Assembly (NCBI GenBank): GCA_002840095.1
Contig: PGZL01000005.1
Location: 186,001-250,000, forward strand
Reading direction: 5' to 3'
DNA from: Gammaproteobacteria bacterium HGW-Gammaproteobacteria-1
Lineage (GTDB): Bacteria; Pseudomonadota; Gammaproteobacteria; Thiohalomonadales; Thiohalomonadaceae
Length of the DNA: 64,000 nucleotides
Shown here: positions 1 to 64,000 of the stretch, one piece after another
Numbering within the stretch: the stretch's first letter is position 1
Layout: each line of letters starts with the position of its first letter
The notes under the pieces: model-generated
Seen by the model: the letters and a program-made list of their open reading frames with translations, nothing else
Database searches by the model: none
Told to the model about the DNA's origin: nothing
Translations under genes and position numbers: made by a program

Positions 1-731
1 GGCCTGAATGGGTTGTGTTTGAAAACGTTCGCGGCATCCTTGAAACCGAGGGTGGTTTTTTTGTTAGCAAATTAGCTGAAGAGTTTCAGCGACTAGGCTA
101 TACATCATCATATTTTGTATTGAATGCCGCTGATTATGGGGTGCCGCAAAAGAGAAACCGATTCTTCTTTGTAGCAAACCTTAACGGGATTAGCGTCCAG
201 CCGCCCGAACCGACCATTAAGAGTCATGTAACGGTAAAACAAGCCTTGTCGGATTTGCCCGAACTTGCTAATGGGGCGTTAGTCAACACCCTTCCCTATA
301 AGCATAACAATCCATCGCGATATGCGCGCCAATTACGTGGTGAGCAAATTGTGTCATCAAATCACTATGTCACAAAAAATGCACCACATATCGTCGATAG
401 ATTCCGTTATGTTCCGCAAGGAGGGAATTGGGCCGATATCCCTGATCAATTAATGAGAAATTATAAAGATCGGAGTCGATGCCATACAGGCATTTATCAT
501 CGGTTAGCTGACAACTCGCCATCAGTTGTGATAGGTAACTACCGGAAAAATATGCTGATACATCCAATCTGTGACCGCGGCTTATCAGTGCGAGAAGCAG
601 CCAGACTTCAATCATTCCCTGATTGGTTTGAATTCCAAGGAAGCATAGGATTTCAACAACAGCAGGTTGGTAACGCGGTCCCCCCCTTTTTGGCAAAAGC
701 GGTATTTGAACAAATCATAAACGCAGGGTAG
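1..731 (+). CDS. DNA (cytosine-5-)-methyltransferase, C-terminal part (5' end outside window)
   Basis: Transfers a methyl group from SAM to C5 of cytosine in a target DNA sequence. The reading frame is open from base 3, so the gene begins upstream of the window. Visible C5-MTase motifs, in order, are FENVRG (motif IV region with the ENV residues), GVPQKRNRFFFVA (motif VIII, QxRxR type), VREAARLQSFPD (motif IX) and QQVGNAVPPFLAKAV (motif X). The catalytic PCQ motif IV-proximal region and the SAM-binding FxGxG lie outside. The gene ends 2 nt before the HD-domain gene, so it is probably cotranscribed with the three genes that follow. It could be the protective methyltransferase of a restriction or defence system. 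Base composition is AT-rich compared with most of the window, which suggests transfer. Confidence 0.93.
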   Translation, partial: PEWVVFENVRGILETEGGFFVSKLAEEFQRLGYTSSYFVLNAADYGVPQKRNRFFFVANLNGISVQPPEPTIKSHVTVKQALSDLPELANGALVNTLPYKHNNPSRYARQLRGEQIVSSNHYVTKNAPHIVDRFRYVPQGGNWADIPDQLMRNYKDRSRCHTGIYHRLADNSPSVVIGNYRKNMLIHPICDRGLSVREAARLQSFPDWFEFQGSIGFQQQQVGNAVPPFLAKAVFEQIINAG

Positions 732-733
732 CG

Positions 734-1777
734 ATGACTGTTAATTCTAACGAACTTCAGCCATTAGAACGATGGCTGCAAAATAAAGCCAATCAGCGTG
801 TCCTTTTTCCACAAAAGGACGGCCAAGATTATTTCGATAGATATTGGGCGCTAAAAAAATATCTTGAGCAGAATTATTTCAAGCTGATTGGCTCATCGTT
901 GTCAGCAAGTGAGGGAGTAGTATTTACTTCGCATGGTCCGGATCACTTCGAAAAAGTCATTGAATTTGCCGGATACCTTATCGGGTTATCCGATTCTGAC
1001 GAAAGAGATGAATTGCCACTCAGACCATATGAGGTCTACCTGCTTCTCTGTGCGATATTGATGCATGACGCGGGGAATTTATATGGCCGATCAGGGCATG
1101 AAAAACTCGCGTTCAAGATACTGGCGGATGCAACTCCGAATGCCGATCGCTTTGAGTTGAAGACGATTGCGCAAATTGCAGAGGCGCACGGAGGTCATAC
1201 AAACAAAGGAGACAAGGACACAATTGGAGAAATAGCCAGCGACGAAACGGCATATTTGAGCAAGTCGTTCAGGCCAAAATTACTCGCCGCCTTGGTGCGC
1301 TTTGCTGATGAGATTTGTGAAGATCGAACCCGTGCTGCAAAAATATTGTTAGAGGGTGACGCGCTTGGTGAGTCATCGGCATTTCACAAATATGCGGATT
1401 CGATACAAAGTGTCAGCGTAGATATAGCTGATCGCTCTGTGGTTATTTCATTTTGCTTCTCGAAAGATGATGCCTTGGTGCAATATAGAAAATCCGGCGC
1501 AGATGTATTTCTGTTAGATGAAATTATTGCGCGGCTAGGAAAAATGAATGCGGAGCGAATCTACTGCAATAGGTATTATGGTGAAGTAGTAACAATTAGG
1601 CGTATTCGCGCCACAATTGATGTGGTTGATGACAATATGGATGTTGTTTTGCGTCTGTCGGTTCTCATTCATGACGTTGGTTATCCAACCAATTTGCCAG
1701 CAGTTGAGGCGTCGAGTGACAATGAAAACTTTACTGGCGCCACTTTGGCGCACCGATTGTCGGACGTGGGGGCGTGA
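734..1777 (+). CDS. HD-domain protein (HD-CE-like), predicted metal-dependent phosphohydrolase or nuclease effector
   Basis: 347 aa. An HD-superfamily metal-binding set is visible: HGPDH near residue 67, the LMHDAGN doublet with His111-Asp112, a further His in SGHEKL near residue 120 and the AEAHGGH stretch. This layout resembles HD domains of prokaryotic conflict systems (HD-CE type), which are often paired with ATPases. The substrate cannot be read from sequence; a nucleotide or nucleic acid phosphodiester is an inference. The gene starts 2 nt after the methyltransferase stop, and the next ATG is 2 nt past its own stop, so translation is probably coupled. The residues after the HD core (about 230-347) match nothing I recognise. 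Composition is AT-rich like its neighbours. Confidence 0.72.
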   Translation: MTVNSNELQPLERWLQNKANQRVLFPQKDGQDYFDRYWALKKYLEQNYFKLIGSSLSASEGVVFTSHGPDHFEKVIEFAGYLIGLSDSDERDELPLRPYEVYLLLCAILMHDAGNLYGRSGHEKLAFKILADATPNADRFELKTIAQIAEAHGGHTNKGDKDTIGEIASDETAYLSKSFRPKLLAALVRFADEICEDRTRAAKILLEGDALGESSAFHKYADSIQSVSVDIADRSVVISFCFSKDDALVQYRKSGADVFLLDEIIARLGKMNAERIYCNRYYGEVVTIRRIRATIDVVDDNMDVVLRLSVLIHDVGYPTNLPAVEASSDNENFTGATLAHRLSDVGA

Positions 1778-1779
1778 GC

Positions 1780-3561
1780 ATGGAAAATCCTTTTGCGGTC
1801 AAAAGTCCTGAATCGTTATCCGACAAGCAAATCTCAGAACTGTTTGTTGACGTATTTACTGACTTTTCTAAGATAAAAGACTCCGGGCATACATTTATAC
1901 ATGGCGCCAGAGGAACAGGGAAGAGCATGATGCTCCGTTTTTTGGAGCCTTCTGTTCAGCTCATCGCAGGAAAAGTTCGATGCATATCCGATTTAAACTT
2001 TTTTGCTATCCATATTCCAATTAGAACTGCAAACCTATCTATTCCCCAGCTTGAGCGCCTGATGGACTCTGCGTATAGCTCATTAGCTGAACATCTATTG
2101 TTAATGCACATTGCGACACGTGTATTTAGCGACGTAAGCGATCTAGCAGCCATTGACGACTTGAATTCTACTGAATCGACAGAGCTGTTTGCGCTCTTTA
2201 CGCAGCTAATGGAGGCGAGTGGCGGAACGGTCACGGAGACTCAAGATGTCGCCCCCCTTAAACAAATAGTCGCGGCGTGTGAGAGTGAGTTTAGGGCAAC
2301 TATTCAGTATTTAAAACGACTAACGTTCACAAAAGATCCTGTTGCATACAATGGAGCTCTCTGTGGATATATTGATTTTCTTATCCCTCTTATATCCAAA
2401 TTAAAGGATTTGAGCTTTACGCCACGCGGCCCGGTGTTTTTGATGCTTGATGATGCCGACAATCTCCCGGAAGGTATGCAGAAGATTATTAACACTTGGG
2501 TCGCTATGCGCACAGGCCCTACAGTCTCATTAAAGGTGTCGACCCAGCTTCGATATAAAACAACGAGAACGCTGGATGGAACTTTAATTGAAAGTCCACA
2601 CGACTACTCCGAAATAAATATAGGAACTATTTACACCTCACGAAAGGAGCACTATTTCGAGCGTGTTTCTGAAATCGTAAAACGACGACTTGATATTCAT
2701 TATCCTGGAATGAATTTAACACCTATTGAATTCTTCCCGGTTGATGAAAAGCAGGAGCGCGAAATAGAGATAGTTAGACAACGTCTGCGCGAGAATTGGG
2801 AAAAAGGAGAGGGTGTCGGCAATCGAGCTTCAGATGACGTTACCCGGTATGCAGTTCCGGAGTATATGGCATCATTGGCCGGCTCAAGCAAATCTAGCTC
2901 TACATTTAGCTATGCCGGATTCCGGAACATGGTCGATATTTCCGGGGGCGTGGTGCGGGCGTTTTTAGAGCCGGCAGCACTAATGTATAGCGAAGCTGAA
3001 GCGCTAGGGCGATTCACAGTTGAGCGCCCTCAAATACCTGCGGCGATTCAGGATAAGATTCTGAAAGAGTGGTCGGAAGAGCTTGTGCTAAATGAATTCG
3101 ATAAATTAAACAGAGAGGCCAGGACGAGCGGAGACTCCGAGCGGCACGAAACCGCGGTAAAACTACTTAATCTCGTTAATGGGCTTGGCTCTCTATTTAG
3201 GGCAGCTCTTTTAAGTAGAGGTAGTGAGCGGAAGTTCTTCTCATTTACGCTCTCGGGAAGACCGAGTGAAAAACTCGACCGCGTACTTTCTTTAGGTGTT
3301 GAGTGGGGCTACCTTCAGCGCTCTACAATTGGAACAAAAGAGGGGCTAGGGCGTAATACGCAGTACGTTCTCAATCGTCGGCTAGCACCTTATTACAAGC
3401 TCGACCCATCTAGTTACGCAGCGTACCTGCAGGTTACTCCAGAAGATCTGGAGGTCGCTTGCGATGATCCTAAACGTTTCGCGCGCTCGCGGCTAGAGAA
3501 AAAGCTCAAAGGCAAAGAGCAGTCTGCAATGCAAATGACATTGCCTCTTGGGCACGAATGA
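1780..3561 (+). CDS. ORC/CDC6-like AAA P-loop ATPase
   Basis: 593 aa from ATG 1780; a GTG at 1774 overlapping the upstream stop is an alternative. Walker A is GARGTGKS (about residues 42-49). A Walker B-like segment, FLMLDDADNL, has its Asp pair at about residues 224-225. The N-terminal ENPFAVKSPESLSD followed by an early P-loop is typical of bacterial proteins named ORC-CDC6 family ATPases in defence islands. The middle and C-terminal parts are alpha-rich and end in a possible winged-helix region. I infer an ATP-driven sensor or remodeller that controls the HD protein or the unknown protein encoded beside it. Its stop overlaps the Shine-Dalgarno of the next gene. Confidence 0.72.
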   Translation: MENPFAVKSPESLSDKQISELFVDVFTDFSKIKDSGHTFIHGARGTGKSMMLRFLEPSVQLIAGKVRCISDLNFFAIHIPIRTANLSIPQLERLMDSAYSSLAEHLLLMHIATRVFSDVSDLAAIDDLNSTESTELFALFTQLMEASGGTVTETQDVAPLKQIVAACESEFRATIQYLKRLTFTKDPVAYNGALCGYIDFLIPLISKLKDLSFTPRGPVFLMLDDADNLPEGMQKIINTWVAMRTGPTVSLKVSTQLRYKTTRTLDGTLIESPHDYSEINIGTIYTSRKEHYFERVSEIVKRRLDIHYPGMNLTPIEFFPVDEKQEREIEIVRQRLRENWEKGEGVGNRASDDVTRYAVPEYMASLAGSSKSSSTFSYAGFRNMVDISGGVVRAFLEPAALMYSEAEALGRFTVERPQIPAAIQDKILKEWSEELVLNEFDKLNREARTSGDSERHETAVKLLNLVNGLGSLFRAALLSRGSERKFFSFTLSGRPSEKLDRVLSLGVEWGYLQRSTIGTKEGLGRNTQYVLNRRLAPYYKLDPSSYAAYLQVTPEDLEVACDDPKRFARSRLEKKLKGKEQSAMQMTLPLGHE

Positions 3562-3568
3562 GGTTTAT

Positions 3569-4531
3569 ATGTCGACCATCATATCTATCGAAGCTTTAGG
3601 TGCGATACTCCCGCCAAGTATTGATCTATATCTGACGTCAGCAAGTTTTGAATCGCGATCTGTTTCGGCCAGTCGCGGTGTGTCGAAGTGTGACGTCAAA
3701 AAAGCGCTCATATTTTATGCAAATGAATATGCTCATTTTTCACTGGAAAATGTTCATGCCATAAACGCCCTATTTGATCAGAAGGCAAAAATCACTGAGC
3801 TGAATGTCAACGATCCAATACATGTTGCAGATAGCTTTGTGGATGAATTCGAACGCGCCACGAATAATAGCACTTCAATTACGGTTGTTATTGACGCAAC
3901 AACGTTTACACGGGAAAGTCTTCTGATTTTGCTGAGCATTGTGCACAAATATCGAAATAAGATTGGCGTGGCAAAGCTAGTCTATACGCGCGCAAAAGAA
4001 ATGAGCAATGAATGGCTAAGTAAGGGGGTAGTCGATTACAGGTCAATTCTTGGCTATCTTGGAGAAATATCTCCACTTAGAAGGTTGCATTTAATTCTCA
4101 TGACTGGGTTCGAGGTTGAGCGCGCGTGGAATATCGTAAGCAAATATGAGCCAGATCTGGTTAGCATAGGTATAGGCGCCAAAGATAACTCTATAAGTAT
4201 GGAGTTCTATGAGAGGAACTGCAAATTCGCGAAAGAGCTGGAAAGTCTATTTGGTGTAGCGGTTGGGCATTTCGAGTTTTCGCTCACGGATCCATACGAA
4301 ACGGGAGCCGCGCTGATCGCATACATCGATTCGCATAATGGGAATTACAACACAGTCGTCGCGCCGTTAAATAACAAGCTATCGACAATAGGCGCTGGAT
4401 TGGCGGCAATTAAGAACAAAAATATTCAGTTGTGCTACGCGCAGCCAGAAGCATACAACGCAGAGACATATTCAGTTCCCGATGAAAATTGTTACGTTGT
4501 GGATATTCAAATAAATGAGTGGGAACAATAA
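3569..4531 (+). CDS. Unrecognised alpha/beta protein of the methyltransferase/HD/ATPase cluster
   Basis: 320 aa from ATG 3569, preceded by GAGG (3560-3563) that overlaps the ATPase stop; an earlier in-frame TTG at 3548 is less likely. I do not recognise the family. The sequence alternates hydrophobic strands and helices (for example TVVIDATTF, KLVYTRA, NTVVAPLNN), which suggests a Rossmann-like fold. Notable segments are SASFESRS near the N-terminus and IGIGAKDNS in the middle. There is no signal peptide or membrane segment. It is the last gene of the tight cluster and is followed directly by the RAYT-linked repeat array. A sensor or effector role is inferred only from position. Confidence 0.6.
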   Translation: MSTIISIEALGAILPPSIDLYLTSASFESRSVSASRGVSKCDVKKALIFYANEYAHFSLENVHAINALFDQKAKITELNVNDPIHVADSFVDEFERATNNSTSITVVIDATTFTRESLLILLSIVHKYRNKIGVAKLVYTRAKEMSNEWLSKGVVDYRSILGYLGEISPLRRLHLILMTGFEVERAWNIVSKYEPDLVSIGIGAKDNSISMEFYERNCKFAKELESLFGVAVGHFEFSLTDPYETGAALIAYIDSHNGNYNTVVAPLNNKLSTIGAGLAAIKNKNIQLCYAQPEAYNAETYSVPDENCYVVDIQINEWEQ

Positions 4532-4637
4532 TGGAGGGGGAGGCACAAACACAAACCACAAACAAGACACCCACTCATAAGAAATGAAGTACAAACAAGA
4601 CACCCACTCATGAAGTACAAACAAGACACCCACTCAT
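4532..4637 (+). repeat. Short AACAAGACACCCACTCAT motif copies, including a 26-bp perfect tandem duplication
   Basis: The 18-mer AACAAGACACCCACTCAT occurs at 4561-4578, 4594-4611 and 4620-4637. A 26-bp unit beginning GAAGTACAAACAAG is exactly duplicated in tandem at 4586-4611 and 4612-4637. The same 18-mer forms the left end of each longer repeat unit to the right, so these look like partial or stuttered ends of that family. No gene is visible here. Confidence 0.9.
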
Positions 4638-4812
4638 AAGAATGGCCGCCGGGCGCGGTCGATGAGGGGCGCGGGTTGGGCCAGTCAGCGGCAGTTTTCA
4701 GGCTAAAAAGCGGTTGATTCCGCATCCATCACCGTTTGGGACGACGATTTTTCAGACTTGGGACGAGACAGTCCCTCAGGCGGTGCCTGATCCGTGTTAA
4801 GAGGAGCGGGTG
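4620..4812 (+). repeat. RAYT-linked long repeat, unit A
   Basis: About 190-bp unit that begins with AACAAGACACCCACTCAT and ends near GGAGCGGGT. It carries a terminal palindrome TCAGGC-GGT-GCCTGA at 4776-4790. It is closely similar to unit C (5103-5290) and belongs to the same subfamily, with the internal GGCCGCCGGGCGCGGTCGAT and ACGATTTTTCAGACTTGG stretches. It contains no convincing ORF. Units A-D lie downstream of the RAYT gene at 5492-6472. Confidence 0.88.
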
Positions 4813-4863
4813 AGCAACAAACAAGACACCCACTCATAAGAATGGCCGCCGGGCGCGGCAACT

Positions 4864-5061
4864 ACAAGCTAGACACCCACTCATAAGAAAGGCCGTCCGG
4901 CGTAGCCGATGAGCTGCGTGGATTGGGCTGGCCAGCAGCGGTTTTCGGACCAAATGTCGTTGATTCCCGCGTCCCCCCAAGGTTCGTCCTACGATTTTGC
5001 AGGCGCGGGGCGCGACTATCCCTCAGGCGGTGCCTGATTCGGTGTTAAGCGGAGCGGGTGG
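4864..5061 (+). repeat. RAYT-linked long repeat, unit B
   Basis: Second unit; its left end is slightly altered (ACAAGCTAGACACCCACTCAT). It belongs with units D and E to a subfamily with AAATGTCGTTGATTCC and CCTACGATTTTGCAGGC. The terminal palindrome TCAGGC-GGT-GCCTGA is at 5023-5037. Between A and B lies another copy of the 18-mer (4820-4837) followed by a short truncated unit start. Confidence 0.87.
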
Positions 5062-5102
5062 GGGCTAGGTCCACACACACAAACAAGACACCCACACACA
5101 CA

Positions 5103-5290
5103 AACAAGACACCCACTCATATGAATGGCCGCCGGGCGCGGTCGATGAGGGGCGCGGGTTGGGCCAGTCAGCGGCAGTTTTCAGGCTAAAAATCGGTTGA
5201 TTCCGCATCCATCGACGTTTGGGACGACGATTTTTCAGACTTGGGACGAGACAGTCCCTCAGGCGGTGCCTGATCGGCGTTAATCGGAGC
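5103..5290 (+). repeat. RAYT-linked long repeat, unit C
   Basis: Near-identical to unit A over most of its length. The left end is AACAAGACACCCACTCAT at 5103-5120, and a partial copy of that motif lies just before it at 5082-5096 in a CA-rich stretch. The terminal palindrome TCAGGC-GGT-GCCTGA is at 5259-5273. A small ORF read through it on the minus strand is explained by the repeat and is not called as a gene. Confidence 0.88.
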
Positions 5291-5296
5291 CACACA

Positions 5297-5488
5297 AACA
5301 AGACACCCACTCATAAGAAAGGCCGTCCGGCGCAGCCGAAGAGGGTCACGGATTGGACCAGTCAGCGAGGTTTTCAGTCCAAATGTCGTTGATTCCGGCG
5401 TCCCCCGAAGGGGCGGCCTACGATTTTGCAGGCGCGGGGCGCGGCTATCCCTCAGGTATACCTGATCGGTGTTAAGCGGAGCGGGTAA
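5297..5488 (+). repeat. RAYT-linked long repeat, unit D
   Basis: Fourth unit, of the B/D/E subfamily, ending within a few bases of the RAYT stop codon. The terminal palindrome is changed to a perfect TCAGGTATACCTGA (5452-5465). Compared with units A-C both arms changed in step (GC to GT, GC to AC), so the pairing is preserved. Confidence 0.88.
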
Positions 5489-5491
5489 GGC

Positions 5492-6472
5492 CTAAGTCAG
5501 CAGTTCGCGGCAGGCCGCGAGGTTGGGTGTTCGCCGGTAGCCGAGGGATTTGCAGGCGGCCTTGAGTTTGTAGGCGGCCCCGACCAAGCCCTTGAAGCGG
5601 CTTTCGAAGTTCCTGGTCATGTGCAGCCAGTAGCGCGGGTCGATGTTCAGTCTTTCCAATATCGGCGGCAGGTGGGCGGGGATGGCACCGCGCTTGTCGT
5701 CGCGCAGTATCCTTCCGGTCCAGTCCACCAGTTCCAGGTAGTCCTCCAGGCGAAACGGCAGGCCCTTGGGCATCTCTTCTCTGGGGTTGCCGGCGAAGGG
5801 CAGCAAGTGGGACAGTTGTTCTGCGTTGCCGGCGAGAGCGGCTTGGATGCGCTCCTGTATCGAGGTGTGATCCGATGCCTCTGGGGTTGCGGCCATGCCG
5901 GCACGGATGGGATTGAGGTCGACATAGGCGAGGCAGGCGGCGAGGGCCTTTTCATCCAGCAGGGCCTGGGACTTGAAGCGGCCTTCCCAGAAATGGCCGG
6001 TGCAGTTGTCGTCCTCGTTGGCTTGGCGTGCGATGGACTCATTCAAACAACGCATGTACCAGCTGATATCGCTCAGACGGTTGCGCCACAGGGCGACGAG
6101 TTCCGCCACCAGTTTCCGTTCCACGTCCAATAAGTCATCGCCGGCGAGATAGCGCTGTGCCATGGGGTGGCCGACGAACAGTTCCTGCCAGCGGCGGATG
6201 ACTTCCGCATCGCTCCAGCCGGCTGCCTCCTGCCGATCGACGTGCAGCACTACGTGGTAATGATTGGACATGACCGCGAAGGCGCAGAGGTCGACGGCGA
6301 AGACCTGCGCCAGCGTCTTCATGCGGTCTTCAATCCACTGCCGGCGGTGTTCGAAGCTCTTGCCGGACTGGGCATCGTCGCCGCACAGGAAGGCGCGGCG
6401 CACGCAGCGGGAGACGCAGTGGTAGTAGGGGGTGGCCTCCAGCGAGACCAGGGCTTTCCTTGGCTTGGGCAT
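5492..6472 (-). CDS. REP-associated tyrosine transposase (RAYT / TnpA_REP, IS200-like Y1 family)
   Basis: 326 aa from ATG 6472, with AAGGA 8 nt upstream on the minus strand; an ORF extension to 6544 lacks a comparable ribosome site. The N-terminal MPKPRKALVSLEATPYYHCVSR start and the metal-binding HUH triad as SNHYHVVLHVD are typical of Y1 transposases. FWEGRFKSQALLDE and YVDLNPIRAG, with a Tyr in the latter conserved stretch, are RAYT hallmarks. The C-terminus is longer than in minimal IS200 TnpA. RAYTs are single-copy proteins that nick single-stranded REP hairpins. The four repeat units at its 3' side with hairpin ends, plus one copy at 9065, fit this protein as the agent of their spread. 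Confidence 0.93.
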   Translation of the reverse strand: MPKPRKALVSLEATPYYHCVSRCVRRAFLCGDDAQSGKSFEHRRQWIEDRMKTLAQVFAVDLCAFAVMSNHYHVVLHVDRQEAAGWSDAEVIRRWQELFVGHPMAQRYLAGDDLLDVERKLVAELVALWRNRLSDISWYMRCLNESIARQANEDDNCTGHFWEGRFKSQALLDEKALAACLAYVDLNPIRAGMAATPEASDHTSIQERIQAALAGNAEQLSHLLPFAGNPREEMPKGLPFRLEDYLELVDWTGRILRDDKRGAIPAHLPPILERLNIDPRYWLHMTRNFESRFKGLVGAAYKLKAACKSLGYRRTPNLAACRELLT

Positions 6473-6613
6473 GATATCGGTCCTTGATATCGAGGGAGTG
6501 GCTAAGGTTGCCATAGCTGCGGGGGACAAGGCAATGCCGGGCATATCCTGATGTGATGCACCCCTGACTTTCCGGACACCAGGATAAGGGGATAATGCGT
6601 TTTGCTTACTGCC

Positions 6614-6838
6614 CTACGATGGCTGTCGGCTGCTGATATAGAGTGCTTCCACCTTCGCCCTTGCCCATGGGGTCTTGCGCAGGAATTTGAGGCTGGAGGC
6701 GATGCTGGGGTCGTTGGTGAAGCATTTGATGGTGATGCGTCGCCCCAGCTCCTCCCAGCCAAATTTTTCCACCAGAAAGGTGAGTGCCATTTCCAGCGTC
6801 ACGCCGTGCAAGGGGTCTCGATTGCGTTGGCTATTCAT
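6614..6838 (-). CDS. VF530 family (DUF2132) small DNA-binding protein
   Basis: 74 aa. The sequence has the family pattern [41 protein letters not shown] and [13 protein letters not shown]. This family consists of short alpha-helical proteins; a solved Vibrio member suggested DNA binding, but the role is unknown. It lies between the RAYT gene and dbpA on the same strand, about 90 bp after the dbpA stop, and could be read from the dbpA transcript. Length and start match the family. Confidence 0.88.
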
Positions 6839-6925
6839 CTTTACTCCGTCTGGCAGAGACCAAACCGCCGTCCGAGGATTATTCAGCCGCAGGTTAAAAA
6901 TCCTGGCTGCGTTCGTTGGTGACGG

Positions 6926-8305
<1,380 letters not shown>

Positions 8306-8466
8306 GGAGGGCCTTGAGAGATTCTGGAGTTGCCGAGATGGCGTCAAGCGCCATGATACCAGCAAGCGTAGTCGCTGATGTCACAACAGTACTACCGGCG
8401 ACTAATGACTGATGGGCTTGAACGTAGGGCGAGTAACTGGCTGGGTATCTTTCATGTCGTAACGCA

Positions 8467-8492
8467 CAAGGGGCGCCGAGTGGCGCCCCTTG
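8467..8492. terminator. 11-bp perfect hairpin, possible bidirectional terminator
   Basis: CAAGGGGCGCC, loop GAGT, GGCGCCCCTTG. It lies just downstream (minus strand) of the stop of the TauD-like pseudogene and upstream of dbpA. No long T tract follows on either strand, so termination would be weak or protein-assisted. Confidence 0.6.
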
Positions 8493-8506
8493 TTGTCTGG
8501 GAGGGG

Positions 8507-9060
8507 TCACAACGCGTAAATATCCGCGATGCCGGTGCCTTCCAGGCGGTCGAATAACGGGCGCGGTAGTAGTGGCGCTTGTGGGTGGCGTCGTCGGTGA
8601 AGCCGGCGCGGTCGTGCAGCACGTTGTTGCTGACCAGGCCCATGCCCGATTCCAGGCGGCCGCGGTAGATGTAGGGCGACGGGTTGTTGAGAATCTCCTG
8701 CAGACAGGCGAGGGCCTCGCGGCTCAGCGGGTCATCGGCCCAGATCACATTGTTGACGCGGATGGTGTAGCGCATGTGCAGATCGCCCGAGGGCATGATG
8801 GCGAACACCGCGCCCGGTTCTTCCGGGCGGGCCACCGTGCCGCCTTCGTCGATGCGCGCCGGAATGGTCATGGCCTTGGGAGCCATCAGGGCGCGGATGT
8901 AGTCGGGATTCTTCTCGCGCAGCAGGATGTAGGCGATCTCGTGATCCATCAGCTGGTTCTCGCCGCCGCTGGCAGCCTGCATCACCACATGCAGGTTGAG
9001 GGCGTGGATCTGGCGGTTGGCGGCGTTGTGGTAGCCGTCGGTGTGCCAGTTGATGGCAAC
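8507..9060 (-). pseudogene. Truncated and frameshifted TauD/TfdA-like dioxygenase pseudogene
   Basis: Minus-strand remnant closely similar to the C-terminal ~60% of the intact dioxygenase at 37272-38204, starting at INWHTDGYHNAANRQ (it keeps the HTD iron-binding motif) and running to the end. Two lesions are visible. The 5' part is missing and replaced by repeat unit E, whose left end abuts the homology at about 9057-9065. Near 8565 one T is lost in CGTTATTTCGA (here CGTTATTCGA), which shifts the frame after YYRARY. In the corrected frame the sequence reads on to a stop at 8507-8509. An ORF through 8452-9078 exists only because the repeat end supplies an ATG. Confidence 0.9.
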
Positions 9061-9064
9061 GACA

Positions 9065-9238
9065 AACAAGACACCCACTCATAAGAAAGGCGTCAGGCGC
9101 AGCCGATGAGCGGCGCGGATTGGGCTGATCAGGCGCGGTTTTCCGGCCAAATGTCGTTGATTCCTGCGTTTCCCGAAGGGGCTGCCTACGATTTTGTAGG
9201 CTCGGGGCGCGACTATTCCTCAGGCAGTACCTGAGGAA
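9065..9238 (+). repeat. RAYT-linked long repeat, unit E (inside dioxygenase pseudogene)
   Basis: Fifth copy, about 3.6 kb from the array. The left end AACAAGACACCCACTCAT is at 9065-9082, the body is similar to units B and D (AAATGTCGTTGATTCC, TACGATTTTGTAGGC), and the terminal hairpin TTCCTCAGG-CAGTA-CCTGAGGAA is at 9216-9238. Arm sequences differ from the other units but still pair over 9 bp. After the hairpin comes about 90 bp of unremarkable sequence before the ada start. Confidence 0.9.
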
Positions 9239-9331
9239 ACAGCAAGATCCGGGTTGAGCCTGGGCTATCCAGTTCCGATAATTGCTTCTATTGCCATTGC
9301 GAAAATTTGGCATGTCGCCGGAGGCAGATGA

Positions 9332-10159
9332 ATGTCCGAATATGACCGTATAGCCAAGGCCATCGCGTATATCTCCAGTCATGCCGGCAGCCAGCCCTCC
9401 CTGGACGATGTCGCGGCGCACGTGCATCTCAGCGCCTACCATTTTCAGCGCCTGTTCGCCCGCTGGGCAGGCATTTCCCCAAAGCGATTCCTTCAGGTGC
9501 TTACCCTGGACAGGGCAAAACAATTGCTGCGCGAATCGCGTCCATTGACTGAGGTGTCCGACGCGGTGGGGCTAAGCGGTGCTTCGCGACTCTACGATCA
9601 CTTCGTACAGCTGGAGGCTGTGACGCCGGGAGAGTATCGCCGGTATGGAATCGGGTTGCGTGTCGAATACGGCATACATGACACGCCTTTCGGTAAGGTC
9701 TTCGTGGCGGTGACTCCACGCGGTATCTGCGCCCTCGCATTCATAGGCGATGAAGATCGTGACCTGCATATCGCAGAGTTGCATCTGAAGTGGCCACAAG
9801 CCGCCATTCATGAGAACCCGGGAAGTACACGCCCGGTGATCGATTCTATTGAGAAAGGCGGGGCTGCAGATCGGCCGCTTTCTCTGTTCGTCTCGGGCAC
9901 AAATTTCCAGATCAATGTATGGCGTGCACTGCTGCATATCCCGTCAGGCAGGGTGGCCAGCTATGGGGATGTGGCCAAGGCCATAGGGCATCCCCGTTCG
10001 GCACGAGCAGTGGGTAATGCAATAGGCATGAATCCTGTGGCTCTGCTTATTCCATGTCACCGGGTAATTGCCGAAACCGGCCAACTGGCCGGATATCGTT
10101 GGGGAGAGAACAGGAAGCAGGCCATATTGACATGGGAAATTGCCCGGCATGAGCGGTAG
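9332..10159 (+). CDS. AraC-type HTH fused to O6-methylguanine-DNA methyltransferase (Ada-like, lacking the Zn/Cys N-domain)
   Basis: 275 aa, with GGAGGCAG upstream of ATG 9332. Residues about 1-100 form an AraC HTH (LDDVAAHVHLSAYHFQRLF, LTLDRAKQLLRESR). The C-terminal half is a DNA-cysteine methyltransferase with the active-site PCHRVI (acceptor Cys at about residue 242) and the helix-turn-helix arginine-finger stretch SARAVGNAIG. It would remove O6-alkyl groups from guanine by suicide transfer. The N-terminal AdaA domain that accepts methyl phosphotriesters, and that makes E. coli Ada an activator, is absent, so autoregulation by methylation is doubtful. The downstream 200 bp hold no gene. 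Confidence 0.93.
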   Translation: MSEYDRIAKAIAYISSHAGSQPSLDDVAAHVHLSAYHFQRLFARWAGISPKRFLQVLTLDRAKQLLRESRPLTEVSDAVGLSGASRLYDHFVQLEAVTPGEYRRYGIGLRVEYGIHDTPFGKVFVAVTPRGICALAFIGDEDRDLHIAELHLKWPQAAIHENPGSTRPVIDSIEKGGAADRPLSLFVSGTNFQINVWRALLHIPSGRVASYGDVAKAIGHPRSARAVGNAIGMNPVALLIPCHRVIAETGQLAGYRWGENRKQAILTWEIARHER

Positions 10160-10295
10160 ACGGGCATTGCCAAGGACTCAACCATTGGAGGGGGCAGAAT
10201 ACAGATATGGATACGTTCCGGAACCAGGATGAGCCGTAAGCCATGTAGCAAATCCTGTATGTGATGCCACCTTGATTTCCGGGAGATATCTTGCT

Positions 10296-10323
10296 ATACC
10301 CATAAACTGCATGGGTATTATAA
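10296..10323. promoter_or_regulatory. ATACCCAT/ATGGGTAT inverted repeat upstream of candidate precursor gene
   Basis: ATACCCAT (10296-10303) and ATGGGTAT (10311-10318) face each other across 7 bp. The right arm is part of TGCATGGGTATTATAA (10308-10323), whose exact 16-bp reverse complement lies after the gene at 10556-10571. It could be an operator or an RNA hairpin in the leader. Confidence 0.6.
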
Positions 10324-10362
10324 AATGGATTGGACACCTATCGAAATATGAGAGGGAATATT

Positions 10363-10539
10363 ATGGAAGATAGAAGCAAACACCCCGGCAAAGAAAGTAA
10401 AACGTCAAAGTCGAAAGTGGGAAATCCGAAGGAGAGAATGGCCAGCCTGAAGGCCCAGGCCACGCTCACTGATGATGAGCACAATATCATCGGTTACTTC
10501 TCGGAGACCGTTGCCCAAAACTGTGAGAAGTCAACATAA
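10363..10539 (+). CDS. Candidate RiPP precursor peptide (58 aa)
   Basis: Starts at ATG 10363 after AGAGGGA (10351-10357), which sets the start; an upstream TTG in the ORF is unlikely. The N-terminal half is very basic and rich in Lys and Ser (KHPGKESKTSKSKVGN), a leader-like region. The C-terminal half contains TLTDDEHNIIGYFSETVAQN followed by CEKST, with the single Cys near the end. It lacks a signal peptide. A small peptide gene directly upstream of a SPASM radical SAM gene and a B12 radical SAM gene is the usual layout of RiPP loci; the precursor role is inferred from that position. I do not recognise a known precursor family. Confidence 0.6.
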   Translation: MEDRSKHPGKESKTSKSKVGNPKERMASLKAQATLTDDEHNIIGYFSETVAQNCEKST

Positions 10540-10555
10540 GTAGCTAGTTCGGGAC

Positions 10556-10571
10556 TTATAATACCCATGCA
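10556..10571. repeat. Right arm of a 16-bp perfect inverted repeat flanking the precursor gene
   Basis: TTATAATACCCATGCA is the exact reverse complement of 10308-10323. It lies between the small peptide gene and the radical SAM start and contains TATAAT, so it could also carry a -10 element for the radical SAM gene. Role unknown. Confidence 0.75.
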
Positions 10572-10617
10572 CTAACGCCAACTTCAGGCTTTGGATTTCG
10601 TGGCGCACGAGATACCG

Positions 10618-11778
10618 ATGTCACTTGCAATAGGCTCATTCGAAGTATCCAGTCTGCAAATACATGTCACTGAAAAGTGCAACCTCAGATGCAAGAATTG
10701 CTTTAATCAGAACACAAGCCAGGAGATTGGCGTCAGCTCATTCAAACGCCTGCATGACTCGGCCGACAGATCCGGGTTTTCTTCGATAACATTGACCGGC
10801 GGTGAACCACTGCTGCATAGCCATTTCTATGATTTGCTCGATGCAATCAAACTCCCGTTCAGCATATTTACAAACGGCCTGCGACTGAGGAAGAAGTCGT
10901 TTTTTAACGCCTTCTCTCATGCCATAAAAAACAAGAATCTCAAGCAAATCCAGGTGTCACTGGACAGCATTGGCAATAACCAGGCGTACCGCAGCGTTTC
11001 GTCCAGTCTCGTTTTGGAATCGATCAATGCGATAAAGAAACTCGATACCAGATGCGTTGTCGCGACATCGATCAATGGATGCAATATTCACGAAATACCA
11101 GTTTTGTATGACACTTTATGCAGCCTGGGGGTTGATGTCTGGCGCGTCTGCGTAACGTTTCCCGTCAGCCACAAAGGAATGACTGGCGCTGAGACATTAT
11201 CATTCGACGAACTGTCGGCCGGGCTGCACAAGGTTTTTTTGGCCAATCACGCCAATAACAACCCTATGAAAGTTGAAGTCAGCAACTATTGCTCAAGCAC
11301 ACCGCCGCCTGCCACAACCGAAAACATCAGGTTCGAAGCAATAGAACGCCACTTCGCAAGCAAAAACACATGCGCGGCTTGCAGCAAAAGTATGACGATT
11401 AAAAGTAATGGAGAGGTAAAGATATGCGACGCCTTGGGGGAGATGCCACATGGCAACTTGGCGTCATACGACTGGGACATAGGTAACGCCCTATCGCACA
11501 ACTCGGCTCTGCACAACAATATCATCAAATTCGATTCAATAAAAACAAACCGCCACTGCCTGTCGTGTAAATATCTATTAATCTGTCATGGAGGCTGCCT
11601 TGGAAACTCATATCGATGGATGAACACCCTCGACACACCGGATCCAATCGCATGCAACTTGATGGCACGTTCAGAATCGACCTTCGAGCTTCTTGGATAC
11701 AACAGGTTCATCAACACAAATGCGTGCCCACCATATCATTTAAATAGTTCTACAGAACCAATCAAAAAGGAAGCGTGA
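10618..11778 (+). CDS. Radical SAM/SPASM peptide maturase
   Basis: 386 aa from ATG 10618 (GAG 7 nt upstream); a TTG at 10591 is an alternative. The radical SAM motif CNLRCKNC has its cysteines at about residues 21, 25 and 28, followed by the GGEP motif (TLTGGEPLLHS). The C-terminal SPASM domain is complete: CAAC, GEVKIC (GX4C), then CX2CX5CX3C (CLSCKYLLICHGGC) and a last Cys (PIACN). SPASM enzymes bind auxiliary 4Fe-4S clusters and modify ribosomal peptides, forming thioether, C-C or C-O links. It sits between the 58-residue peptide gene and a B12 radical SAM gene and is AT-rich compared with the flanks. Substrate assignment is inferred from neighbourhood. Confidence 0.88.
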   Translation: MSLAIGSFEVSSLQIHVTEKCNLRCKNCFNQNTSQEIGVSSFKRLHDSADRSGFSSITLTGGEPLLHSHFYDLLDAIKLPFSIFTNGLRLRKKSFFNAFSHAIKNKNLKQIQVSLDSIGNNQAYRSVSSSLVLESINAIKKLDTRCVVATSINGCNIHEIPVLYDTLCSLGVDVWRVCVTFPVSHKGMTGAETLSFDELSAGLHKVFLANHANNNPMKVEVSNYCSSTPPPATTENIRFEAIERHFASKNTCAACSKSMTIKSNGEVKICDALGEMPHGNLASYDWDIGNALSHNSALHNNIIKFDSIKTNRHCLSCKYLLICHGGCLGNSYRWMNTLDTPDPIACNLMARSESTFELLGYNRFINTNACPPYHLNSSTEPIKKEA

Positions 11779-11782
11779 AACC

Positions 11783-13810
11783 GTGGCTGCAAATGGAATT
11801 GAAACGGCACTAATCTACCCGCCAATAGCGGATGTCACCCAGATGTACCCGGCCATTCCGTCGCTCGCGGCGTTTTTAAGCCACAACAACAAGGCCGTCA
11901 AACAATTCGACCTCAATATCGATTTTTACACCAGAATGCTGTCCACAGAGCGCATAAAGTATGCGTTCTATGAGTTACTGGAAAAAGAGCGCGACAATGA
12001 AGACGAGGCGCGTGTGCCGCAACATGTTATCGAGGTCGCAAAAATACTATACGGGAACACGGTAGAAAATATATCAGCCGCAATAAGCGAAATAAAGAAC
12101 GTATCGACGTACGAAGACATCAAGACCTACAGGTGGTGCACCAACATCATAGAAAACGCATTATTTATCGTGTCAGCACCCTTTCATCCTACAAGGATTG
12201 GTATTTTCTCCTATGACATGCGGTACTCCGTCGATAGTTCGGATGAAGTCAGGTCCGCCATACTCGACACAAGGGAAAATCCTTTTATTGACTATTTTCA
12301 CGATTCAATTGAAAGCGGAACACTAAGGGACATCCGCAAATTTGACTTGATCGGGGTTTCCGTCACCTACCAGAATCAGCTTATCCCCGCACTTACATTG
12401 GCAAAAGAAATACGAAGGAAACACCCCGCATGTAAACTGGTTATTGGGGGACAGTTTCTTACTCAATCCGTAATGCCATTGCTTAAGTCCTCAATCCTGT
12501 CAGAGTACTTCGATTATGTCATTACGCATGAAGGCGAAACGGCACTATTGAGGCTGGTTCAGTTCCTGGAAGGAGCCGGGAATGAAGGCAACATTCCAAA
12601 TTTTGTCAATTTGGACAGCAGCTCAGCGAAAGAGGAGTACGAAACCACCGCGACGCTATGCCGCGTACACACTGAAGACCTTGATGCACTGCCAACACCG
12701 GATTATTCCCAGTTTCCCCACAAGGAATATCTGTCACCGCTTGTGCTGCTGCTGGCCCCCACCAGGGGGTGTTACTGGAACAAGTGTTCATTTTGCGACA
12801 TATCGCCTTCCATGAAGAAGATGTACCGAGAACGTTCGGTGGAAAACGTGGTAAAAGACATTGCCCGGTTAAAAGAAGCGTATTCGACAAAATTCTTCAA
12901 TTTTTCAGTCGACGCCATCACCCCGAAGTATCTCAAGCATCTCGCCCAGGCACTGATTGACAATAAAACTGATGTCTTGTGGGGGGCTGAGCTGCGAATG
13001 GAAAAACAATTCGCCAAAGAGGAGTTCGCCGAGCTGCTCTATAACGCCGGTTTGCGCTACGTATTTTTCGGCTTTGAATCAGCAAGCCAGCGCGTCATAG
13101 ATTTGGTCAAAAAAGGGACGTCGGTTAACGCATCGGAAACGATGGTTCAAGTGTTCTCTAAATATGGAATAAAGATATATCTCGCCTGGATCGTTGGCTT
13201 GCCCGGCGAAATGGAAGAGGACTTTTGGGAAACCGTAGACTTCATTGACAGAAACAAGGAGCACATACACTCCTCTGGAGCGACGGAATTTTATTTGTCA
13301 ATCAATACCGACATCGGTTTGCGGCCACAAAAATATGGCATAACCATACTCGACAAAGATCTTGATCTGTCTGTATCACGCGATTATCTGCCAAACAAAG
13401 GATTCACTCAGCACGACGCCAAGCATTTTACCAAAGTCGCACGAATTTTTCTCGAAGATACATTCACGCTTTTTACTACTGGCGGATTGAATGCGCACTC
13501 GTTCCTCTCTTCATTAGTGATGCCTTCTTCATTGCGCGGCGATCACTTTGACATGGAGTCATTATCGACTTACAAACCGATAGATACTTTATTGGTCATA
13601 CAATCAAATGCGCTGAAAGAGAAGTGGTTTCTATTCGACACCATCACACAAAAGCTCTTGCTTGCCAACAAACGCAACGTGGACATAATCAGGAACACGC
13701 CAAACGAACCAACCGATAAAGACTTTGCTTTTTACAGGATGTTGTTCAACAACAACCTGTTAACCAAGCAACCGGCAGGGCACCGCCGGTTTTCGGACGG
13801 CAAGGCATAA
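11783..13810 (+). CDS. B12-binding-domain radical SAM protein (candidate peptide methyltransferase/maturase)
   Basis: 675 aa from GTG 11783, with AAGGAAG upstream overlapping the end of the SPASM gene; 4 nt separate the two genes. A Rossmann-like cobalamin-binding-type domain is seen around residues 180-260 (FDLIGVSVTYQNQLIPALTL, KLVIGGQF, ITHEGETALL). No DxHxxG lower-ligand motif is visible, so the cobalamin could bind base-off. The radical SAM motif RGCYWNKCSFC has CX4CX2C spacing (cysteines at about 330, 335 and 338) rather than CX3CX2C. A TIM-barrel follows, then a C-terminal extension of about 190 residues. Such enzymes often methylate unactivated carbons of peptides. Together with the SPASM enzyme it forms a two-enzyme maturation cassette. 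Confidence 0.85.
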   Translation: MAANGIETALIYPPIADVTQMYPAIPSLAAFLSHNNKAVKQFDLNIDFYTRMLSTERIKYAFYELLEKERDNEDEARVPQHVIEVAKILYGNTVENISAAISEIKNVSTYEDIKTYRWCTNIIENALFIVSAPFHPTRIGIFSYDMRYSVDSSDEVRSAILDTRENPFIDYFHDSIESGTLRDIRKFDLIGVSVTYQNQLIPALTLAKEIRRKHPACKLVIGGQFLTQSVMPLLKSSILSEYFDYVITHEGETALLRLVQFLEGAGNEGNIPNFVNLDSSSAKEEYETTATLCRVHTEDLDALPTPDYSQFPHKEYLSPLVLLLAPTRGCYWNKCSFCDISPSMKKMYRERSVENVVKDIARLKEAYSTKFFNFSVDAITPKYLKHLAQALIDNKTDVLWGAELRMEKQFAKEEFAELLYNAGLRYVFFGFESASQRVIDLVKKGTSVNASETMVQVFSKYGIKIYLAWIVGLPGEMEEDFWETVDFIDRNKEHIHSSGATEFYLSINTDIGLRPQKYGITILDKDLDLSVSRDYLPNKGFTQHDAKHFTKVARIFLEDTFTLFTTGGLNAHSFLSSLVMPSSLRGDHFDMESLSTYKPIDTLLVIQSNALKEKWFLFDTITQKLLLANKRNVDIIRNTPNEPTDKDFAFYRMLFNNNLLTKQPAGHRRFSDGKA

Positions 13811-13849
13811 GGATAGTATTCCGGGGCGGCATCCGAAAGATCGGGAAAC

Positions 13850-14305
13850 ATGAAACCGACTATTAATGTGAGTGCGATGGAGCGCGGAAAGCTGCTCCTG
13901 TTCAAAAACCTGTTCCTGGCGGCTGCATTGTGGAATCTGGCCGGGGCGGGATTCGGTTACTTCAATACGGCCTTTACCTTCGAGCAATTCTTTGGAAGGG
14001 AGCTGGCGGATCCCCTGATCCACGAGATCTACCGGGGCGCCTGGGGCACCACGCTGGTCTACTTCATCGGCTACCTGATCGTGGCGCACAATCCAGTCAG
14101 GCATGTGGGCATAGTCATCGTCGGCGGCATCGGCAAGCTCGGATACGTGGTCAATCTGCTGAAGCTGTACCTCTCCGGCATCGCCAACCCGGTGGTTCTC
14201 GTCGTTGTCGGCGGTGACGCTCTGTTTCTCCTGTTCTTTGCCTATTACTTTTTAGAGCTGTACCGGACGAGGCACAGGAACGACGAACAAAACATCCATT
14301 CATAG
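13850..14305 (+). CDS. Four-helix integral membrane protein, unknown function
   Basis: 151 aa. Four hydrophobic segments can be seen (around residues 20-38, 66-82, 87-108 and 113-137), with a charged C-terminal tail RTRHRNDEQ. This size and layout match small inner-membrane proteins annotated only as hypothetical. It is GC-rich like the chromosome, so it is not part of the AT-rich radical SAM island 40 bp upstream. A downstream start at the ATG for residue 10 is possible. It is followed by a strong terminator at 14408. Confidence 0.65.
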   Translation: MKPTINVSAMERGKLLLFKNLFLAAALWNLAGAGFGYFNTAFTFEQFFGRELADPLIHEIYRGAWGTTLVYFIGYLIVAHNPVRHVGIVIVGGIGKLGYVVNLLKLYLSGIANPVVLVVVGGDALFLLFFAYYFLELYRTRHRNDEQNIHS

Positions 14306-14407
14306 GCGCGAAAAGCACCATCAGCGGCGCCATCGTGGCGTTCCAGGACAGGCGGAACAGCTCACTGTGTTCCTGTCGCCGGTACGTTGACAAAATATGG
14401 ACGTAAA

Positions 14408-14437
14408 AAAAGCCGGTCATATCTGACCGGCTTTTTT
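14408..14437. terminator. Strong bidirectional intrinsic terminator
   Basis: AAAGCCGGTCA, loop TATC, TGACCGGCTTT, flanked by an A run on the left and a T run on the right. It lies between convergent genes (13850-14305 plus, 14453-14641 minus) and serves both. Confidence 0.93.
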
Positions 14438-14452
14438 ATCGGCACGCGTAAT

Positions 14453-14641
14453 CTAATTTCGTGCAGCCTGCACGATCACGACGATGAGCGACACCAGGGC
14501 AATGACACCACAGGTAATAGCCGCAGCCATATACGCACCCTGGTTACTGTCGCCGCCGACGGCGGACAGTATGCCAAACACGATAGCCAGTACTCCGCCG
14601 ACGATAAGGCTACCCACCCCGAATTTGGTACTCGTTTGCAT
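14453..14641 (-). CDS. Small two-TM membrane protein
   Basis: 62 aa with GGAGA before the ATG on the minus strand. Two hydrophobic helices (about 9-29 and 37-58) are separated by a short polar loop GGDSNQGAY, and the tail is short (QAARN). It resembles small stress-type membrane proteins (Aha-, YtxH- or DUF-type), but I cannot name a family. It ends convergently at the terminator at 14408-14437. The 240 bp upstream hold no other gene that I can support. Confidence 0.65.
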   Translation of the reverse strand: MQTSTKFGVGSLIVGGVLAIVFGILSAVGGDSNQGAYMAAAITCGVIALVSLIVVIVQAARN

Positions 14642-14880
14642 AGCAGAATCTCCATTTCTCTTGATGTTCGAGGCGTATGTCGCCTCTACCTTTCCTGAAG
14701 CACGCTGACGCGTGCACCAGGATGATACCGTCGCAGATTTTGTCCGAAAGGACTGTCGGTTGTTCCCGTGGATTTATGTAGGAACCGTATTACATCATGG
14801 CGTCCGGTACCATTCCGGGCGGCTGTCCCTGCTGGTACATGTCATCGATTGTATGGAAAGGGGAATTGCCGACTTTCTAC

Positions 14881-15234
14881 CTAACCCAGCTCCGCCATCT
14901 CGCTGTCGCTGAATACCCGGGAGCGGGTGAGGAAGGCCTTGCCTTCCGGGCCTTCGAGGGAGAAGGTGCCGCCGTGGCCTTCGGTCACGTCGATGATCAG
15001 TTGGGTGTGCTTCCAGTACTGGTATTGCGACTTGCTGATGTAGAAGGGGCAGCCGCCGATGTCGCCGAGGTATTCATCGCCGGCACCGATGGTGAGCTCA
15101 CCGGGCAGATAGCAGTTGGCGGCGCTGTTGTCGCAGCAGCCGCCGGACTGGTGGAACAGCAGTTCGCCGTGCTTTTGCTTCAGGGATTCGATCAGTTCCA
15201 GGGCGGCGTCGGTGGCGATGACTTTCTCTACCAT
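14881..15234 (-). CDS. DUF779 protein, partner of aldehyde dehydrogenase
   Basis: 117 aa; the start is fixed by AGGAGGAGAC before the ATG. The DUF779 signature is clear: FHQSGGCCDNSAANCYLPGE with clustered cysteines, then GDIGGCPFYISKSQYQYWKHTQ and the C-terminal GHGGTFSLEGPEG. The family is found next to acetaldehyde dehydrogenases; its biochemical role is not settled, but a metal-binding or protective role is often suggested from the Cys cluster. Second gene of the ald operon; a GC-rich hairpin lies between the two. Confidence 0.9.
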   Translation of the reverse strand: MVEKVIATDAALELIESLKQKHGELLFHQSGGCCDNSAANCYLPGELTIGAGDEYLGDIGGCPFYISKSQYQYWKHTQLIIDVTEGHGGTFSLEGPEGKAFLTRSRVFSDSEMAELG

Positions 15235-15249
15235 GTCTCCTCCTGATGG

Positions 15250-15273
15250 GGCGGGGCGGTCGCCCGCCCCGCC
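15250..15273. other. GC-rich 10-bp hairpin between ald and DUF779 gene
   Basis: GGCGGGGCGG, loop TCGC, CCGCCCCGCC. It has no T tract and lies within the presumed ald-DUF779 transcript. It could stabilise the upstream message or lower readthrough into the DUF779 gene. Confidence 0.55.
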
Positions 15274-15296
15274 AGGGGTTTGCCGGACGGTCCTGC

Positions 15297-16817
<1,521 letters not shown>

Positions 16818-16878
16818 TGTTCGTCTCCTCTCGGTGGTTTGGTCGCGGTGATGACCGCGGTGTTGCAGACCGTTTGGG

Positions 16879-16893
16879 TCAAGTTCCGTGCCA
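16879..16893 (-). promoter_or_regulatory. Sigma-54 promoter for the aldehyde dehydrogenase operon
   Basis: Read on the minus strand it is TGGCACGGAACTTGA, with TGGCAC at -24, five bases and TTGA at -12 (consensus TGGCAC-N5-TTGC). The transcript would begin about 50 bp upstream of ATG 16817. The divergent gene is a sigma-54 activator, which supports the call. Confidence 0.8.
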
Positions 16894-16986
16894 TCACAGG
16901 AGAGAACGCTAATGTATTGAATTCATTGTTCTTGTTGTTTATGCGACCGGGCCGCGGCCAGGCCATGCAACGTTCCATGCCGCAAC

Positions 16987-17007
16987 ACTGTCACATAATG
17001 AGACAGT
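16987..17007. promoter_or_regulatory. Candidate enhancer (UAS) for the sigma-54 activator
   Basis: Interrupted palindrome ACTGTC-ACATAATGA-GACAGT in the divergent intergenic region, about 100 bp upstream of the -24/-12 promoter, the usual place for an AcoR-type activator site. A further half-site GACTGTCATG lies near 17040. Confidence 0.55.
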
Positions 17008-17101
17008 CGGATGCCGTTTCCCCTATAGCCGTTGCGCCCGACTGTCATGTCCTTATACTGGCCGGACCAGGCTGATTTCCCCCGCACCCGAGGAGAACCA
17101 C

Positions 17102-19006
17102 GTGAGCATTCCCATCGCCACGACGGACCTGCGCAAGGCACGCATGCACCTGCTGGAGCATGGCGACTGTCCGCCCGACATCATTGATGAACGCATTGCC
17201 CGCTCATGGCGGCGCAGCCTGGCGGCAGGACTGTCGCCCATAGGCCGGCTGGCCACGGCCGATGCCGTCAGCGGGGGCAACCTGCGCGAGATGCTGGCCC
17301 GCAACCACGACCTGCTGGCCCATGCCCGCCCGGTGATGGAGTATCTCCATGAACAGATGCGCCACAGCCACAGCATGATCATCCTGGCCGATCGGCGCGC
17401 CACGCTGATGCAGACCCTGGGCGACGTCGATTTCCTGACCAAGGCCGAGCGCGTGGCACTTTCGGTGGGCGCTTCCTGGCAGGAGTGCTATCGCGGCACC
17501 AACGCCATCGGCACCTCGCTGGCAGAGGCGGGCAACGTCGAGATCAACGGCGCCGAGCATTTTCTCGAACGCAACGGTTTCCTCACCTGTGCCGCGGCAC
17601 CGATCATGGCGGCCGACGGCAGCATGCTGGGGGTCATCGACGTCTCGGGCGATCAGCGCAGCCGTCATCCGCACACGCTGGGACTGGTCGGCATCGCCGC
17701 CCGCATGATCGAGAACCGCATGGTCATCGCGGACAGCCGCCAGTACATGCGCCTCCACCTGCACGCCTATCCGGAAGGTATCGGCTCGGTGGCCGAGGGC
17801 ATCATCACGCTGACGGAGGAGGGGACGATCGTCGGCGCCAACCGTGCCGCGCTCTCCATGCTGCACCTGAGCCCCTACGATCTGGGGGCGATGCCGCTGG
17901 GCCGGTGCATCGACATGCGCCTCGACGAGCTGCTGGCGCGCCGGCGGCGCCATTCCGATCAGCCGCTCCAAATCCATCTCCATGACGGCTCGACCCTGTT
18001 CGCGCAGCTCCACGTGGAGCAGGCGGCACTCACCATTCCGTCGTCGCCGCCGGCGCCCGCCCGGCCGGATGATGCCCTGGCCGCGCTGGATACCGGCGAT
18101 GCCGGCTGGCGCAGCGCGGCCGACAAGGCCAGGCGCATCGCCGGCAAGCCCATCCCGCTGTTGATTCAGGGCGAATCGGGGGTCGGCAAGGAATATTTCG
18201 CGCGCGCCGTGCATGACAGCGGCCCGCGCCGCGACGGCCCGTTCGTGGCCATCAACTGCGCCGCGCTGCCGGAAAACCTCATCGAGGCGGAGCTGTTCGG
18301 CTACAGCGCCGGCGCCTTCACCGGAGCCCGGCGCGACGGCTGCCAGGGGCGCCTGCGCGAAGCGCACGGCGGCACGCTGTTCCTGGATGAGATCGGCGAC
18401 ATGCCGCTGTCGATGCAGACCCGCCTGCTGCGCGTGCTGCAGGAGCGCCAGGTGTCGCCGCTAGGCGGCAGCCGCCCGGTCGAGGTCGATTTCACCCTGA
18501 TCTGCGCCACCCACTGCAACCTGCGCGCAGCCATGGACAACGGCACATTCCGCAGCGACCTCTACTACCGCATCAACGGTCTCACCGTCAGTCTGCCGGC
18601 CCTGCACGAGCGGACCGATTTCCAGGTGTTGACCGAGCGCCTGCTCGCCGCCATCAACCCCGACCGTCCCGTCGCTCTCTCGCCCGGCGTGCTGGCCCGT
18701 TTCGTTCACCATCCCTGGCCGGGCAATCTGCGCCAATATGCCAACGTGCTGCGTACCGCCAGCGCCATGCTGGACGGACATGAAGAGTACATCGACTGGC
18801 AACACCTTCCCGAGGATCTGCTGGAAGAGCTGACCGACCTGCCCGATCTCCCCGCGGACACCCGCTGGCTGCCGCAGAATCTCGAAGAGCTGTCCCTTAC
18901 TGCGATTCGCCAGACACTGACGGAGTGTCGCGGCAATGTCTCCAGGGCGGCGCGGCTGCTGGGCATCAGCCGCCAGACGCTTTACCGCAAACTGAAAACC
19001 CATTAA
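17102..19006 (+). CDS. Sigma-54-dependent transcriptional activator, AcoR family
   Basis: 634 aa from GTG 17102 with GGAG 6 nt upstream. Order of domains: N-terminal AcoR-type region with ERIARSWRRSL, a GAF sensory domain (about 80-220, including CYRGTNAIGTSL), a PAS-like linker, then the AAA+ core with Walker A GESGVGKEYF, the sigma-54 contact loop GAFTGAR and Walker B LFLDEIGD, and a C-terminal Fis-type HTH (NVSRAARLLGISRQTLYRKL). It presumably senses acetaldehyde or an alcohol-derived signal and activates the divergent aldehyde dehydrogenase operon by acting on sigma-54 RNA polymerase. Confidence 0.93.
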   Translation: MSIPIATTDLRKARMHLLEHGDCPPDIIDERIARSWRRSLAAGLSPIGRLATADAVSGGNLREMLARNHDLLAHARPVMEYLHEQMRHSHSMIILADRRATLMQTLGDVDFLTKAERVALSVGASWQECYRGTNAIGTSLAEAGNVEINGAEHFLERNGFLTCAAAPIMAADGSMLGVIDVSGDQRSRHPHTLGLVGIAARMIENRMVIADSRQYMRLHLHAYPEGIGSVAEGIITLTEEGTIVGANRAALSMLHLSPYDLGAMPLGRCIDMRLDELLARRRRHSDQPLQIHLHDGSTLFAQLHVEQAALTIPSSPPAPARPDDALAALDTGDAGWRSAADKARRIAGKPIPLLIQGESGVGKEYFARAVHDSGPRRDGPFVAINCAALPENLIEAELFGYSAGAFTGARRDGCQGRLREAHGGTLFLDEIGDMPLSMQTRLLRVLQERQVSPLGGSRPVEVDFTLICATHCNLRAAMDNGTFRSDLYYRINGLTVSLPALHERTDFQVLTERLLAAINPDRPVALSPGVLARFVHHPWPGNLRQYANVLRTASAMLDGHEEYIDWQHLPEDLLEELTDLPDLPADTRWLPQNLEELSLTAIRQTLTECRGNVSRAARLLGISRQTLYRKLKTH

Positions 19007-19140
19007 CGGAGTATGTGCTGCGACCCGCAGCGCGTCACTCCGTACCGCTTGCTCCGCCACTGGCTGCAGAATGCCGAAGGGCAAGGCCTGCGAGCATGAA
19101 AAGGCGTGATGGAAAAGGGGACTGCGGCCCGAGGCCGTCA

Positions 19141-19191
19141 GTAGGAGCCGAGTCCTCTCGGCGAATATTCGCCAGGGGACTGGGATCCTAC
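19141..19191. repeat. Classical REP doublet (GTAGGAGC type) in inverted pair
   Basis: GTAGGA followed by the hairpin GCCGAG-TCCT-CTCGGC, then a second short hairpin region GGCGAATATTCGCC, and closing with TCCTAC (19186-19191), the reverse complement of the opening GTAGGA. The GTAG tetranucleotide plus adjacent hairpin is the recognition pattern of RAYTs. It lies between two convergent genes. Confidence 0.7.
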
Positions 19192-19207
19192 AAAACCTGG
19201 GAACCGC

Positions 19208-21769
19208 TTAACTGAGATCGGCATTGGGGCCGGCGGCCCTCATGTCGTGGAGCAGCTGTGTAATTTCGTCGGCGGGAAGCGGCCGGCTATAGAAATACCC
19301 TTGCAGGTAGTCGCAGTTGAGTTTTACCAGGAAGTCGCGTTGCGCTTCGTTTTCCACACCCTCGGCCACGATTTTCAGGCCAAGATTGTGGGCCAGCGCC
19401 ACCGTCGCACTGCATATCTCGGCATCGTTCTCATCGCTCTCGATATCCCGGACAAAACTCCGGTCCAGCTTCAGGGTATTGATCGGCAGCCGCTTCAGAT
19501 AGCTCAGTGACGAATAGCCGGTACCGAAATCATCGATCGCAATGCTGATACCCTGCGCACGCAAGGCGTTCAATTGCGCCACGGCCACTGCCGGGTCGTT
19601 CATTGCCGCCGTCTCGGTGACCTCGATCTCCAGGTGTTTTCCATCGAGCTGGTGTTGCTTCAGGATGGCTTCGATTTCGTCGCTCAGGGTTTCCGACTGC
19701 AACTGTCTGGCGGAGAGATTGAGCGCAATCTTGAAGTCGCCATGTCCGAGCGTGTGCCACGCAACCAGCTGACGGCACACCGCGTCGGTCACCCAGCGCC
19801 CGAGATCGAAAATGATGCCGGACTCTTCCGCGATGGTGATGAACTGATCCGGGTAGATCAGGCCGTCTTGAGGATGGTTCCAGCGCACCAACGCCTCCAT
19901 GGCGACAATATGTCCATCACCGGCACGAACCTGCGGCTGATAGTGAAGCTCCAGCTGATTGGAGCGGACGGCAACCCGCAATTCACGCTCGATGCGCAGC
20001 CGTTCACTGGCGGCAACGAGCATCGCCTCGTTGAAGTAGTGATAACTGCTCCGGCCATGCTCCTTGGCGTGGTACATCGCCACGTCAGCCGCCTTCATCA
20101 GGTCATCCACAATCACGCCGTCGTCCGGATAGATGCTGATGCCGATGCTGGGGCTGGTGTTGATCACATGGCCATCCACCTCATACTGGCGGGAAACATT
20201 TTGCAGTATGTTCTCCGCCACGACGGCGGCATGGGAGTTGTCCTTGATTCCAACAAGCACCACGACGAATTCGTCGCCACCGATACGCGCCACGATATCG
20301 CTGTCCCGTACACAGGCCTTGAGCCGTCCCGCCACTTCGATCAGGAGTTTGTCGCCTATCTGATGTCCCAGTGAGTCGTTTATGTTCTTGAATCGATCGA
20401 GATCGATGAACAGAAGTCCTATCCGCTGTTGTTCGCGACGGGCGCTGGCAATCACCTGTTCCAGGCGGACTTCCATACTGAAGCGGTTATGCAGGCCGGT
20501 CAGGATGTCATGATGCGCCAGATGCTCGATGCGGGCCTCCGCTTCCTTGCGGGCGCTGATGTCGGTGAAGCTGGCGATATAAAACAACACCTCACCCGTC
20601 TCGCTGCGAATCGCTGAAATCCTTATCCATTTCGGGTATATCTCGCCGTTTCTTTTGCGGTCCCACAGTTCCCCCTGCCAGAAACTTATCTCAGACAGGT
20701 CCCGCCACATTTCGCGATAGACTCCGGCCGGCGTCTCGCCGCTGGCCAAAAGCTTGGGATCCTTACCCATGACCTCATCCGGCCCATAGCCCGTCTGCCT
20801 GGTAAAGGCCGCATTGACGTCGATGATGTGATTGTCTTTGTCCGTTATCAGCATCGCTTCGCCGCTGCTGTCGAATGCATTGGCATAGAGCCGCAACTCG
20901 TCGGCGCTCCTCTCGGCATCCTGTTTGGCTTCGCGCAGTGCGTCGTGTGCCTGCCTGATGCTGTGGGCCATTTCCTTCATTGAACGGGTCAGGTTGCCGA
21001 CTTCATCCCCGGAATCGACCAGCAGTGGTGCACTGAGATTGCCGGACGAGGCCTCGCCGGTCCATTGCAGCAGGTGTGATATACGCAGGGTGACCCGGCG
21101 CATGACCAGCCATGAGATTAGCGTCAGCAGTCCGACGCCGGCGATTCCGAATGCTATCGTTGATTTCAGGTTCCACTTGGCCTCGTCCGCCAGTTGCCGC
21201 CGCAGCTGGGTTACGTTCTCGAGGGCACTCCGCTTCATTTCCCGCAGATTTTCGGTGACGGGGGGCAAATGATTGTTATCGCTTGCCGTGAGTTTGATGA
21301 AGGCCGATTCCTTTTCAAAATCCTCACTCAGCTTCATGATCTCCCGAACCTGGCCCAGGTAGGCCCTGACGGAGGCCGACAGGCGCATGCTGCCCTCGAT
21401 GAATTCCGGCTCATCGGAATATCCGGCGCCAGAAACCTCATCGAGGTTCTGGTGCAGCGAACGGGTGACCGCATCGAGCTCAGCGTGGATTTCCTGCATC
21501 GCGTGGTAGCTTTCGCTTGCCAGGTGGCGCAGGCTTAGTGACCTTATGGAAGTGACTCCGGATTCAATGCTGTCCATCACCTGCAAGCGCCTGTCGCTGG
21601 ATGAATAGACCCGCCCCAGCTCGCTCACGGAGTCCTGCAGCATGAAGGCCGAATAGGCCGCTGCCAGCAGACAGATACCACCCACCAGCAGCATGGGGGC
21701 AATCAGCTGCTGGGACAGCGGCCGGTCCTGAAGCCGCTGCAACATGAAAGGCAGCCTGCTAGGGCGCAT
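19208..21769 (-). CDS. Membrane-bound PAS-GGDEF-EAL c-di-GMP enzyme
   Basis: 853 aa from ATG 21769, which overlaps the end of the ModA-like gene by 11 nt; ATG 21745 is an alternative, and the ORF upstream of both is out of family. An N-terminal TM helix (LLVGGICLLAAAYSAF), a periplasmic helical sensor of about 190 residues and a second TM (TIAFGIAGVGLLTLISWLVM) are followed by HAMP, PAS/PAC, GGDEF with intact RIGGDEF, and EAL with MEALVRWNHP and [14 protein letters not shown]. Both active-site motifs look intact, so it could make or degrade c-di-GMP. Translational overlap with a periplasmic binding protein suggests that protein feeds the sensor. Confidence 0.92.
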   Translation of the reverse strand: MRPSRLPFMLQRLQDRPLSQQLIAPMLLVGGICLLAAAYSAFMLQDSVSELGRVYSSSDRRLQVMDSIESGVTSIRSLSLRHLASESYHAMQEIHAELDAVTRSLHQNLDEVSGAGYSDEPEFIEGSMRLSASVRAYLGQVREIMKLSEDFEKESAFIKLTASDNNHLPPVTENLREMKRSALENVTQLRRQLADEAKWNLKSTIAFGIAGVGLLTLISWLVMRRVTLRISHLLQWTGEASSGNLSAPLLVDSGDEVGNLTRSMKEMAHSIRQAHDALREAKQDAERSADELRLYANAFDSSGEAMLITDKDNHIIDVNAAFTRQTGYGPDEVMGKDPKLLASGETPAGVYREMWRDLSEISFWQGELWDRKRNGEIYPKWIRISAIRSETGEVLFYIASFTDISARKEAEARIEHLAHHDILTGLHNRFSMEVRLEQVIASARREQQRIGLLFIDLDRFKNINDSLGHQIGDKLLIEVAGRLKACVRDSDIVARIGGDEFVVVLVGIKDNSHAAVVAENILQNVSRQYEVDGHVINTSPSIGISIYPDDGVIVDDLMKAADVAMYHAKEHGRSSYHYFNEAMLVAASERLRIERELRVAVRSNQLELHYQPQVRAGDGHIVAMEALVRWNHPQDGLIYPDQFITIAEESGIIFDLGRWVTDAVCRQLVAWHTLGHGDFKIALNLSARQLQSETLSDEIEAILKQHQLDGKHLEIEVTETAAMNDPAVAVAQLNALRAQGISIAIDDFGTGYSSLSYLKRLPINTLKLDRSFVRDIESDENDAEICSATVALAHNLGLKIVAEGVENEAQRDFLVKLNCDYLQGYFYSRPLPADEITQLLHDMRAAGPNADLS

Positions 21770-22532
21770 AGACCCTGAATCCCTCCGCCGCAAATATGGC
21801 CTGCGCCTCCGATCCCTGCATGAAGCGAACAAACTGGGAGACGGCGACGGTTTCCGCGGCGCTGGTGAGAGGAGCGGCGTAATAGCGTATCGGTTCGTGC
21901 CAGGCTTCATCGACCGCCAGCAGGATGCGGTGGCGTGAAGTGATGTTGCTGCTGAACAGTATGCCCACCGTTGCGTCATCCGCGTCAGCCAGCGTGTCAG
22001 CCAGCAGGGTGATATGCTTTTTGGTGACTATCTTGCTCTTGGCCTGCTCCCAGATGGCCGTGTGCTGCATGGCTTCCTTGGCGTAGCGTCCAAACGGTGC
22101 CGTGCCGGGATCGCCGATCAGGATCGTCTTTACCTTGCTTGTGGCCAGCTCGGCCCAGGCGGTCAGTTCCAGCGGGCTGCTCTTCGCTGCCGCCACCACC
22201 AGGACGTTCCCCCATGGACTCATCACATCATCCGACCTGACCATGCCGGCGTCGATCATGAAATCCATCCACTCCCTGCTCGCCGCGACATAGACGTCGG
22301 CACTTATCGCGCCGCCCTTCAGGCCCTTGGCGAGGAGGCCGGATGATTTGCACTGGTAAACGATATGGGAACCGCTGCGCTGCTCGAATAGCCTGCCCAC
22401 TTTTTGCATGGCGCTGCAGGTGGAGTTGGCGACAGCGACACTGATCGTATCTGCGGACGCGTAGGCCGGCGCCAGCACCGCGACAAGAAAACCAAGGATG
22501 GCGGTGGCGACACCATGCAATACCTTGTTCAT
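21759..22532 (-). CDS. ModA-like periplasmic substrate-binding protein without ABC partners
   Basis: 257 aa from ATG 22532 (AGGAG 8 nt upstream). A signal peptide (VATAILGFLVAVLAPAYASA) precedes the mature sequence DTISVAVANSTCSAMQKVGRLFEQ. The two-lobe binding protein pattern resembles ModA/WtpA (SSGLLAKGLKGGAISADVYVAASREWMD, GDPGTAPFGRYAKEAM), so the ligand could be molybdate, tungstate or another oxyanion. No permease or ATPase gene is near. Instead the stop codon overlaps the start of a GGDEF-EAL sensor gene, and both are likely one transcript. I infer a sensing rather than a transport role. Confidence 0.8.
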   Translation of the reverse strand: MNKVLHGVATAILGFLVAVLAPAYASADTISVAVANSTCSAMQKVGRLFEQRSGSHIVYQCKSSGLLAKGLKGGAISADVYVAASREWMDFMIDAGMVRSDDVMSPWGNVLVVAAAKSSPLELTAWAELATSKVKTILIGDPGTAPFGRYAKEAMQHTAIWEQAKSKIVTKKHITLLADTLADADDATVGILFSSNITSRHRILLAVDEAWHEPIRYYAAPLTSAAETVAVSQFVRFMQGSEAQAIFAAEGFRVYAP

Positions 22533-22918
22533 GGCCAGCACTCCTGCAGCGTCAGGGCGGTATGAAAATGTCGAATGGATATCAACGGCGACAAACGGAG
22601 TTGTTTCTGTTTACGCCGGGGTATGGTTTATTTGTCTCCCATCGAGATAATAAGGGAAAGACGTAGATGCGCAACAGTGGGCAAGCTACGATTCCTTAAC
22701 AATCGTGGGGATGAATACAGGAATCGCTAATATAGATGGCGGCCCGCAGGTCGACCAGGCCCGTCAAACACACCTTGTTGTTATCGCTCCTGTTTTCTGC
22801 TAACCAGTGACGTCCTGGCTCAGCCATCAGGAGGTCGTAGCGCTCCGCATGTTGCGAGACGGGAGATTCAGCATTTTTCCACTCGACACCCGATATCGTG
22901 CCAACCACAGGAAGGACC
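22533..22918. other. Intergenic region, no supported gene
   Basis: 386 bp between divergent modA-like and DUF4202 genes. A 74-codon minus-strand ORF here overlaps the DUF4202 start and has no recognisable features. The region probably holds the two promoters, but I see no confident -35/-10 pair. Confidence 0.5.
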
Positions 22919-23533
22919 ATGTCCAGTCACTCTAAAATGTTCGAACAAGCGGCGAACCTCATTGATGCCGCCAATGCCGAAGATCCAAACATGGAAATGG
23001 CCGACGGCAGGGAATGGCCGAAGGAGCTGCTGTATTCCCATCGCATGGCGGACATCCTGCAACGCTATACGCCGGAGGCCGACGAGGCGCAGCAGCTGGC
23101 GATCCGCGCGCAGCATATCCAGCGCTGGAAATCGCCGCGCGGCGACTATCCCATGGACCGCAACGGCTATCTGCAATGGCGCACCCAGCTTTACAAGTTC
23201 CATGCCGAGAGCGCCGGCGCGCTGTTGGCGCAAGCGGGCTATGGTGCGGAGGTCATCGAGCGGGTGAAGCAGGCGGTGGGCAAGCGCGCCCTCAAGGTCA
23301 ACCCGGATACCCAGTTGCTGGAGGACGTGGCGGGCCTGACCTTTATCGAGCACTACATGCTGCCGTTCGCAGGCAAACATCCGGAATACGACGAGGCCAA
23401 GTGGATCGACATCATCCGCAAGACCTGGAAGAAACTGTCGGACCGCGCCCGGCAATTCGTCCTGTCGGGCGGCATCACGCTGCCGGAGCCGCTGGTTCCG
23501 CTGATCCAGAAGGCCCTGGCGGAACAGGAATAG
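22919..23533 (+). CDS. DUF4202 family protein
   Basis: 204 aa; ATG 22919 follows AGGAAGG. The family pattern is clear: DAANAEDPN, PKELLYSHRMADILQRYTPEAD, QHIQRWKSPRGDYPMDRNGYLQWRT, LEDVAGLTFIEHYM. Conserved His, Glu and Arg residues suggest a metal-dependent HD-like hydrolase fold, but no activity is established for the family. It is soluble, without a signal peptide. It is convergent with the DUF808 gene 12 bp downstream. Confidence 0.87.
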   Translation: MSSHSKMFEQAANLIDAANAEDPNMEMADGREWPKELLYSHRMADILQRYTPEADEAQQLAIRAQHIQRWKSPRGDYPMDRNGYLQWRTQLYKFHAESAGALLAQAGYGAEVIERVKQAVGKRALKVNPDTQLLEDVAGLTFIEHYMLPFAGKHPEYDEAKWIDIIRKTWKKLSDRARQFVLSGGITLPEPLVPLIQKALAEQE

Positions 23534-23545
23534 CGCAGGCCCCCG

Positions 23546-24436
23546 TCAGGACACGGCGGCCTTTGCCCTGATTCCCCTGACCAGGTGCACGGCCCCGACC
23601 ATGAGGGCGCCGACCACCAGCCCGGCCAGCAGTTCTCCCGCCACCGAGGGCAGTGCCTCCAGCAGGTGATGCACCGCGCCGATGTTGTGCACATACATGC
23701 CGCCGCCGACCAGCAACATGGCGATGGTGCCGACCATGCCGAGCAGGCGTATCACCTGGGGCAGGGCGGCGACGAGGAACTGCCCCAGCGCCTTCAGGCC
23801 GCGGGCGGCCGGGCCGGTGCGGCTGCCGGCCCGGGTGATGAGGTGTACGCCGGCGTCGTCCATGCGCACCAGCAGGGCGACCAGGCCGTAGACACCGACG
23901 GTGGCGAGCAGGGCGATGAGGCTGACCACCATGACCTGGGTCAGCAGCGGGTGCTCCACGACGGTGCCGAGGGCAATGACGATGATCTCGATGGAGAGGA
24001 TGAAGTCGGTGCGCACCGCCGCCTTGATCTTCGCCGCCTCGCGTTGCAGCAGTTCCTGCCGCTCGCCAGTCTCGCGCGCGGCGATCTCCTCGTGGCCATG
24101 GCCCCCGGTGAACATCTCGTACAGCTTCTCGACGCCCTCGTAGCTGAGGTAGGCACCGCCTATGAGCAGGACCGGCACGATGAGCCCGGGCAGGTAGGCG
24201 CTGAGGAGGAGGGCGACGGGCAGGATGATCAGTTTGTTGATGAACGAACCCTTGGTGATGGCCCAGATCACCGGCAGCTCCCGGCTGGCGTGAAAGCCGG
24301 TGGCTTTTTCGGCGTTGACCGCCAGGTCGTCGCCCAGGATACCGGCGGTCTTCTTCGCCGCCACCTTGCTCATCACCGCGGCATCGTCGAGCAGCATCGC
24401 CACGTCATCCAGTATCGCGAATATTCCGCCGGCCAT
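23546..24436 (-). CDS. DUF808 / YedI-like inner-membrane protein
   Basis: 296 aa. The start MAGGIFAILDDVAMLLDDAAVMSKVAAKKTAGILGDDLAVNAEK is the conserved cytoplasmic N-terminus of the family. It is followed by about six hydrophobic segments with a cytoplasmic loop rich in Glu and Arg (GHGHEEIAARETGERQELLQREAAKIKAAVRTD). Homologues such as E. coli YedI are inner-membrane proteins of unknown function. Length agrees with the family. The ribosome-binding site is not obvious. Confidence 0.9.
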   Translation of the reverse strand: MAGGIFAILDDVAMLLDDAAVMSKVAAKKTAGILGDDLAVNAEKATGFHASRELPVIWAITKGSFINKLIILPVALLLSAYLPGLIVPVLLIGGAYLSYEGVEKLYEMFTGGHGHEEIAARETGERQELLQREAAKIKAAVRTDFILSIEIIVIALGTVVEHPLLTQVMVVSLIALLATVGVYGLVALLVRMDDAGVHLITRAGSRTGPAARGLKALGQFLVAALPQVIRLLGMVGTIAMLLVGGGMYVHNIGAVHHLLEALPSVAGELLAGLVVGALMVGAVHLVRGIRAKAAVS

Positions 24437-24814
24437 TGGTTCGTCCCGTAGTCTCGGTCATGGAAACAGCAATGGCGGGATTATATGCGATTCCGCTCCG
24501 GCCAGCGGCAGTGAATGCGCATGGGGACGGCCCTCATGGCAGGATGGCATGTGAAACCGGACCCGAGGCAGTCCGCCCCCGTGCCGCCGGACACATGAGA
24601 AGCTGCGTGAGCGCAGCCGCAGTCCGATGCGAAAGGCGCCGCGGTATGCCGCACCGTAATGCTTGGGCGAAAGGGGTGATGCAAAATGGGATGGGCGGGG
24701 TATTCCATTTTTTTGCCGCATACAATAGTGTAGAAACAGGGTTGCCAACCTATGCCTGCGTCAGGGACGCGAGGCCGAACGCGCAAGATTTCAATGAGCA
24801 AGAGGAGTATGCGG
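24437..24814. other. Intergenic region, no supported gene
   Basis: 378 bp upstream of the cytochrome c gene. Several short ORFs cross it, but they have no ribosome sites or family resemblance. An AT-rich stretch around 24700-24735 (with TACAAT) may be the promoter for the cytochrome gene. Confidence 0.45.
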
Positions 24815-25180
24815 ATGTTTACCAAAGCGACAACAACAACGCTATTGTTTGCAGCACTGATTGGAAGCAGCGCGGCGGCGGCTGCGGAAGCAGGGGACCT
24901 GGACAAGGGGCGTGCAGTCTACGCACAACGCTGCCTGCACTGCCATGGCGAAAATGCGGACGGCAAGGGCCACCTCATCGACTTTCTGAAAGTCGTTCCC
25001 GCCGACCTGACCGTGTTGCAGCAGCAGAAAAAGGGCTGTGTGGCCGAACGCGTGCTGAAAGCGGTGCTCGGCCGTCATACCACCACCGCTCCGGAACACA
25101 AGATGCCGTTGCTGAAGGACAACCTGACTCCTGAGGACGTCTACTTCGTCAGCGAGTTCGTCAAGTCCGTGCAGAAGTAA
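24815..25180 (+). CDS. Periplasmic mono-haem cytochrome c
   Basis: 121 aa from ATG 24815, 7 nt after AGGAG; ATG 24809 is too close to it. The signal peptide TLLFAALIGSSAAAAA is followed by EAGDLDKGRAVYAQRCLHCH, whose CLHCH binds one haem c. A downstream Met in HKMPLLKDNLTPEDVYFVSEFV would be the axial ligand. The fold is class I cytochrome c, as in small electron carriers and the cytochrome domains of Sox or nitrite pathways. It stands alone, with a strong terminator after it. Confidence 0.88.
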   Translation: MFTKATTTTLLFAALIGSSAAAAAEAGDLDKGRAVYAQRCLHCHGENADGKGHLIDFLKVVPADLTVLQQQKKGCVAERVLKAVLGRHTTTAPEHKMPLLKDNLTPEDVYFVSEFVKSVQK

Positions 25181-25207
25181 GCACGCTTCGCTGCACGGCG
25201 TCACAAG

Positions 25208-25240
25208 AAATCCCTGCGGGCAATCCGCAGGGATTTTTTT
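25208..25240 (+). terminator. Intrinsic terminator after cytochrome c
   Basis: AAATCCCTGCGG, loop GCAAT, CCGCAGGGATTT followed by T's. 12-bp perfect stem, 27 bp after the stop codon. Confidence 0.95.
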
Positions 25241-25344
25241 GTGGTGGGGATAGATTTCATTCCAAGCAAAAGGACGCCTATTCCGTTGCAGACGATGGGA
25301 TAGGCGCCCTGTTTTTCAGCGCATTATGCTTGTTTCAACCGGCC

Positions 25345-25788
25345 TCACATGAGCGCGTTGCCGGATACGATCCTGACCGGCGCGTCCGTAACCTCGTGCC
25401 AGCTCCCCTTGCCGTCCTGATACTTGTAGTTGGCCGTACCCGATTTCCAGTCTTCGCCGAGCACCATGCGCAGCTCGACGTTGGGCGGAATGACGGGGCC
25501 TACGCCGCCGCCCTGCGGCCATTTGATCATCGGGTGACCGATTGCAGTGACGAGGATATGGCAATTCTTGGGCATGACGCACATGTAGGTGTACTGGCCG
25601 CCCAGGCTGGTGGCGATGTCCAGGGGGGGATTGGTCGCCTGTGTGATATGCCCCATGCCGGAGACGGTTTCACCCGGAGTGTAGACACTGAAGTTCACCT
25701 TGAACAACGGTGCGCCAGGCATCTCGCCGCCGATCTCGTAGCTGACGATAAAGAGCCCGGTCATTGCTTCCACTTGCTTGTTCATCAT
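25345..25788 (-). CDS. DUF1842-like protein
   Basis: 147 aa from ATG 25788 after GGAGG; ATG 25785 is equally possible. The pattern GLFIVSYEIGG..PGAPLFKVNFSVYTPGETVSGMGHITQATNPPLD matches what I recall of the DUF1842 family, small beta-rich proteins of unknown role found in proteobacteria. There is no signal peptide. The region upstream (25837-26261) probably holds its promoter. Confidence 0.7.
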   Translation of the reverse strand: MMNKQVEAMTGLFIVSYEIGGEMPGAPLFKVNFSVYTPGETVSGMGHITQATNPPLDIATSLGGQYTYMCVMPKNCHILVTAIGHPMIKWPQGGGVGPVIPPNVELRMVLGEDWKSGTANYKYQDGKGSWHEVTDAPVRIVSGNALM

Positions 25789-26261
25789 AAATCCTCCATG
25801 TAGAGATGAGTTTCTCGTTCCTTCGTTCATGAGCACTGATAGGTCGTTTATGCCTGTTTCGGGTGTGTCCTCCTGTGTGGGTGTATAGGGTGTTCACGTG
25901 GCGCCGCGCGTTGTTGCGGCCGCACCGGCAGTGATAGGGCCGAAAATCGTCACCCCGACGCATTCAAGGCGGGGGCGTTTGCGGGAAACAACAGGGCAGG
26001 GTATGTCGGGGATGCGCGGTGTGCGGCAGGAAATACTGGGCCCGAACTCCTTTCGTGCAGAAACATGGTTCTCTCCCTAAACCATTTCCCCAATGAAGCT
26101 AGTCACTCGTAAGACATTAGTCAACGTATCCTTTCAGGCACGAGAATTTAGCGTGAGGAGAGCTCCCAAACTTTGCACTTCTTTGCCTTAACCTTATCCA
26201 CGTTTGCGCAGCGATAAGTACTCTGTGAGTCAGACGTTTCACATCGACCCGGAGTATCCAC
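25789..26261. other. Intergenic region, no supported gene
   Basis: Divergent region between the DUF1842 and DUF4405 genes. Open frames here are short and lack support. A single TTATCCACG (26194-26202) resembles a DnaA box but stands alone. The stretch 26090-26220 is relatively AT-rich and is the likely promoter area for the downstream gene. Confidence 0.45.
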
Positions 26262-26765
26262 ATGGCAAGCCAAATTCTTCCCGACCGCCGGCAATGGACC
26301 ACGCCGCTCATCATCGGCGCCTACCTGGTTACCGGCCTGTCCGGCGTAATGCTGTTCTTCCATTTCGGTGAGTCGCTGCTCAAGGAGGCCCACGAATGGA
26401 TAGGCATGCTGTTCGCGCTCGGCGCCTTGCTGCATGTGCAGAACCACTGGATCCCGTTCAAGCGCTATTTCACCAGGCCGCTGGCGCAGACCGTCATGGC
26501 GGCCGCGCTGGTGGCCGGCCTGGGGTTCATGGTCGCTGCGGGGGACGTATCCGGCGGCAGCCCGGTGCGCGCCGTCATGCACAGCATCGAACAGGCGCCT
26601 CTGCCTGTGGTGGCGCAGCTCCAGCAACGGGAGCTGAGTGAACTCGTCGGACTTTTGGAAGGCGCGGGGTTCAAGGTGGCCGATACCGGCGTGACCCTCG
26701 AGGCGCTGGCCGCCGCCAACCAGCGGTCGTCGCGGGAGATCATCCCAGTAGTGTTTCAGCGCTAG
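26262..26765 (+). CDS. DUF4405-like membrane protein
   Basis: 167 aa, with GGAGT 7 nt before the ATG. Three hydrophobic helices are visible (about 13-36, 42-62 and 72-93), with His residues in FFHFGES, EAHEWIGML and LLHVQNHW placed as in di-haem cytochrome b561-like four-helix proteins, so membrane haem binding is possible. The C-terminal 70 residues are soluble and periplasmic or cytoplasmic (LPVVAQLQQRELSELVGLLEGAGFKVADTGVTL). It stands alone, so the partner is unknown. Confidence 0.6.
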   Translation: MASQILPDRRQWTTPLIIGAYLVTGLSGVMLFFHFGESLLKEAHEWIGMLFALGALLHVQNHWIPFKRYFTRPLAQTVMAAALVAGLGFMVAAGDVSGGSPVRAVMHSIEQAPLPVVAQLQQRELSELVGLLEGAGFKVADTGVTLEALAAANQRSSREIIPVVFQR

Positions 26766-26848
26766 CAGCGGGGCAGGGATGCGTTGCGGTGAGCCCGCCG
26801 CCGGAGGCTGGCGCAGCCTGCCGGGGTCAGGATTCGGAGATCATGCGA

Positions 26849-26864
26849 CCGGGGGAAACCCCGG
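26849..26864 (-). terminator. Hairpin after tRNA-Gly
   Basis: CCGGGG-GAAA-CCCCGG, directly 3' of the tRNA on the minus strand. No T tract, so termination strength is uncertain. Confidence 0.5.
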
Positions 26865-26869
26865 AGAAT

Positions 26870-26945
<76 letters not shown>

Positions 26946-27103
26946 TGTGAAGGCGCGAGATTCTAACCGCTTGCGGGCGGCTGTCAACGTCTAATCGTCA
27001 TCGCCGTCATTTGCGGCCCGCTTTCGCGCCCGCAACCCATTTTCCGCTGAGGCAAAGTCACGGGCCGGTTACAATAGCGCCTCGTCATTCGGGATGCCGC
27101 ACC

Positions 27104-27817
27104 ATGTCTGAAAACCTCCGCCTCGCCAAACGCCTTGCCCAGATGTTGCCCTGTTCGCGCCGCAAGGCCGAACTGTACATCACGGGCGGCTGGGTCCGGG
27201 TCGACGGTGTGGTGGTGGATGAGCCGCAGTTCCGCGTGAGCGACGCGCAGAACATCGAGCTCGCCCCCCAGGCCAGGGCCGAGCCGCAGGAGCCGGTGAC
27301 CCTGCTGCTGCACCAGCCGGCCGATGCCGACCCGGAGGCGGCGGTGAAGCTGATCGTGCCGGCGTCGCACACGCCGGATGATCCGCACAGCCGGCGCATC
27401 CTCCGCAGCCACTTCGCGCGCCTGACCACGGCCTTGCCCCTGCAGGCGGGAGCCGGGGGTCTGGCCGTGTACACCCAGGACCGGCGCGTGGTACGCAAAC
27501 TCACCGACAGCGACTATCCGCTGGAACAGGAATACATCGTCGACGTGGCCGGAGAGCTCGCTCCGGGCGGGTTGGAATTGCTGCAACAGGGACTTAGCTT
27601 TGCAGGCCGTGCGCTGCCGGCCATCAAGGTCAGCTGGCAGAGCGAGCACCGGCTGCGCTTCGCCCTCAAGAATCCGGGGCCGGGGCAAATCCGCGCCATG
27701 TGCGAGCAGGTAGGCCTGGAGGTGGTGGCGATGAAACGCATACGCATCGGCAGGGTGCCGATGGCAAAGCTGCCGGCGGGGCAATGGCGCTACATGGACG
27801 TGCGGGAACAGTTCTAG
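27104..27817 (+). CDS. S4-domain protein of the RsuA/RluF pseudouridine synthase family, catalytic Asp apparently missing
   Basis: 237 aa from ATG 27104. The N-terminal S4 RNA-binding domain is clear (LRLAKRLAQMLPCSRRKAELYITGGWVRVDGVVV). The C-terminal part matches the RsuA/RluF layout, including YPLEQEYIVDVAGEL and FALKNPGPGQIRAMCEQVGLEVVAMKRIRIG. Where active enzymes have GRLDxxTxGL, with the catalytic Asp, this protein reads PLQAGAGGLAVYTQD, so the Arg-Leu-Asp is gone. It could be an RNA-binding protein without modifying activity. The reading frame is otherwise intact and the length is normal. Confidence 0.85.
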   Translation: MSENLRLAKRLAQMLPCSRRKAELYITGGWVRVDGVVVDEPQFRVSDAQNIELAPQARAEPQEPVTLLLHQPADADPEAAVKLIVPASHTPDDPHSRRILRSHFARLTTALPLQAGAGGLAVYTQDRRVVRKLTDSDYPLEQEYIVDVAGELAPGGLELLQQGLSFAGRALPAIKVSWQSEHRLRFALKNPGPGQIRAMCEQVGLEVVAMKRIRIGRVPMAKLPAGQWRYMDVREQF

Positions 27818-27837
27818 CGCCAGGTCCCCAGGATTAG

Positions 27838-28077
27838 CTAGGACAGATCCGGTTCCGCGTGTACCGATTCCAGGGCGTCCTTCAGTGTTTCCTCGGGCAA
27901 TGCATTGAGCATCTCCGACAGTACTTCCGCCGCGTTCACCACGCCGGACGGCAGGCTCGCGGCGTCGGTATTGGTGACCAGGACCGCCGCCGCGCCCACC
28001 ACGCGCAACAGGTTTGATCGCTCGCTCATCAACATCTCGATCTCTTTGCTCAACAGCTCGACTTCCTGCCTGTTCAT
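27838..28077 (-). CDS. Small hypothetical protein, helical
   Basis: 79 aa from ATG 28077, 6 nt after GAGG. The N-terminal third looks like an amphipathic coiled coil (NRQEVELLSKEIEMLMSERSNLLRV), then a short Ala-rich segment and an acidic C-terminus (EETLKDALESVHAEPDLS). No domain recognised. It lies between the S4-domain gene (convergent) and the GGDEF gene (divergent). Confidence 0.6.
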   Translation of the reverse strand: MNRQEVELLSKEIEMLMSERSNLLRVVGAAAVLVTNTDAASLPSGVVNAAEVLSEMLNALPEETLKDALESVHAEPDLS

Positions 28078-28288
28078 CTTCAACCTCGTGCTATCTCCCC
28101 GGTATTTGTCGGGGAATGACCGTGAATTCCGGGACAGTATACGCAATTTGAGCGGTTCCGATTCCGCTGCGCGACGAACGGCTCGGCACGGTGGGAGGGA
28201 CCCGGCGCACGGGCCGAGCAGTTACCGTCTCTTTTAGGGTAAAGTCGGGGAAATCATTGCCGATGTATGAACCCAGCCCACACACAGC

Positions 28289-28951
28289 ATGATCATGGCC
28301 GACCACCCTCAAGACATCTGTCCCGTCGACCACCCGGAATGCGAGGCTCTCGCTACGTTGCGTTCATTGCGTGACGAGAACGGCAGGCTGGCAACCCAGG
28401 TCCGCACGGACCCGTTGACCGGCCTGTTCAACTACCGCCATTTCAGGGAGAGTCTGCAGGCCGAGCTGGAACGCACCGGCCGCTCCGGCCAGCCCACGGC
28501 CCTGATCATCATCGACCTCGATCATTTCAAACAGGTCAACGACCGCTGGGGCCACGAGGTGGGCAACCTGGCGCTGCGCCATACCGCGGAATGCATGCAC
28601 GAGTCCATGCGCCGCATCGACATTCTGTGCCGCTATGGCGGCGAGGAGTTCACTATCATTGCGCCGGCGACGGGACTGGCCGGTGCGGTGAAGGCGGCGG
28701 AGCGGCTGCGCCGCTTGCTGGAGGCAAGGCCGCTGGCGACGGGGCAGGGGACACTGCAACTGACCGCCAGTCTCGGCGTGGCCATCCACACCTCGCTGCA
28801 TCCGCTCACGGCCGAAGCGATGGTGAAGCAGGCCGACGCATTCATGTACCAAGCCAAACAAACCGGGCGCAATCGCGTCTGCCATCCGCCCCTGGAGTCG
28901 GCCGCCGCATCCCAGGTCACCACCGACGAGCGGGCGGCGCTGCTGGGATAA
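28289..28951 (+). CDS. Soluble diguanylate cyclase (GGDEF)
   Basis: 220 aa. A short N-terminal region with a Cys/His patch (CPVDHPEC) precedes a complete GGDEF domain: DPLTGLFNYRHF, DLDHFKQVNDRWGH, then the active-site signature as GGEEF (YGGEEFTII), which is compatible with activity. There are no TM helices, so it is cytoplasmic. ATG at 28295 is an alternative start. The last about 45 bp of the gene are duplicated at 32273-32320, on the far side of the HD-GYP gene. Confidence 0.9.
   Translation: MIMADHPQDICPVDHPECEALATLRSLRDENGRLATQVRTDPLTGLFNYRHFRESLQAELERTGRSGQPTALIIIDLDHFKQVNDRWGHEVGNLALRHTAECMHESMRRIDILCRYGGEEFTIIAPATGLAGAVKAAERLRRLLEARPLATGQGTLQLTASLGVAIHTSLHPLTAEAMVKQADAFMYQAKQTGRNRVCHPPLESAAASQVTTDERAALLG
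28899..28945 (+). repeat. Left copy of a ~47-bp direct repeat flanking the HD-GYP gene
   Basis: Lies inside the 3' end of the GGDEF gene. The sequence CGGCCGCCGC through GACGAGCGGGCGGCGCTG recurs at 32273-32320 with about two mismatches and in the same orientation. Confidence 0.9.
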
Positions 28952-28983
28952 GCCTCGCATACCACGCAACGGCAGGCCGGCAA

Positions 28984-31900
28984 TCAGTCAAACCTGAAAC
29001 CCTGCGTCCGTATCACATCGACGCAGGCGTCGACGACGGCGGACTCGAACTGGTGGCCGCGCCCGCGCTCAATCTCCTGCAACGCAGTATCGACGCCCAT
29101 GCCGGGACGGTAGGGACGGTGGGTGGTCATGGCCTCCACCACGTCACATACCGCGAGGATACGCGCCTCGGGCAGGATGTCGTCGCCGTGCAGGCCCTGC
29201 GGATAGCCGGAGCCGTCCATGCGCTCATGGTGCTGACGTACGATCTCCGCAATGGGCCAGGGGAAGTCGACGGGCTTGAGTATGTCGTAACCGGCGGCGG
29301 CATGGGCGCGCACCAGCAGCATTTCCGTCTCGCTCAAACGTCCCGGTTTGCTCAGGATTTCGGCCGGGACGGCAATCTTGCCGACGTCGTGCACGATCCC
29401 GGCTAGGTAGACCACCTGCACCCGCTCTTCCGGCCAGCCCATGGCCCGGGCCACCGCAGCTGCCAGCTGGGCCACGCGCCGCTGATGCCCGGCGGTGTAC
29501 GGGTCGCGCAGTTCGACCGCGCTGGCCAGGGCCTGGATGGTGGACTCCATGCTCGAGTGCAGGCGTTCGATGAATCGTTGATGATCGAGACGGACACGCA
29601 GGGTTTCAATGCCGAAACCAAGATCACTGGCCAGCTCTGACAGCAGCATGACTTCTTCGGGGCCGAAGCCGCCGCTGTCGGAGGCGTAGATATTGAACGT
29701 GCCGATGACGGCTTCACCAACCTTGAGGGGCAGGGCGATGGCCGAATGAAAACCATGGGCGAGGGCACGTTCCCGCCACGCCGGGCACTCGGCCTGCGCA
29801 ACGTCCTGGATCACCTGGATGTCGCCGCTCTGCGCTGCACGCAGGGTCGGCCGGCATTTTTCTCCCAGTTCATCCCCCCGCAGGACGGCGGACATACCGA
29901 GATAGTCATCGGCACGCGGGCCGAAGTGCGCCATCCTGTAAACGGCGTCGGTGTCCACGTAGCCGACCCAGGCCATGGCAAACTCGCCCACCTCGACGAC
30001 GATATTGCACATCTGCTGCAACAATGCGGTCTCGTCGCCGGCGTGGACCAGTGCCTCGTTGCAGCGACTCAAGGTAAGCAGGAACCGGTTGATGCGCAGC
30101 AGTTCCCGCTCGGCGCGGGTATGTTCGTCGCGCATACGCAGGTTGACGATACCGAAGGCCAGGTCATCGGCCAGTTCCTCGAGCAGGCGTATTTCCGACG
30201 GCGTGATGGCGTTGGCCTCCGCAGAGTAAATCAGCAGCACTCCGAACACCCCATCCCTGTCGTCTTTCAGCGGCAGGGCGATGCCGGAGTGATAGCCGCG
30301 CTGCAGGGCCGCCTGGCGCCATGGCGCCATGTTCATGTCGGTGGCAAAGTCCTGCACGTAGTACATCGTGCCGCTGCGTATGGCGATGCCGGCGGGGCCG
30401 CGCCCGTGCGCCACGGCGTCGGACCAGGAGAGTTTCGCCTGCGCCACATAGCCGCTGTCCTCACCGGCCCACGCCACCGGACGAACCGTCTTGTCCTCAT
30501 CCCGCTCGGCGTAGCCGACCCAGGCCATGCGGTAGCCGGCAACTTCGCAGATAATCCGGCAGACATCATTGAGAAGGCCGGCCTCGTCAGCGGCGCGCAA
30601 CAGTACCTGATTGCATTCACTCACGGCGCGCAACTCGCGATTGAGGCGACGCTGCAACTCCTCCGCCTCGCGGCGCTCAGTGATGTCGGTGGCAATACCG
30701 ATGATGCTGACGACTTCGTCGCTTTCGTCGACCTCGGGGACGTGACGGAGACTGAAATGGCGATCGCCCTGCAGGGTTCTCCATACCACTTCGCAACGGT
30801 TGGGTTGCCCCGTAACCGCTACCGCCCGAATCAAGTCCACCAGGGCGGTGCCATCGGTCGACGAGCCAGGAGGGTAGGTGCCGACGGCTTCTTCCGGCGC
30901 GACACCGAAAGTCGACGCGATGACCTGATTGGCGTAGAGGATGCGACCGTCGGCGTCGAAGCGCGTGATCACGTCGGGCAGGTTTTCCACCACCGTGTGC
31001 AACTGTCTCTCGGCGGACTTCAGCGCCGTGACGTCATGCCCGATGGCCAGCACCGTGACCACCTGTCCGTGTTCGTCGAACTCGGGCACGAAGCGGGCGT
31101 GGGCCCAGGCATCTCCCGCGAACGAGCGATGCTTGAACACCAGCTCCTCCGCCTGGCCGCTTTGCAGCACCGCCCGGATTTTGTCCTGGTACAACTCCGG
31201 CGCGTACAATACGGTGCTCTTCAGCGGCAGCGGCGCATCAATGACGTCTGCGGGTGCAGTATCCGCCAGTTTGAAGAAGGCGGGATTGGCATAGGTGACC
31301 CGCAGCTCCCGGTCGTGGCGCATGACCACATCGGGGGAGTGTTCAACCAGGGCGCGAAATTCCTCCGAACGGGCCCGCAACTCCGCCTCCGCACGTTTGC
31401 GCCCGGTAATGTCGCGCACCAGCGACATCTGGTATTCGTTCCCGCGATACACGAAGTATGTGACGGTGATCTCCACCGGGACGACGCTGCCGTCCTTTTT
31501 GCGGTGCGTGCTCTCCAGGGTCAGTGAGCCGCGGTCCCTGATCTCGCGCCACGCCTCCTGCCAACGTTCCGCGGGCCATTGCGGGTCAACGTCGGCCAAC
31601 GACAGGGTGAGCAGCTCTTCCGGGCCATAGCCCAGCATGCGGCTCGCCTCGTCGTTGGCGTAGCGGATGCGTGAATTCTCGTCCAACAGGTAGATCGCCT
31701 CACTCACCTTGCCCAGGGCGAACTCCAGCTGTTCGAGCCGTTCCTCGTTGCGTCTTTGCACAGTGATATCGCGGACATGTCCTAGCACGCGGGCCGGGCG
31801 CCCAGCGACGGCGGCAGAGGGCGTCAGCGTGACTTCCAGGCAACGCCCGCTCCACTCGGCAACGTAGGCGATGCCGGCGGCGTCGGCATGGCACTGATTG

Positions 31901-32154
31901 AGGCGGGAAACCAATTCGCCGCCCACGGCCGGGGCGAGGAGCTCATCCAGGTAACATCCCGCGGGCGGCGCGGTAGTGACGGCCATGGCTTCGAGCCAAG
32001 CGGAGTTGGAAAAAAGCAGCAGCCACCGGCCATCGACGGTGAGGCCGGATACGAATAGAGCGCTCGGAGATCCCTCTACAAGTTGCTGGCAGAGAGATTC
32101 CGTCGCTCCGCTGGCAGCGCCGGTCGACCCGCCCCGGCTGTCTTGCTTATGCAT
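28984..32154 (-). CDS. Multi-PAS/GAF HD-GYP c-di-GMP phosphodiesterase
   Basis: 1056 aa from ATG 32154; upstream ORF residues are not family-like and the ribosome site is weak. Four PAS/PAC modules can be followed (including RYANDEASRMLGYGPEELL and HVRDITVQRRNEERLEQLE-type linkers), then two GAF domains (ALVHAGDETALLQQMCNIVVEVGEFAMAWVGYV). The C-terminal HD-GYP domain has the metal-binding HD in GIVHDVGKIAVP and HHERMDGSGYPQG. It degrades c-di-GMP to GMP in response to cytoplasmic signals; no TM helix is visible. The gene lies between two copies of a direct repeat. Confidence 0.92.
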   Translation of the reverse strand: MHKQDSRGGSTGAASGATESLCQQLVEGSPSALFVSGLTVDGRWLLLFSNSAWLEAMAVTTAPPAGCYLDELLAPAVGGELVSRLNQCHADAAGIAYVAEWSGRCLEVTLTPSAAVAGRPARVLGHVRDITVQRRNEERLEQLEFALGKVSEAIYLLDENSRIRYANDEASRMLGYGPEELLTLSLADVDPQWPAERWQEAWREIRDRGSLTLESTHRKKDGSVVPVEITVTYFVYRGNEYQMSLVRDITGRKRAEAELRARSEEFRALVEHSPDVVMRHDRELRVTYANPAFFKLADTAPADVIDAPLPLKSTVLYAPELYQDKIRAVLQSGQAEELVFKHRSFAGDAWAHARFVPEFDEHGQVVTVLAIGHDVTALKSAERQLHTVVENLPDVITRFDADGRILYANQVIASTFGVAPEEAVGTYPPGSSTDGTALVDLIRAVAVTGQPNRCEVVWRTLQGDRHFSLRHVPEVDESDEVVSIIGIATDITERREAEELQRRLNRELRAVSECNQVLLRAADEAGLLNDVCRIICEVAGYRMAWVGYAERDEDKTVRPVAWAGEDSGYVAQAKLSWSDAVAHGRGPAGIAIRSGTMYYVQDFATDMNMAPWRQAALQRGYHSGIALPLKDDRDGVFGVLLIYSAEANAITPSEIRLLEELADDLAFGIVNLRMRDEHTRAERELLRINRFLLTLSRCNEALVHAGDETALLQQMCNIVVEVGEFAMAWVGYVDTDAVYRMAHFGPRADDYLGMSAVLRGDELGEKCRPTLRAAQSGDIQVIQDVAQAECPAWRERALAHGFHSAIALPLKVGEAVIGTFNIYASDSGGFGPEEVMLLSELASDLGFGIETLRVRLDHQRFIERLHSSMESTIQALASAVELRDPYTAGHQRRVAQLAAAVARAMGWPEERVQVVYLAGIVHDVGKIAVPAEILSKPGRLSETEMLLVRAHAAAGYDILKPVDFPWPIAEIVRQHHERMDGSGYPQGLHGDDILPEARILAVCDVVEAMTTHRPYRPGMGVDTALQEIERGRGHQFESAVVDACVDVIRTQGFRFD

Positions 32155-32272
32155 GGCTTCTGCTTGTGTGTAGTGGGATGTTTGCGCCGAGACGTGGGTT
32201 TCGGCGCGGCAATACAGCATACTAAAAACCAATCCGGAAAGGGGGATTACACAATATTCCGGCGCAGCATGG

Positions 32273-32320
32273 CGGCCGCCGCCTCCCAGGTCACCACCGA
32301 CGAGCGGGCGGCGCTGCCGG
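32273..32320 (+). repeat. Right copy of the ~47-bp direct repeat (remnant of GGDEF gene 3' end)
   Basis: Near-identical to 28899-28945 and placed between the HD-GYP start and the soxZ stop. It is not part of an intact gene here. Confidence 0.88.
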
Positions 32321-32326
32321 GCAGAG

Positions 32327-32677
32327 TCAGACGCGCCCGGGCTTCCCTGAGGACAAGGCCACCGCGCCTTCCACTGCGTCGCTCACGCCCTTGTTGTCCG
32401 TCCAGTGGACACGCACCACATCACCGGGGCGCACGCGCCGGATATGGAAGGAGACAAACGGATTGAGGGCCATGCCCCAGCTCCAGTAGGCCGCCATCAC
32501 TTCCTCGCCGTTGTGTTCGAAGTGGATCTCCTCGATGAAATGCCGGGGAATGGTTATGCCGGTGACGGAATCCTTGCGGGTTCCGGTTTCCATGGGATGC
32601 CGGAGCAGGATGCGGACATCGGCTCCACCGTTGACCGACTCGACGCGGATCCTGTGGACGCTATTTCCATTGGCCAT
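32327..32677 (-). CDS. soxZ: Thiosulfate oxidation carrier complex protein SoxZ
   Basis: 116 aa, with AGGAG upstream of the ATG. Family pattern: RVESVNGGADVRILLRHPMETGTRKD, ITIPRHFIEEIHFEHNGEEVMAAYWSWGMALNPFVSFHI, VRVHWTDNKG. SoxZ forms a heterodimer with SoxY and helps carry sulfur intermediates in the periplasm. It is encoded 27 bp after soxY. Other sox genes (soxXA, soxB, soxCD) are not in the window. Confidence 0.95.
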   Translation of the reverse strand: MANGNSVHRIRVESVNGGADVRILLRHPMETGTRKDSVTGITIPRHFIEEIHFEHNGEEVMAAYWSWGMALNPFVSFHIRRVRPGDVVRVHWTDNKGVSDAVEGAVALSSGKPGRV

Positions 32678-32704
32678 GACGCGGTACTCCTGTCCGATGG
32701 CGGC

Positions 32705-33163
32705 CTAGCAGCCACCCACCGCAACTTCCACCCGGCGCGACGTGCTGTAGTAACGCCCGTCCGCCTCCACCAGCGCGACCACCCTGCCGGTGCCCCCCAT
32801 CTTGATGCGGGCACTGAGGCTCGGTGAAACCGCCGGCGTCAGTTCAAACCGCGACAGGGCCGGGAAGGGATTTTTCTCCGACAGCAGGGCGATGCTGCGC
32901 GTGCCGGGAATCTTGCTGATGACATCCACGGGCACGGTACGGCCGTCGGCGGCCTGTTCCGGCGCCTGGAGCACGATGGCGTCGCTGTCGCTGATCGGCG
33001 CTCCGCCGCTCAGCGCCCTGAGCGCGGCGTCGAGAGTCTCCGCATTGAACGCGGCGGCGGGCCATGCCGCCAATGCCCGTTGCGGCTTGAGCAGTCCGGC
33101 GCCGGCCAGCAGCGCACACTCCGCCGCGGCCAGGGTCGCCCCGAGAAAGGTTCTGCGTTGCAT
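32705..33163 (-). CDS. soxY: Thiosulfate oxidation carrier protein SoxY
   Basis: 152 aa; GGAGG before the ATG. It has a Tat-like N-terminus (MQRRTFLGATLAAAECALLAGAGLL) and the Sox-type Ig-fold core. The protein ends in VAVGGC, so the C-terminal sulfur-carrying Cys is present at the very end, as in SoxY, though the usual following GG is missing. SoxYZ carries thiosulfate-derived sulfur on this Cys while SoxAX, SoxB and SoxCD act on it. Confidence 0.94.
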   Translation of the reverse strand: MQRRTFLGATLAAAECALLAGAGLLKPQRALAAWPAAAFNAETLDAALRALSGGAPISDSDAIVLQAPEQAADGRTVPVDVISKIPGTRSIALLSEKNPFPALSRFELTPAVSPSLSARIKMGGTGRVVALVEADGRYYSTSRRVEVAVGGC

Positions 33164-33189
33164 GGCGAACCTCCGTGCTTTTGCGCGTG

Positions 33190-33756
33190 CTAAAACCCCA
33201 GGCGCAGGCCGACGGTGAATGCACTGTAGTCCTCACCCTGGCTCACGCCGCCGGGCGGCCGGTAGCCGTCGACGCTGCCGCGGCTGTAGTCGAGGAACAC
33301 ATGAGTGCCCATGGCGGCATAGCGCACGACTTCGTAACCCAGTCCCACGCTGTAACCGTTGCCGGTGCCGTCGGCGGCGCCGTCGGCGTTGTTCCAGTGG
33401 GTAACGCTGCCGCCGGCAAACGACAGATAGAGCTTGGACTCGGCCGTCGGCCAATAGCGCACCACGGCGAACACCTGCCGCAGCCCTTCCCCCGAAGCCG
33501 TATCCCAGAAATTGCTGGCCTCGATATTCCAGCCGCCGGCCGCAATACCGAGCTGCAATTGGGGATGGAAGGCGTAGCCGCCGGCAAGGGCCAGGTAGAG
33601 GCGGCTGTCGGTACGGGAACGCGCCACATCTGGCGACAGGTACAGGTTGCCGAAGCCGATGTCGATATTGCCCCAGAAGCCATGCCGCAGCCCGCCGTCG
33701 GCGGCGCCGGCAACGCCGCAGGACAACAGCAGGGGCAGGAAAAGCAGGTATTTCAT
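33190..33756 (-). CDS. Outer-membrane beta-barrel-like protein
   Basis: 188 aa. A signal peptide (MKYLLFLPLLLSCGVAGA) is followed by alternating-residue beta-strand segments (RLYLALAGGYAFHPQLQLGIAAGGWNIE, SKLYLSFAGGSVTHW). The C-terminal strand AFTVGLRLGF ends in Phe, as in outer-membrane proteins. The size suits an eight-stranded barrel. Function unknown. It lies just upstream of soxYZ on the same strand, so it could be cotranscribed. Confidence 0.7.
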   Translation of the reverse strand: MKYLLFLPLLLSCGVAGAADGGLRHGFWGNIDIGFGNLYLSPDVARSRTDSRLYLALAGGYAFHPQLQLGIAAGGWNIEASNFWDTASGEGLRQVFAVVRYWPTAESKLYLSFAGGSVTHWNNADGAADGTGNGYSVGLGYEVVRYAAMGTHVFLDYSRGSVDGYRPPGGVSQGEDYSAFTVGLRLGF

Positions 33757-33819
33757 ATCCCGGTACCGAGGAGGGCCACGCAGTAAAGAATAGCCCCGAT
33801 ACGGGAAAAGTCAGGCCGT

Positions 33820-36279
33820 CTATTCGAGGAGCTTGACGAACTGCGCGGCGGGCATGGGCCTACCCAGCAGGTAACCCTGGGCTTCCTGGCACTGATGCTG
33901 CTGGAGAAACTCCAGCTGTTCCGGCGTTTCGACGCCTTCCGCGACGACCTTGAGCGCCAGGGTCTCGGACAGGGAGATGATGGCCCGCACGATGGCGGCA
34001 TCCTGGGAATCGGACGTCAGTTCACGCACGAAGGACTGATCGATCTTGAGGGTGTTGATGGGAAAGCGCTTGAGGTAGCTGAGCGATGAATAGCCGGTAC
34101 CGAAATCGTCGATGGCAATGGAAATGCCGTGCTGGCGCAGCGGGTTCATGATCGCAATCGCCTTTTGGGTGTCTTTGATCAGCAGGCCCTCGGTGATTTC
34201 CAGTTCGAGCAGATGGGCGGGGAACTCCTGCTCCCGGATGACGGCCAACAGGTTGCGGACAAAATCCTGGCCGAAGAACTGCCGCATCGACACGTTCACG
34301 GCAACGCGCAGATGGGTGCCGTACTGCTGGTTCCATTCATAGGTCTGCCGGCAGGCTTCGGCCAGTACCCAATCGCCCAGGGCCAGGATCAGTCCCGTTT
34401 CCTCGGCGATGGGTATGAATACGTTGGGCGGCGTCATACTGCCGTCGGGCCGCGGCCAGCGGATCAGCGCTTCCATCCCCACCAGCTTGCGGTCCGCGAG
34501 GCGTATCTTGGGCTGGTAATAGATTTCGAATGCCCGGGCATCGACGGCACGGTGAAGATCGTGGATTAGATTGAGCCGCTCGACCGCACGGGTATGCATT
34601 TCCGGCTGGAAGAACTTGTAGTTGTTCTTGCCGTTGTCCTTGGCTTGATACATAGCGATATCGGCGTGCCGGGTAAGATCGTCGACCGTCTGTGCGTCAT
34701 CGGGATAGACGGCAATGCCGATGCTGGCGCCGACGCGTACGTCATGGCCGTCGATGGACACGGGACTCCTGATGACCTCCAGAATTTCCTCTGCCAGAGA
34801 ACCAATTTGTTCCGGCTGCCTCACATCGGAAAGCAGCATGGCGAATTCGTCGCCGCCGAGACGGGCCACGGTATCGGATTTGCGGATACGCCCCTGCAGG
34901 CGCTTGGCGACCTCGATCAGCAGCCTGTCGCCGGCGGCGTGGCCGAGGCTGTCGTTGACGTCCTTGAAACCGTCCAGATCGATGAACATCAGGGCACCTT
35001 GCCGTCCGCTGCGTTGCATGACGGAAGTCAGTTTGCCGAGACGCTCACGGAAGAAAGCGCGGTTCGGCAGCGTCGTCAGCGGATCGTAGAAGGCCAGGTT
35101 GCGCAGTCTCTCCTCGGCCATCTTTTTGTCGGTGATGTCGGAGAACACGCCCACATACTGGCGGGGATTACCGGCTTCGTCTCGTATGGCGTTGATGCGC
35201 AGCCACTTGGGGAACAGTTCGCCGTTCTTGCGCCGATCCCATATTTCACCGGCCCAATGGCCTTCGCTGCGCAGTTGCGCCCACATCTCTTCATAGAAGG
35301 CACGGTCATGGCGACCCGATTTGTTGATGCGCGGATTCCGGCCGATGAGTTCCTTGCGGTCGTAGCCGGTGATCTGCGCATAGGCGTTGTTGACGTCCAA
35401 GATCCTGGCGTCCGCATCGGTAATAATGACCGCTTCGCCGGTATGGTCAATGATCTGCTTGGCGAGGCGTATGCGCTGCACGTCCCGGTTATACAGGCTC
35501 AGGAAGAACCACAGGATGACCAGGTAGGCGAGTAGCCGCAGGACATGCCAGAGCCACCATGTGGCATCCCAGACCGCGGAAAAGTGGAACAGGGCCGCGG
35601 CCATGCCGAACAGCAGGCAGTGGTTGGCCAGGAGCACCCGTTCTTCCTGATCCTCGGCATTGTCCTGCCACGCGAAATGGAACCACGCGGCGAGGAAACC
35701 TATGCCACCCACCATATTGAGCAACTCAGCCGTCAGCGTGAACTGGCCCTCGGTCGCCATGGACGGAATCCAGTGGGGAAAGAGGATGGAGCCCAATCCC
35801 AGGGTGACGCTCGCCGCCGCCATCAAGCCGGGGGCCGCCTGCAGGCGCGGCAGACTTGATACACGTTCGGGCAGCACCACCAGGGCGAAGGTGAGGCCGC
35901 CGACCAGGGTGGCCACGCTGTGCAGCCAGATGAAGGTATTGCCGGGTGAAATGCTGGCGTGGAAGCCGTCCAGCAGTCCCATGCCCATCAGAGTGGTGGA
36001 GACCCAGATGTAACCGGGACGCAGCTGGTTGCTGTGTCGCATGATCAGGATGAACAGGGATAGCAGGATGGCGGCAAATGATCCCACCGCCTCGACCAGG
36101 GAATGCAGCGGCTCGTTGGCCCAGCGGAAGGTGTCCAGCGAGAGATTGAACAGAACGGCGGCCGCCACCGGGATGACGGCGCTGGGGAGGACCGTGGTCA
36201 GGAACGGATACCACCATGCCGAGCTGATGGGCTGACGGGGCATGTCATCGGGAACGGCAACCATCAACTCTTGACCCAT
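33820..36279 (-). CDS. Seven-TM-type sensor PAS-GGDEF-EAL protein
   Basis: 819 aa; start ATG 36279, with 36264 as an alternative, and a weak ribosome site. The N-terminal ~260 residues contain about seven or eight hydrophobic helices ([54 protein letters not shown]), a MASE-type membrane sensor. Then follow PAS/PAC, GGDEF with [10 protein letters not shown], and EAL with [10 protein letters not shown] and [17 protein letters not shown]. Both active sites look intact. It is closely similar in its catalytic half to the GGDEF-EAL protein at 19208-21769, so the two could be paralogues with different sensors. Confidence 0.92.
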
Positions 36280-36449
36280 GTAAGTGCAGTGTTTTTGTCG
36301 CAGAAATCATAACACAGAGCATAAGGTCATTTGCCAGGCGGAGCGTGCCACGGATGAATTGCCGCTGTGCAAGGCGACATAGGGATGTGCCGGTCAAACC
36401 GGCGTCGGTGTGCAACCGTCTTCAGGACGGCAGGACGGGAAGGGCGGCC

Positions 36450-36980
36450 TTACACAGCGTCGTTGCGGCCATCGCCCGAGACGGGCGCCGGATTGATTTC
36501 GTCCGGGGAGCGCATCCCTTGCAGCTGTTCAAACAGCGTGTGCAAACGCTCTGCCCGCTTTCGGTTGACGCCCAGATCGGAACGGCCGGCGCGCGAGGCG
36601 GAGCGCAGATGGATCACGCCCGCATCGGCCGCCAGACGGCACTCCACATCATCGACGAAACGGAATACGCGGCTGGTGAACGTGGCCCAGATGAGGTCCG
36701 GGCGTTCCTCGACGATGGTTCCGCCCGCGGCAATGATCGCCGCGCGCAAGTCGGTCCATGCGCTTGCAGCGCTCCCTTGGTACGGCAGCGGCGCAATGCG
36801 CGCAGCCGCGACATCGCTCTCGCTGGATACGCAGTTGGGTGTATCCGGGCAGGGCCGCAGATGTCCCGCCACCAGTTTCACTTTGGGCACCGGCGCGGTA
36901 AAGGAAAGGTAGGCGAAGTAGCCGACCCAGAGCAGCAGCAAGGCCGCTACGGCAAGGGCGAGAAGTTTCAGCAGCATCAT
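36450..36980 (-). CDS. DUF1499 family protein
   Basis: 176 aa from ATG 36980; a GTG at 37031 with GGAAG upstream is a plausible longer start. An N-terminal membrane anchor (LLALAVAALLLLWVGYFAYL) is followed by the DUF1499 pattern LRPCPDTPNCVSSES, IVEERPDLIWATFTSRVFRFVDDVECRL, IHLRSASRAGRSDLGVNRKRAERL. The family is common in proteobacteria and cyanobacteria and has no proven role. It stands alone. Confidence 0.88.
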   Translation of the reverse strand: MMLLKLLALAVAALLLLWVGYFAYLSFTAPVPKVKLVAGHLRPCPDTPNCVSSESDVAAARIAPLPYQGSAASAWTDLRAAIIAAGGTIVEERPDLIWATFTSRVFRFVDDVECRLAADAGVIHLRSASRAGRSDLGVNRKRAERLHTLFEQLQGMRSPDEINPAPVSGDGRNDAV

Positions 36981-37271
36981 GGCAGGGGCCCCGCGGTCCT
37001 GGTGAGCGCGCGCGACGCCGGACGCACTCACGATGACTTCCGTCCGGCTAACTATAGGCCGCCGTCACCGCTGCCGCAGAAACCCGCAGGTGCCGCTCTC
37101 CGGAACCGGGAGACGCACCATTTCCGGCATTTATCAAACTTCAGCGCGCCTTGACTGCAGCGCCGCCGCGAAAACTCGATGGCACTTGTTCCTGGTCAAT
37201 TACGGCACCGGCTCCTTGCTCTAGCCTGACGTGCCACTCCATCCAGACGATAAGCGAAAACGAGGTCAGAC

Positions 37272-38204
37272 ATGACGCGTCCCCAACAACAAACCACGGT
37301 CGCAGCGACGCCCTTCAGCCTGGAGCATGAGGACCTGTACCAGCGCTGGCGCGATCAGAAACTCAAGGACTACCCCCAGAATCTCGGCGACCTGCTGGTG
37401 GAGATCAAGGATCCCCGCACACTGACCGACAGCGAACACCGGGCCCTGCTGCAACGCTGCCGCAAGGCGAACATGGCGTTGTATGCCGGCAGGACCGGCA
37501 CCGATCCCGATGCGGAGATCCCGCTGTCCATGGGCCGCCGCTTCGGCCTGCAGGACCTGAACAGGAACTGGCTGGCGGACGAGACCGGACTGACCTCGCT
37601 CACGGTGCGCACCGAAGGCGTGCGCCGCAATTACATTCCCTACACCAATCGGGCCATCAACTGGCACACCGACGGTTATTACAACGCCGCCAACCGGCAG
37701 ATCCACGCTCTCAACCTGCATGTGGTGCAGCAGGCCGCCAGCGGCGGCGAGAACGCACTGATGGATCACGAGATCGCCTACATCCTGCTGCGGGAAAAGA
37801 ATCCGGACTATATCCGCGCCCTGATGGCGCCTGCGGCGATGACCATCCCGGCCCGCATCGACGAGGGCGGCACCGTGGCCCGCGCGGAAGAGCCCGGCCC
37901 GGTGTTCAGCATCATGCCCTCGGGCGATCTGCACATGCGCTACACCATCCGCGTCAACAATGTGATGTGGGCCGACGATGCGCTGAGCCGGGAGGCGCTG
38001 GACTATTTGCAACACATCCTGAACGGCGACTCGCCCTACATCTACCGCGGCCGCCTGGAATCGGGCATGGGCCTGGTGAGCAACAACGTGCTGCACGATC
38101 GCGCCGCCTTCAGCGACGACGCCGTCCACAAGCGTCACTATTACCGCGCCCGTTATTTCGATCGTCTGGCGGGCACCACGCTGGCGGACAGCTACGCACT
38201 GTAA
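37272..38204 (+). CDS. TauD/TfdA-family Fe(II)/2-oxoglutarate dioxygenase (intact paralogue)
   Basis: 310 aa; GAGGTCAGAC before the ATG. Iron ligands: the HxD in INWHTDGYYN and the distal His in SNNVLHDR, with the 2-oxoglutarate-binding Arg in the following HKRHYYRARY region. The reaction is an oxygen- and 2-oxoglutarate-dependent hydroxylation; the substrate is not evident. The neighbour on the other strand is unrelated. The gene is the full-length relative of the pseudogene at 8507-9060 and supplies the reference for its lesions. Confidence 0.85.
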   Translation: MTRPQQQTTVAATPFSLEHEDLYQRWRDQKLKDYPQNLGDLLVEIKDPRTLTDSEHRALLQRCRKANMALYAGRTGTDPDAEIPLSMGRRFGLQDLNRNWLADETGLTSLTVRTEGVRRNYIPYTNRAINWHTDGYYNAANRQIHALNLHVVQQAASGGENALMDHEIAYILLREKNPDYIRALMAPAAMTIPARIDEGGTVARAEEPGPVFSIMPSGDLHMRYTIRVNNVMWADDALSREALDYLQHILNGDSPYIYRGRLESGMGLVSNNVLHDRAAFSDDAVHKRHYYRARYFDRLAGTTLADSYAL

Positions 38205-38232
38205 TAATGATGACAGGGCAGGGACGCCCAGC

Positions 38233-39894
38233 TCAGAACCTTTCGCCGAACAGCGGCAGGCCCCGCTCGGCGATCTGCCGGCGCAAATCGTCGCCGATGA
38301 AGAAGACCGGCACCGGCAAATCCATTTCCCGGCTGTGCAGGGCGATCACCGCCATGGCCTCGTCACGGTTGCTGTAGCGGGCCTTGGTCCGGAACTTCCC
38401 CTGGCCGTCGGCTACGCACCATTTGTCCTCCCGCTTCTGCATGTTGAGCCAGGGCTCGCGGGTGGGGATGCAGGTGCTTTCCACCGTGCAACCGAAGAGG
38501 CGGCCGAGGCGGTTCAGCGCCTGGGGCAGCTCGCGGTCATAGTGCTGCCGGATGGCGTGCAGGGCACGCATGTAACGCAGCTCCTGGATGTCGCCCGGGG
38601 GCCAGGCGATGCCGGCATAGCCGTTTTCACTGGTCTGGATCAGCATCAGTTTGGCCGCCAGTACCGGCCAATCCTTTTTGTAGGGTGCGTTGGCCACCTG
38701 TCCCCACCAGCTGGTGTCGTAGCCGTCGCGCCGGCCCGACTGATGCCAGTCACTCTGGATTTCCTCGATGAACAGCAGCTTGCGCCCGGCGAGATCGCTG
38801 CGCGTGGTGGTGCGGATGTGCACCAGCACGTTGTGATCGTAGAAGTGCGCGCCGAAAAAGGTGCGCTGATAATCGGGCAGGCTGACGATCCACTCGCGGT
38901 AATCGCGGCCGCCGCACAGGGTGAGGTGATCGAAGCGCGTATGGGTGCTGGCGCCGCTGCGAATGCCGAGGTGCTGGTGGGCATGGCGATCCGCCGCCAG
39001 CTTGGCGTCGACGCTGCTGTCGAAGAACAGGCGCGGGCTGCCGTCCGTCTCGGTGTTGGGGACGGCGCGGCCGTACGGATCGAGGGCAAACCAGTATTTG
39101 TTCAGCGCCATGGGGTGGTCCGGGCAGCGCGTCTTGACCACGCCGACGCGGTAGTTGTACGCATCGTCGACATAACGCTGTATGCACAGGCAGCCGCGGT
39201 CCAGTTTCAGCGCGGCGCGATACACCGCCTGATGGGGCATGCGCAGCACCATTTCCCTGAAGCTGAGGCCGCCGTGGACGCCCCACACCTGTTCGGTGTT
39301 CAGCTCCAGGCGGATGTTGCTGAAATCCACCGCCGCCAGCACCTGCTCCCTGCCCAGCACCGTACCGGCCGGCTGCCGCGCCAGATAATCGCGCACGCCC
39401 GACCACTGGATTTCCTCGTCCCGCACCCCGTGGCGCGTCATGTTGTTGATGGTCGCCAGCCAATGCACCGCATCGGCCCGTGCCAGGGGCAGGGCGGCCA
39501 GCCGCTGCCGCAGCCGGCTGTAGAGGCGGCCCGGCGCGGAATACAGGCGGGCGGACAGTTGGCGCTGGTTGGGGGCGAGGCGGCGGCGGGCGGTTTCGAT
39601 CTGGCGGCGCCGGGTGTCCTGGCGCGCCCAGCGGTAGAGGGCCGTCTTGTCGGCGTCGCTCCAGTCCGTGGCCAGGCGCAGGGTGGCGAGGGTATACCCG
39701 GAATATTCGTAATCGTATTCGGTCCAGCCGCGGCGCGGGTTGCCGGCATCGTCGCGGCGGCGATAGAGCACGTCCACCAGCGCGTACAGCTCGCGATGGG
39801 GGGCGTCCGGCGCCACGCCCGGGTGGCGCAGGGCATGGTACCGGGCCCGGTCGGTGGAGAGGTCTATGACGCGTCCGCTGGGTAGTAGCAACAT
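38233..39894 (-). CDS. Unknown protein with phage-type EIQSDWHQ domain
   Basis: 553 aa from ATG 39894; the ORF extends to 39942. The C-terminal half contains FIEEIQSDWHQSGRRDGY and NAPYKKDWPVLAAKLMLIQ, then TSENGYAGIAWPPGDIQ. This series occurs in large polyvalent proteins and structural proteins of phages and mobile elements, where it is annotated as a large polyvalent protein-associated domain of unknown activity. Here it is a stand-alone protein in GC-rich chromosomal DNA with no phage genes near. The N-terminal half is rich in Arg and Tyr and has no recognisable domain. I cannot name a function. Confidence 0.65.
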   Translation of the reverse strand: MLLLPSGRVIDLSTDRARYHALRHPGVAPDAPHRELYALVDVLYRRRDDAGNPRRGWTEYDYEYSGYTLATLRLATDWSDADKTALYRWARQDTRRRQIETARRRLAPNQRQLSARLYSAPGRLYSRLRQRLAALPLARADAVHWLATINNMTRHGVRDEEIQWSGVRDYLARQPAGTVLGREQVLAAVDFSNIRLELNTEQVWGVHGGLSFREMVLRMPHQAVYRAALKLDRGCLCIQRYVDDAYNYRVGVVKTRCPDHPMALNKYWFALDPYGRAVPNTETDGSPRLFFDSSVDAKLAADRHAHQHLGIRSGASTHTRFDHLTLCGGRDYREWIVSLPDYQRTFFGAHFYDHNVLVHIRTTTRSDLAGRKLLFIEEIQSDWHQSGRRDGYDTSWWGQVANAPYKKDWPVLAAKLMLIQTSENGYAGIAWPPGDIQELRYMRALHAIRQHYDRELPQALNRLGRLFGCTVESTCIPTREPWLNMQKREDKWCVADGQGKFRTKARYSNRDEAMAVIALHSREMDLPVPVFFIGDDLRRQIAERGLPLFGERF

Positions 39895-40116
39895 GCTGGG
39901 TTCCGCCCTTAGGCCGTGTGAGCCTGGATCAAAGCATACCAAAGCAAATTACTATGGATATATGCGGTATTCAACCCAACGGAATTCAGGTGTTCGCGGC
40001 AGGACGGAGCCGCGCCGGCGTGGCTGTGACGGGCGGAAATGAACTATGGTTTTTGATAACCCCACGGTGACGGCCCCCGTCCGCACCTGAGGCTTTCTTT
40101 GCACAAGGAGGCCATC

Positions 40117-40635
40117 ATGAAAACCCTGTTCCGGTTTCTTGCACTCACTCTTGCCGCCGCGCTGCTGACGGTCGGCGCTGCCGCCGACACCCGGCGGCCG
40201 CTGCCGGCCCCGCTGCAGTTCGACATCAACCAATCGGTGATCAAACAGCCTCTGGCCGACGGCGTCAGCGCGGACGATGCCATCGAGGCGATGAAATCCA
40301 AGGCCATTGCGCTGAACATGAAGTTCGTCGCCCATCAGCCCCTGTCGCAGGAGTTGCAGGCCCGCGGCATCAAGAGCGGCCGGCTGGAGATATTCCAGTT
40401 CTGCAACCCCATGGACGCCTATGAAATGGTGAAATTCAACCCGGTATTCGCCGCCTACATGCCGTGCCGCATCGCCCTGGTGGAGGATCAGGAAGGGAAG
40501 ACGTGGCTGATGATGCTCAACCTGGACATGGTCATCGACAACACGCCGCTGACGCCCGAGGTCAAGGCCATTGCGGCACGGGTGAACACGACGCTGAAGA
40601 CCATACTGGAAGCAGCCGCCGCGGGTGAATTCTGA
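40117..40635 (+). CDS. DUF302 family periplasmic protein
   Basis: 172 aa; AGGAGG before ATG 40117 fixes the start. The signal peptide (LFRFLALTLAAALLTVGAAA) is followed by the DUF302 pattern DDAIEAMKSKAIALNMKFVAHQP, LEIFQFCNPMDAYEMVKFNPVFAAYMPCRIALVED, TWLMMLNLDMVI. Homologues are small periplasmic or cytoplasmic proteins often near sulfur-metabolism genes; no activity is proven. It stands alone, upstream of a convergent yebG. Confidence 0.88.
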   Translation: MKTLFRFLALTLAAALLTVGAAADTRRPLPAPLQFDINQSVIKQPLADGVSADDAIEAMKSKAIALNMKFVAHQPLSQELQARGIKSGRLEIFQFCNPMDAYEMVKFNPVFAAYMPCRIALVEDQEGKTWLMMLNLDMVIDNTPLTPEVKAIAARVNTTLKTILEAAAAGEF

Positions 40636-40690
40636 TGCGGCGGCAGGGGGAGGCCCCGCCCGGCACGGCGGCGGGGCGGCGCCGCACCGG

Positions 40691-40969
40691 TTACTCCGCG
40701 GCCGGTTCGGCGGCCTTCTTCGCCTGCCGCGGCTTCTTGCCGGTCACCACCTCGAGCAGGCGCACGCCGTGGTTCTCGACCAGCGCAGTGGCCAGCTGGT
40801 GGGCGCTTTCCGTGGGCAGCGCCACTCCGGCATCCCGGGCCGCCTGTTCCAACAACTCGGCCAGGTTTTCCTGCTGTTCCAGACGGGCGTCGTAGGCTTC
40901 GGCTTCAGCACGGATATCGAACATCGTGGTCGGGTCCTTGTCGCTCGCATATTTGACGATTACAGCCAT
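40691..40969 (-). CDS. yebG: YebG family DNA-damage-inducible protein
   Basis: 92 aa from ATG 40969 in MAVIVKYASDKDPTTMFDIRAEAEAYDARLEQQ, the YebG start. The ORF extends far upstream but those residues are not family-like. E. coli YebG is a small SOS-regulated protein of unknown function. A LexA-like box 92-107 bp upstream supports SOS control. A Lys/Ala/Glu-rich tail (KKPRQAKKAAEPAAE) ends the protein. Confidence 0.87.
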   Translation of the reverse strand: MAVIVKYASDKDPTTMFDIRAEAEAYDARLEQQENLAELLEQAARDAGVALPTESAHQLATALVENHGVRLLEVVTGKKPRQAKKAAEPAAE

Positions 40970-41060
40970 TTTTCCGGTTCCTTGCTTGGTGTGGAGTCGG
41001 GTAGGGGTTTCTGCGGCTAGCGCCGCCGGCGTACGGCCGCGGGGACCGTCGCGGCGCATA

Positions 41061-41076
41061 CTGTATATCGATACAC
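41061..41076 (-). promoter_or_regulatory. LexA-like SOS box upstream of yebG
   Basis: CTGTATATCGATACAC on the plus strand (GTGTATCGATATACAG on the coding strand) matches CTGT-N8-ACAG except for the last base. It lies 92-107 bp upstream of ATG 40969. Confidence 0.65.
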
Positions 41077-41202
41077 CACAGAAAAACAAGCGCGGAAGGC
41101 ACCGACGGGTATGGGCCGGAACGATTAAGTTTTGACCGGCGCGGCGCCGGACCTTACCCTTATCGCCAACGGACACAGACACCATAACGTGACGATCGGG
41201 GC

Positions 41203-41838
41203 ATGGGCATGAGCGAAAACACTTTTGCAGTGGTGTTTACCGGGCAACTGGTCGAGGGCGCCGCGGCGGAGCAGGTCAAGGCCAACTTCGCCCGGCTGTT
41301 CAAGGTGGAGATGGAGAAGGTGGCGCCCATGTTTACCGGCAAGCCGGTGACCATCAAGCGCGGCGTCGACGCGGCCACCGCCCGGAAGTACCAGCAGGCC
41401 TTGCAGCAGGCCGGGGCGGTATGCAGTGTGGTCGATCAGGCCGCACCGGCGCCTGCTCCGGCAACACCCCCTGTTTCCGCGGCTCCGGCCGCACCTGCGG
41501 CAGCCGCAGCGGCGGGGCTGAACGCTACCCTGGCCGAACCGGGAGCGCTGCTCAAGGAACCGGAGCCGGTGGAGGAGGCCCGGATCGACGTCTCGCATCT
41601 GAGCATGGGCGCCGTGGGGGAGACGCTGGTGGAGCCGGAGACGGTACCCGAGTTCGAGGTGGACCTCAGTGCCCTGACCATGGCCGAGGCGGGAGTGGAT
41701 TTGACTACGCCGGGCGCCGTCGAGCCCCCGCAATTTACCTTCGATGCCTTGTCCCTGGCCGAACCCGGCGCGCTGTTGCAGGAACCGGAGGAGGTCGCCG
41801 CTCCGGCCATCGACACCAGCCGCATCAGCCTGGCATGA
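41203..41838 (+). CDS. Protein with small alpha/beta N-domain and repeated acidic AEPGALL C-region
   Basis: 211 aa (ATG 41203 or 41209). The N-terminal ~70 residues (FAVVFTGQLVEGAAAEQVKANFARLFKV through ATARKYQQALQQAGAVCSVV) match a small domain found at the N-termini of several proteobacterial membrane or regulatory proteins. A Pro/Ala-rich linker follows. The C-terminal half holds two copies of the motif LAEPGALLxEPE (near residues 108 and 182) among other LSAL-type acidic segments. No TM helix. It is convergent with the lytic transglycosylase gene. The role is unknown. Confidence 0.6.
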   Translation: MGMSENTFAVVFTGQLVEGAAAEQVKANFARLFKVEMEKVAPMFTGKPVTIKRGVDAATARKYQQALQQAGAVCSVVDQAAPAPAPATPPVSAAPAAPAAAAAAGLNATLAEPGALLKEPEPVEEARIDVSHLSMGAVGETLVEPETVPEFEVDLSALTMAEAGVDLTTPGAVEPPQFTFDALSLAEPGALLQEPEEVAAPAIDTSRISLA

Positions 41839-41842
41839 CGGC

Positions 41843-42484
41843 TTAAAGCGTTTCCTTGTAGCGGGAATAGAGCTGGGTGACGCGCCGCACGTAATTGCGG
41901 GTCTCGGGATAGGGCGGTATGCCCTGGTGGCGATCCACCGCATCGGGCCCGGCGTTGTAGGCCGCCACCGCCAGTTTGACGTTGTGGCGGTAGCGGACCA
42001 GCAGTTCCTTCAACAGGCGGGTGCCGCCGTTCAGGTTCTCGCCGATGTCATAGGGATCGCGCACGCCCAGCGTGCGCTGGGTCTTGGGCATGAGCTGCAT
42101 CAGCCCCTGGGCGCCGGCCCGCGACACCGCCTTGTGGTTGAAGTTGGATTCGGCGTGGACCACGGCGCGCACCAGGGCGGCCTCGAGCCCGTGCTGCGCG
42201 GCGACGCTGCGGATCTGCGCGTGATAGTCGTTGTGATTCAACGGCACCCGAGCCCAGTCGGAGGCGGACAGTTCGCAGCCGATATAGCTCAACAGGCAGC
42301 TGGGCTCCAGCTTTTCGTAGGCGCCGGAACGGGGCTTGAGGGCGCTGTAGGTCACCGTGCCGTCGGGCGCGGTGTACTTGTAGATGTCGGTGGCGGAAGC
42401 GGCGGTGCAGAGACAGAGCAGCACGCCGCACAGCCGGGACAGGCGGCGGACGGCGGGCAGGGACTGTTGTCGTATGGCGTTCAT
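41843..42484 (-). CDS. Lytic transglycosylase (SLT family) with N-terminal DUF4124-type segment
   Basis: 213 aa. The signal peptide (SRLCGVLLCLCTAASA) is followed by a DUF4124-type strand pair (DIYKYTAPDGTVTYSALKP). The SLT catalytic domain then has the Glu in VRAVVHAESNFNHKAVSRAGAQGLMQLMP and the AAYNAGPDAV motif near the C-terminus. It cleaves glycan strands of peptidoglycan to anhydro-muropeptides in the periplasm. No MltC- or MltD-type extra domains. The ribosome site is weak. Confidence 0.92.
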   Translation of the reverse strand: MNAIRQQSLPAVRRLSRLCGVLLCLCTAASATDIYKYTAPDGTVTYSALKPRSGAYEKLEPSCLLSYIGCELSASDWARVPLNHNDYHAQIRSVAAQHGLEAALVRAVVHAESNFNHKAVSRAGAQGLMQLMPKTQRTLGVRDPYDIGENLNGGTRLLKELLVRYRHNVKLAVAAYNAGPDAVDRHQGIPPYPETRNYVRRVTQLYSRYKETL

Positions 42485-42608
42485 TTCGCTGGGCGCTTGG
42501 CGGAGCGATGCCGCTCCGATAGGCGCAGCATAAAAACAATCGCGCGCGAAGAACAGGGGAAATTAACGCGGGGCCGGCGCACGACGCACCGGCCCCGGGA
42601 CAGCGAAG

Positions 42609-43175
42609 CTAAATGGCGCCGCGCTCGACGCGCTTTAGGCCGGCGTCGATCTGGCCCAGCGCCGCGTCCAGACTGACCTTGCCGCCCTTGGGTTTGTAGC
42701 CGCCCAGTTCCTTCCACACCCTGAACACCTTGTCGCCGGAAGAAAGTTTTTTCATCTCGCTCTTCTCCAGCCCGGCCTCATCATTGAGCTCGTTCCAGGG
42801 GATACCTTCCTGCATCGGTATCAGCGCGAAATTGATGCCCTCCAGTTCGACCTGCATCGGCTTGCTGATGTTGACCACGTAGATGATGGCCATCATGCCG
42901 GGGGCAAAATCATCCTTGTATTTCTCGACGAAGGTCGGCAGGTCGGCGAGGTCGTCCAGCGAGCCCGACACCAGGGCGAGCTTGCCGTCCTTCTCCAGCA
43001 TCACGCCATGCTCCAGCACCACCGCAGGCGGCTTGCGGCGACCCTGGGCATCGGCCACTTCGCCCTCGACGATGGCCACGCGGCCGCGGAAGCCCACCAC
43101 GCCGTCGGTGCTGGCCTTGTCGATGAAGTTGACGTTCAGGAGCAGGCCGTTCTGGTCGTATTTCTCGATGATCAT
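42609..43175 (-). CDS. Unrecognised soluble protein
   Basis: 188 aa; AAAGGTAAAACG before the ATG. The sequence is well-behaved and GC-rich, with strand-rich N-terminus (IIEKYDQNGLLLNVNFID, VVGFRGRVAIVEGEV) and Lys-rich C-terminus (KVSLDAALGQIDAGLKRVERGAI). No signal peptide or TM segment, and no family recognised. It lies 125 bp upstream of the lytic transglycosylase gene on the same strand. Confidence 0.6.
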   Translation of the reverse strand: MIIEKYDQNGLLLNVNFIDKASTDGVVGFRGRVAIVEGEVADAQGRRKPPAVVLEHGVMLEKDGKLALVSGSLDDLADLPTFVEKYKDDFAPGMMAIIYVVNISKPMQVELEGINFALIPMQEGIPWNELNDEAGLEKSEMKKLSSGDKVFRVWKELGGYKPKGGKVSLDAALGQIDAGLKRVERGAI

Positions 43176-43377
43176 CGTTTTACCTTTCTGGTGAGTGTGT
43201 CGGTTACGGCTGCACCAGCAAGAACGATACCAACCGGAAAAATTGTTCTAAGCGTTTGTTTGTATTAGACGGCCGATGGACGTTTGTGTGTTTGACGACA
43301 CACGGGGGGAGACGGCGGGAGCGGAATTTGTCTCATACCCGACACGCCGCGAACGAGTGCCGCCCGCCACCGCCCGT

Positions 43378-44352
43378 TCATTTCGCCTTCTCCCCCGCGG
43401 TACGGATGACAGCCAGGCGATCAACTCCCGATTCCGGCAGCCAGATCTCGCCCGGCCGGCCGAGTATCTGCCGCACCGCTGCGCCGCGCCGGGGCAGGGG
43501 AATCACGCTGTAGCGTTCCGTTGCCGGTTCGAAGCGCACGATGGCATTGGCGCCGAAATCCGACAGCCAGACCATGTCCTGCCCGTCCACATAGACGGCA
43601 TAGGCGCGCGGTGCGGTGCCGGGCAGCGGCCATTCCCGCCAGGTTCCGCCGGCCGGGTCGTAGCGTCCCAGCTGGCCCGCGTTCCATTCACTCACCCAGA
43701 TGCGCCCGCGCGAGTCTGACCATACCCGCCGTGCACCCTGCCCCGGCGTGGGCGGCTCGATGACGGCGGCGCGCCCACTCGCGGTGTCGATGCGCGCGAT
43801 ATGCGAACCGGCCAGCGAGGCGTAATAGACAGCGCCGTCCGGCGTGGTGCAGATGCCGTAGGGGCCACGGCCGCGCGGCGCCTCGTACACGTCGACGCGC
43901 CCGCTGCCGGGATCCACCCGGCCGTAGTAACCGGCCTGGCCGGTAAACCAGAGCATGCCGTCACCGTCGAAGGTGGCGGTGTTGAGATTCATGTGGGGCG
44001 TGCCCGGCGGCGGATCGTAGCGCCGCACTACGCCGCTGGCGGGGTCGACGCGGACTATGGCATTGAGGCCGGAGTCGGTGACCCAGGGCGCCCCGTCGGG
44101 GCCGACGATGACGCCGTGCGGACGCGAACCGCTGCCCAGGGGAATATGCCGGGTGGCGCCGCTGGCCGGGTCGAGCCAGCCGAGGGCACCGGCCCGCTGC
44201 GCGGTATACCAGACGCCGCCGTCGGCGGCGGGCGCCACGTCGTGGGGGCCGCTGCCGTCGGGCAGCGGGTACTCCTGCAACGCGGGTTGGGCCGCAAGTG
44301 TTCCGGCGCAAAACAGCAGTGCAACAAGCAGGGAATGGGCAGACCTGTGCAT
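43378..44352 (-). CDS. Virginiamycin B lyase-like (Vgb) beta-propeller protein
   Basis: 324 aa; GGAGG before the ATG. The signal peptide (HSLLVALLFCAGTLA) is followed by seven similar propeller blades, each with a motif like GVWYTAQRAGALGWLDPASG or PWVTDSGLNAIVRVDPASG. The enzyme family opens streptogramin B lactones, but most members are propellers of unknown substrate, and a secreted form here need not be a resistance protein. The His/Glu active-site residues of Vgb were not checked. Confidence 0.8.
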   Translation of the reverse strand: MHRSAHSLLVALLFCAGTLAAQPALQEYPLPDGSGPHDVAPAADGGVWYTAQRAGALGWLDPASGATRHIPLGSGSRPHGVIVGPDGAPWVTDSGLNAIVRVDPASGVVRRYDPPPGTPHMNLNTATFDGDGMLWFTGQAGYYGRVDPGSGRVDVYEAPRGRGPYGICTTPDGAVYYASLAGSHIARIDTASGRAAVIEPPTPGQGARRVWSDSRGRIWVSEWNAGQLGRYDPAGGTWREWPLPGTAPRAYAVYVDGQDMVWLSDFGANAIVRFEPATERYSVIPLPRRGAAVRQILGRPGEIWLPESGVDRLAVIRTAGEKAK

Positions 44353-44531
44353 GGTGGACCTCCACGCGGCATGGCGCTCGACGGCACAGAGTGAGTATAG
44401 GCAGCGGGGCCGTACCCGGACGTCCGCGCCGCAAGCAGTTCAATCACCGCCCGCCGATTGATTGACGTCACAGCTACAGAGCGTGGCCCGCACGGTGCTA
44501 ACCTGCACCCGTCGACGATCAGGAAACCGAG

Positions 44532-45167
44532 ATGAGCGATACCAGCCCCACGTCCTCCAACCCGATCCGCGCACGCCTGCTCCAGGCGGCACTGGACTGC
44601 TTTCTGGCCGATGAATACCACAAGGTCACCACCCGGCAGATAGCCGGGAAGGCGGAGGCCAACGTATCCATGATTCGCTACTACTTCGGCGACAAGGAAG
44701 GCCTGTATGAGGAGATGATCCGTGACACCCTGGCACCGCTGCTCGACGTACTCGACGGGACGATGCTCGCCTCGGTGGACGGATTCACGGATTTCCTGCG
44801 CCTGTACTACGACACCATGGCGGCGCGCCCGGAATTTCCGCGCCTGATACTCAAGGTACTGGCGCTGAACCAGGGCCCGGGCCGGCGCTTCATTCTGCAG
44901 TTGCTGGAGCGGGGCCGCAGCGGCGGGGCAAAACGGGTGGGCGAACTGAAGGCCCGGGGTGAAATCGCCGCCACGGTGGATGCGGACGTTTTGCGCATGA
45001 GCTTCGTCAGCCTGGCCATGATGCCCATGCTGCTGAAGCACGTATTCGAGCAGCAGATGGGCCGCCCCATGGACACGGCCTTCCTGCACCGGCTGGCGGA
45101 GTTCAACGGCCGACTGTTTGCGGCGGGACTGGCGTCGGCCGCCAATGAAGGCGGAAGATCTGCATGA
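44532..45167 (+). CDS. TetR/AcrR family repressor
   Basis: 211 aa; AGGA upstream of the ATG. The N-terminal HTH is TetR-type (ALDCFLADEYHKVTTRQIAGKAEANVSMIRYYFGDKEGLYEEMIRD). The C-terminal ligand-binding domain is not assignable. It overlaps the next gene by 4 nt (ATGA), so it forms an operon with the O-methyltransferase and probably controls it or responds to its product. There is no obvious operator in the 180 bp upstream. Confidence 0.93.
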   Translation: MSDTSPTSSNPIRARLLQAALDCFLADEYHKVTTRQIAGKAEANVSMIRYYFGDKEGLYEEMIRDTLAPLLDVLDGTMLASVDGFTDFLRLYYDTMAARPEFPRLILKVLALNQGPGRRFILQLLERGRSGGAKRVGELKARGEIAATVDADVLRMSFVSLAMMPMLLKHVFEQQMGRPMDTAFLHRLAEFNGRLFAAGLASAANEGGRSA

Positions 45168-46282
45168 CACTGCAGAAGAATCGTGGCGCGGTGCGCCGCT
45201 ACGCCTGGCTGCTCAGGTTTGCCTCCTGGCTGCAATCCATCCCCGGCCGGATCACGCCGCCGCCGTTCCGGCTGGTGCAGATCGGTGCGGCCTTCTGGCA
45301 ATCGTGCGCATTGCACGCGGCAGCCCGGCTCGATATCGCCACCGCTCTCGCTGACGACACCCTGGACGCGGACGAAATCGCACGCCGCGTTTCCGCGCAG
45401 CCCGACGCCACCTACCGCCTGCTGCGCCTGCTGACGGCGCTGGGCGTGTTCGAGGAAACCACTCCACACCGCTTCCGCAACAACCGGCTGTCCGCCTGCC
45501 TGCGCGAGGACAATCCGCACAGCGTGCGCGCCATGATACTGATGCACAACAGCACGGCCATGAGCCGCCCCTGGTACGCACACCTGGAGCAGGGCATACG
45601 CGATGGCGGGGTGCCGTTCGAACTGGCCCACGGCGAGACGCTGGTCGGTTACATGGATACGCACCCGGACTTCGACGCCCTGTTTTCCCGCGCCATGGAC
45701 AGCGTGGAGGCGCTGGCCGGAAACAGTTTCGCCACGGACTTCGACTGGGGGCGTTTCACGCGTGTGATCGACGTGGGCGGTTCGAAAGGCAGCAAGACCC
45801 TGGCGATTCTCAAGCGGCACCCGCACCTGACGGCGCTGGTGATGGATCGCGCCGGAGTCATCGCCGGTGCCCATGCTTACTGGAGCAGCCGCGAGGATGC
45901 GGCACTGCTGGCGCGCATGGAGTTTCAGGCGGGCGACATATTCGAGACCGTCCCCGCCGCCAGGAATGCACGCGATGTGTATTTCCTCAGCGCCGTGCTC
46001 CACGGCTTCGACGACGCCGATGCCGTCCGGGCACTGCATACGCTGGCGACGGCCACGGCGGGGACCGGCGCCCGCATCGTCCTGCTGGAAATGGTGCTGC
46101 CCGAGGCCGGAGCGGATTTCGCCGCCGCCTCCTTCGACATGCAGATGTTCATGGGCACCCGAGGCAGGGAACGCACCCTGGGGCAATGGCAGGAACTGTT
46201 CCGGCAGGGCGGCGTGGTGCTGGACGAGGTGGTAAGCCTGCAATCCTTTGCCAGGATGCTGGTGGTGCGGGCCATCGGGTAA
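45164..46282 (+). CDS. SAM-dependent O-methyltransferase (hydroxyneurosporene/Methyltransf_2 type)
   Basis: 372 aa; the start overlaps the TetR stop (ATGA). The N-terminal winged-helix dimerisation domain (ALHAAARLDIATALADDTLDADEIARRVSAQPDATYRLLRLLTALGVF) precedes the SAM-binding domain with VIDVGGSKGSKTLAIL (motif I), ALVMDRAGVI and the catalytic-type His in FLSAVLHGFDDADAVRAL. The substrate is unknown; relatives methylate phenols, polyketides or carotenoids. Confidence 0.87.
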   Translation: MTLQKNRGAVRRYAWLLRFASWLQSIPGRITPPPFRLVQIGAAFWQSCALHAAARLDIATALADDTLDADEIARRVSAQPDATYRLLRLLTALGVFEETTPHRFRNNRLSACLREDNPHSVRAMILMHNSTAMSRPWYAHLEQGIRDGGVPFELAHGETLVGYMDTHPDFDALFSRAMDSVEALAGNSFATDFDWGRFTRVIDVGGSKGSKTLAILKRHPHLTALVMDRAGVIAGAHAYWSSREDAALLARMEFQAGDIFETVPAARNARDVYFLSAVLHGFDDADAVRALHTLATATAGTGARIVLLEMVLPEAGADFAAASFDMQMFMGTRGRERTLGQWQELFRQGGVVLDEVVSLQSFARMLVVRAIG

Positions 46283-46358
46283 GGAGGCGCCGCCTGTCGA
46301 CGCCTTCCGGCAGCGTCTATCCTGTGTAGTAGACATCGTCAGCCGAGGAGTACCCGTC

Positions 46359-46949
46359 ATGACGACCAGGTTTCGCCACACCGCGTTGTTTCTGCTCTTC
46401 CTACTGTCACCGGCCCTGCACGCCGGCGAGACTGCCACCTTCGCCGGCGGCTGCTTCTGGTGCGTGGAGGAGGCCTTCGACAAGGTCCCGGGAGTCATTG
46501 CCACCACGTCCGGCTTCGCCAACGGCGGCGCCCCGAACCCCACCTACGATCAGGTCTCGGCCGGGGGAACGGGGTATGTGGAGGCGGTGCAGGTGGAATT
46601 CGATCCGGAACGGGTGAGTTACACGCAGCTGCTGCAAACCTTCTGGCGCAATCACGATCCGCTGGATGGCCGCGGCCAGTTCTGCGATCGCGGCGATCAG
46701 TACCGCCCGGCCATCATCTACCACGATGATGCGCAGCGGCAGCAGGCCAATGCGTCGCTGGCGTCACTGCGCCAGGAGCAACCCTTCAAAGGCGACATCA
46801 TCACGCCCGTCGAGCCGTTCAAGAACTTCTATCCTGCCGAGGAATATCACCAGGACTTCCACAACAAGAATCCCCTCCGCTACAAGTTCTACAAGTACAA
46901 CTGCGGCCGCCCGGCGCGGCTGGAACAGCTGTGGGGCAAGCCGGAGTAA
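46359..46949 (+). CDS. msrA: Peptide methionine sulfoxide reductase MsrA, exported
   Basis: 196 aa; GAGGAG 8 nt before the ATG. The signal peptide (TALFLLFLLSPALHA) is followed by the MsrA core GGCFWCVEEAFDKVPGV with the catalytic Cys in GCFWC, a Glu/Asp set in QFCDRGDQYRPAI, and a resolving Cys in YKYNCGR. It reduces methionine-S-sulfoxide in proteins, here probably in the periplasm. A hairpin TGTAGC-TTTT-GCTACA follows at 46965-46980. Confidence 0.95.
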   Translation: MTTRFRHTALFLLFLLSPALHAGETATFAGGCFWCVEEAFDKVPGVIATTSGFANGGAPNPTYDQVSAGGTGYVEAVQVEFDPERVSYTQLLQTFWRNHDPLDGRGQFCDRGDQYRPAIIYHDDAQRQQANASLASLRQEQPFKGDIITPVEPFKNFYPAEEYHQDFHNKNPLRYKFYKYNCGRPARLEQLWGKPE

Positions 46950-46964
46950 TGCCCTTGACCACTG

Positions 46965-46980
46965 TGTAGCTTTTGCTACA
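46965..46980. terminator. Small hairpin after msrA
   Basis: TGTAGC-TTTT-GCTACA, a 6-bp perfect stem 16 bp after the msrA stop. No T tract follows, so it is only a candidate. Confidence 0.4.
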
Positions 46981-47049
46981 GAAGTACAGGGCTGCCGTGG
47001 TTAATGTCTCCGTCGTGGCGCATTCAGCCATCTGACGAAGGAGACAACC

Positions 47050-47355
47050 ATGCAGCCGATGAAATTCTTTATCGATACCCATGATCAGTCCAGGCAGACC
47101 TTTCCCGCCGGACTCACCCCCGAACAGTTCGAAGGCTTTTTCGCGCAGTACGAACAGGCCTGCTACGCCGAAGGCGTGGTGCCGCTGCGGGTGCATGTAG
47201 GCTATGGCGACGGCCGCGCCTTTTGCTTCACCATGGCCCCGGACGCCGAGGCGGTGCGCCGCGCCCACGCCCGCGTCGGACTGCCCTTCGACGACATCAC
47301 CGAGGTGAGCACCGCCACCCCGGGCGATACCTTCTTCCGCCGCGCCGCCGCGTAA
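47050..47355 (+). CDS. DUF4242 family protein
   Basis: 101 aa; AGGAG before the ATG. The pattern MKFFIDTHDQSRQTFPAGLTPEQFEGFFAQYEQACYAEGVVPLRVHVGYGDGRAFC, with paired His and a C-terminal HARVGLPFDDITEV, matches small DUF4242 ferredoxin-like proteins; one actinobacterial relative binds nickel. A metal-binding role is therefore possible. It stands alone, 52 bp upstream of the di-haem peroxidase gene. Confidence 0.75.
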   Translation: MQPMKFFIDTHDQSRQTFPAGLTPEQFEGFFAQYEQACYAEGVVPLRVHVGYGDGRAFCFTMAPDAEAVRRAHARVGLPFDDITEVSTATPGDTFFRRAAA

Positions 47356-47407
47356 GGAACGGCCGCCGCGTCCCGCGCTGGGCAGACGGGACGCGGCGCC
47401 ATACGTC

Positions 47408-48754
47408 ATGAACGCGGATATCCTCAATCTGATGGTGTTCGGCCTGGCCGCACTGACCGTGGCGGTGACGGGGCTGCTCACCATGGTGCAACTGGAACTG
47501 GGCCCCTTGAGCCGCCTCGGCGGCCATCGGCGCTGGCTGCTGGCGGCGGCACTGGGCTCCGGCGTACTGGCCTTCGCCCTCAAACTCCTGATCATCGTCG
47601 CCGTCGCCAATTTTCCCCAATTCGTCATCGACCCCTTCATCGAAAAAGTGGCCCTGCCGTTGCAGCCGACGGCGACGACGCCTCCGCCCGGCCCGCCGCG
47701 CTACCGTTGGATGGCCTTGCCCGAGTCCTCTGCCGTGGCCAATTCTCCGCCACGGGCGCCGCTGCGCTATAGCTGGCAGGCTCTGCCGGCACAGGCACCC
47801 GCTCCGGCACACAACCCCACCACGGCGGCGAAAGCGGCGCTGGGCGAGCGCCTGTTCTTCGATGCCGATCTGTCGCGCGACGGCACGGTGTCGTGCGCCT
47901 CCTGTCACGATCTGTACGCCAAGGCCGGCGCCGATGCCAGGCCGGGCGCGTCGGGCATCGACGGCCAGGTCGGAACCCGCAACGCGCCGACGGTATGGAA
48001 CGCCGCGTTTCAGTCGCGGCTGTTCTGGGACGGGCGCGCCGCATCGCTGGAACAACAGGCCGTGGGCCCCTTGCTCAACCCGCTGGAAATGGGTATGCCA
48101 TCGGCAGCGGCGGTGGAGGCGAGGGTACGAGGCAAACCGGACTATGTGGCGGCCTTTGCGCTGAGCTTCGGCGCGAGTGCGCCTATCACCCTCGCCCGCA
48201 TCGCCGAGGCCATCGCCGCCTATGAACGGACGCTGATCACACCGGACACGCCATACGACCGTTTCGTGCGCGGCGACCTGGCGGCACTGGCGCCCGCGCA
48301 GCTGCGCGGCATGGCACTGTTTCAGTCCACGGGCTGCATCCATTGCCACTTCGGCCCCAACTTCAGCGCCGCCAGCGTATTCGACGACCGCGTTCCGCTG
48401 CGTGCCTTTCCGGTCGGCGCCACGCCGTATGTGCAGCGCTATGATCTCGTCGGCGACACCGGCGCCGCCCCCGCCGGTAACGACCGCGGCGTCTGGCGCG
48501 TGCCGTCGCTACGCAACGTGGCGCTGACCGGTCCCTGGCTGCACAACGGCGCGGTGAGTGAACTGGCTGAGGTGGTGCGCATCATGGCCGGTGCGCAGCT
48601 GGGACGCTCGGGTCGCCATCTGGTGTGGTCCGGCCGGGACCGCAGCCTCAGCACACTGGAGCAGGCGGCGCTGTCCGAGCAGGAAGTGAGCGACATCGTC
48701 GCCTTTCTGCAGGCACTCAGCAGCGACCGGCTGACCCGGACTGCCGGGCGTTGA
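47408..48754 (+). CDS. Di-haem cytochrome c peroxidase-family protein, membrane-anchored
   Basis: 448 aa. An N-terminal TM anchor and a second helix (residues about 5-30 and 45-65) are followed by a Pro/Ala-rich linker with two similar RYxWxALP segments. The catalytic part has two c-haem sites, CASCH (from about residue 163) and CIHCH (about 310), with the family sequences LGERLFFDADLSRDGTVSCASCHD, NAPTVWNAAFQSRLFWDGRAASLEQQA and PSLRNVALTGPWLHNGAVSEL. It reduces hydrogen peroxide with electrons from cytochrome c, or is a MauG-type oxidase. A Crp/Fnr gene follows at 46 bp. Confidence 0.9.
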   Translation: MNADILNLMVFGLAALTVAVTGLLTMVQLELGPLSRLGGHRRWLLAAALGSGVLAFALKLLIIVAVANFPQFVIDPFIEKVALPLQPTATTPPPGPPRYRWMALPESSAVANSPPRAPLRYSWQALPAQAPAPAHNPTTAAKAALGERLFFDADLSRDGTVSCASCHDLYAKAGADARPGASGIDGQVGTRNAPTVWNAAFQSRLFWDGRAASLEQQAVGPLLNPLEMGMPSAAAVEARVRGKPDYVAAFALSFGASAPITLARIAEAIAAYERTLITPDTPYDRFVRGDLAALAPAQLRGMALFQSTGCIHCHFGPNFSAASVFDDRVPLRAFPVGATPYVQRYDLVGDTGAAPAGNDRGVWRVPSLRNVALTGPWLHNGAVSELAEVVRIMAGAQLGRSGRHLVWSGRDRSLSTLEQAALSEQEVSDIVAFLQALSSDRLTRTAGR

Positions 48755-48799
48755 ACCGCTTTGCCGCCCTGGGAGGGGGAGGCATAATGCCGCATCGGC

Positions 48800-49489
48800 A
48801 TGGATGGGGAGACACACGTGGGCGCAAGGGCGGATGCATTGCACACCTTTCTGGATCTCAGCGCGGAAGGTATACGACTCATCGACGGCGGCGTGCAGCA
48901 CCTGGTCCTGCCGCGACCGGCGACGGTGATACACAAGGGGCAACAGGTTTCCGGCGCCTACCTGGTAACCCGCGGCCAACTGCGCGTGTTTACCTATACC
49001 CCGCAGGGTACGGAAGCGACGCTCTACTTCCTGCGTCCGGGCGAAACCTGCGTGCTGGCGCTCAACTGCCTGTTCAACGATCTGCGCTATCCCGCCTGGG
49101 TCGAAACCGCGCCGGGAACCGAGGTGGCGGTGATTCCAGGTCCGCTCTATCGCCGCCTGTTCGAAAGTGAAGCCGCCGTACAGAACCTCACCGTCCAGGC
49201 CTTGTCCGGACTGGTGTTTCGCCTGATGGGCGAACTGGAGCAGCTGCACGCCTGCACCCTCGATCAGCGCCTGGCAAACTTCATCCTCAGCAATGCCACG
49301 GAGGAGGGTGTGCTGCAGATGACGCAACAGACTCTGGCCGGACATCTCGGCACCTCGCGCGAAGTCATCGCCCGGCTGATGCAGGGCTTCACGGCCCAAG
49401 GCCTGGTGAAAACGCAGCGCGGCACCATCGCCATCGTGGACTCCGCCCAACTGTCCGAACGGGCCAAACCTGCAGCTACACTGAGCTGA
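48800..49489 (+). CDS. Crp/Fnr family transcriptional regulator without an FNR iron-sulfur cluster
   Basis: 229 aa. Cyclic-nucleotide-type beta-barrel (VIHKGQQVSGAYLVTRGQLRVFTYTPQGTEATLYFLRPGE), long helix (LFRLMGELEQ type) and C-terminal HTH (MTQQTLAGHLGTSREVIARLMQGF with the SR-recognition pattern). The N-terminal four-Cys cluster of FNR is missing; Cys residues occur in GETCVLALNCLF and LHACTLD, so redox or NO sensing is possible. The neighbouring peroxidase and GST genes suggest an oxidative stress function. ATG 48800 is the best start seen. Confidence 0.9.
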   Translation: MDGETHVGARADALHTFLDLSAEGIRLIDGGVQHLVLPRPATVIHKGQQVSGAYLVTRGQLRVFTYTPQGTEATLYFLRPGETCVLALNCLFNDLRYPAWVETAPGTEVAVIPGPLYRRLFESEAAVQNLTVQALSGLVFRLMGELEQLHACTLDQRLANFILSNATEEGVLQMTQQTLAGHLGTSREVIARLMQGFTAQGLVKTQRGTIAIVDSAQLSERAKPAATLS

Positions 49490-49533
49490 GCGGACAGTAT
49501 CCCGGCCATCCGCCCAGAACCAGGGAGTTTCCC

Positions 49534-50139
49534 TTGCAACTCTTTCATTCCCCGACATCACCTTTCGTACGCAAGGTGCTGGTGACCGCCCATGAAACCG
49601 GGCTGGCCGCGCGCATCGAACTGCTGCCCGCCAATCCCTGGGAACAGCCGCCGGCACTGACCGCCATCAATCCCCTGAGCAAGGTACCGGCGCTGCTCAC
49701 CGACGACGGAACCATCCTCTACGATTCGCCGGTCATCTGCGAATACCTCGACAGCCTGCATGGCGGCGCCAGGCTGGTGCCGGAAAGCGGTGCGCAGCGA
49801 TGGCAGGTGTTGCGTGTCCAGGCGCTGGCCGACGGCATTCTGGATGCGGCGGTGTTGCGGCGCCTGGAACTGCTCCGCCCCACTCATCTCCAATCCCCGG
49901 ACTGGCTCGCCTTGCAGGCCGCGACCATCGGGCGCGGGCTCGACGCCCTGGAACACGAGGCGGTGGAGTGGGGCGGCGAAACAGACCTGGGCAGGATCAC
50001 GGCGGCCTGCGCCCTGGGCTACCTGGATTTCCGGTTTGGCGATGAACAATGGCGCACAACCCGCGAGAACCTGCACCGCTGGTATGCAGCGTTCCGGCTA
50101 CGGCCTTCCATGACGGCCACAGCGCATCCGGAAGGGTAA
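49534..50139 (+). CDS. Glutathione S-transferase
   Basis: 201 aa from TTG 49534 with AGGGAG upstream, a rare start supported by the family N-terminus MQLFHSPTSPFVRKVLVTAHETGL. The thioredoxin-like N-domain has the Ser-Pro-Phe active-site region and PLSKVPALLTDDGTILYDSPVICEYLDS, the glutathione-binding motif. The C-domain is all-helical. It conjugates or reduces with glutathione; substrate unknown. About 225 bp of intergenic DNA follow. Confidence 0.88.
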   Translation: MQLFHSPTSPFVRKVLVTAHETGLAARIELLPANPWEQPPALTAINPLSKVPALLTDDGTILYDSPVICEYLDSLHGGARLVPESGAQRWQVLRVQALADGILDAAVLRRLELLRPTHLQSPDWLALQAATIGRGLDALEHEAVEWGGETDLGRITAACALGYLDFRFGDEQWRTTRENLHRWYAAFRLRPSMTATAHPEG

Positions 50140-50364
50140 GCCTGGAGCCCCGGCACACACGCCCCAGATACACGGCGCCATTGCACACGCGCTCGCGCGC
50201 AGGCCTTGGATTCGCGATGTGCGCTCCCATGTATGGGGGCATGCCCGGAACCGTGCGGAAGAAAGTCCACACAATTGACAAGGCCATCAGCAGGCAGGTC
50301 AATACCCCATTGGACAATCCTTACAAACGCTGATACTTATCCCTACACAGAATGCAGGGGCGGG

Positions 50365-52035
50365 ATGGCAATGAACATGGCCCGCGGCTCCGGACGAACG
50401 CTTCCAGGAAACGGTGACAGGACGTTAGCAATGCCAACCGATGACCCTCACGATTTCCCCATCGACATGCAATGCAGGCTGTTCGAGCAAGCCGGCGACG
50501 CCATCTTCGTCCTGAGCGAGGCAGGAACGATAATTTCCGCCAACGAAGCGGCCTGCACGTATCTCGGCTACAGCAAGGAAGAACTTATCGGTCTCCTGCC
50601 ACAGGAACTCTGCACCCCGGAATACGCCGGCACCTTCCACGAACGGCTGCGGCGCGTCAAAGCGGAAGGGCAGTGCACGTTTGAAATGGTTCATCGCCAT
50701 CGCAATGGCAGCGAAATTCCGGTGGAAATCCATTCCCGCCTGGTCCAGCAAGGCAACGCCAGCGTTATCCTGAGCATCTGCCGGGACATCACCGCACGCA
50801 AGCGGATCGAAATCGAATACCGCTCGATCATCCAGGCCGCCGGTGACGGTTACTGGGCCGTACGCACCGACGACGCGCGGATCATCGACGTCAACGAAAA
50901 ATTCTGCCGGATGGTGGGCTATTCCCGCGACGAACTTCTGTCCATGACCATCTCGGATCTGGAGGTGATTGAATCGCGGGAAGATACGGCGACCCACATC
51001 CGCAAGATCATCGAAACCGGGCATGACATCTTCGAAACCAGGCATCGCCACAGAGACGGCCACATCCTCGAGTTTGAAATCAGCGCCAGCTATGCCGATA
51101 CCAACGGCGGCGTCATCTTTGTTTTCACCCGTGACATCAGCGCACGCAAGCAGCAGGAAGCCGAGCTGAAGCTGTCCGCGTTGATCTTCAATGCCAGCAC
51201 CGCTTCGATTATGGCCACCGACGCACACAACCGCATCGTCAGCGTCAACCCGGCGTTCACCCTGACGAGCGGCTATGAGATGCACGAGGTCATCGGCCGG
51301 GATCCACGCATTTTGCAGTCGGGTCGGCAGGGCAAGGAGTTCTACCGGCGCATGTGGCAGGTGCTGAACGAGGAGGGGCATTGGGAAGGGGAGTGGTGGA
51401 ACCGGCGCAAATCCGGCGAGGAGTATGCCGAACAGGTGGCGATGAACGTGGTGCGCAACAGTGACGGCAGCGTATACCGCTACGTGAAGATCGCTTCCGA
51501 CATCACGAAAAAGAAGCATCTGGACGATTTGATCTGGCGCCAGGCCCACTATGACGCCGTCACCAACCTCCCGAACCGGCGCCTGTTCTTTGCCCAGTTG
51601 GAAAGCGAGCTCAGGAAATGCCGGGAGACAGGCCAGTTACTGGCGCTTTATTTCGTCGATCTGGACGGCTTCAAGGAGGTCAACGACACGTTCGGCCACG
51701 ATATCGGCGATCAGTTGCTGGTCGAGGCCGCGCAGCGTATCGCCCGCAGCATCCGCGGCACCGATACGGTGGCGCGTCTCGGCGGTGACGAATTCATCGT
51801 CATGCTGTCCGGCCTGCGGGAACGCACGCGGGTGGAGCCCCTGGGCCGAAAAATCCTCGAGATCCTGGCCCGTCCCTACCGCTTCGGCACCGTGGAGGCC
51901 CGGATTTCAGCCAGCATCGGCATTGCCCTCTATCCCACCGACGGGAAAGACATCGACGAACTGCTCAAAAAGGCCGATCAGGCGATGTATTCCGCCAAGA
52001 ACGGCGGCAAAAACACCCTGAGCTACGCGCTCTGA
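50365..52035 (+). CDS. Multi-PAS GGDEF diguanylate cyclase
   Basis: 556 aa from ATG 50365; ATG 50371 and 50431 are alternatives, and the ORF extends to 50206 without family-like residues. Three PAS/PAC modules can be seen (FEQAGDAIFVLSEAGTIISANEAACTYLGYSKEEL, IIQAAGDGYWAVRTDDARIIDVNEKFCRMVGYSRDEL, IFNASTASIMATDAHNRIVSVNPAFTLTSGYEM), followed by a GGDEF domain with RLGGDEFIVMLSG. There are no TM helices. It would make c-di-GMP in response to small molecules or redox state. Confidence 0.92.
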   Translation: MAMNMARGSGRTLPGNGDRTLAMPTDDPHDFPIDMQCRLFEQAGDAIFVLSEAGTIISANEAACTYLGYSKEELIGLLPQELCTPEYAGTFHERLRRVKAEGQCTFEMVHRHRNGSEIPVEIHSRLVQQGNASVILSICRDITARKRIEIEYRSIIQAAGDGYWAVRTDDARIIDVNEKFCRMVGYSRDELLSMTISDLEVIESREDTATHIRKIIETGHDIFETRHRHRDGHILEFEISASYADTNGGVIFVFTRDISARKQQEAELKLSALIFNASTASIMATDAHNRIVSVNPAFTLTSGYEMHEVIGRDPRILQSGRQGKEFYRRMWQVLNEEGHWEGEWWNRRKSGEEYAEQVAMNVVRNSDGSVYRYVKIASDITKKKHLDDLIWRQAHYDAVTNLPNRRLFFAQLESELRKCRETGQLLALYFVDLDGFKEVNDTFGHDIGDQLLVEAAQRIARSIRGTDTVARLGGDEFIVMLSGLRERTRVEPLGRKILEILARPYRFGTVEARISASIGIALYPTDGKDIDELLKKADQAMYSAKNGGKNTLSYAL

Positions 52036-52154
52036 GGCCCTGGCGGCCCCGGAGCCGCGCCCGGAACGATAGTCATACGCGCTGCACCGTATCGGCGTAT
52101 CCTTGGATACGGCCTTCCGTAATCCACGGGCGGCGTCCACTGGAGCCGTGTTTC

Positions 52155-52559
52155 ATGGAAGGTATCAGTGACATCCGCATCATCGGTCTCGACGAAAACA
52201 GACCGCCCCTGATCCGCAAGGAACCCTACATCGACCTGTATTTCAAACTGTCCCACAAGGCACCCGCGGCATGGTGCAACGAATTCAATAACGTGGCTTC
52301 GAAACAGAAATACGATACGAAAATCGACGATGCCGACGGACTGTATATCCGGACCTGGGTGCGCAGTCCCGACGAAATTGCCGCGCACCTGAAAATCATG
52401 CAGGCGCTGGTGCGGGCGTGTACCGCGAACTATATCGACAAGATCAATGCGGCGCGGCTCAGTGCCGGCGACAAGAATACCGACCTGTCCAAGGAGGGCG
52501 GCGAACAGGGCCGTCTCAACCGCATCGTCGCCGAGCTCGATTTCAGCGACAAGGCCTGA
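52155..52559 (+). CDS. Unrecognised small protein
   Basis: 134 aa; GGAG about 10 nt before the ATG. No family recognised. It has a central segment PAAWCNEFNNVASKQKYDTKIDDADGLYIRTWVRSPDEIAAHLKIMQALV, then a Lys/Asn-rich helix and a polar tail. No signal peptide. It lies between the PAS-GGDEF gene and the YaiI gene on the same strand. Confidence 0.55.
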   Translation: MEGISDIRIIGLDENRPPLIRKEPYIDLYFKLSHKAPAAWCNEFNNVASKQKYDTKIDDADGLYIRTWVRSPDEIAAHLKIMQALVRACTANYIDKINAARLSAGDKNTDLSKEGGEQGRLNRIVAELDFSDKA

Positions 52560-52655
52560 GCACGCACAGCGCAGCGGCACCAACGTCCGCCGCTACCCAG
52601 CGGACGGACATCGTCCCCTGGGGTACAATCGGCGCTTTCGCTTCCGGTTGAAACT

Positions 52656-53102
52656 ATGCACATCTGGGTCGACGCCGATGCCTGTCCGGCGGTCATCAAG
52701 GAGATACTGTTCCGTGCCGCCGAGCGCCGGCAGATTCCCCTGACGCTGGTGGCCAACAAACCTTTGCGTACACCGCCGTCACGGGTCATCCGCTCGGTCC
52801 AGGTGTCCTCCGGCTTCGACGTCGCCGACGACCATATCGTGCAGCAGGCCCAGGCCGGTGATCTGGTCATCACGGCGGACATCCCCCTGGCTGCCGGCGC
52901 CATCGAACGCGGCGCCCACGCGCTCAGCCCACGCGGCGAGCTCTATACGGCAGACAATATCCGCGAACGCCTGACCATGCGCGATTTCATGAGCCAGTTG
53001 CGGGAAAGCGGGATCCAGACCGGCGGGCCGGCTGCCCTGTCCCTCGCGGATCGGCAGGCCTTCGCCAACCAGCTCGATCGGCTGCTGGCGCGGCGCACCT
53101 AG
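52656..53102 (+). CDS. YaiI/YqxD family protein (DUF188)
   Basis: 148 aa. The signature start [25 protein letters not shown] and the pattern [29 protein letters not shown] with [13 protein letters not shown] identify the family. It has a PIN-like fold with conserved acidic residues (VDADACP, TADIPLA), so a nuclease activity is possible, but none is proven. Confidence 0.94.
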
Positions 53103-53288
53103 CCTACCGTTTCACTCCTGGAAGTACTTTCAGGCCCCCTTCAGGACAAGGCGCAGCACGCCCGGACTCAATGCCCAACACCTCCGCCAGGGACCGGCGC
53201 GCGCTCCCGCCCGACACGCGCCGCGTGGCAATATCGGCCGTAAGCCGGTATCCTGAAAGGCAATTATTCCTCACCGTGCATGGAGTAA

Positions 53289-54014
53289 GTGACTTTGGAA
53301 TTCAACGACAAAATTTCCCGTGACGAACAGGCGCTAATCCACTCCATCGTCAATGCCGAAGTCATTTTCCAGCGCCACCAGGCGGCCGCCCGCCGCCATC
53401 CGCCGCTGGTGGCCCTGTCCCGGGACTACGGTTCCGGCGGAGCGGCCGTCGCCCGGCTGCTGTCGGAACGGCTGGGGGTCGAACTGTACGACCGGCAGAT
53501 CCTCGAAAGCGTCGCCCGGGAGTCCCATGTGGACGCGCAGCAAATGTCCCACCTGGACGACAAGGCCGGCATCGACAAGGTCACCTCCTGGATACGCGGC
53601 CTGTTCAGCTCCAGCACGGCCTATCCGGAGTCGTATCGCTACCACCTGGTCAACGTCATCCTCGGTATCTGCCCCAAGGGCGGCGTCATCATGGGGCGGG
53701 GTGCCCACGTCATCCTGGCGACACGGCCGGCATTCCGCCTGCGCATCGTCGGCAGCCTGGAAAGCTGCGCCGAGCGCGTAGCCGACCGTGAGAACATCAC
53801 GCTGGATGCCGCGCGCGAAAAGGTGCGTACCGTGAACACCGAGCGCGATGACTACCTTTGGAATATGTTCAAGCGCCGCCTGGGTGATGCCAGCCTGTTC
53901 GATCTGGTCATCAATACCGACAAGTTCACCGATATGGACAAGGTCGCCGACCTGGTCCTGCTTGCCATGGCACAGTCCGGCCATACCATTGCGCCAGGGG
54001 GTGATGCGCAATGA
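53289..54014 (+). CDS. Cytidylate-kinase-like P-loop protein
   Basis: 241 aa from GTG 53289 with GGAG 3 nt upstream. It has a P-loop-like ALSRDYGSGGAAVARLLSERLGVELYDRQIL followed by nucleotide-kinase features (GVIMGRGAHVIL, RIVGSLESCAERVADRENITLDAAREKVR, DLVINTDKF). This is a family of cytidylate-kinase-like proteins distinct from housekeeping Cmk. The substrate is unknown. The stop overlaps the start of an AtpC-like gene, so the two are translationally coupled. Confidence 0.82.
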   Translation: MTLEFNDKISRDEQALIHSIVNAEVIFQRHQAAARRHPPLVALSRDYGSGGAAVARLLSERLGVELYDRQILESVARESHVDAQQMSHLDDKAGIDKVTSWIRGLFSSSTAYPESYRYHLVNVILGICPKGGVIMGRGAHVILATRPAFRLRIVGSLESCAERVADRENITLDAAREKVRTVNTERDDYLWNMFKRRLGDASLFDLVINTDKFTDMDKVADLVLLAMAQSGHTIAPGGDAQ

Positions 54015-54451
54015 TGCAGAGCCAAAAAACCTTCCTGCTCAACATCGCCAGCCCGGAGCGTTCCATTTATTCCGGCACGGCGCACATGGTGTCGGTACTC
54101 TCGGTCAACGGCGAACTGGGCATCCTGCCGCGCCACTCCCCCCTGCTGGCTGATCTCCTTCCCGGCGAGGTGCGGATACTAACGCCGGACGGAGAGGAAC
54201 AGTTCGTCTATGTTTCCGGCGGCTATATCGAGGTGTTGCCGCATATGGTCACCATCCTGGCCGATACCGCTCTGCGCGGCGAGGACGTCAATGAGGCGGC
54301 GGCACTGGAGGCCAAGAAGCTGGCCGAGAAGACCATCCGCACCAGTCCTCTCTATACCGATCGTGACCAGGCACACATCGAGCTGATCAAGGCGCTGGCG
54401 CAGCTGAAGGCGCTGGAGCATACCCGCCGCATGAAAAAACGCGGCATGTAA
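54011..54451 (+). CDS. Orphan ATP synthase epsilon-subunit-like protein (AtpC-like)
   Basis: 146 aa from ATG 54011, overlapping the kinase-like stop. The N-terminal beta-sandwich reads LNIASPERSIYSGTAHMVSVLSVNGELGILPRHSPLLADLLPGEVRI, the pattern of AtpC, with a helical C-terminus (AAALEAKKLAEKTIRT and IELIKALAQLKALEHTRRMKKR). No other atp gene is near, whereas epsilon is normally the last gene of an atp operon. It could be a second epsilon for the F1 complex or a reused domain paired with the kinase-like protein. Confidence 0.85.
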   Translation: MMQSQKTFLLNIASPERSIYSGTAHMVSVLSVNGELGILPRHSPLLADLLPGEVRILTPDGEEQFVYVSGGYIEVLPHMVTILADTALRGEDVNEAAALEAKKLAEKTIRTSPLYTDRDQAHIELIKALAQLKALEHTRRMKKRGM

Positions 54452-54548
54452 ATCGTCCTGAAGCGGGGTGCAGCCCCCCGTTAACGAAAATGTGCTGCGC
54501 CGAGTTGAATATTCTGGTCATTCAGCCTTACCGGGCGAGGTTGCTACC

Positions 54549-55709
54549 ATGAGCGCGATGGCAATGCAGTATTTTGACCGGGTCGACGCAGCAACAATCG
54601 CTGCGGTGTTGCAGCAATGGCGTGAGGCGTACGCCGCCATGGGCGTGCTAGCGCTCCTGCCGGAGGGAGAGAAGGAGCAGGTCGGGACACTGCAGCGGGT
54701 CTGCACCCAACTGGACGTTCCCCTGGTGGGGGCAGTGTTTCCGGCACTGGTGGAGCAGGGCGTATTTCGCAGCAACGGCGTGTGGCTGTTGCGTTTCGAC
54801 GCCATGCCCTATGCCGCCCTGTACGAAAACGTGCCGACGGACCCAACGTCCCTGACGGCACTGCTCGATACCTTCACCGACGGCATCAAGCCCCACATCA
54901 ACACGCACAAGGACAGCACACTGTTCCTGCTGTTCGATGCCATGGTGCCCAATATCGGGACGATGCTGGACGAACTCTATCTGCGCCTGGCCAACCGTGT
55001 GCACTACATGGGCGCCAATGCCGGCAGCGAAACCTTCCAACCCATGCCCTGTCTTTTCGACGGCACCCGCATCGTCAGCAACGGGGTACTCGCCTTGCTG
55101 CTCAAACCGCATCGCGGCGCGATCCTGGAGCATGGCTACAGCGTACCGCAGCGCATGATTACCGCCACCTCCACCGTCGGCAACCGCATCCAGCAGATCG
55201 ACTGGCGCCCGGCCTTCGAGGTGTACCAGGAGATGGCGCGGGCGCAGTACGGCGTGGAAGTCACGCGCGAGAATTTTTACCAGGTGGCGGTGCATTTTCC
55301 GGTCGGCATCGTGCGGGCCAACGGCGTCATCCTGGTGCGCATCCCGGTGGCGCTGGAGGAGGACGGTTCGCTGTTCTGCGTGGGGGAGGTGGCCCCCAAC
55401 TCGATGCTTACCTTGCTCCAGGCACCGGCGGTTGATTCCGTCCACACCCTGGACACCCTGCTCAGCGGTCTGAACGGTCTCTACGGTGACTTGTCGATGC
55501 GCGATCTGCTGCTGTTCTATTGCGCGGGACGCCGCCTGCACCTGGGCGTCGCCGCCGCCGGTGAGGAATTGAGAGGCCTGGAGCAACGCACGGCCGGCGC
55601 GCGCATCGCCGGTGCCCTGTCCCTGGGGGAAATCGGCAGCACGACCCAGTGGGGCTACCCCCTGTTTCACAATGCAACCCTGGTGGCCAGCGTCTGGGGT
55701 GAGAACTGA
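54549..55709 (+). CDS. FIST-domain sensory protein
   Basis: 386 aa from ATG 54549 with AGG 8 nt upstream; an earlier in-frame GTG (54468) is less likely. The FIST N-domain and C-terminal FIST_C region are recognisable by YFDRVDAATIAAVLQQWREAY, STLFLLFDAMVPN, NRVHYMGANAGSETFQPMPCLFDGT and NPVGIVRANGVI-type segments. FIST domains are thought to bind small ligands, possibly amino acids, and to feed two-component or c-di-GMP output. The next gene, an HD-GYP protein, begins 3 nt downstream. Confidence 0.8.
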   Translation: MSAMAMQYFDRVDAATIAAVLQQWREAYAAMGVLALLPEGEKEQVGTLQRVCTQLDVPLVGAVFPALVEQGVFRSNGVWLLRFDAMPYAALYENVPTDPTSLTALLDTFTDGIKPHINTHKDSTLFLLFDAMVPNIGTMLDELYLRLANRVHYMGANAGSETFQPMPCLFDGTRIVSNGVLALLLKPHRGAILEHGYSVPQRMITATSTVGNRIQQIDWRPAFEVYQEMARAQYGVEVTRENFYQVAVHFPVGIVRANGVILVRIPVALEEDGSLFCVGEVAPNSMLTLLQAPAVDSVHTLDTLLSGLNGLYGDLSMRDLLLFYCAGRRLHLGVAAAGEELRGLEQRTAGARIAGALSLGEIGSTTQWGYPLFHNATLVASVWGEN

Positions 55710-55712
55710 GCA

Positions 55713-57236
55713 GTGAACCGCGAGCATGTGATGTCGGTGCTGTACGACGTGACCATGGTCATCGGCGGCGAAGTCGCGGTCAAACCCCTGCTGACAAAAA
55801 CCCTGCAACGGCTGCTCTACCACACCTCATTTCCCACCGGCCTGCTGTTTCTCGACATTCCCGCGGCAGTGCAGGGCGAAACCGTAGCGGCGCAGCTGGC
55901 CGCCGCCGTGGGCGACTATGAGCTGGGTGAATGTGTCGGCAAGGTCATCGACGCGCCGGCAGCACTGTTGCACGGCCAGGCCGAATTGCAGGAGCATTCG
56001 CCGCTGCTGGCGCAGCTGCCGTGCTCGCCCGGAACGTATCAAACCTTTCTGCGCCTGCCCATCGACGGCATGGGTGTAATCCTGCTGCTGGCACCGGAAA
56101 CACCCCATACGGAGCTGCCGCTCACCAATGTGTTCCAGCCGGTAATGGCCAATCTGGCCAAGGCCATCGTCCTGTGCCGCAACAACGAAGCCTATACCGC
56201 CGATCTGATCTCGGAACGGGACGTGGCGCGCAGGGCCCGCGCAGTCAGCGAGGAGCGCTTTCACCACCTCGCGGCGGCGGCCCAAGACGCCATCATCATG
56301 CTCGACGACGACGGTCGCATCGAATACTGGAATCCGTCGGCCGAACGGCTCTTCGGCTATGGCCGGGAGGAGGCGATGGGCGCACAGATGCACGACCTGA
56401 TCGCACCGGCATCCTACCGTGCCGATTTCGCGCGGGGATTCGAGGCCTTTCGCTCCAGCGGCCAGGGTCCAATCGTCGGCAAAGTGGTGGAACTGGAGGC
56501 GCTGCGCAAGGACGGCTCCACTTTGCCGATCGAGCTCTCGGTGTCCGCCATGCACCTCAACGGCCGCTGGCATGCGGCCGGCATCATCCGCGACATTTCC
56601 GGACGCAAGGCCGACGAAGCGGCCCTGGCACACAGTGCCGGACAGTTGCAGCGGGCGTTACAGGGCGTCATCCAGGCCATCGCGACCACCATCGAAAAAC
56701 GCGATCCGTATACCGCAGGTCATCAGCAAACCACCGCACGCCTGGCGACGGCCATTGCCACGGAAATGGGTTGGGCACCGGATCGAATCGAAGGCCTGCG
56801 TCTGGGGGCCATGATCCACGACATCGGCAAGATTTATGTCCCCGCCGAAATCCTCAGCCGGCCCGGCGCACTGACCGAGTCGGAATTCAAGATCATCAAG
56901 GCCCACCCGTCGGTGGGCTACGATATCGTCAAGGACGTCGAGTTTCCCTGGCCGGTGGCAGCAATGATCCTCCAGCACCACGAACGCCTCGACGGTTCAG
57001 GTTATCCCGCCGGACTCGTGGGCGATGAAATCATCCCCGAAGCCCGCATTCTTTCCGTGGCCGATGTGGTCGAGGCGATCACCTCCCACCGTCCGTATCG
57101 ACCGGCACTCGGCGTCGAGGTGGGACTGGCCGAAATACTCAAATTCCGCGGCACATTGTTCGAACCGGCAGTGGTGGATGCCTGCGTTCGCATCATTCGC
57201 GAGCACCATTTCAGCTTCGCTCCGAATCCAGAGTAG
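55713..57236 (+). CDS. PAS-HD-GYP c-di-GMP phosphodiesterase
   Basis: 507 aa from GTG 55713, 3 nt after the FIST gene stop. The N-terminal ~180 residues form an unassigned, GAF-like sensory domain (LYDVTMVIGGEVAVKPLLTKTLQRLLYHTSFPTGLLFLDIP). Then comes PAS/PAC (RFHHLAAAAQDAIIMLDDDGRIEYWNPSAERLFGYGREEAM), followed by HD-GYP with GAMIHDIGKIYVPAEIL, the HHERLDGSGYPAGL motif, and the RPYRPALG tail. It cleaves c-di-GMP. Tight pairing with the FIST gene suggests one signalling module. Confidence 0.93.
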   Translation: MNREHVMSVLYDVTMVIGGEVAVKPLLTKTLQRLLYHTSFPTGLLFLDIPAAVQGETVAAQLAAAVGDYELGECVGKVIDAPAALLHGQAELQEHSPLLAQLPCSPGTYQTFLRLPIDGMGVILLLAPETPHTELPLTNVFQPVMANLAKAIVLCRNNEAYTADLISERDVARRARAVSEERFHHLAAAAQDAIIMLDDDGRIEYWNPSAERLFGYGREEAMGAQMHDLIAPASYRADFARGFEAFRSSGQGPIVGKVVELEALRKDGSTLPIELSVSAMHLNGRWHAAGIIRDISGRKADEAALAHSAGQLQRALQGVIQAIATTIEKRDPYTAGHQQTTARLATAIATEMGWAPDRIEGLRLGAMIHDIGKIYVPAEILSRPGALTESEFKIIKAHPSVGYDIVKDVEFPWPVAAMILQHHERLDGSGYPAGLVGDEIIPEARILSVADVVEAITSHRPYRPALGVEVGLAEILKFRGTLFEPAVVDACVRIIREHHFSFAPNPE

Positions 57237-57309
57237 CAATACACGGCATGAAAAAACCGTTGCAGCTTACCTATACTAATGTGCAAAAGAGACGAAAGGA
57301 GGCGCTGCA

Positions 57310-58695
57310 ATGCAACATTTCGACTTCGTGGTCATCGGCTCGGGGCCTGCCGGGCAGCGCGCCGCCATCCAGGCGGCAAAGTTCGGCAAGAAGGTAGCCA
57401 TTATCGAGCGCCGTGAAACCGTCGGCGGCGTCTGTCTGCACACCGGCACCATTCCCAGCAAGACCTTGCGGGAGGCCGTGCTGTATCTTTCCGGTTGGGA
57501 ACAGCGTGGCCTGTACGGGCAGGACTACCGCCTCAAGGCCGATCTCACCATCGATGATCTCAAGCGGCGGCTGGCCATCACCATCTCCCGCGAGGTGGAG
57601 GTCATCAACCACCAGCTGACACGCAACGGCGTGACGGTCATCCAGGGTGCCGCCAACTTCACCGATGCTCATCATCTCATCGTCACCAGCAATCAGGGCA
57701 AAACCCTGGCGCTGCACGCCGATTACCTGCTCATCGCCACCGGCACCCACCCGGTACGGCCGGAAGGCATACCCTTCGACAACAGTACGGTGCTGGACAG
57801 CGACGACATCCTGAACGTGGCCCGATTGCCGCGCTCGATGACGGTGGTCGGTGCCGGGGTCATCGGAATCGAATATGCCGCCATCTTCAGCGCCATGGAT
57901 ATCGAGGTAACCGTCATCGACGGCCGCGATGCGATCCTGGGGTTCCTCGACCGGGAGATCGTCGACGAATTCGTGCATCAGATGCGCGAGCGCGGCGTCG
58001 TCATGCGTCTGGGGGAGGAACTCGCCGGAATCAGCCACGACAACGGCCAGGTCAGCACCGCACTCAAAAGCGGCAAGCGCATCAGCTCCGACATCGTCCT
58101 GTTCGCGGCGGGCCGTACCGGCAGCACCAACACCCTGCAACTGGACAAGGCCGGCGTACCCTGCGATCAGCGCCATCTCATCAAGGTCAACGAGAACTTC
58201 CAGACCGAGGTGCCTCATATCTACGCCGCCGGCGACGTCATCGGATTCCCCAGCCTGGCCTCCACCTCGATGGAGCAGGGCAGGCTGGCGGCCTGCCACG
58301 CCTTCGGTCATCCCATCGTCAGTCGCAGCGAAAGCCTGCCGTTCGGCGTCTATGCCGTTCCGGAAATGAGTATGGTAGGCATCACCGAACAGGAACTGAC
58401 CAAGAAAGGCATCCCTTACGAAACCGGTGTCGCGCGCCTGCGCGAAACCGCCCGCGGCCAAATCATGGGGCTGGATCAGGGCATGCTGAAAATCCTCGTC
58501 AGCCTGGATGATCGCCGGCTGCTCGGCGTCCACATCCTGGGCGAAGGTGCTACCGAACTGATACATATAGGCCAGGCCGTACTGTCACTGGGTGGCACGC
58601 TCGATTATTTCCTCACCACGGTTTTCAACTACCCGACCCTGGCGGAGGCCTACAAGGTCGCCGCTCTGGATGCCTGGAATCGCCTGGAGAAATAG
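57310..58695 (+). CDS. sthA: Soluble pyridine nucleotide transhydrogenase
   Basis: 461 aa; AAGGAGG before the ATG. The FAD-binding GSGPAGQRAAIQAAK and the disulfide-reductase-family segment GGVCLHTGTIPSKTLREA, in which only one Cys of the usual redox pair remains, are typical of SthA. A second nucleotide-binding GAGVIGIEYAAIFSAM follows, then the C-terminal dimer interface. It balances NADPH and NADH by hydride transfer in the cytoplasm. It stands alone. Confidence 0.93.
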   Translation: MQHFDFVVIGSGPAGQRAAIQAAKFGKKVAIIERRETVGGVCLHTGTIPSKTLREAVLYLSGWEQRGLYGQDYRLKADLTIDDLKRRLAITISREVEVINHQLTRNGVTVIQGAANFTDAHHLIVTSNQGKTLALHADYLLIATGTHPVRPEGIPFDNSTVLDSDDILNVARLPRSMTVVGAGVIGIEYAAIFSAMDIEVTVIDGRDAILGFLDREIVDEFVHQMRERGVVMRLGEELAGISHDNGQVSTALKSGKRISSDIVLFAAGRTGSTNTLQLDKAGVPCDQRHLIKVNENFQTEVPHIYAAGDVIGFPSLASTSMEQGRLAACHAFGHPIVSRSESLPFGVYAVPEMSMVGITEQELTKKGIPYETGVARLRETARGQIMGLDQGMLKILVSLDDRRLLGVHILGEGATELIHIGQAVLSLGGTLDYFLTTVFNYPTLAEAYKVAALDAWNRLEK

Positions 58696-58859
58696 GGATA
58701 CCGTTTAGCGCTTGAACGATAAATACCCGATATTCGGCTGGCCCGATAGCGGCACCGCCCTGACGCAAAGGAATTGTGGCAACGGCCACCACAAAGGCCG
58801 CTTGGCGTCGCAGTGAACACCGTTTTATACTGCAAAAAACAACACTAACGAGGCGTCAC

Positions 58860-61049
58860 ATGTCACGGAGTTCCCAAGCCACCTCATTCTTTGATTTCCT
58901 GATCTGCCAAAATCAACACAATACCTCCTATCACCTTTTCCGACTGGCCCCCCTTGCGGACGAGGTGTTTACACCGGTTCCGTTGGGTATTGACGCAGCT
59001 TTCGATCCGACGTATCGAATGGCACAGGTTGGTGGTTACCTGCTGCAATGGAGCCCGATTCTCCAGCAGGACAATACTCCCGGCTATAAATTCAAACTCA
59101 TGGAGTTCAATCCGGATACTTCTGATCCGCTGAATGGCGAGGCTGTCCAGAGTGGCTTCTGGAAGAAGACAAAGTTCTGGGGGAACTACCGGGATCATTA
59201 CAGTTTCGATCCCAATGAAGACCTGCATCTGGATCTCACCCCTATCGGCAGCTTTGTTCTGAACATGATCCCTGCGGAGGGGCGCGGAACGTTTGAGCTC
59301 TGGAACTTCGATCCCCAACCCAGCTCCCCCGGGAATGCCGACCCACTTCCGGCACCCTATACCGGCCAGGGCGGTTTTCCGCTCATCAAGAAAGGGCACA
59401 CGCTGATTCCGGTCGGCAACTACGTCCTGGATCGACTGCCGGATGGAAAGCATTTCCGCCTGTGGAGTTTCGATCCGCAAATGCACCCGCCTCTTGCACT
59501 TCCGGCGGTTCAGGAAGGTCGCTGGGATAACATCGACGAACGGCATCAGCTTACGGCGATAGGTGGTCACATTCTGGACTGGCAGCCTGAGGAGGGCAGT
59601 TATCGGCTATGGAAGCTCGATCCCGAGCATAAAGACGTTCTTATCGGCCCCGTGCGTGAAGGCAGGTTACCGGAAGGGATAGGTCCGGGGTCAGTGCTGA
59701 CCGGCTTCCAACCGCGAATTCCCGTTCAGGAGAAATTTTCCGGCACGCCGGGCACCATGGATTTCATGCGCTCGAAGATCAAGCACGTGGTCTACTACAT
59801 GGTCGAGAGCCGTTCCTTCGACAATGTCTGCGGCTGGCTCTACGAGAACGGTGACGCAGGGTGTCACTACGTCGGATCGCAGGAACCGTTCGATGGCGCG
59901 AGCACCGATCACTTTAACCTTGATGGCGACAGGAAGGTATACGTAAGCAAGTATCAGGACGGCAAGCTGAGCGATCAGTGGGATCTCAAAATCCTAAATC
60001 AGGACCCATTCCATGACACCAGCGACAACCTGCAACAGATGTTTGCGGAAGACCCCGGGTACTGGGGCCTCGCCAAACCTGATATGGGCGGTTTTATCCT
60101 CAACAACGTCAACCCGCAAGTGATGGAAACCTTTGGCCCGGAACAATTGCCGATACTGAACGGTCTGGCCAAACACTTTGGGATATCCGACCGTTGGTTC
60201 TGTTCCATTCCCGGCGGAACGGACGTCAATCGTGCTTTCTCAGTTACCGGCTCCGCCTTCGACAAGCTCGGCACCTGGGAAGGAGGCAACGCCTACGCCT
60301 ACTGGCCCAAGTATCCCCATCGTCAATCGATCTGGAAGGTGCTCTGGAGCCACGGGGTTACGGACTGGAAGATCTACAACTCAGTGCTGTGGGAAAACTG
60401 CATCTTTACCTACCAACTTTATCTGCAGGGACAGATCCCTTCTGTCGACGCGAACCACACCAAGTTCCTGGCTGACATTGAACAATTCAAACAGGACGCC
60501 CTGAGCGGCAATCTGCCGGCTTTCAGCTTTCTCGAACCGGTCTGGATCGCCCCCTCCGGCGCAACGTCATATCATCCGGGAGCGGACATTGTGCCGGCTG
60601 AACGGGCGCTCAACGAGATCTACGAGGCGATCAAGAGCGGTCCCGGCTGGGAAGAGACTCTACTTGTCATTACCTTCGACAAGAACAACGGCATCTACGA
60701 CCACGTCGCACCGCCGTACGCAAAGAAGCCCTGGCCAAATGATATAAATAACGGTTTTTCCTATGACCTGATGGGACCACGCGTGCCAACCATCATGGTC
60801 TCGCCATGGATAAAGGAGCACACCGTGTTCCGGGCCGAAGGGGATATCCCGTTCGATTCAACGTCATTTGCGGCGACACTGCTCAAGTGGTTCGGTGTCC
60901 CGAGAAACCTTTGGGGACTTGGAGATCGCATGGACATCGCCCCCACCTTTGAGGCTGTGCTGCAGGTGCCGGCGTCCGCGCCGAGAAAGGATGCGCCGAC
61001 GCTGACGCCGCCATATGACAAGTCATTCCCGAAAGGGGCGACCAGCTAG
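58860..61049 (+). CDS. Phospholipase C/acid phosphatase-type phosphoesterase with altered active site and N-terminal repeats
   Basis: 729 aa from ATG 58860 (AGG 7 nt upstream). The N-terminal ~300 residues hold four similar blocks, each GxxVLxxxP..FxLWxFDP (starts near 57, 129, 185 and 234), a propeller-like or carbohydrate-binding arrangement. The C-terminal domain is of the phosphoesterase (PLC/AcpA) family: IKHVVYYMVESRSFDNVCGWLY, DWKIYNSVLW, FSFLEPVWIAPSG, VITFDKNNGIYDHVAPP, TIMVSPWIKEHTVF. In most family members the corresponding sites read ENRSFD and DE(H/N)xG; here they are ESRSFD and DKNNG, so a metal or catalytic residue is replaced. No signal peptide is seen. It converges with a DNase II-like gene. 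Confidence 0.8.
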   Translation: MSRSSQATSFFDFLICQNQHNTSYHLFRLAPLADEVFTPVPLGIDAAFDPTYRMAQVGGYLLQWSPILQQDNTPGYKFKLMEFNPDTSDPLNGEAVQSGFWKKTKFWGNYRDHYSFDPNEDLHLDLTPIGSFVLNMIPAEGRGTFELWNFDPQPSSPGNADPLPAPYTGQGGFPLIKKGHTLIPVGNYVLDRLPDGKHFRLWSFDPQMHPPLALPAVQEGRWDNIDERHQLTAIGGHILDWQPEEGSYRLWKLDPEHKDVLIGPVREGRLPEGIGPGSVLTGFQPRIPVQEKFSGTPGTMDFMRSKIKHVVYYMVESRSFDNVCGWLYENGDAGCHYVGSQEPFDGASTDHFNLDGDRKVYVSKYQDGKLSDQWDLKILNQDPFHDTSDNLQQMFAEDPGYWGLAKPDMGGFILNNVNPQVMETFGPEQLPILNGLAKHFGISDRWFCSIPGGTDVNRAFSVTGSAFDKLGTWEGGNAYAYWPKYPHRQSIWKVLWSHGVTDWKIYNSVLWENCIFTYQLYLQGQIPSVDANHTKFLADIEQFKQDALSGNLPAFSFLEPVWIAPSGATSYHPGADIVPAERALNEIYEAIKSGPGWEETLLVITFDKNNGIYDHVAPPYAKKPWPNDINNGFSYDLMGPRVPTIMVSPWIKEHTVFRAEGDIPFDSTSFAATLLKWFGVPRNLWGLGDRMDIAPTFEAVLQVPASAPRKDAPTLTPPYDKSFPKGATS

Positions 61050-61058
61050 GATATGGTT

Positions 61059-62087
61059 TTAAGCAGGGGAGACTTGATTAAGCTGATGAAGCTTTTCTTC
61101 GGCATTTTTCAATGCCTCCCACAACTTGGGCTCCTGAAAACAGAGACTGCCGCCGCCGCGCTTTTCCTGCGAGACCATGCGATTGATGTCGGCCACACAC
61201 ACCCAGGGCAATGAGCTCGTGCCGTTCTTCAGGGCAGTGGCCCATTTGGCATGGTCTTTGGTGTAGCTCCACTCATAGGTCAGTGTAGGCTCGACCTTGA
61301 ACTGAACATTCAGCAGGTCTTCGTCGTAATCGTCGGAGCGATTGTCCTGCAAGGGGGTTACTGCGCCTCTTCGCCAGGTCTCGACGACGAGGTCGCATTG
61401 CAACTTGGGTGATATCAGGTCCAGCCAAAAATCCTCCCCCCACTTTCTGCTCTTGGCGATGAGCAGGAACTCCTTGCCGCCCTTCGATGTAAATCGAACT
61501 GTGGAGGGTTGTTTTGTTTCATTCACCCCGGAGCCATCGAATAGCAGCGATAGCGGTTCGTCTTTCCCGAGGGACGACGGGATACGGGAGCTCCCCTTAA
61601 GGACTTGTGGATTTTGCTGGCACAGCATCTGGCCGGCGATTTGGTTGGCCGTCTGGTAGTCAGGCAAGGAAATACAGATATAGGTTTGGCCGTAGATTGC
61701 CTCGTCGTCTGGGAGGGTGGCTTCCTTGCTGGCAGGAAAGCGGGGGGTCGAATGCAGCAGCAGCAGCGCCGAGTCGCTCGCTTTATCAAAGGCCAGAATC
61801 CCCTTGCAGTGACCCTTTTCGGAATTATTTCCTTCCTTGTCGACGTGCTCATCGTTGTAAACGATATAGCCGCCGCTGTCAGGGGCATTGAATATTGCCG
61901 ACAAGGTATGGTCCAGAGCCTGCTGGTCCTGATCCAGGCCAACCGGTGATAGAGCCAGCGCACCGGAGTCGGGGTCGAAGTAGAGAAAGTCGAAGCCTTT
62001 GTTGTTGGTGCTTCCCGTATGCTCGGGGGTTTTATAGATAAACCACCAATCAACCGGAGCTCCTTGCTGATTCTTTGCCTCGATCAT
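61059..62087 (-). CDS. Deoxyribonuclease II family protein
   Basis: 342 aa. DNase II pattern: NQQGAPVDWWFIYKTP at the N-terminus, GFDFLYFDP, GGYIVYNDEH, then HCKGILAFDKASDSALLLLHSTPRFP with the first HxK, and near the C-terminus SYTKDHAKWATALKNG with the second HxK and PWVCVADINRMVSQEKRGGG. DNase II is a phospholipase-D-superfamily acid endonuclease of animal lysosomes; bacterial members are few. Both catalytic HxK motifs are present. No clear signal peptide is seen in this frame. It ends 9 bp from the phosphoesterase stop (convergent). Confidence 0.85.
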   Translation of the reverse strand: MIEAKNQQGAPVDWWFIYKTPEHTGSTNNKGFDFLYFDPDSGALALSPVGLDQDQQALDHTLSAIFNAPDSGGYIVYNDEHVDKEGNNSEKGHCKGILAFDKASDSALLLLHSTPRFPASKEATLPDDEAIYGQTYICISLPDYQTANQIAGQMLCQQNPQVLKGSSRIPSSLGKDEPLSLLFDGSGVNETKQPSTVRFTSKGGKEFLLIAKSRKWGEDFWLDLISPKLQCDLVVETWRRGAVTPLQDNRSDDYDEDLLNVQFKVEPTLTYEWSYTKDHAKWATALKNGTSSLPWVCVADINRMVSQEKRGGGSLCFQEPKLWEALKNAEEKLHQLNQVSPA

Positions 62088-62340
62088 CCGAGCTAAACCT
62101 CCCTTTCACGAAATTGAAACGTCAATCGTATCAGTTCGGGGAACGGGAGGAGCAAGAGGGGGGTATACGCTATATAACCCATTTTACCCATACCATCTAA
62201 TATACTAATATGGTTCAATATGTTGCTTTCGCGCAGGATACCGGTATGGTATTCCGATTAATGGGATTCTCGATTGAAGAATCATCAAGGGCGGACGCAA
62301 TCTGGGCGGGAAATACAGCCAGACAGCGGTTAATAAAAAC

Positions 62341-63138
62341 ATGTTTCGCTATTTTGGCTTTGGTTCCAATTTGAACATCACCTCACTGCGAGCCAAGGGC
62401 GTTGAGCCGGTGGCATCACGACCTGCTGTGTTGCGCGGTTGGCGTCTGCGCTTCAATGTGCGGCACTTCTTCCGCCACGAGGGTGGGGTGGGCAATATCG
62501 AGCGTTCCGAAAAGCCCGGCGACAGGGTACTCGGTGTGCTCTACGACTGTCAGGACGAGGCCCTTGCTCCACTGGATGCGATGGAGGCCTGCGGCCACGG
62601 TTATGAACGTATTACCGTCGAAGTGAACGCCGATGGTGACCTTATTCCAGCGCTCACCTACGTCGGGATGCCCAGATTCATCGACGACAGTTGCCTGCCG
62701 AGCCGCCGCTATCTCAACATAGTACTCAATGGTGCCCGCAGTGCCGGTCTTGACGCCGATTATGTACGGGAGCTCGAGGCACAGCCGGTTCACCAGCCCG
62801 AGGACTATCCGCCGTTTACGCCACCGCCCGGCGACTATCCGGTATTCGATGCCACGTCCCTGTCACAACAGCCGCTGTATACAGCGCTCCATGGGGCCGT
62901 ATTTGACATGTCTGGGGCACGGCCACAGCACGAATACCTGAAGAGTTTCTTTGGCGGACGGGACATGACGCTGTTTCATCTCAAGCGGCTGGACAGCAGC
63001 GACGGCAATGAGTCTATGGACGATATCCGGTATGGATGCCTCAGCGAGGCCCAATTGCAGTATCTCAACGGCTACCTGAATGAGTATGCCAGAGAGTATC
63101 GCTACGTTGGCCGCTTCGATTACAACAACGAAGATTGA
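62341..63138 (+). CDS. Gamma-glutamylcyclotransferase-like domain fused to MAPR-type haem/steroid-binding domain
   Basis: 265 aa. The N-terminal ~150 residues match the GGCT fold (FRYFGFGSNLN, RGWRLRFNV, ERSEKPGDRVLGVLYDC, LAPLDAMEACGHGYERITVEV with a candidate catalytic Glu). The C-terminal ~100 residues match cytochrome-b5-like MAPR domains (PVFDATSLSQQPLYTALHGAVFDMSG, EYLKSFFGGRDMTLFHL, YAREYRYVGRF). No Shine-Dalgarno is obvious. I infer a cytoplasmic enzyme whose activity or location is linked to haem or sterol-type binding. The upstream 250 bp are AT-rich and contain no gene. Confidence 0.75.
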   Translation: MFRYFGFGSNLNITSLRAKGVEPVASRPAVLRGWRLRFNVRHFFRHEGGVGNIERSEKPGDRVLGVLYDCQDEALAPLDAMEACGHGYERITVEVNADGDLIPALTYVGMPRFIDDSCLPSRRYLNIVLNGARSAGLDADYVRELEAQPVHQPEDYPPFTPPPGDYPVFDATSLSQQPLYTALHGAVFDMSGARPQHEYLKSFFGGRDMTLFHLKRLDSSDGNESMDDIRYGCLSEAQLQYLNGYLNEYAREYRYVGRFDYNNED

Positions 63139-63149
63139 GGATCACAGCA

Positions 63150-63866
63150 ATGGATCAGTTTCCACCGGCACTATCCCATGGAGCTCTTAAAGAAGTTTTC
63201 CCCGACGTGTTTTTTGTCAGCGGCTCCATGGAGACAGTTCTTCAGGGGATGGACTGGAAGTTCAGCCGTAACATGACCGTGGTACGCGACGGCGCTCGCT
63301 TGATTATCGTTAACAGTGTGCGCCTGAGCGATGAGGGTATGGCCGAACTCGACAAACTTGGCAAGGTGACCGACGTGGTGCGCCTCGGTTCGCTGCACGG
63401 ACGCGACGACCCGTACTACGTGGATCGCTACGGTGCAGAGTACTGGATGATGCCTGGGATGACGCACGAGACAGGCCTGAGGGCAACGCAAACCCTCACC
63501 GCCGAAGGCCCGTTGCCGATTTCCGACGCTTCCGTGTTCGAGTTCCGCACCACCAAAATCCCCGAAGGGATCCTGCGCCTCGACCGCTCACGCGGCATTC
63601 TTATCGCCTGTGATGCCCTGCAGAACTGGCTCACGCCCGATGAGTATTTCTCCGAGTCATCGAAGGAGCTGATGCAGAAAATGGGCTTCTTCACACCGGC
63701 TAATCTCGGTCCGGTCTGGGTCCAGGCTGCCGAACCTGCGGCCGAAGACTTTGCCCATCTCAAGGAAATGCCGTTTAAACACGCCCTGTGCGGTCACGGC
63801 GATCCCCTGACCGACACTGCGTACGAGGACTACTGCGCTACGTTCAAACGCGTGTTCGGCATCTAA
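63150..63866 (+). CDS. MBL-fold-like protein (DUF4336-like)
   Basis: 238 aa from ATG 63150 with GAGGAT upstream. The pattern MTVVRDGARLIIVNSVRLSDEGMAELDKLGKVTDVVRLGSLHGRDDPYYVDRYGAEYWMMPG is like small metallo-beta-lactamase-fold relatives that keep one His/Asp set (SLHGRDDPYY and CGHGDPLTD). Whether both metal sites are complete is unclear. It starts 11 nt after the GGCT-MAPR stop, so the two genes are probably one operon. Function unknown. Confidence 0.6.
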   Translation: MDQFPPALSHGALKEVFPDVFFVSGSMETVLQGMDWKFSRNMTVVRDGARLIIVNSVRLSDEGMAELDKLGKVTDVVRLGSLHGRDDPYYVDRYGAEYWMMPGMTHETGLRATQTLTAEGPLPISDASVFEFRTTKIPEGILRLDRSRGILIACDALQNWLTPDEYFSESSKELMQKMGFFTPANLGPVWVQAAEPAAEDFAHLKEMPFKHALCGHGDPLTDTAYEDYCATFKRVFGI

Positions 63867-63890
63867 ATCCCGATTACGTGAGGGGATAAC

Positions 63891-64000
63891 GTGGAAGCGA
63901 CGGGGCTGCATCTGCCCGACTACGCTGTTGGCCCGGCCTTGTACCGGGCCGACGGGCGTGTGGTTTATCGCGCCCGCCGTCGGGCCGATGGCGCCACGGT
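63891..64000 (+). CDS. Start of a protein-kinase-like gene (3' end outside window)
   Basis: GTG 63891 with GAGGGG upstream. The 36 visible residues (LPDYAVGPALYRADGRVVYR and ARRRADGATV) fit the start of a Ser/Thr kinase N-lobe, as in large kinase-ATPase-histidine-kinase hybrid sensors, with a Gly-poor P-loop region. Only the beginning is present, so the identity is tentative. Confidence 0.5.
   Translation, partial: MEATGLHLPDYAVGPALYRADGRVVYRARRRADGAT

Follow-up and report, generated by a model that had tools for sequence, protein, structure and literature searches.

Polytheonamide biosynthesis modifies one precursor with the radical SAM epimerase PoyD and the B12 C-methyltransferases PoyB and PoyC (excerpts of PMC8326336 and PMC11285071). 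In the biphenomycin-like pbs cluster, a B12 radical SAM enzyme that acts after an MNIO cross-links a ribosomal peptide (excerpt of PMC12257519). The cassette described here lies in a 64-kb window, the whole stretch of DNA that was analyzed, and consists of three tandem same-strand genes in 3.4 kb, for a small peptide (P0001), a radical SAM/SPASM enzyme (P0002), and a predicted B12-type radical SAM enzyme (P0003). Its likeness to polytheonamide would lie in one precursor served by both kinds of enzyme, there a radical SAM epimerase plus B12 radical SAM C-methyltransferases; the window peptide differs in having no nitrile-hydratase-like leader (no family match), and PoyC carries Cx7Cx2C (excerpt of PMC11285071) where P0003 has Cx4Cx2C. 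With the excerpted pbs cluster it would share a B12 radical SAM enzyme modifying a ribosomal peptide, whereas no MNIO is encoded among the three window genes. The best NCBIfam match of P0003 is TIGR03975, the RiPP maturation radical SAM C-methyltransferase family (E 8.2e-34 over residues 185–490), but its 117.1 bits fall below the curated cut-off of 281.85.

Actinobacterial aroma-sacti loci bring together a small, often Cys-terminal peptide and two enzymes, one SPASM-type, the other a B12 radical SAM enzyme of the P0003 type. In one of them (L029), assigned with NCBIfam (NF045560), the SPASM enzyme matches TIGR04463 best, whereas P0002 matches MoaA best, and about 2 kb separates enzyme genes that are 4 nt apart in the window. 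An uncharacterized Omnitrophota locus (L151) encodes, in order, PqqD (55.8 bits), a K-rich peptide of 50 aa whose gene has a good ribosome site, an enzyme resembling P0002 (30% identity over residues 17–125), and one resembling P0003 (22%). Gene order is as in the window, and so are the basic first and acidic second halves of the peptide. In contrast, the window cassette has no PqqD; the L151 peptide is Cys-free and does not match P0001, and the first L151 radical SAM enzyme (318 aa) is missing the CX2CX5CX3C that a full SPASM domain contains. In L066 (Elusimicrobia) and L071 (Syntrophaceae), a P0003-like B12 enzyme adjoins a SPASM-type enzyme of 357–369 aa; L066 additionally contains an ORF of 62 aa with Cys. 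Both loci carry PqqD, which in L066 is a fused domain of the B12 enzyme, and an S24-type peptidase is present in L071, whereas the window cassette has neither.

Cassette and gene annotation

Features are listed in Table 1. The original prediction of a peptide gene followed by a SPASM enzyme and, 4 nt past its stop, a B12 enzyme was correct in coordinates, order, and spacing. Cassette DNA has ~47% GC compared with ~60% in the flanks, and the peptide ORF lies in the same low-GC block as both enzyme genes. The module was apparently borrowed by horizontal transfer. The GC step at the cassette borders and the perfect inverted repeat flanking the peptide gene are additions to the original prediction. 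Mobile-element ends were rejected, with target-site duplications absent by eye and no further copy of the repeat arms elsewhere in the genome. A candidate empty site in a same-genus genome was also rejected; that genome shares the Ada gene, but synteny around the gene is absent. The claim that no transporter or protease gene is nearby held among the direct neighbors scanned with Pfam and NCBIfam, several of which have no family match. Of the transport-type proteins, the one closest to the cassette is a solute-binding protein encoded at 21759–22541.

Table 1. Coordinates of cassette features in the window
Feature	Coordinates	Strand	Evidence
Low-GC stretch with cassette	10200..13810	.	GC profile; best-fit right edge 14880, range 13740–14920
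Left arm of perfect 16-bp inverted repeat, TGCATGGGTATTATAA	10308..10323	+	Repeat search, simulations
Shine-Dalgarno-like site of peptide gene, GAGAGGGA	10350..10357	+	5 nt before ATG
Peptide gene P0001, 58 aa	10363..10539 (ATG 10363 to stop 10539)	+	ORF, codon use, ribosome site
Right arm of perfect 16-bp inverted repeat, TTATAATACCCATGCA on +	10556..10571	-	Repeat search, simulations
Radical SAM/SPASM enzyme P0002	10591..11778	+	TTG 10591 (395 aa) or ATG 10618 (386 aa) start; cysteine motifs
B12-type radical SAM enzyme P0003, 675 aa	11783..13810 (GTG 11783 to 13810)	+	AAGGAAG upstream; domains, model

P0001 residues 1–30 are K/S-rich with a net charge of +5, the last 28 residues have −4, and Cys54 is the single Cys. 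A 58-codon ORF arose in such a spacer in 25% of 4,000 first-order simulations, and with a Shine-Dalgarno-like site in 2.65%, using a list of accepted motifs written after the site was seen. The in-frame codon score is 0.091 per codon. Pieces of the two enzymes, on which the codon table was trained, score 0.173 ± 0.046 (minimum 0.056), off-frame pieces score ≤0.065, and 1.1% of stop-free shuffles equal P0001. Because of its codon use and ribosome site, which was claimed at the outset to be good, P0001 is probably, not certainly, a real gene.

No P0001 homolog was found in any search, including NCBIfam, Pfam, phages, plasmids, and viral contigs. The earlier remark that the precursor resembles no familiar family agrees with the absence of an NCBIfam or Pfam match over cut-off. 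Phage and plasmid matches (E 4 to 9) and the best Pfam match, Bflower_2 (E 0.091, 13.1 bits, cut-off 38), were taken as chance. An aroma-sacti leader was rejected: LTDDEHNII resembled LSPDEVAVL, yet the aroma-sacti profile built here gave only 1.8 bits, beaten by at least 12 of 2,000 shuffled copies, and NCBIfam found no aroma-sacti domain.

SPASM enzymes carry CX3CX2C plus C-X9-15-G-X4-C, CX2CX5CX3C, and C. A motif check found this cysteine pattern in P0002, with CX3CX2C at residues 30–37 and all seven SPASM-spaced cysteines (264, 279, 323, 326, 332, 336, and 355). Pfam scores are 43.8 bits for Radical_SAM, above cut-off, and 15.2 for the SPASM model, below its cut-off of 21.5. The best solved relatives by sequence are the RiPP maturase SkfB (E 4.5e-10) and 5v1q (E 1.8e-8), which we take to be SuiB; 5wgg, presumably CteB, matches in the SPASM part only (E 4.1e-7). 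The cysteine set, the Radical_SAM score, and SkfB as nearest solved relative support the description of P0002 as a complete radical SAM/SPASM protein. Its top NCBIfam score is MoaA (84.1 bits, under cut-off). The NCBIfam prokaryotic viperin family gave 59.6 bits against a cut-off of 180, and PADLOC pVip gave 69.9 bits in a library without cut-offs. A single-sequence structure model (mean pLDDT 37.3) was set aside.

P0003 has a B12-binding domain at about 185–258 and the cluster motif C330-X4-C335-X2-C338. Its model (mean pLDDT 81.9) predicts a B12-binding fold followed by a radical SAM barrel, the cobalamin-dependent radical SAM architecture, and matches OxsB, AprD4, TsrM, and MgmA (Z 23.6 to 21.5). 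AprD4 is not known to use cobalamin. Pfam gave B12-binding 29.5 bits, below its cut-off of 32.1, and Radical_SAM 61.8, above cut-off. P0003 models as the B12-type radical SAM enzyme first proposed, with cobalamin binding predicted. The last ~95 residues have no confident fold (pLDDT <50 at 583–643 and 654–675) and aligned too poorly with relatives for use.

By eye, the C-terminal end of P0003 might hold an RRE. Using hhalign, a 6-sequence PqqD profile that also missed the tails of three relatives gave 0.1% probability with the P0003 tail and 0.2% with P0002. No dedicated PqqD-type partner, as in PQQ/mycofactocin-type pathways, was found in the cassette by NCBIfam or Pfam. In the genome itself, PqqD matched once and only in part, within an ORF of 517 aa (23.9 bits, just above the cut-off of 23.4).

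Distant relatives

Besides the genome itself, partly overlapping samples of 298, 55, 397, 30, 395, and 368 genomes were searched. Eighty loci with P0003 relatives were collected using six exact 8-residue patterns, a design that misses relatives without these words, and the 30-genome sample comprises the genomes of 30 of these loci. RGCYWNKC is invariant across the relatives partly by construction, being itself a search pattern. SPASM-type ORFs were called by a regular expression on ORFs of 250–620 aa, on contigs several of which end early; P0002 is its only match in the window. Such an ORF lies ≤5 kb from the P0003 relative (26–33% identity) at 27 of 80 loci and was not called at 53, wrongly so at L015. 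With L015 added by hand, the tree has 28 paired rows, 20 of them in one actinobacterial clade, and SPASM pairing requires seven changes, at least five of them forced. The profile built here found aroma-sacti-type peptides at 19 of the 27 SPASM-paired loci, mostly in one actinobacterial clade. NHLP-like (L017, L018) and Nif11-like (L147) peptides near P0003 relatives scored below cut-offs.

Within the same class, where three further hits were left out and two neighborhoods (L141, L143) are short contigs, a SPASM-type gene comes after the P0003-like one in L148. No SPASM-type ORF lies beside the two relatives most like P0003, L141 (4.3-kb contig) and L146 (18 kb). No close relative of the P0002/P0003 pair was found in the genome samples searched, and viral contigs held no relative of P0001, P0002, or P0003. 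Pairing of SPASM and B12 radical SAM enzymes is already known, but the window set has distant relatives only in what was searched. Identities there reach ≤33% for P0003 and ≤~28% over the full length for P0002, and the chemistry is therefore not guessable from relatives.

Inverted repeat around the peptide gene

The perfect 16-bp repeat was matched in 2 of 2,000 simulations. Its left arm doubles as one half of the palindrome ATACCCAT-n7-ATGGGTAT at 10296–10318. ATACCCAT occurs three times within 10296–10568 and six times in the window (0.99 expected), and the region is predicted to fold with a 16-bp closing stem (z = −3.9, 0/100 shuffles). These features suggest a long mRNA stem that would enclose the peptide message and set the peptide:enzyme ratio, for example as an RNase III site, or operator half-sites. 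We regard this as a serious possibility, a little short of even and compatible with a RiPP-type cassette; against it, the locus is single, with no second one to show covariation, and the cassette has no regulator gene.

The arms could also bound an invertible 264-bp segment, making P0001 a phase-variable RiPP precursor. A flip would silence the precursor or break its coupling to the maturases, and an outward promoter-like site (10344–10317, minus strand, TATAAT in the left arm) would afterwards face into the SPASM gene. Inverton repeats span 10–40 nt (excerpt of PMC11892184), a range that includes the 16-bp arms. The promoter match is weak support, with four such sites in the region compared with 5.4 expected in shuffles, and no site-specific recombinase was found among 40 window ORFs scanned with Pfam. 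We consider this switch very doubtful.

Interpretation

The best reading is the RiPP-type one. On balance it is probable that the cassette is a horizontally acquired, minimal orphan RiPP-type cassette with P0001 as precursor and both enzymes as maturases; that both act on P0001 is what we infer. In this ribosomal precursor, the leader would consist of the basic N-terminal half plus the segment surrounding LTDDEHNII, and the core would be the C-terminal segment that contains Tyr45, Phe46, and the lone Cys54. P0002 would make one radical change on the peptide, for example a cross-link, thioether, or epimerization. P0003, translated right behind it, may make another, for instance a C-methylation or an additional cross-link. 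Host proteins would provide export and proteolysis, if any. Layout and coding evidence place a short candidate precursor gene beside enzymes that may modify it. A transporter or protease, usual but not obligatory in RiPP clusters, is absent from the cassette.

The original prediction of a RiPP-like cassette stood in part. It is supported because the nearest solved relative of P0002 is a RiPP maturase and distant P0003 loci have SPASM enzymes and precursor-like peptides, once in the same order (L151); finding L151 and L148 made it slightly firmer. The peptide has no relative, the pair has no close relative, and no RRE or PqqD partner was shown. The unpaired same-class L141 and L146 also count against it, as do P0002 and P0003 scores far below NCBIfam cut-offs. 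So do the 53 of 80 loci where no SPASM-type ORF was called, the crowding of 20 of the 28 paired tree rows into one clade, the poor aroma-sacti score of P0001, and the incomplete SPASM motif at L151.

The enzyme pair might instead serve a non-peptide substrate (lipid, glycan, or cofactor), with the small ORF acting as a leader in regulation or encoding a small protein that has nothing to do with the pathway. P0003 has small-molecule enzymes (OxsB, AprD4, TokK, CysS) among its structural neighbors, P0002 scores highest with MoaA, and no SPASM-type ORF was called within reach of 53 of the 80 P0003 relatives. P0002 argues otherwise through its full set of SPASM cysteines and its best solved relative, a RiPP maturase, as do the GC block shared by the small ORF and enzymes and the order of peptide, P0002-like, and P0003-like genes kept at one distant locus, and we find this alternative unlikely. 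Still less probable is that the ORF is no gene, the inverted repeat takes its place as an RNA- or DNA-level element, and the enzyme substrate is encoded elsewhere: the repeat is the statistically strongest feature, its region folds stably against shuffles, and a quarter of simulated spacers hold such an ORF, but the codon score and ribosome site are rarely equalled by chance.

Significance

If P0001 is the shared substrate, this would be a very small cassette pairing SPASM and cobalamin radical SAM enzymes, without the recognition protein or peptidase found beside some related pairs. If the segment does invert, a radical SAM peptide pathway switched stochastically would represent a new principle of RiPP control. 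We know of no RiPP precedent for such switching, and the titles and abstract openings surveyed describe none. How precursor dose is controlled is a separate and directly testable question posed by the perfect repeat that flanks the gene. With three genes in 3.4 kb, the cassette is simple to express and test.

Results and discussion

The window belongs to contig C67 of a 4.2-Mb genome. The ORF coordinates bear out the original prediction of a peptide gene, then a SPASM enzyme gene and, 4 nt on, a B12 enzyme gene, all in tandem on the forward strand. The cassette is flanked by an Ada-like gene on one side and a 151-aa ORF without family matches on the other. Its GC content is ~47%, versus ~60% in the surrounding DNA, and from this difference in composition we infer that it was acquired. 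The window's first 4.5 kb is likewise low in GC; this block looks like an antiphage defence operon, and its CARF6-type protein scores 288.3 bits in PADLOC. The window also encodes a member of the DNase II family, better known from animals.

Features of the window and of comparison loci from other genomes
Feature	Location	Coordinates	Strand	Remarks
Low-GC four-gene block	Window	15-4531		C5 DNA methylase, HD-CE protein, ORC-CDC6-like ATPase, CARF6-type protein; about 43-49% GC
Transposase-like match	Window	5492-6544	-	Weak match, REP-associated tyrosine transposase; 44.4 bits, cut-off 80
Low-GC block of cassette	Window	10200-14880		Three-segment fit over 8500-16500; left edge 9740-10280, right edge loose, 13740-14920
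Inverted repeat arms	Window	10308-10323 and 10556-10571		Perfect, 16 bp; enclose peptide gene and ribosome site
Peptide ORF (P0001)	Window	10363-10539	+	58 codons; Shine-Dalgarno-like site
Radical SAM/SPASM gene (P0002)	Window	TTG 10591 or ATG 10618 to 11778	+	Shine-Dalgarno-like sites weak at both starts
B12-type radical SAM gene (P0003)	Window	11783-13810	+	Shine-Dalgarno-like site
DNase II family protein	Window	61059-62087	-	272.1 bits
Candidate RiPP locus	L151	6778-10398		Order: PqqD (55.8 bits), 50-aa peptide ORF, P0002-like gene, P0003-like gene
B12 radical SAM, SPASM-type and PqqD-type genes	L066 (Elusimicrobia)	9863-14724
B12 radical SAM, SPASM-type and PqqD-type genes	L071 (Syntrophaceae)	1113-5794
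B12 radical SAM, SPASM-type and PqqD-type genes	L087 (Omnitrophota)	5549-11200
P0003-like gene	L147	7023-9077
P0003-like gene and Nif11-like peptide	L147	7023-10578		Peptide bears a double-glycine-like site
Five P0003-related genes	L013 (Bacillota MAG contig)	5922-18789		Within 13 kb

The peptide ORF is probably a real gene. Of 4,000 simulated spacers, 25% contained a 58-codon ORF and 2.65% an ORF of that length preceded by a ribosome site. The P0001 codon score, 0.091, falls inside the range of 58-codon enzyme pieces (mean 0.173, minimum 0.056), taken from the same two enzymes that trained the codon table. The score exceeds all off-frame pieces (maximum 0.065) and is attained by 1.1% of stop-free shuffles. 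P0001 had been predicted to fit no family, and this held: no match was found in NCBIfam, PHROGs or PADLOC, and the one Pfam match is at chance level. Plasmids and phages gave chance matches only, and no relative was found among viral contigs or, own copies excepted, among the ORFs of 116 loci. P0001 is present as one copy in its own genome.

The perfect inverted repeat around the peptide gene was absent from the original prediction. No other perfect 16-bp inverted repeat within 320 nt occurs in the 64-kb window, and one appeared in 2 of 2,000 simulated 4.5-kb regions. The arms do not occur again in the genome. The left arm doubles as half of a palindrome, ATACCCAT-n7-ATGGGTAT, that occurs once in the genome when spacers of 4–20 are allowed. 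In the predicted RNA fold of the region the arms form the closing stem (z = -3.9). The repeat could be read as a stem or processing site in the mRNA, as copies of an operator or as the two ends of an invertible segment. Invertons are described with inverted repeats of 10–40 nt (PMC11892184); no recombinase was found among the 40 window ORFs scanned.

P0002 carries CX3CX2C at residues 30–37 and GGEP at 70, and its cysteines 264, 279, 323, 326, 332, 336 and 355 fit the spacing of the SPASM motif. In Pfam, Radical_SAM scores above its cut-off and SPASM below. The best solved relative is SkfB, a RiPP maturase; the second and third are presumably SuiB and CteB, both RiPP maturases. No match was found at E 1e-12 in 55 relatives or 397 other genomes of the phylum. 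At E 1e-18, 2 of 395 genomes from the phylum to which a Desulfocapsa genome belongs gave matches, none above 69.6 bits; at E 1e-8, matches of up to 68.9 bits turned up in 20 of 30 genomes that contain a P0003 relative. Judged by these searches, P0002 is isolated among the genomes covered.

The P0003 model (mean pLDDT 81.9, 40-row alignment) resembles OxsB, AprD4, TsrM and MgmA (Z 23.6 to 21.5), with the cluster motif C330-X4-C335-X2-C338 and no confident fold in the C-terminal ~95 residues. Its relatives, at most 33% identical, comprise 80 loci across many phyla, matches in 5 genomes out of 298 others in the phylum (E 1e-40) and matches in 8 genomes out of 368 others in the class (E 1e-30). 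Within the class, the best relatives belong to two genomes of one genus (31–32% over about 570 residues).

At 27 of these 80 loci a SPASM-type ORF lies no more than 5 kb from the B12 gene, and 19 of the 27 also encode a peptide matching a profile for aroma-sacti, a RiPP precursor type, built in this analysis from 15 of these loci's peptides. The L029 peptide, at the sole locus checked against NCBIfam (NF045560), scored 68.8 bits (cut-off 30). On a quick 93-row tree, pairing (28 rows, L015 included) requires 7 changes, of which supported branches force at least 5; shuffles give 24.5. One actinobacterial clade supplies 20 of the 28 paired rows, near-identical copies group together in any case, and P0003 sits alone on a long branch whose placement is uncertain. 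At the remaining 53 of the 80 loci, the 5-kb test picked up no SPASM-type ORF. None was found at L141 and L146, the class relatives most like P0003, at L003 to L009, L139, L143 and L145 (several are short loci), or at the plasmid-borne L111, L112, L114, L115 and L116. The lack of this partner counts against reading the cassette as a RiPP pair. Actinobacterial loci L019, L024, L031 and L032 each carry two tandem B12 radical SAM genes, and the last three hold more than one ORF matching the aroma-sacti profile.

Beyond the actinobacterial clade, PqqD accompanies the SPASM and B12 enzymes in L066, which adds a 62-aa Cys-containing ORF, and in L071; in L015 they are accompanied by a PqqD-like gene scoring under its cut-off. 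L066, L071 and L087, whose PqqD was assigned by eye and alignment, are candidate RiPP loci. Two loci fetched via P0002 also match P0003. L151, from the genome of L087, has a 50-aa peptide ORF preceded by AAGGAGAGA; its first enzyme matches P0002 (30% over residues 17–125, E 8e-13) and its second P0003 (22%, E 3e-8). Its peptide resembles P0001 in a basic first half and an acidic second half, but differs in sequence, and its first enzyme lacks a full SPASM motif. In L150 a P0002-like domain is fused to a methyltransferase and the B12 enzyme is separate. In the window's class, a P0003-like gene precedes a SPASM-type gene in L148; in L147 another P0003-like gene is followed, after 1.1 kb, by a Nif11-like peptide (19.1 bits, under the cut-off of 23.8). 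Actinoplanes P0003-like enzymes lie near NHLP-like peptides that score under cut-off.

In the proposed mechanism, a ribosomal precursor peptide would be modified by the SPASM enzyme, and the B12 enzyme would modify the same peptide before or after. We lean towards the view that one or both enzymes act on the peptide. In polytheonamide, the epimerase PoyD and the methyltransferases PoyB and PoyC share one peptide, a precedent for the sharing proposed here (PMC8326336, PMC11285071). Another reaction open to B12 radical SAM enzymes is the cross-linking of aromatic residues within a peptide (PMC12257519), and cyclopropylglycine can be formed by an enzyme assigned to the SPASM type because of its 'up to three [4Fe-4S] clusters' (PMC9062424). 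Literature searches on the enzyme classes, related peptides and invertons listed no description of the cassette, which itself has no name. SPASM and B12 radical SAM enzymes acting on a RiPP precursor are an already known kind, and the cassette is probably an isolated variant of that kind, with an unexplained repeat.
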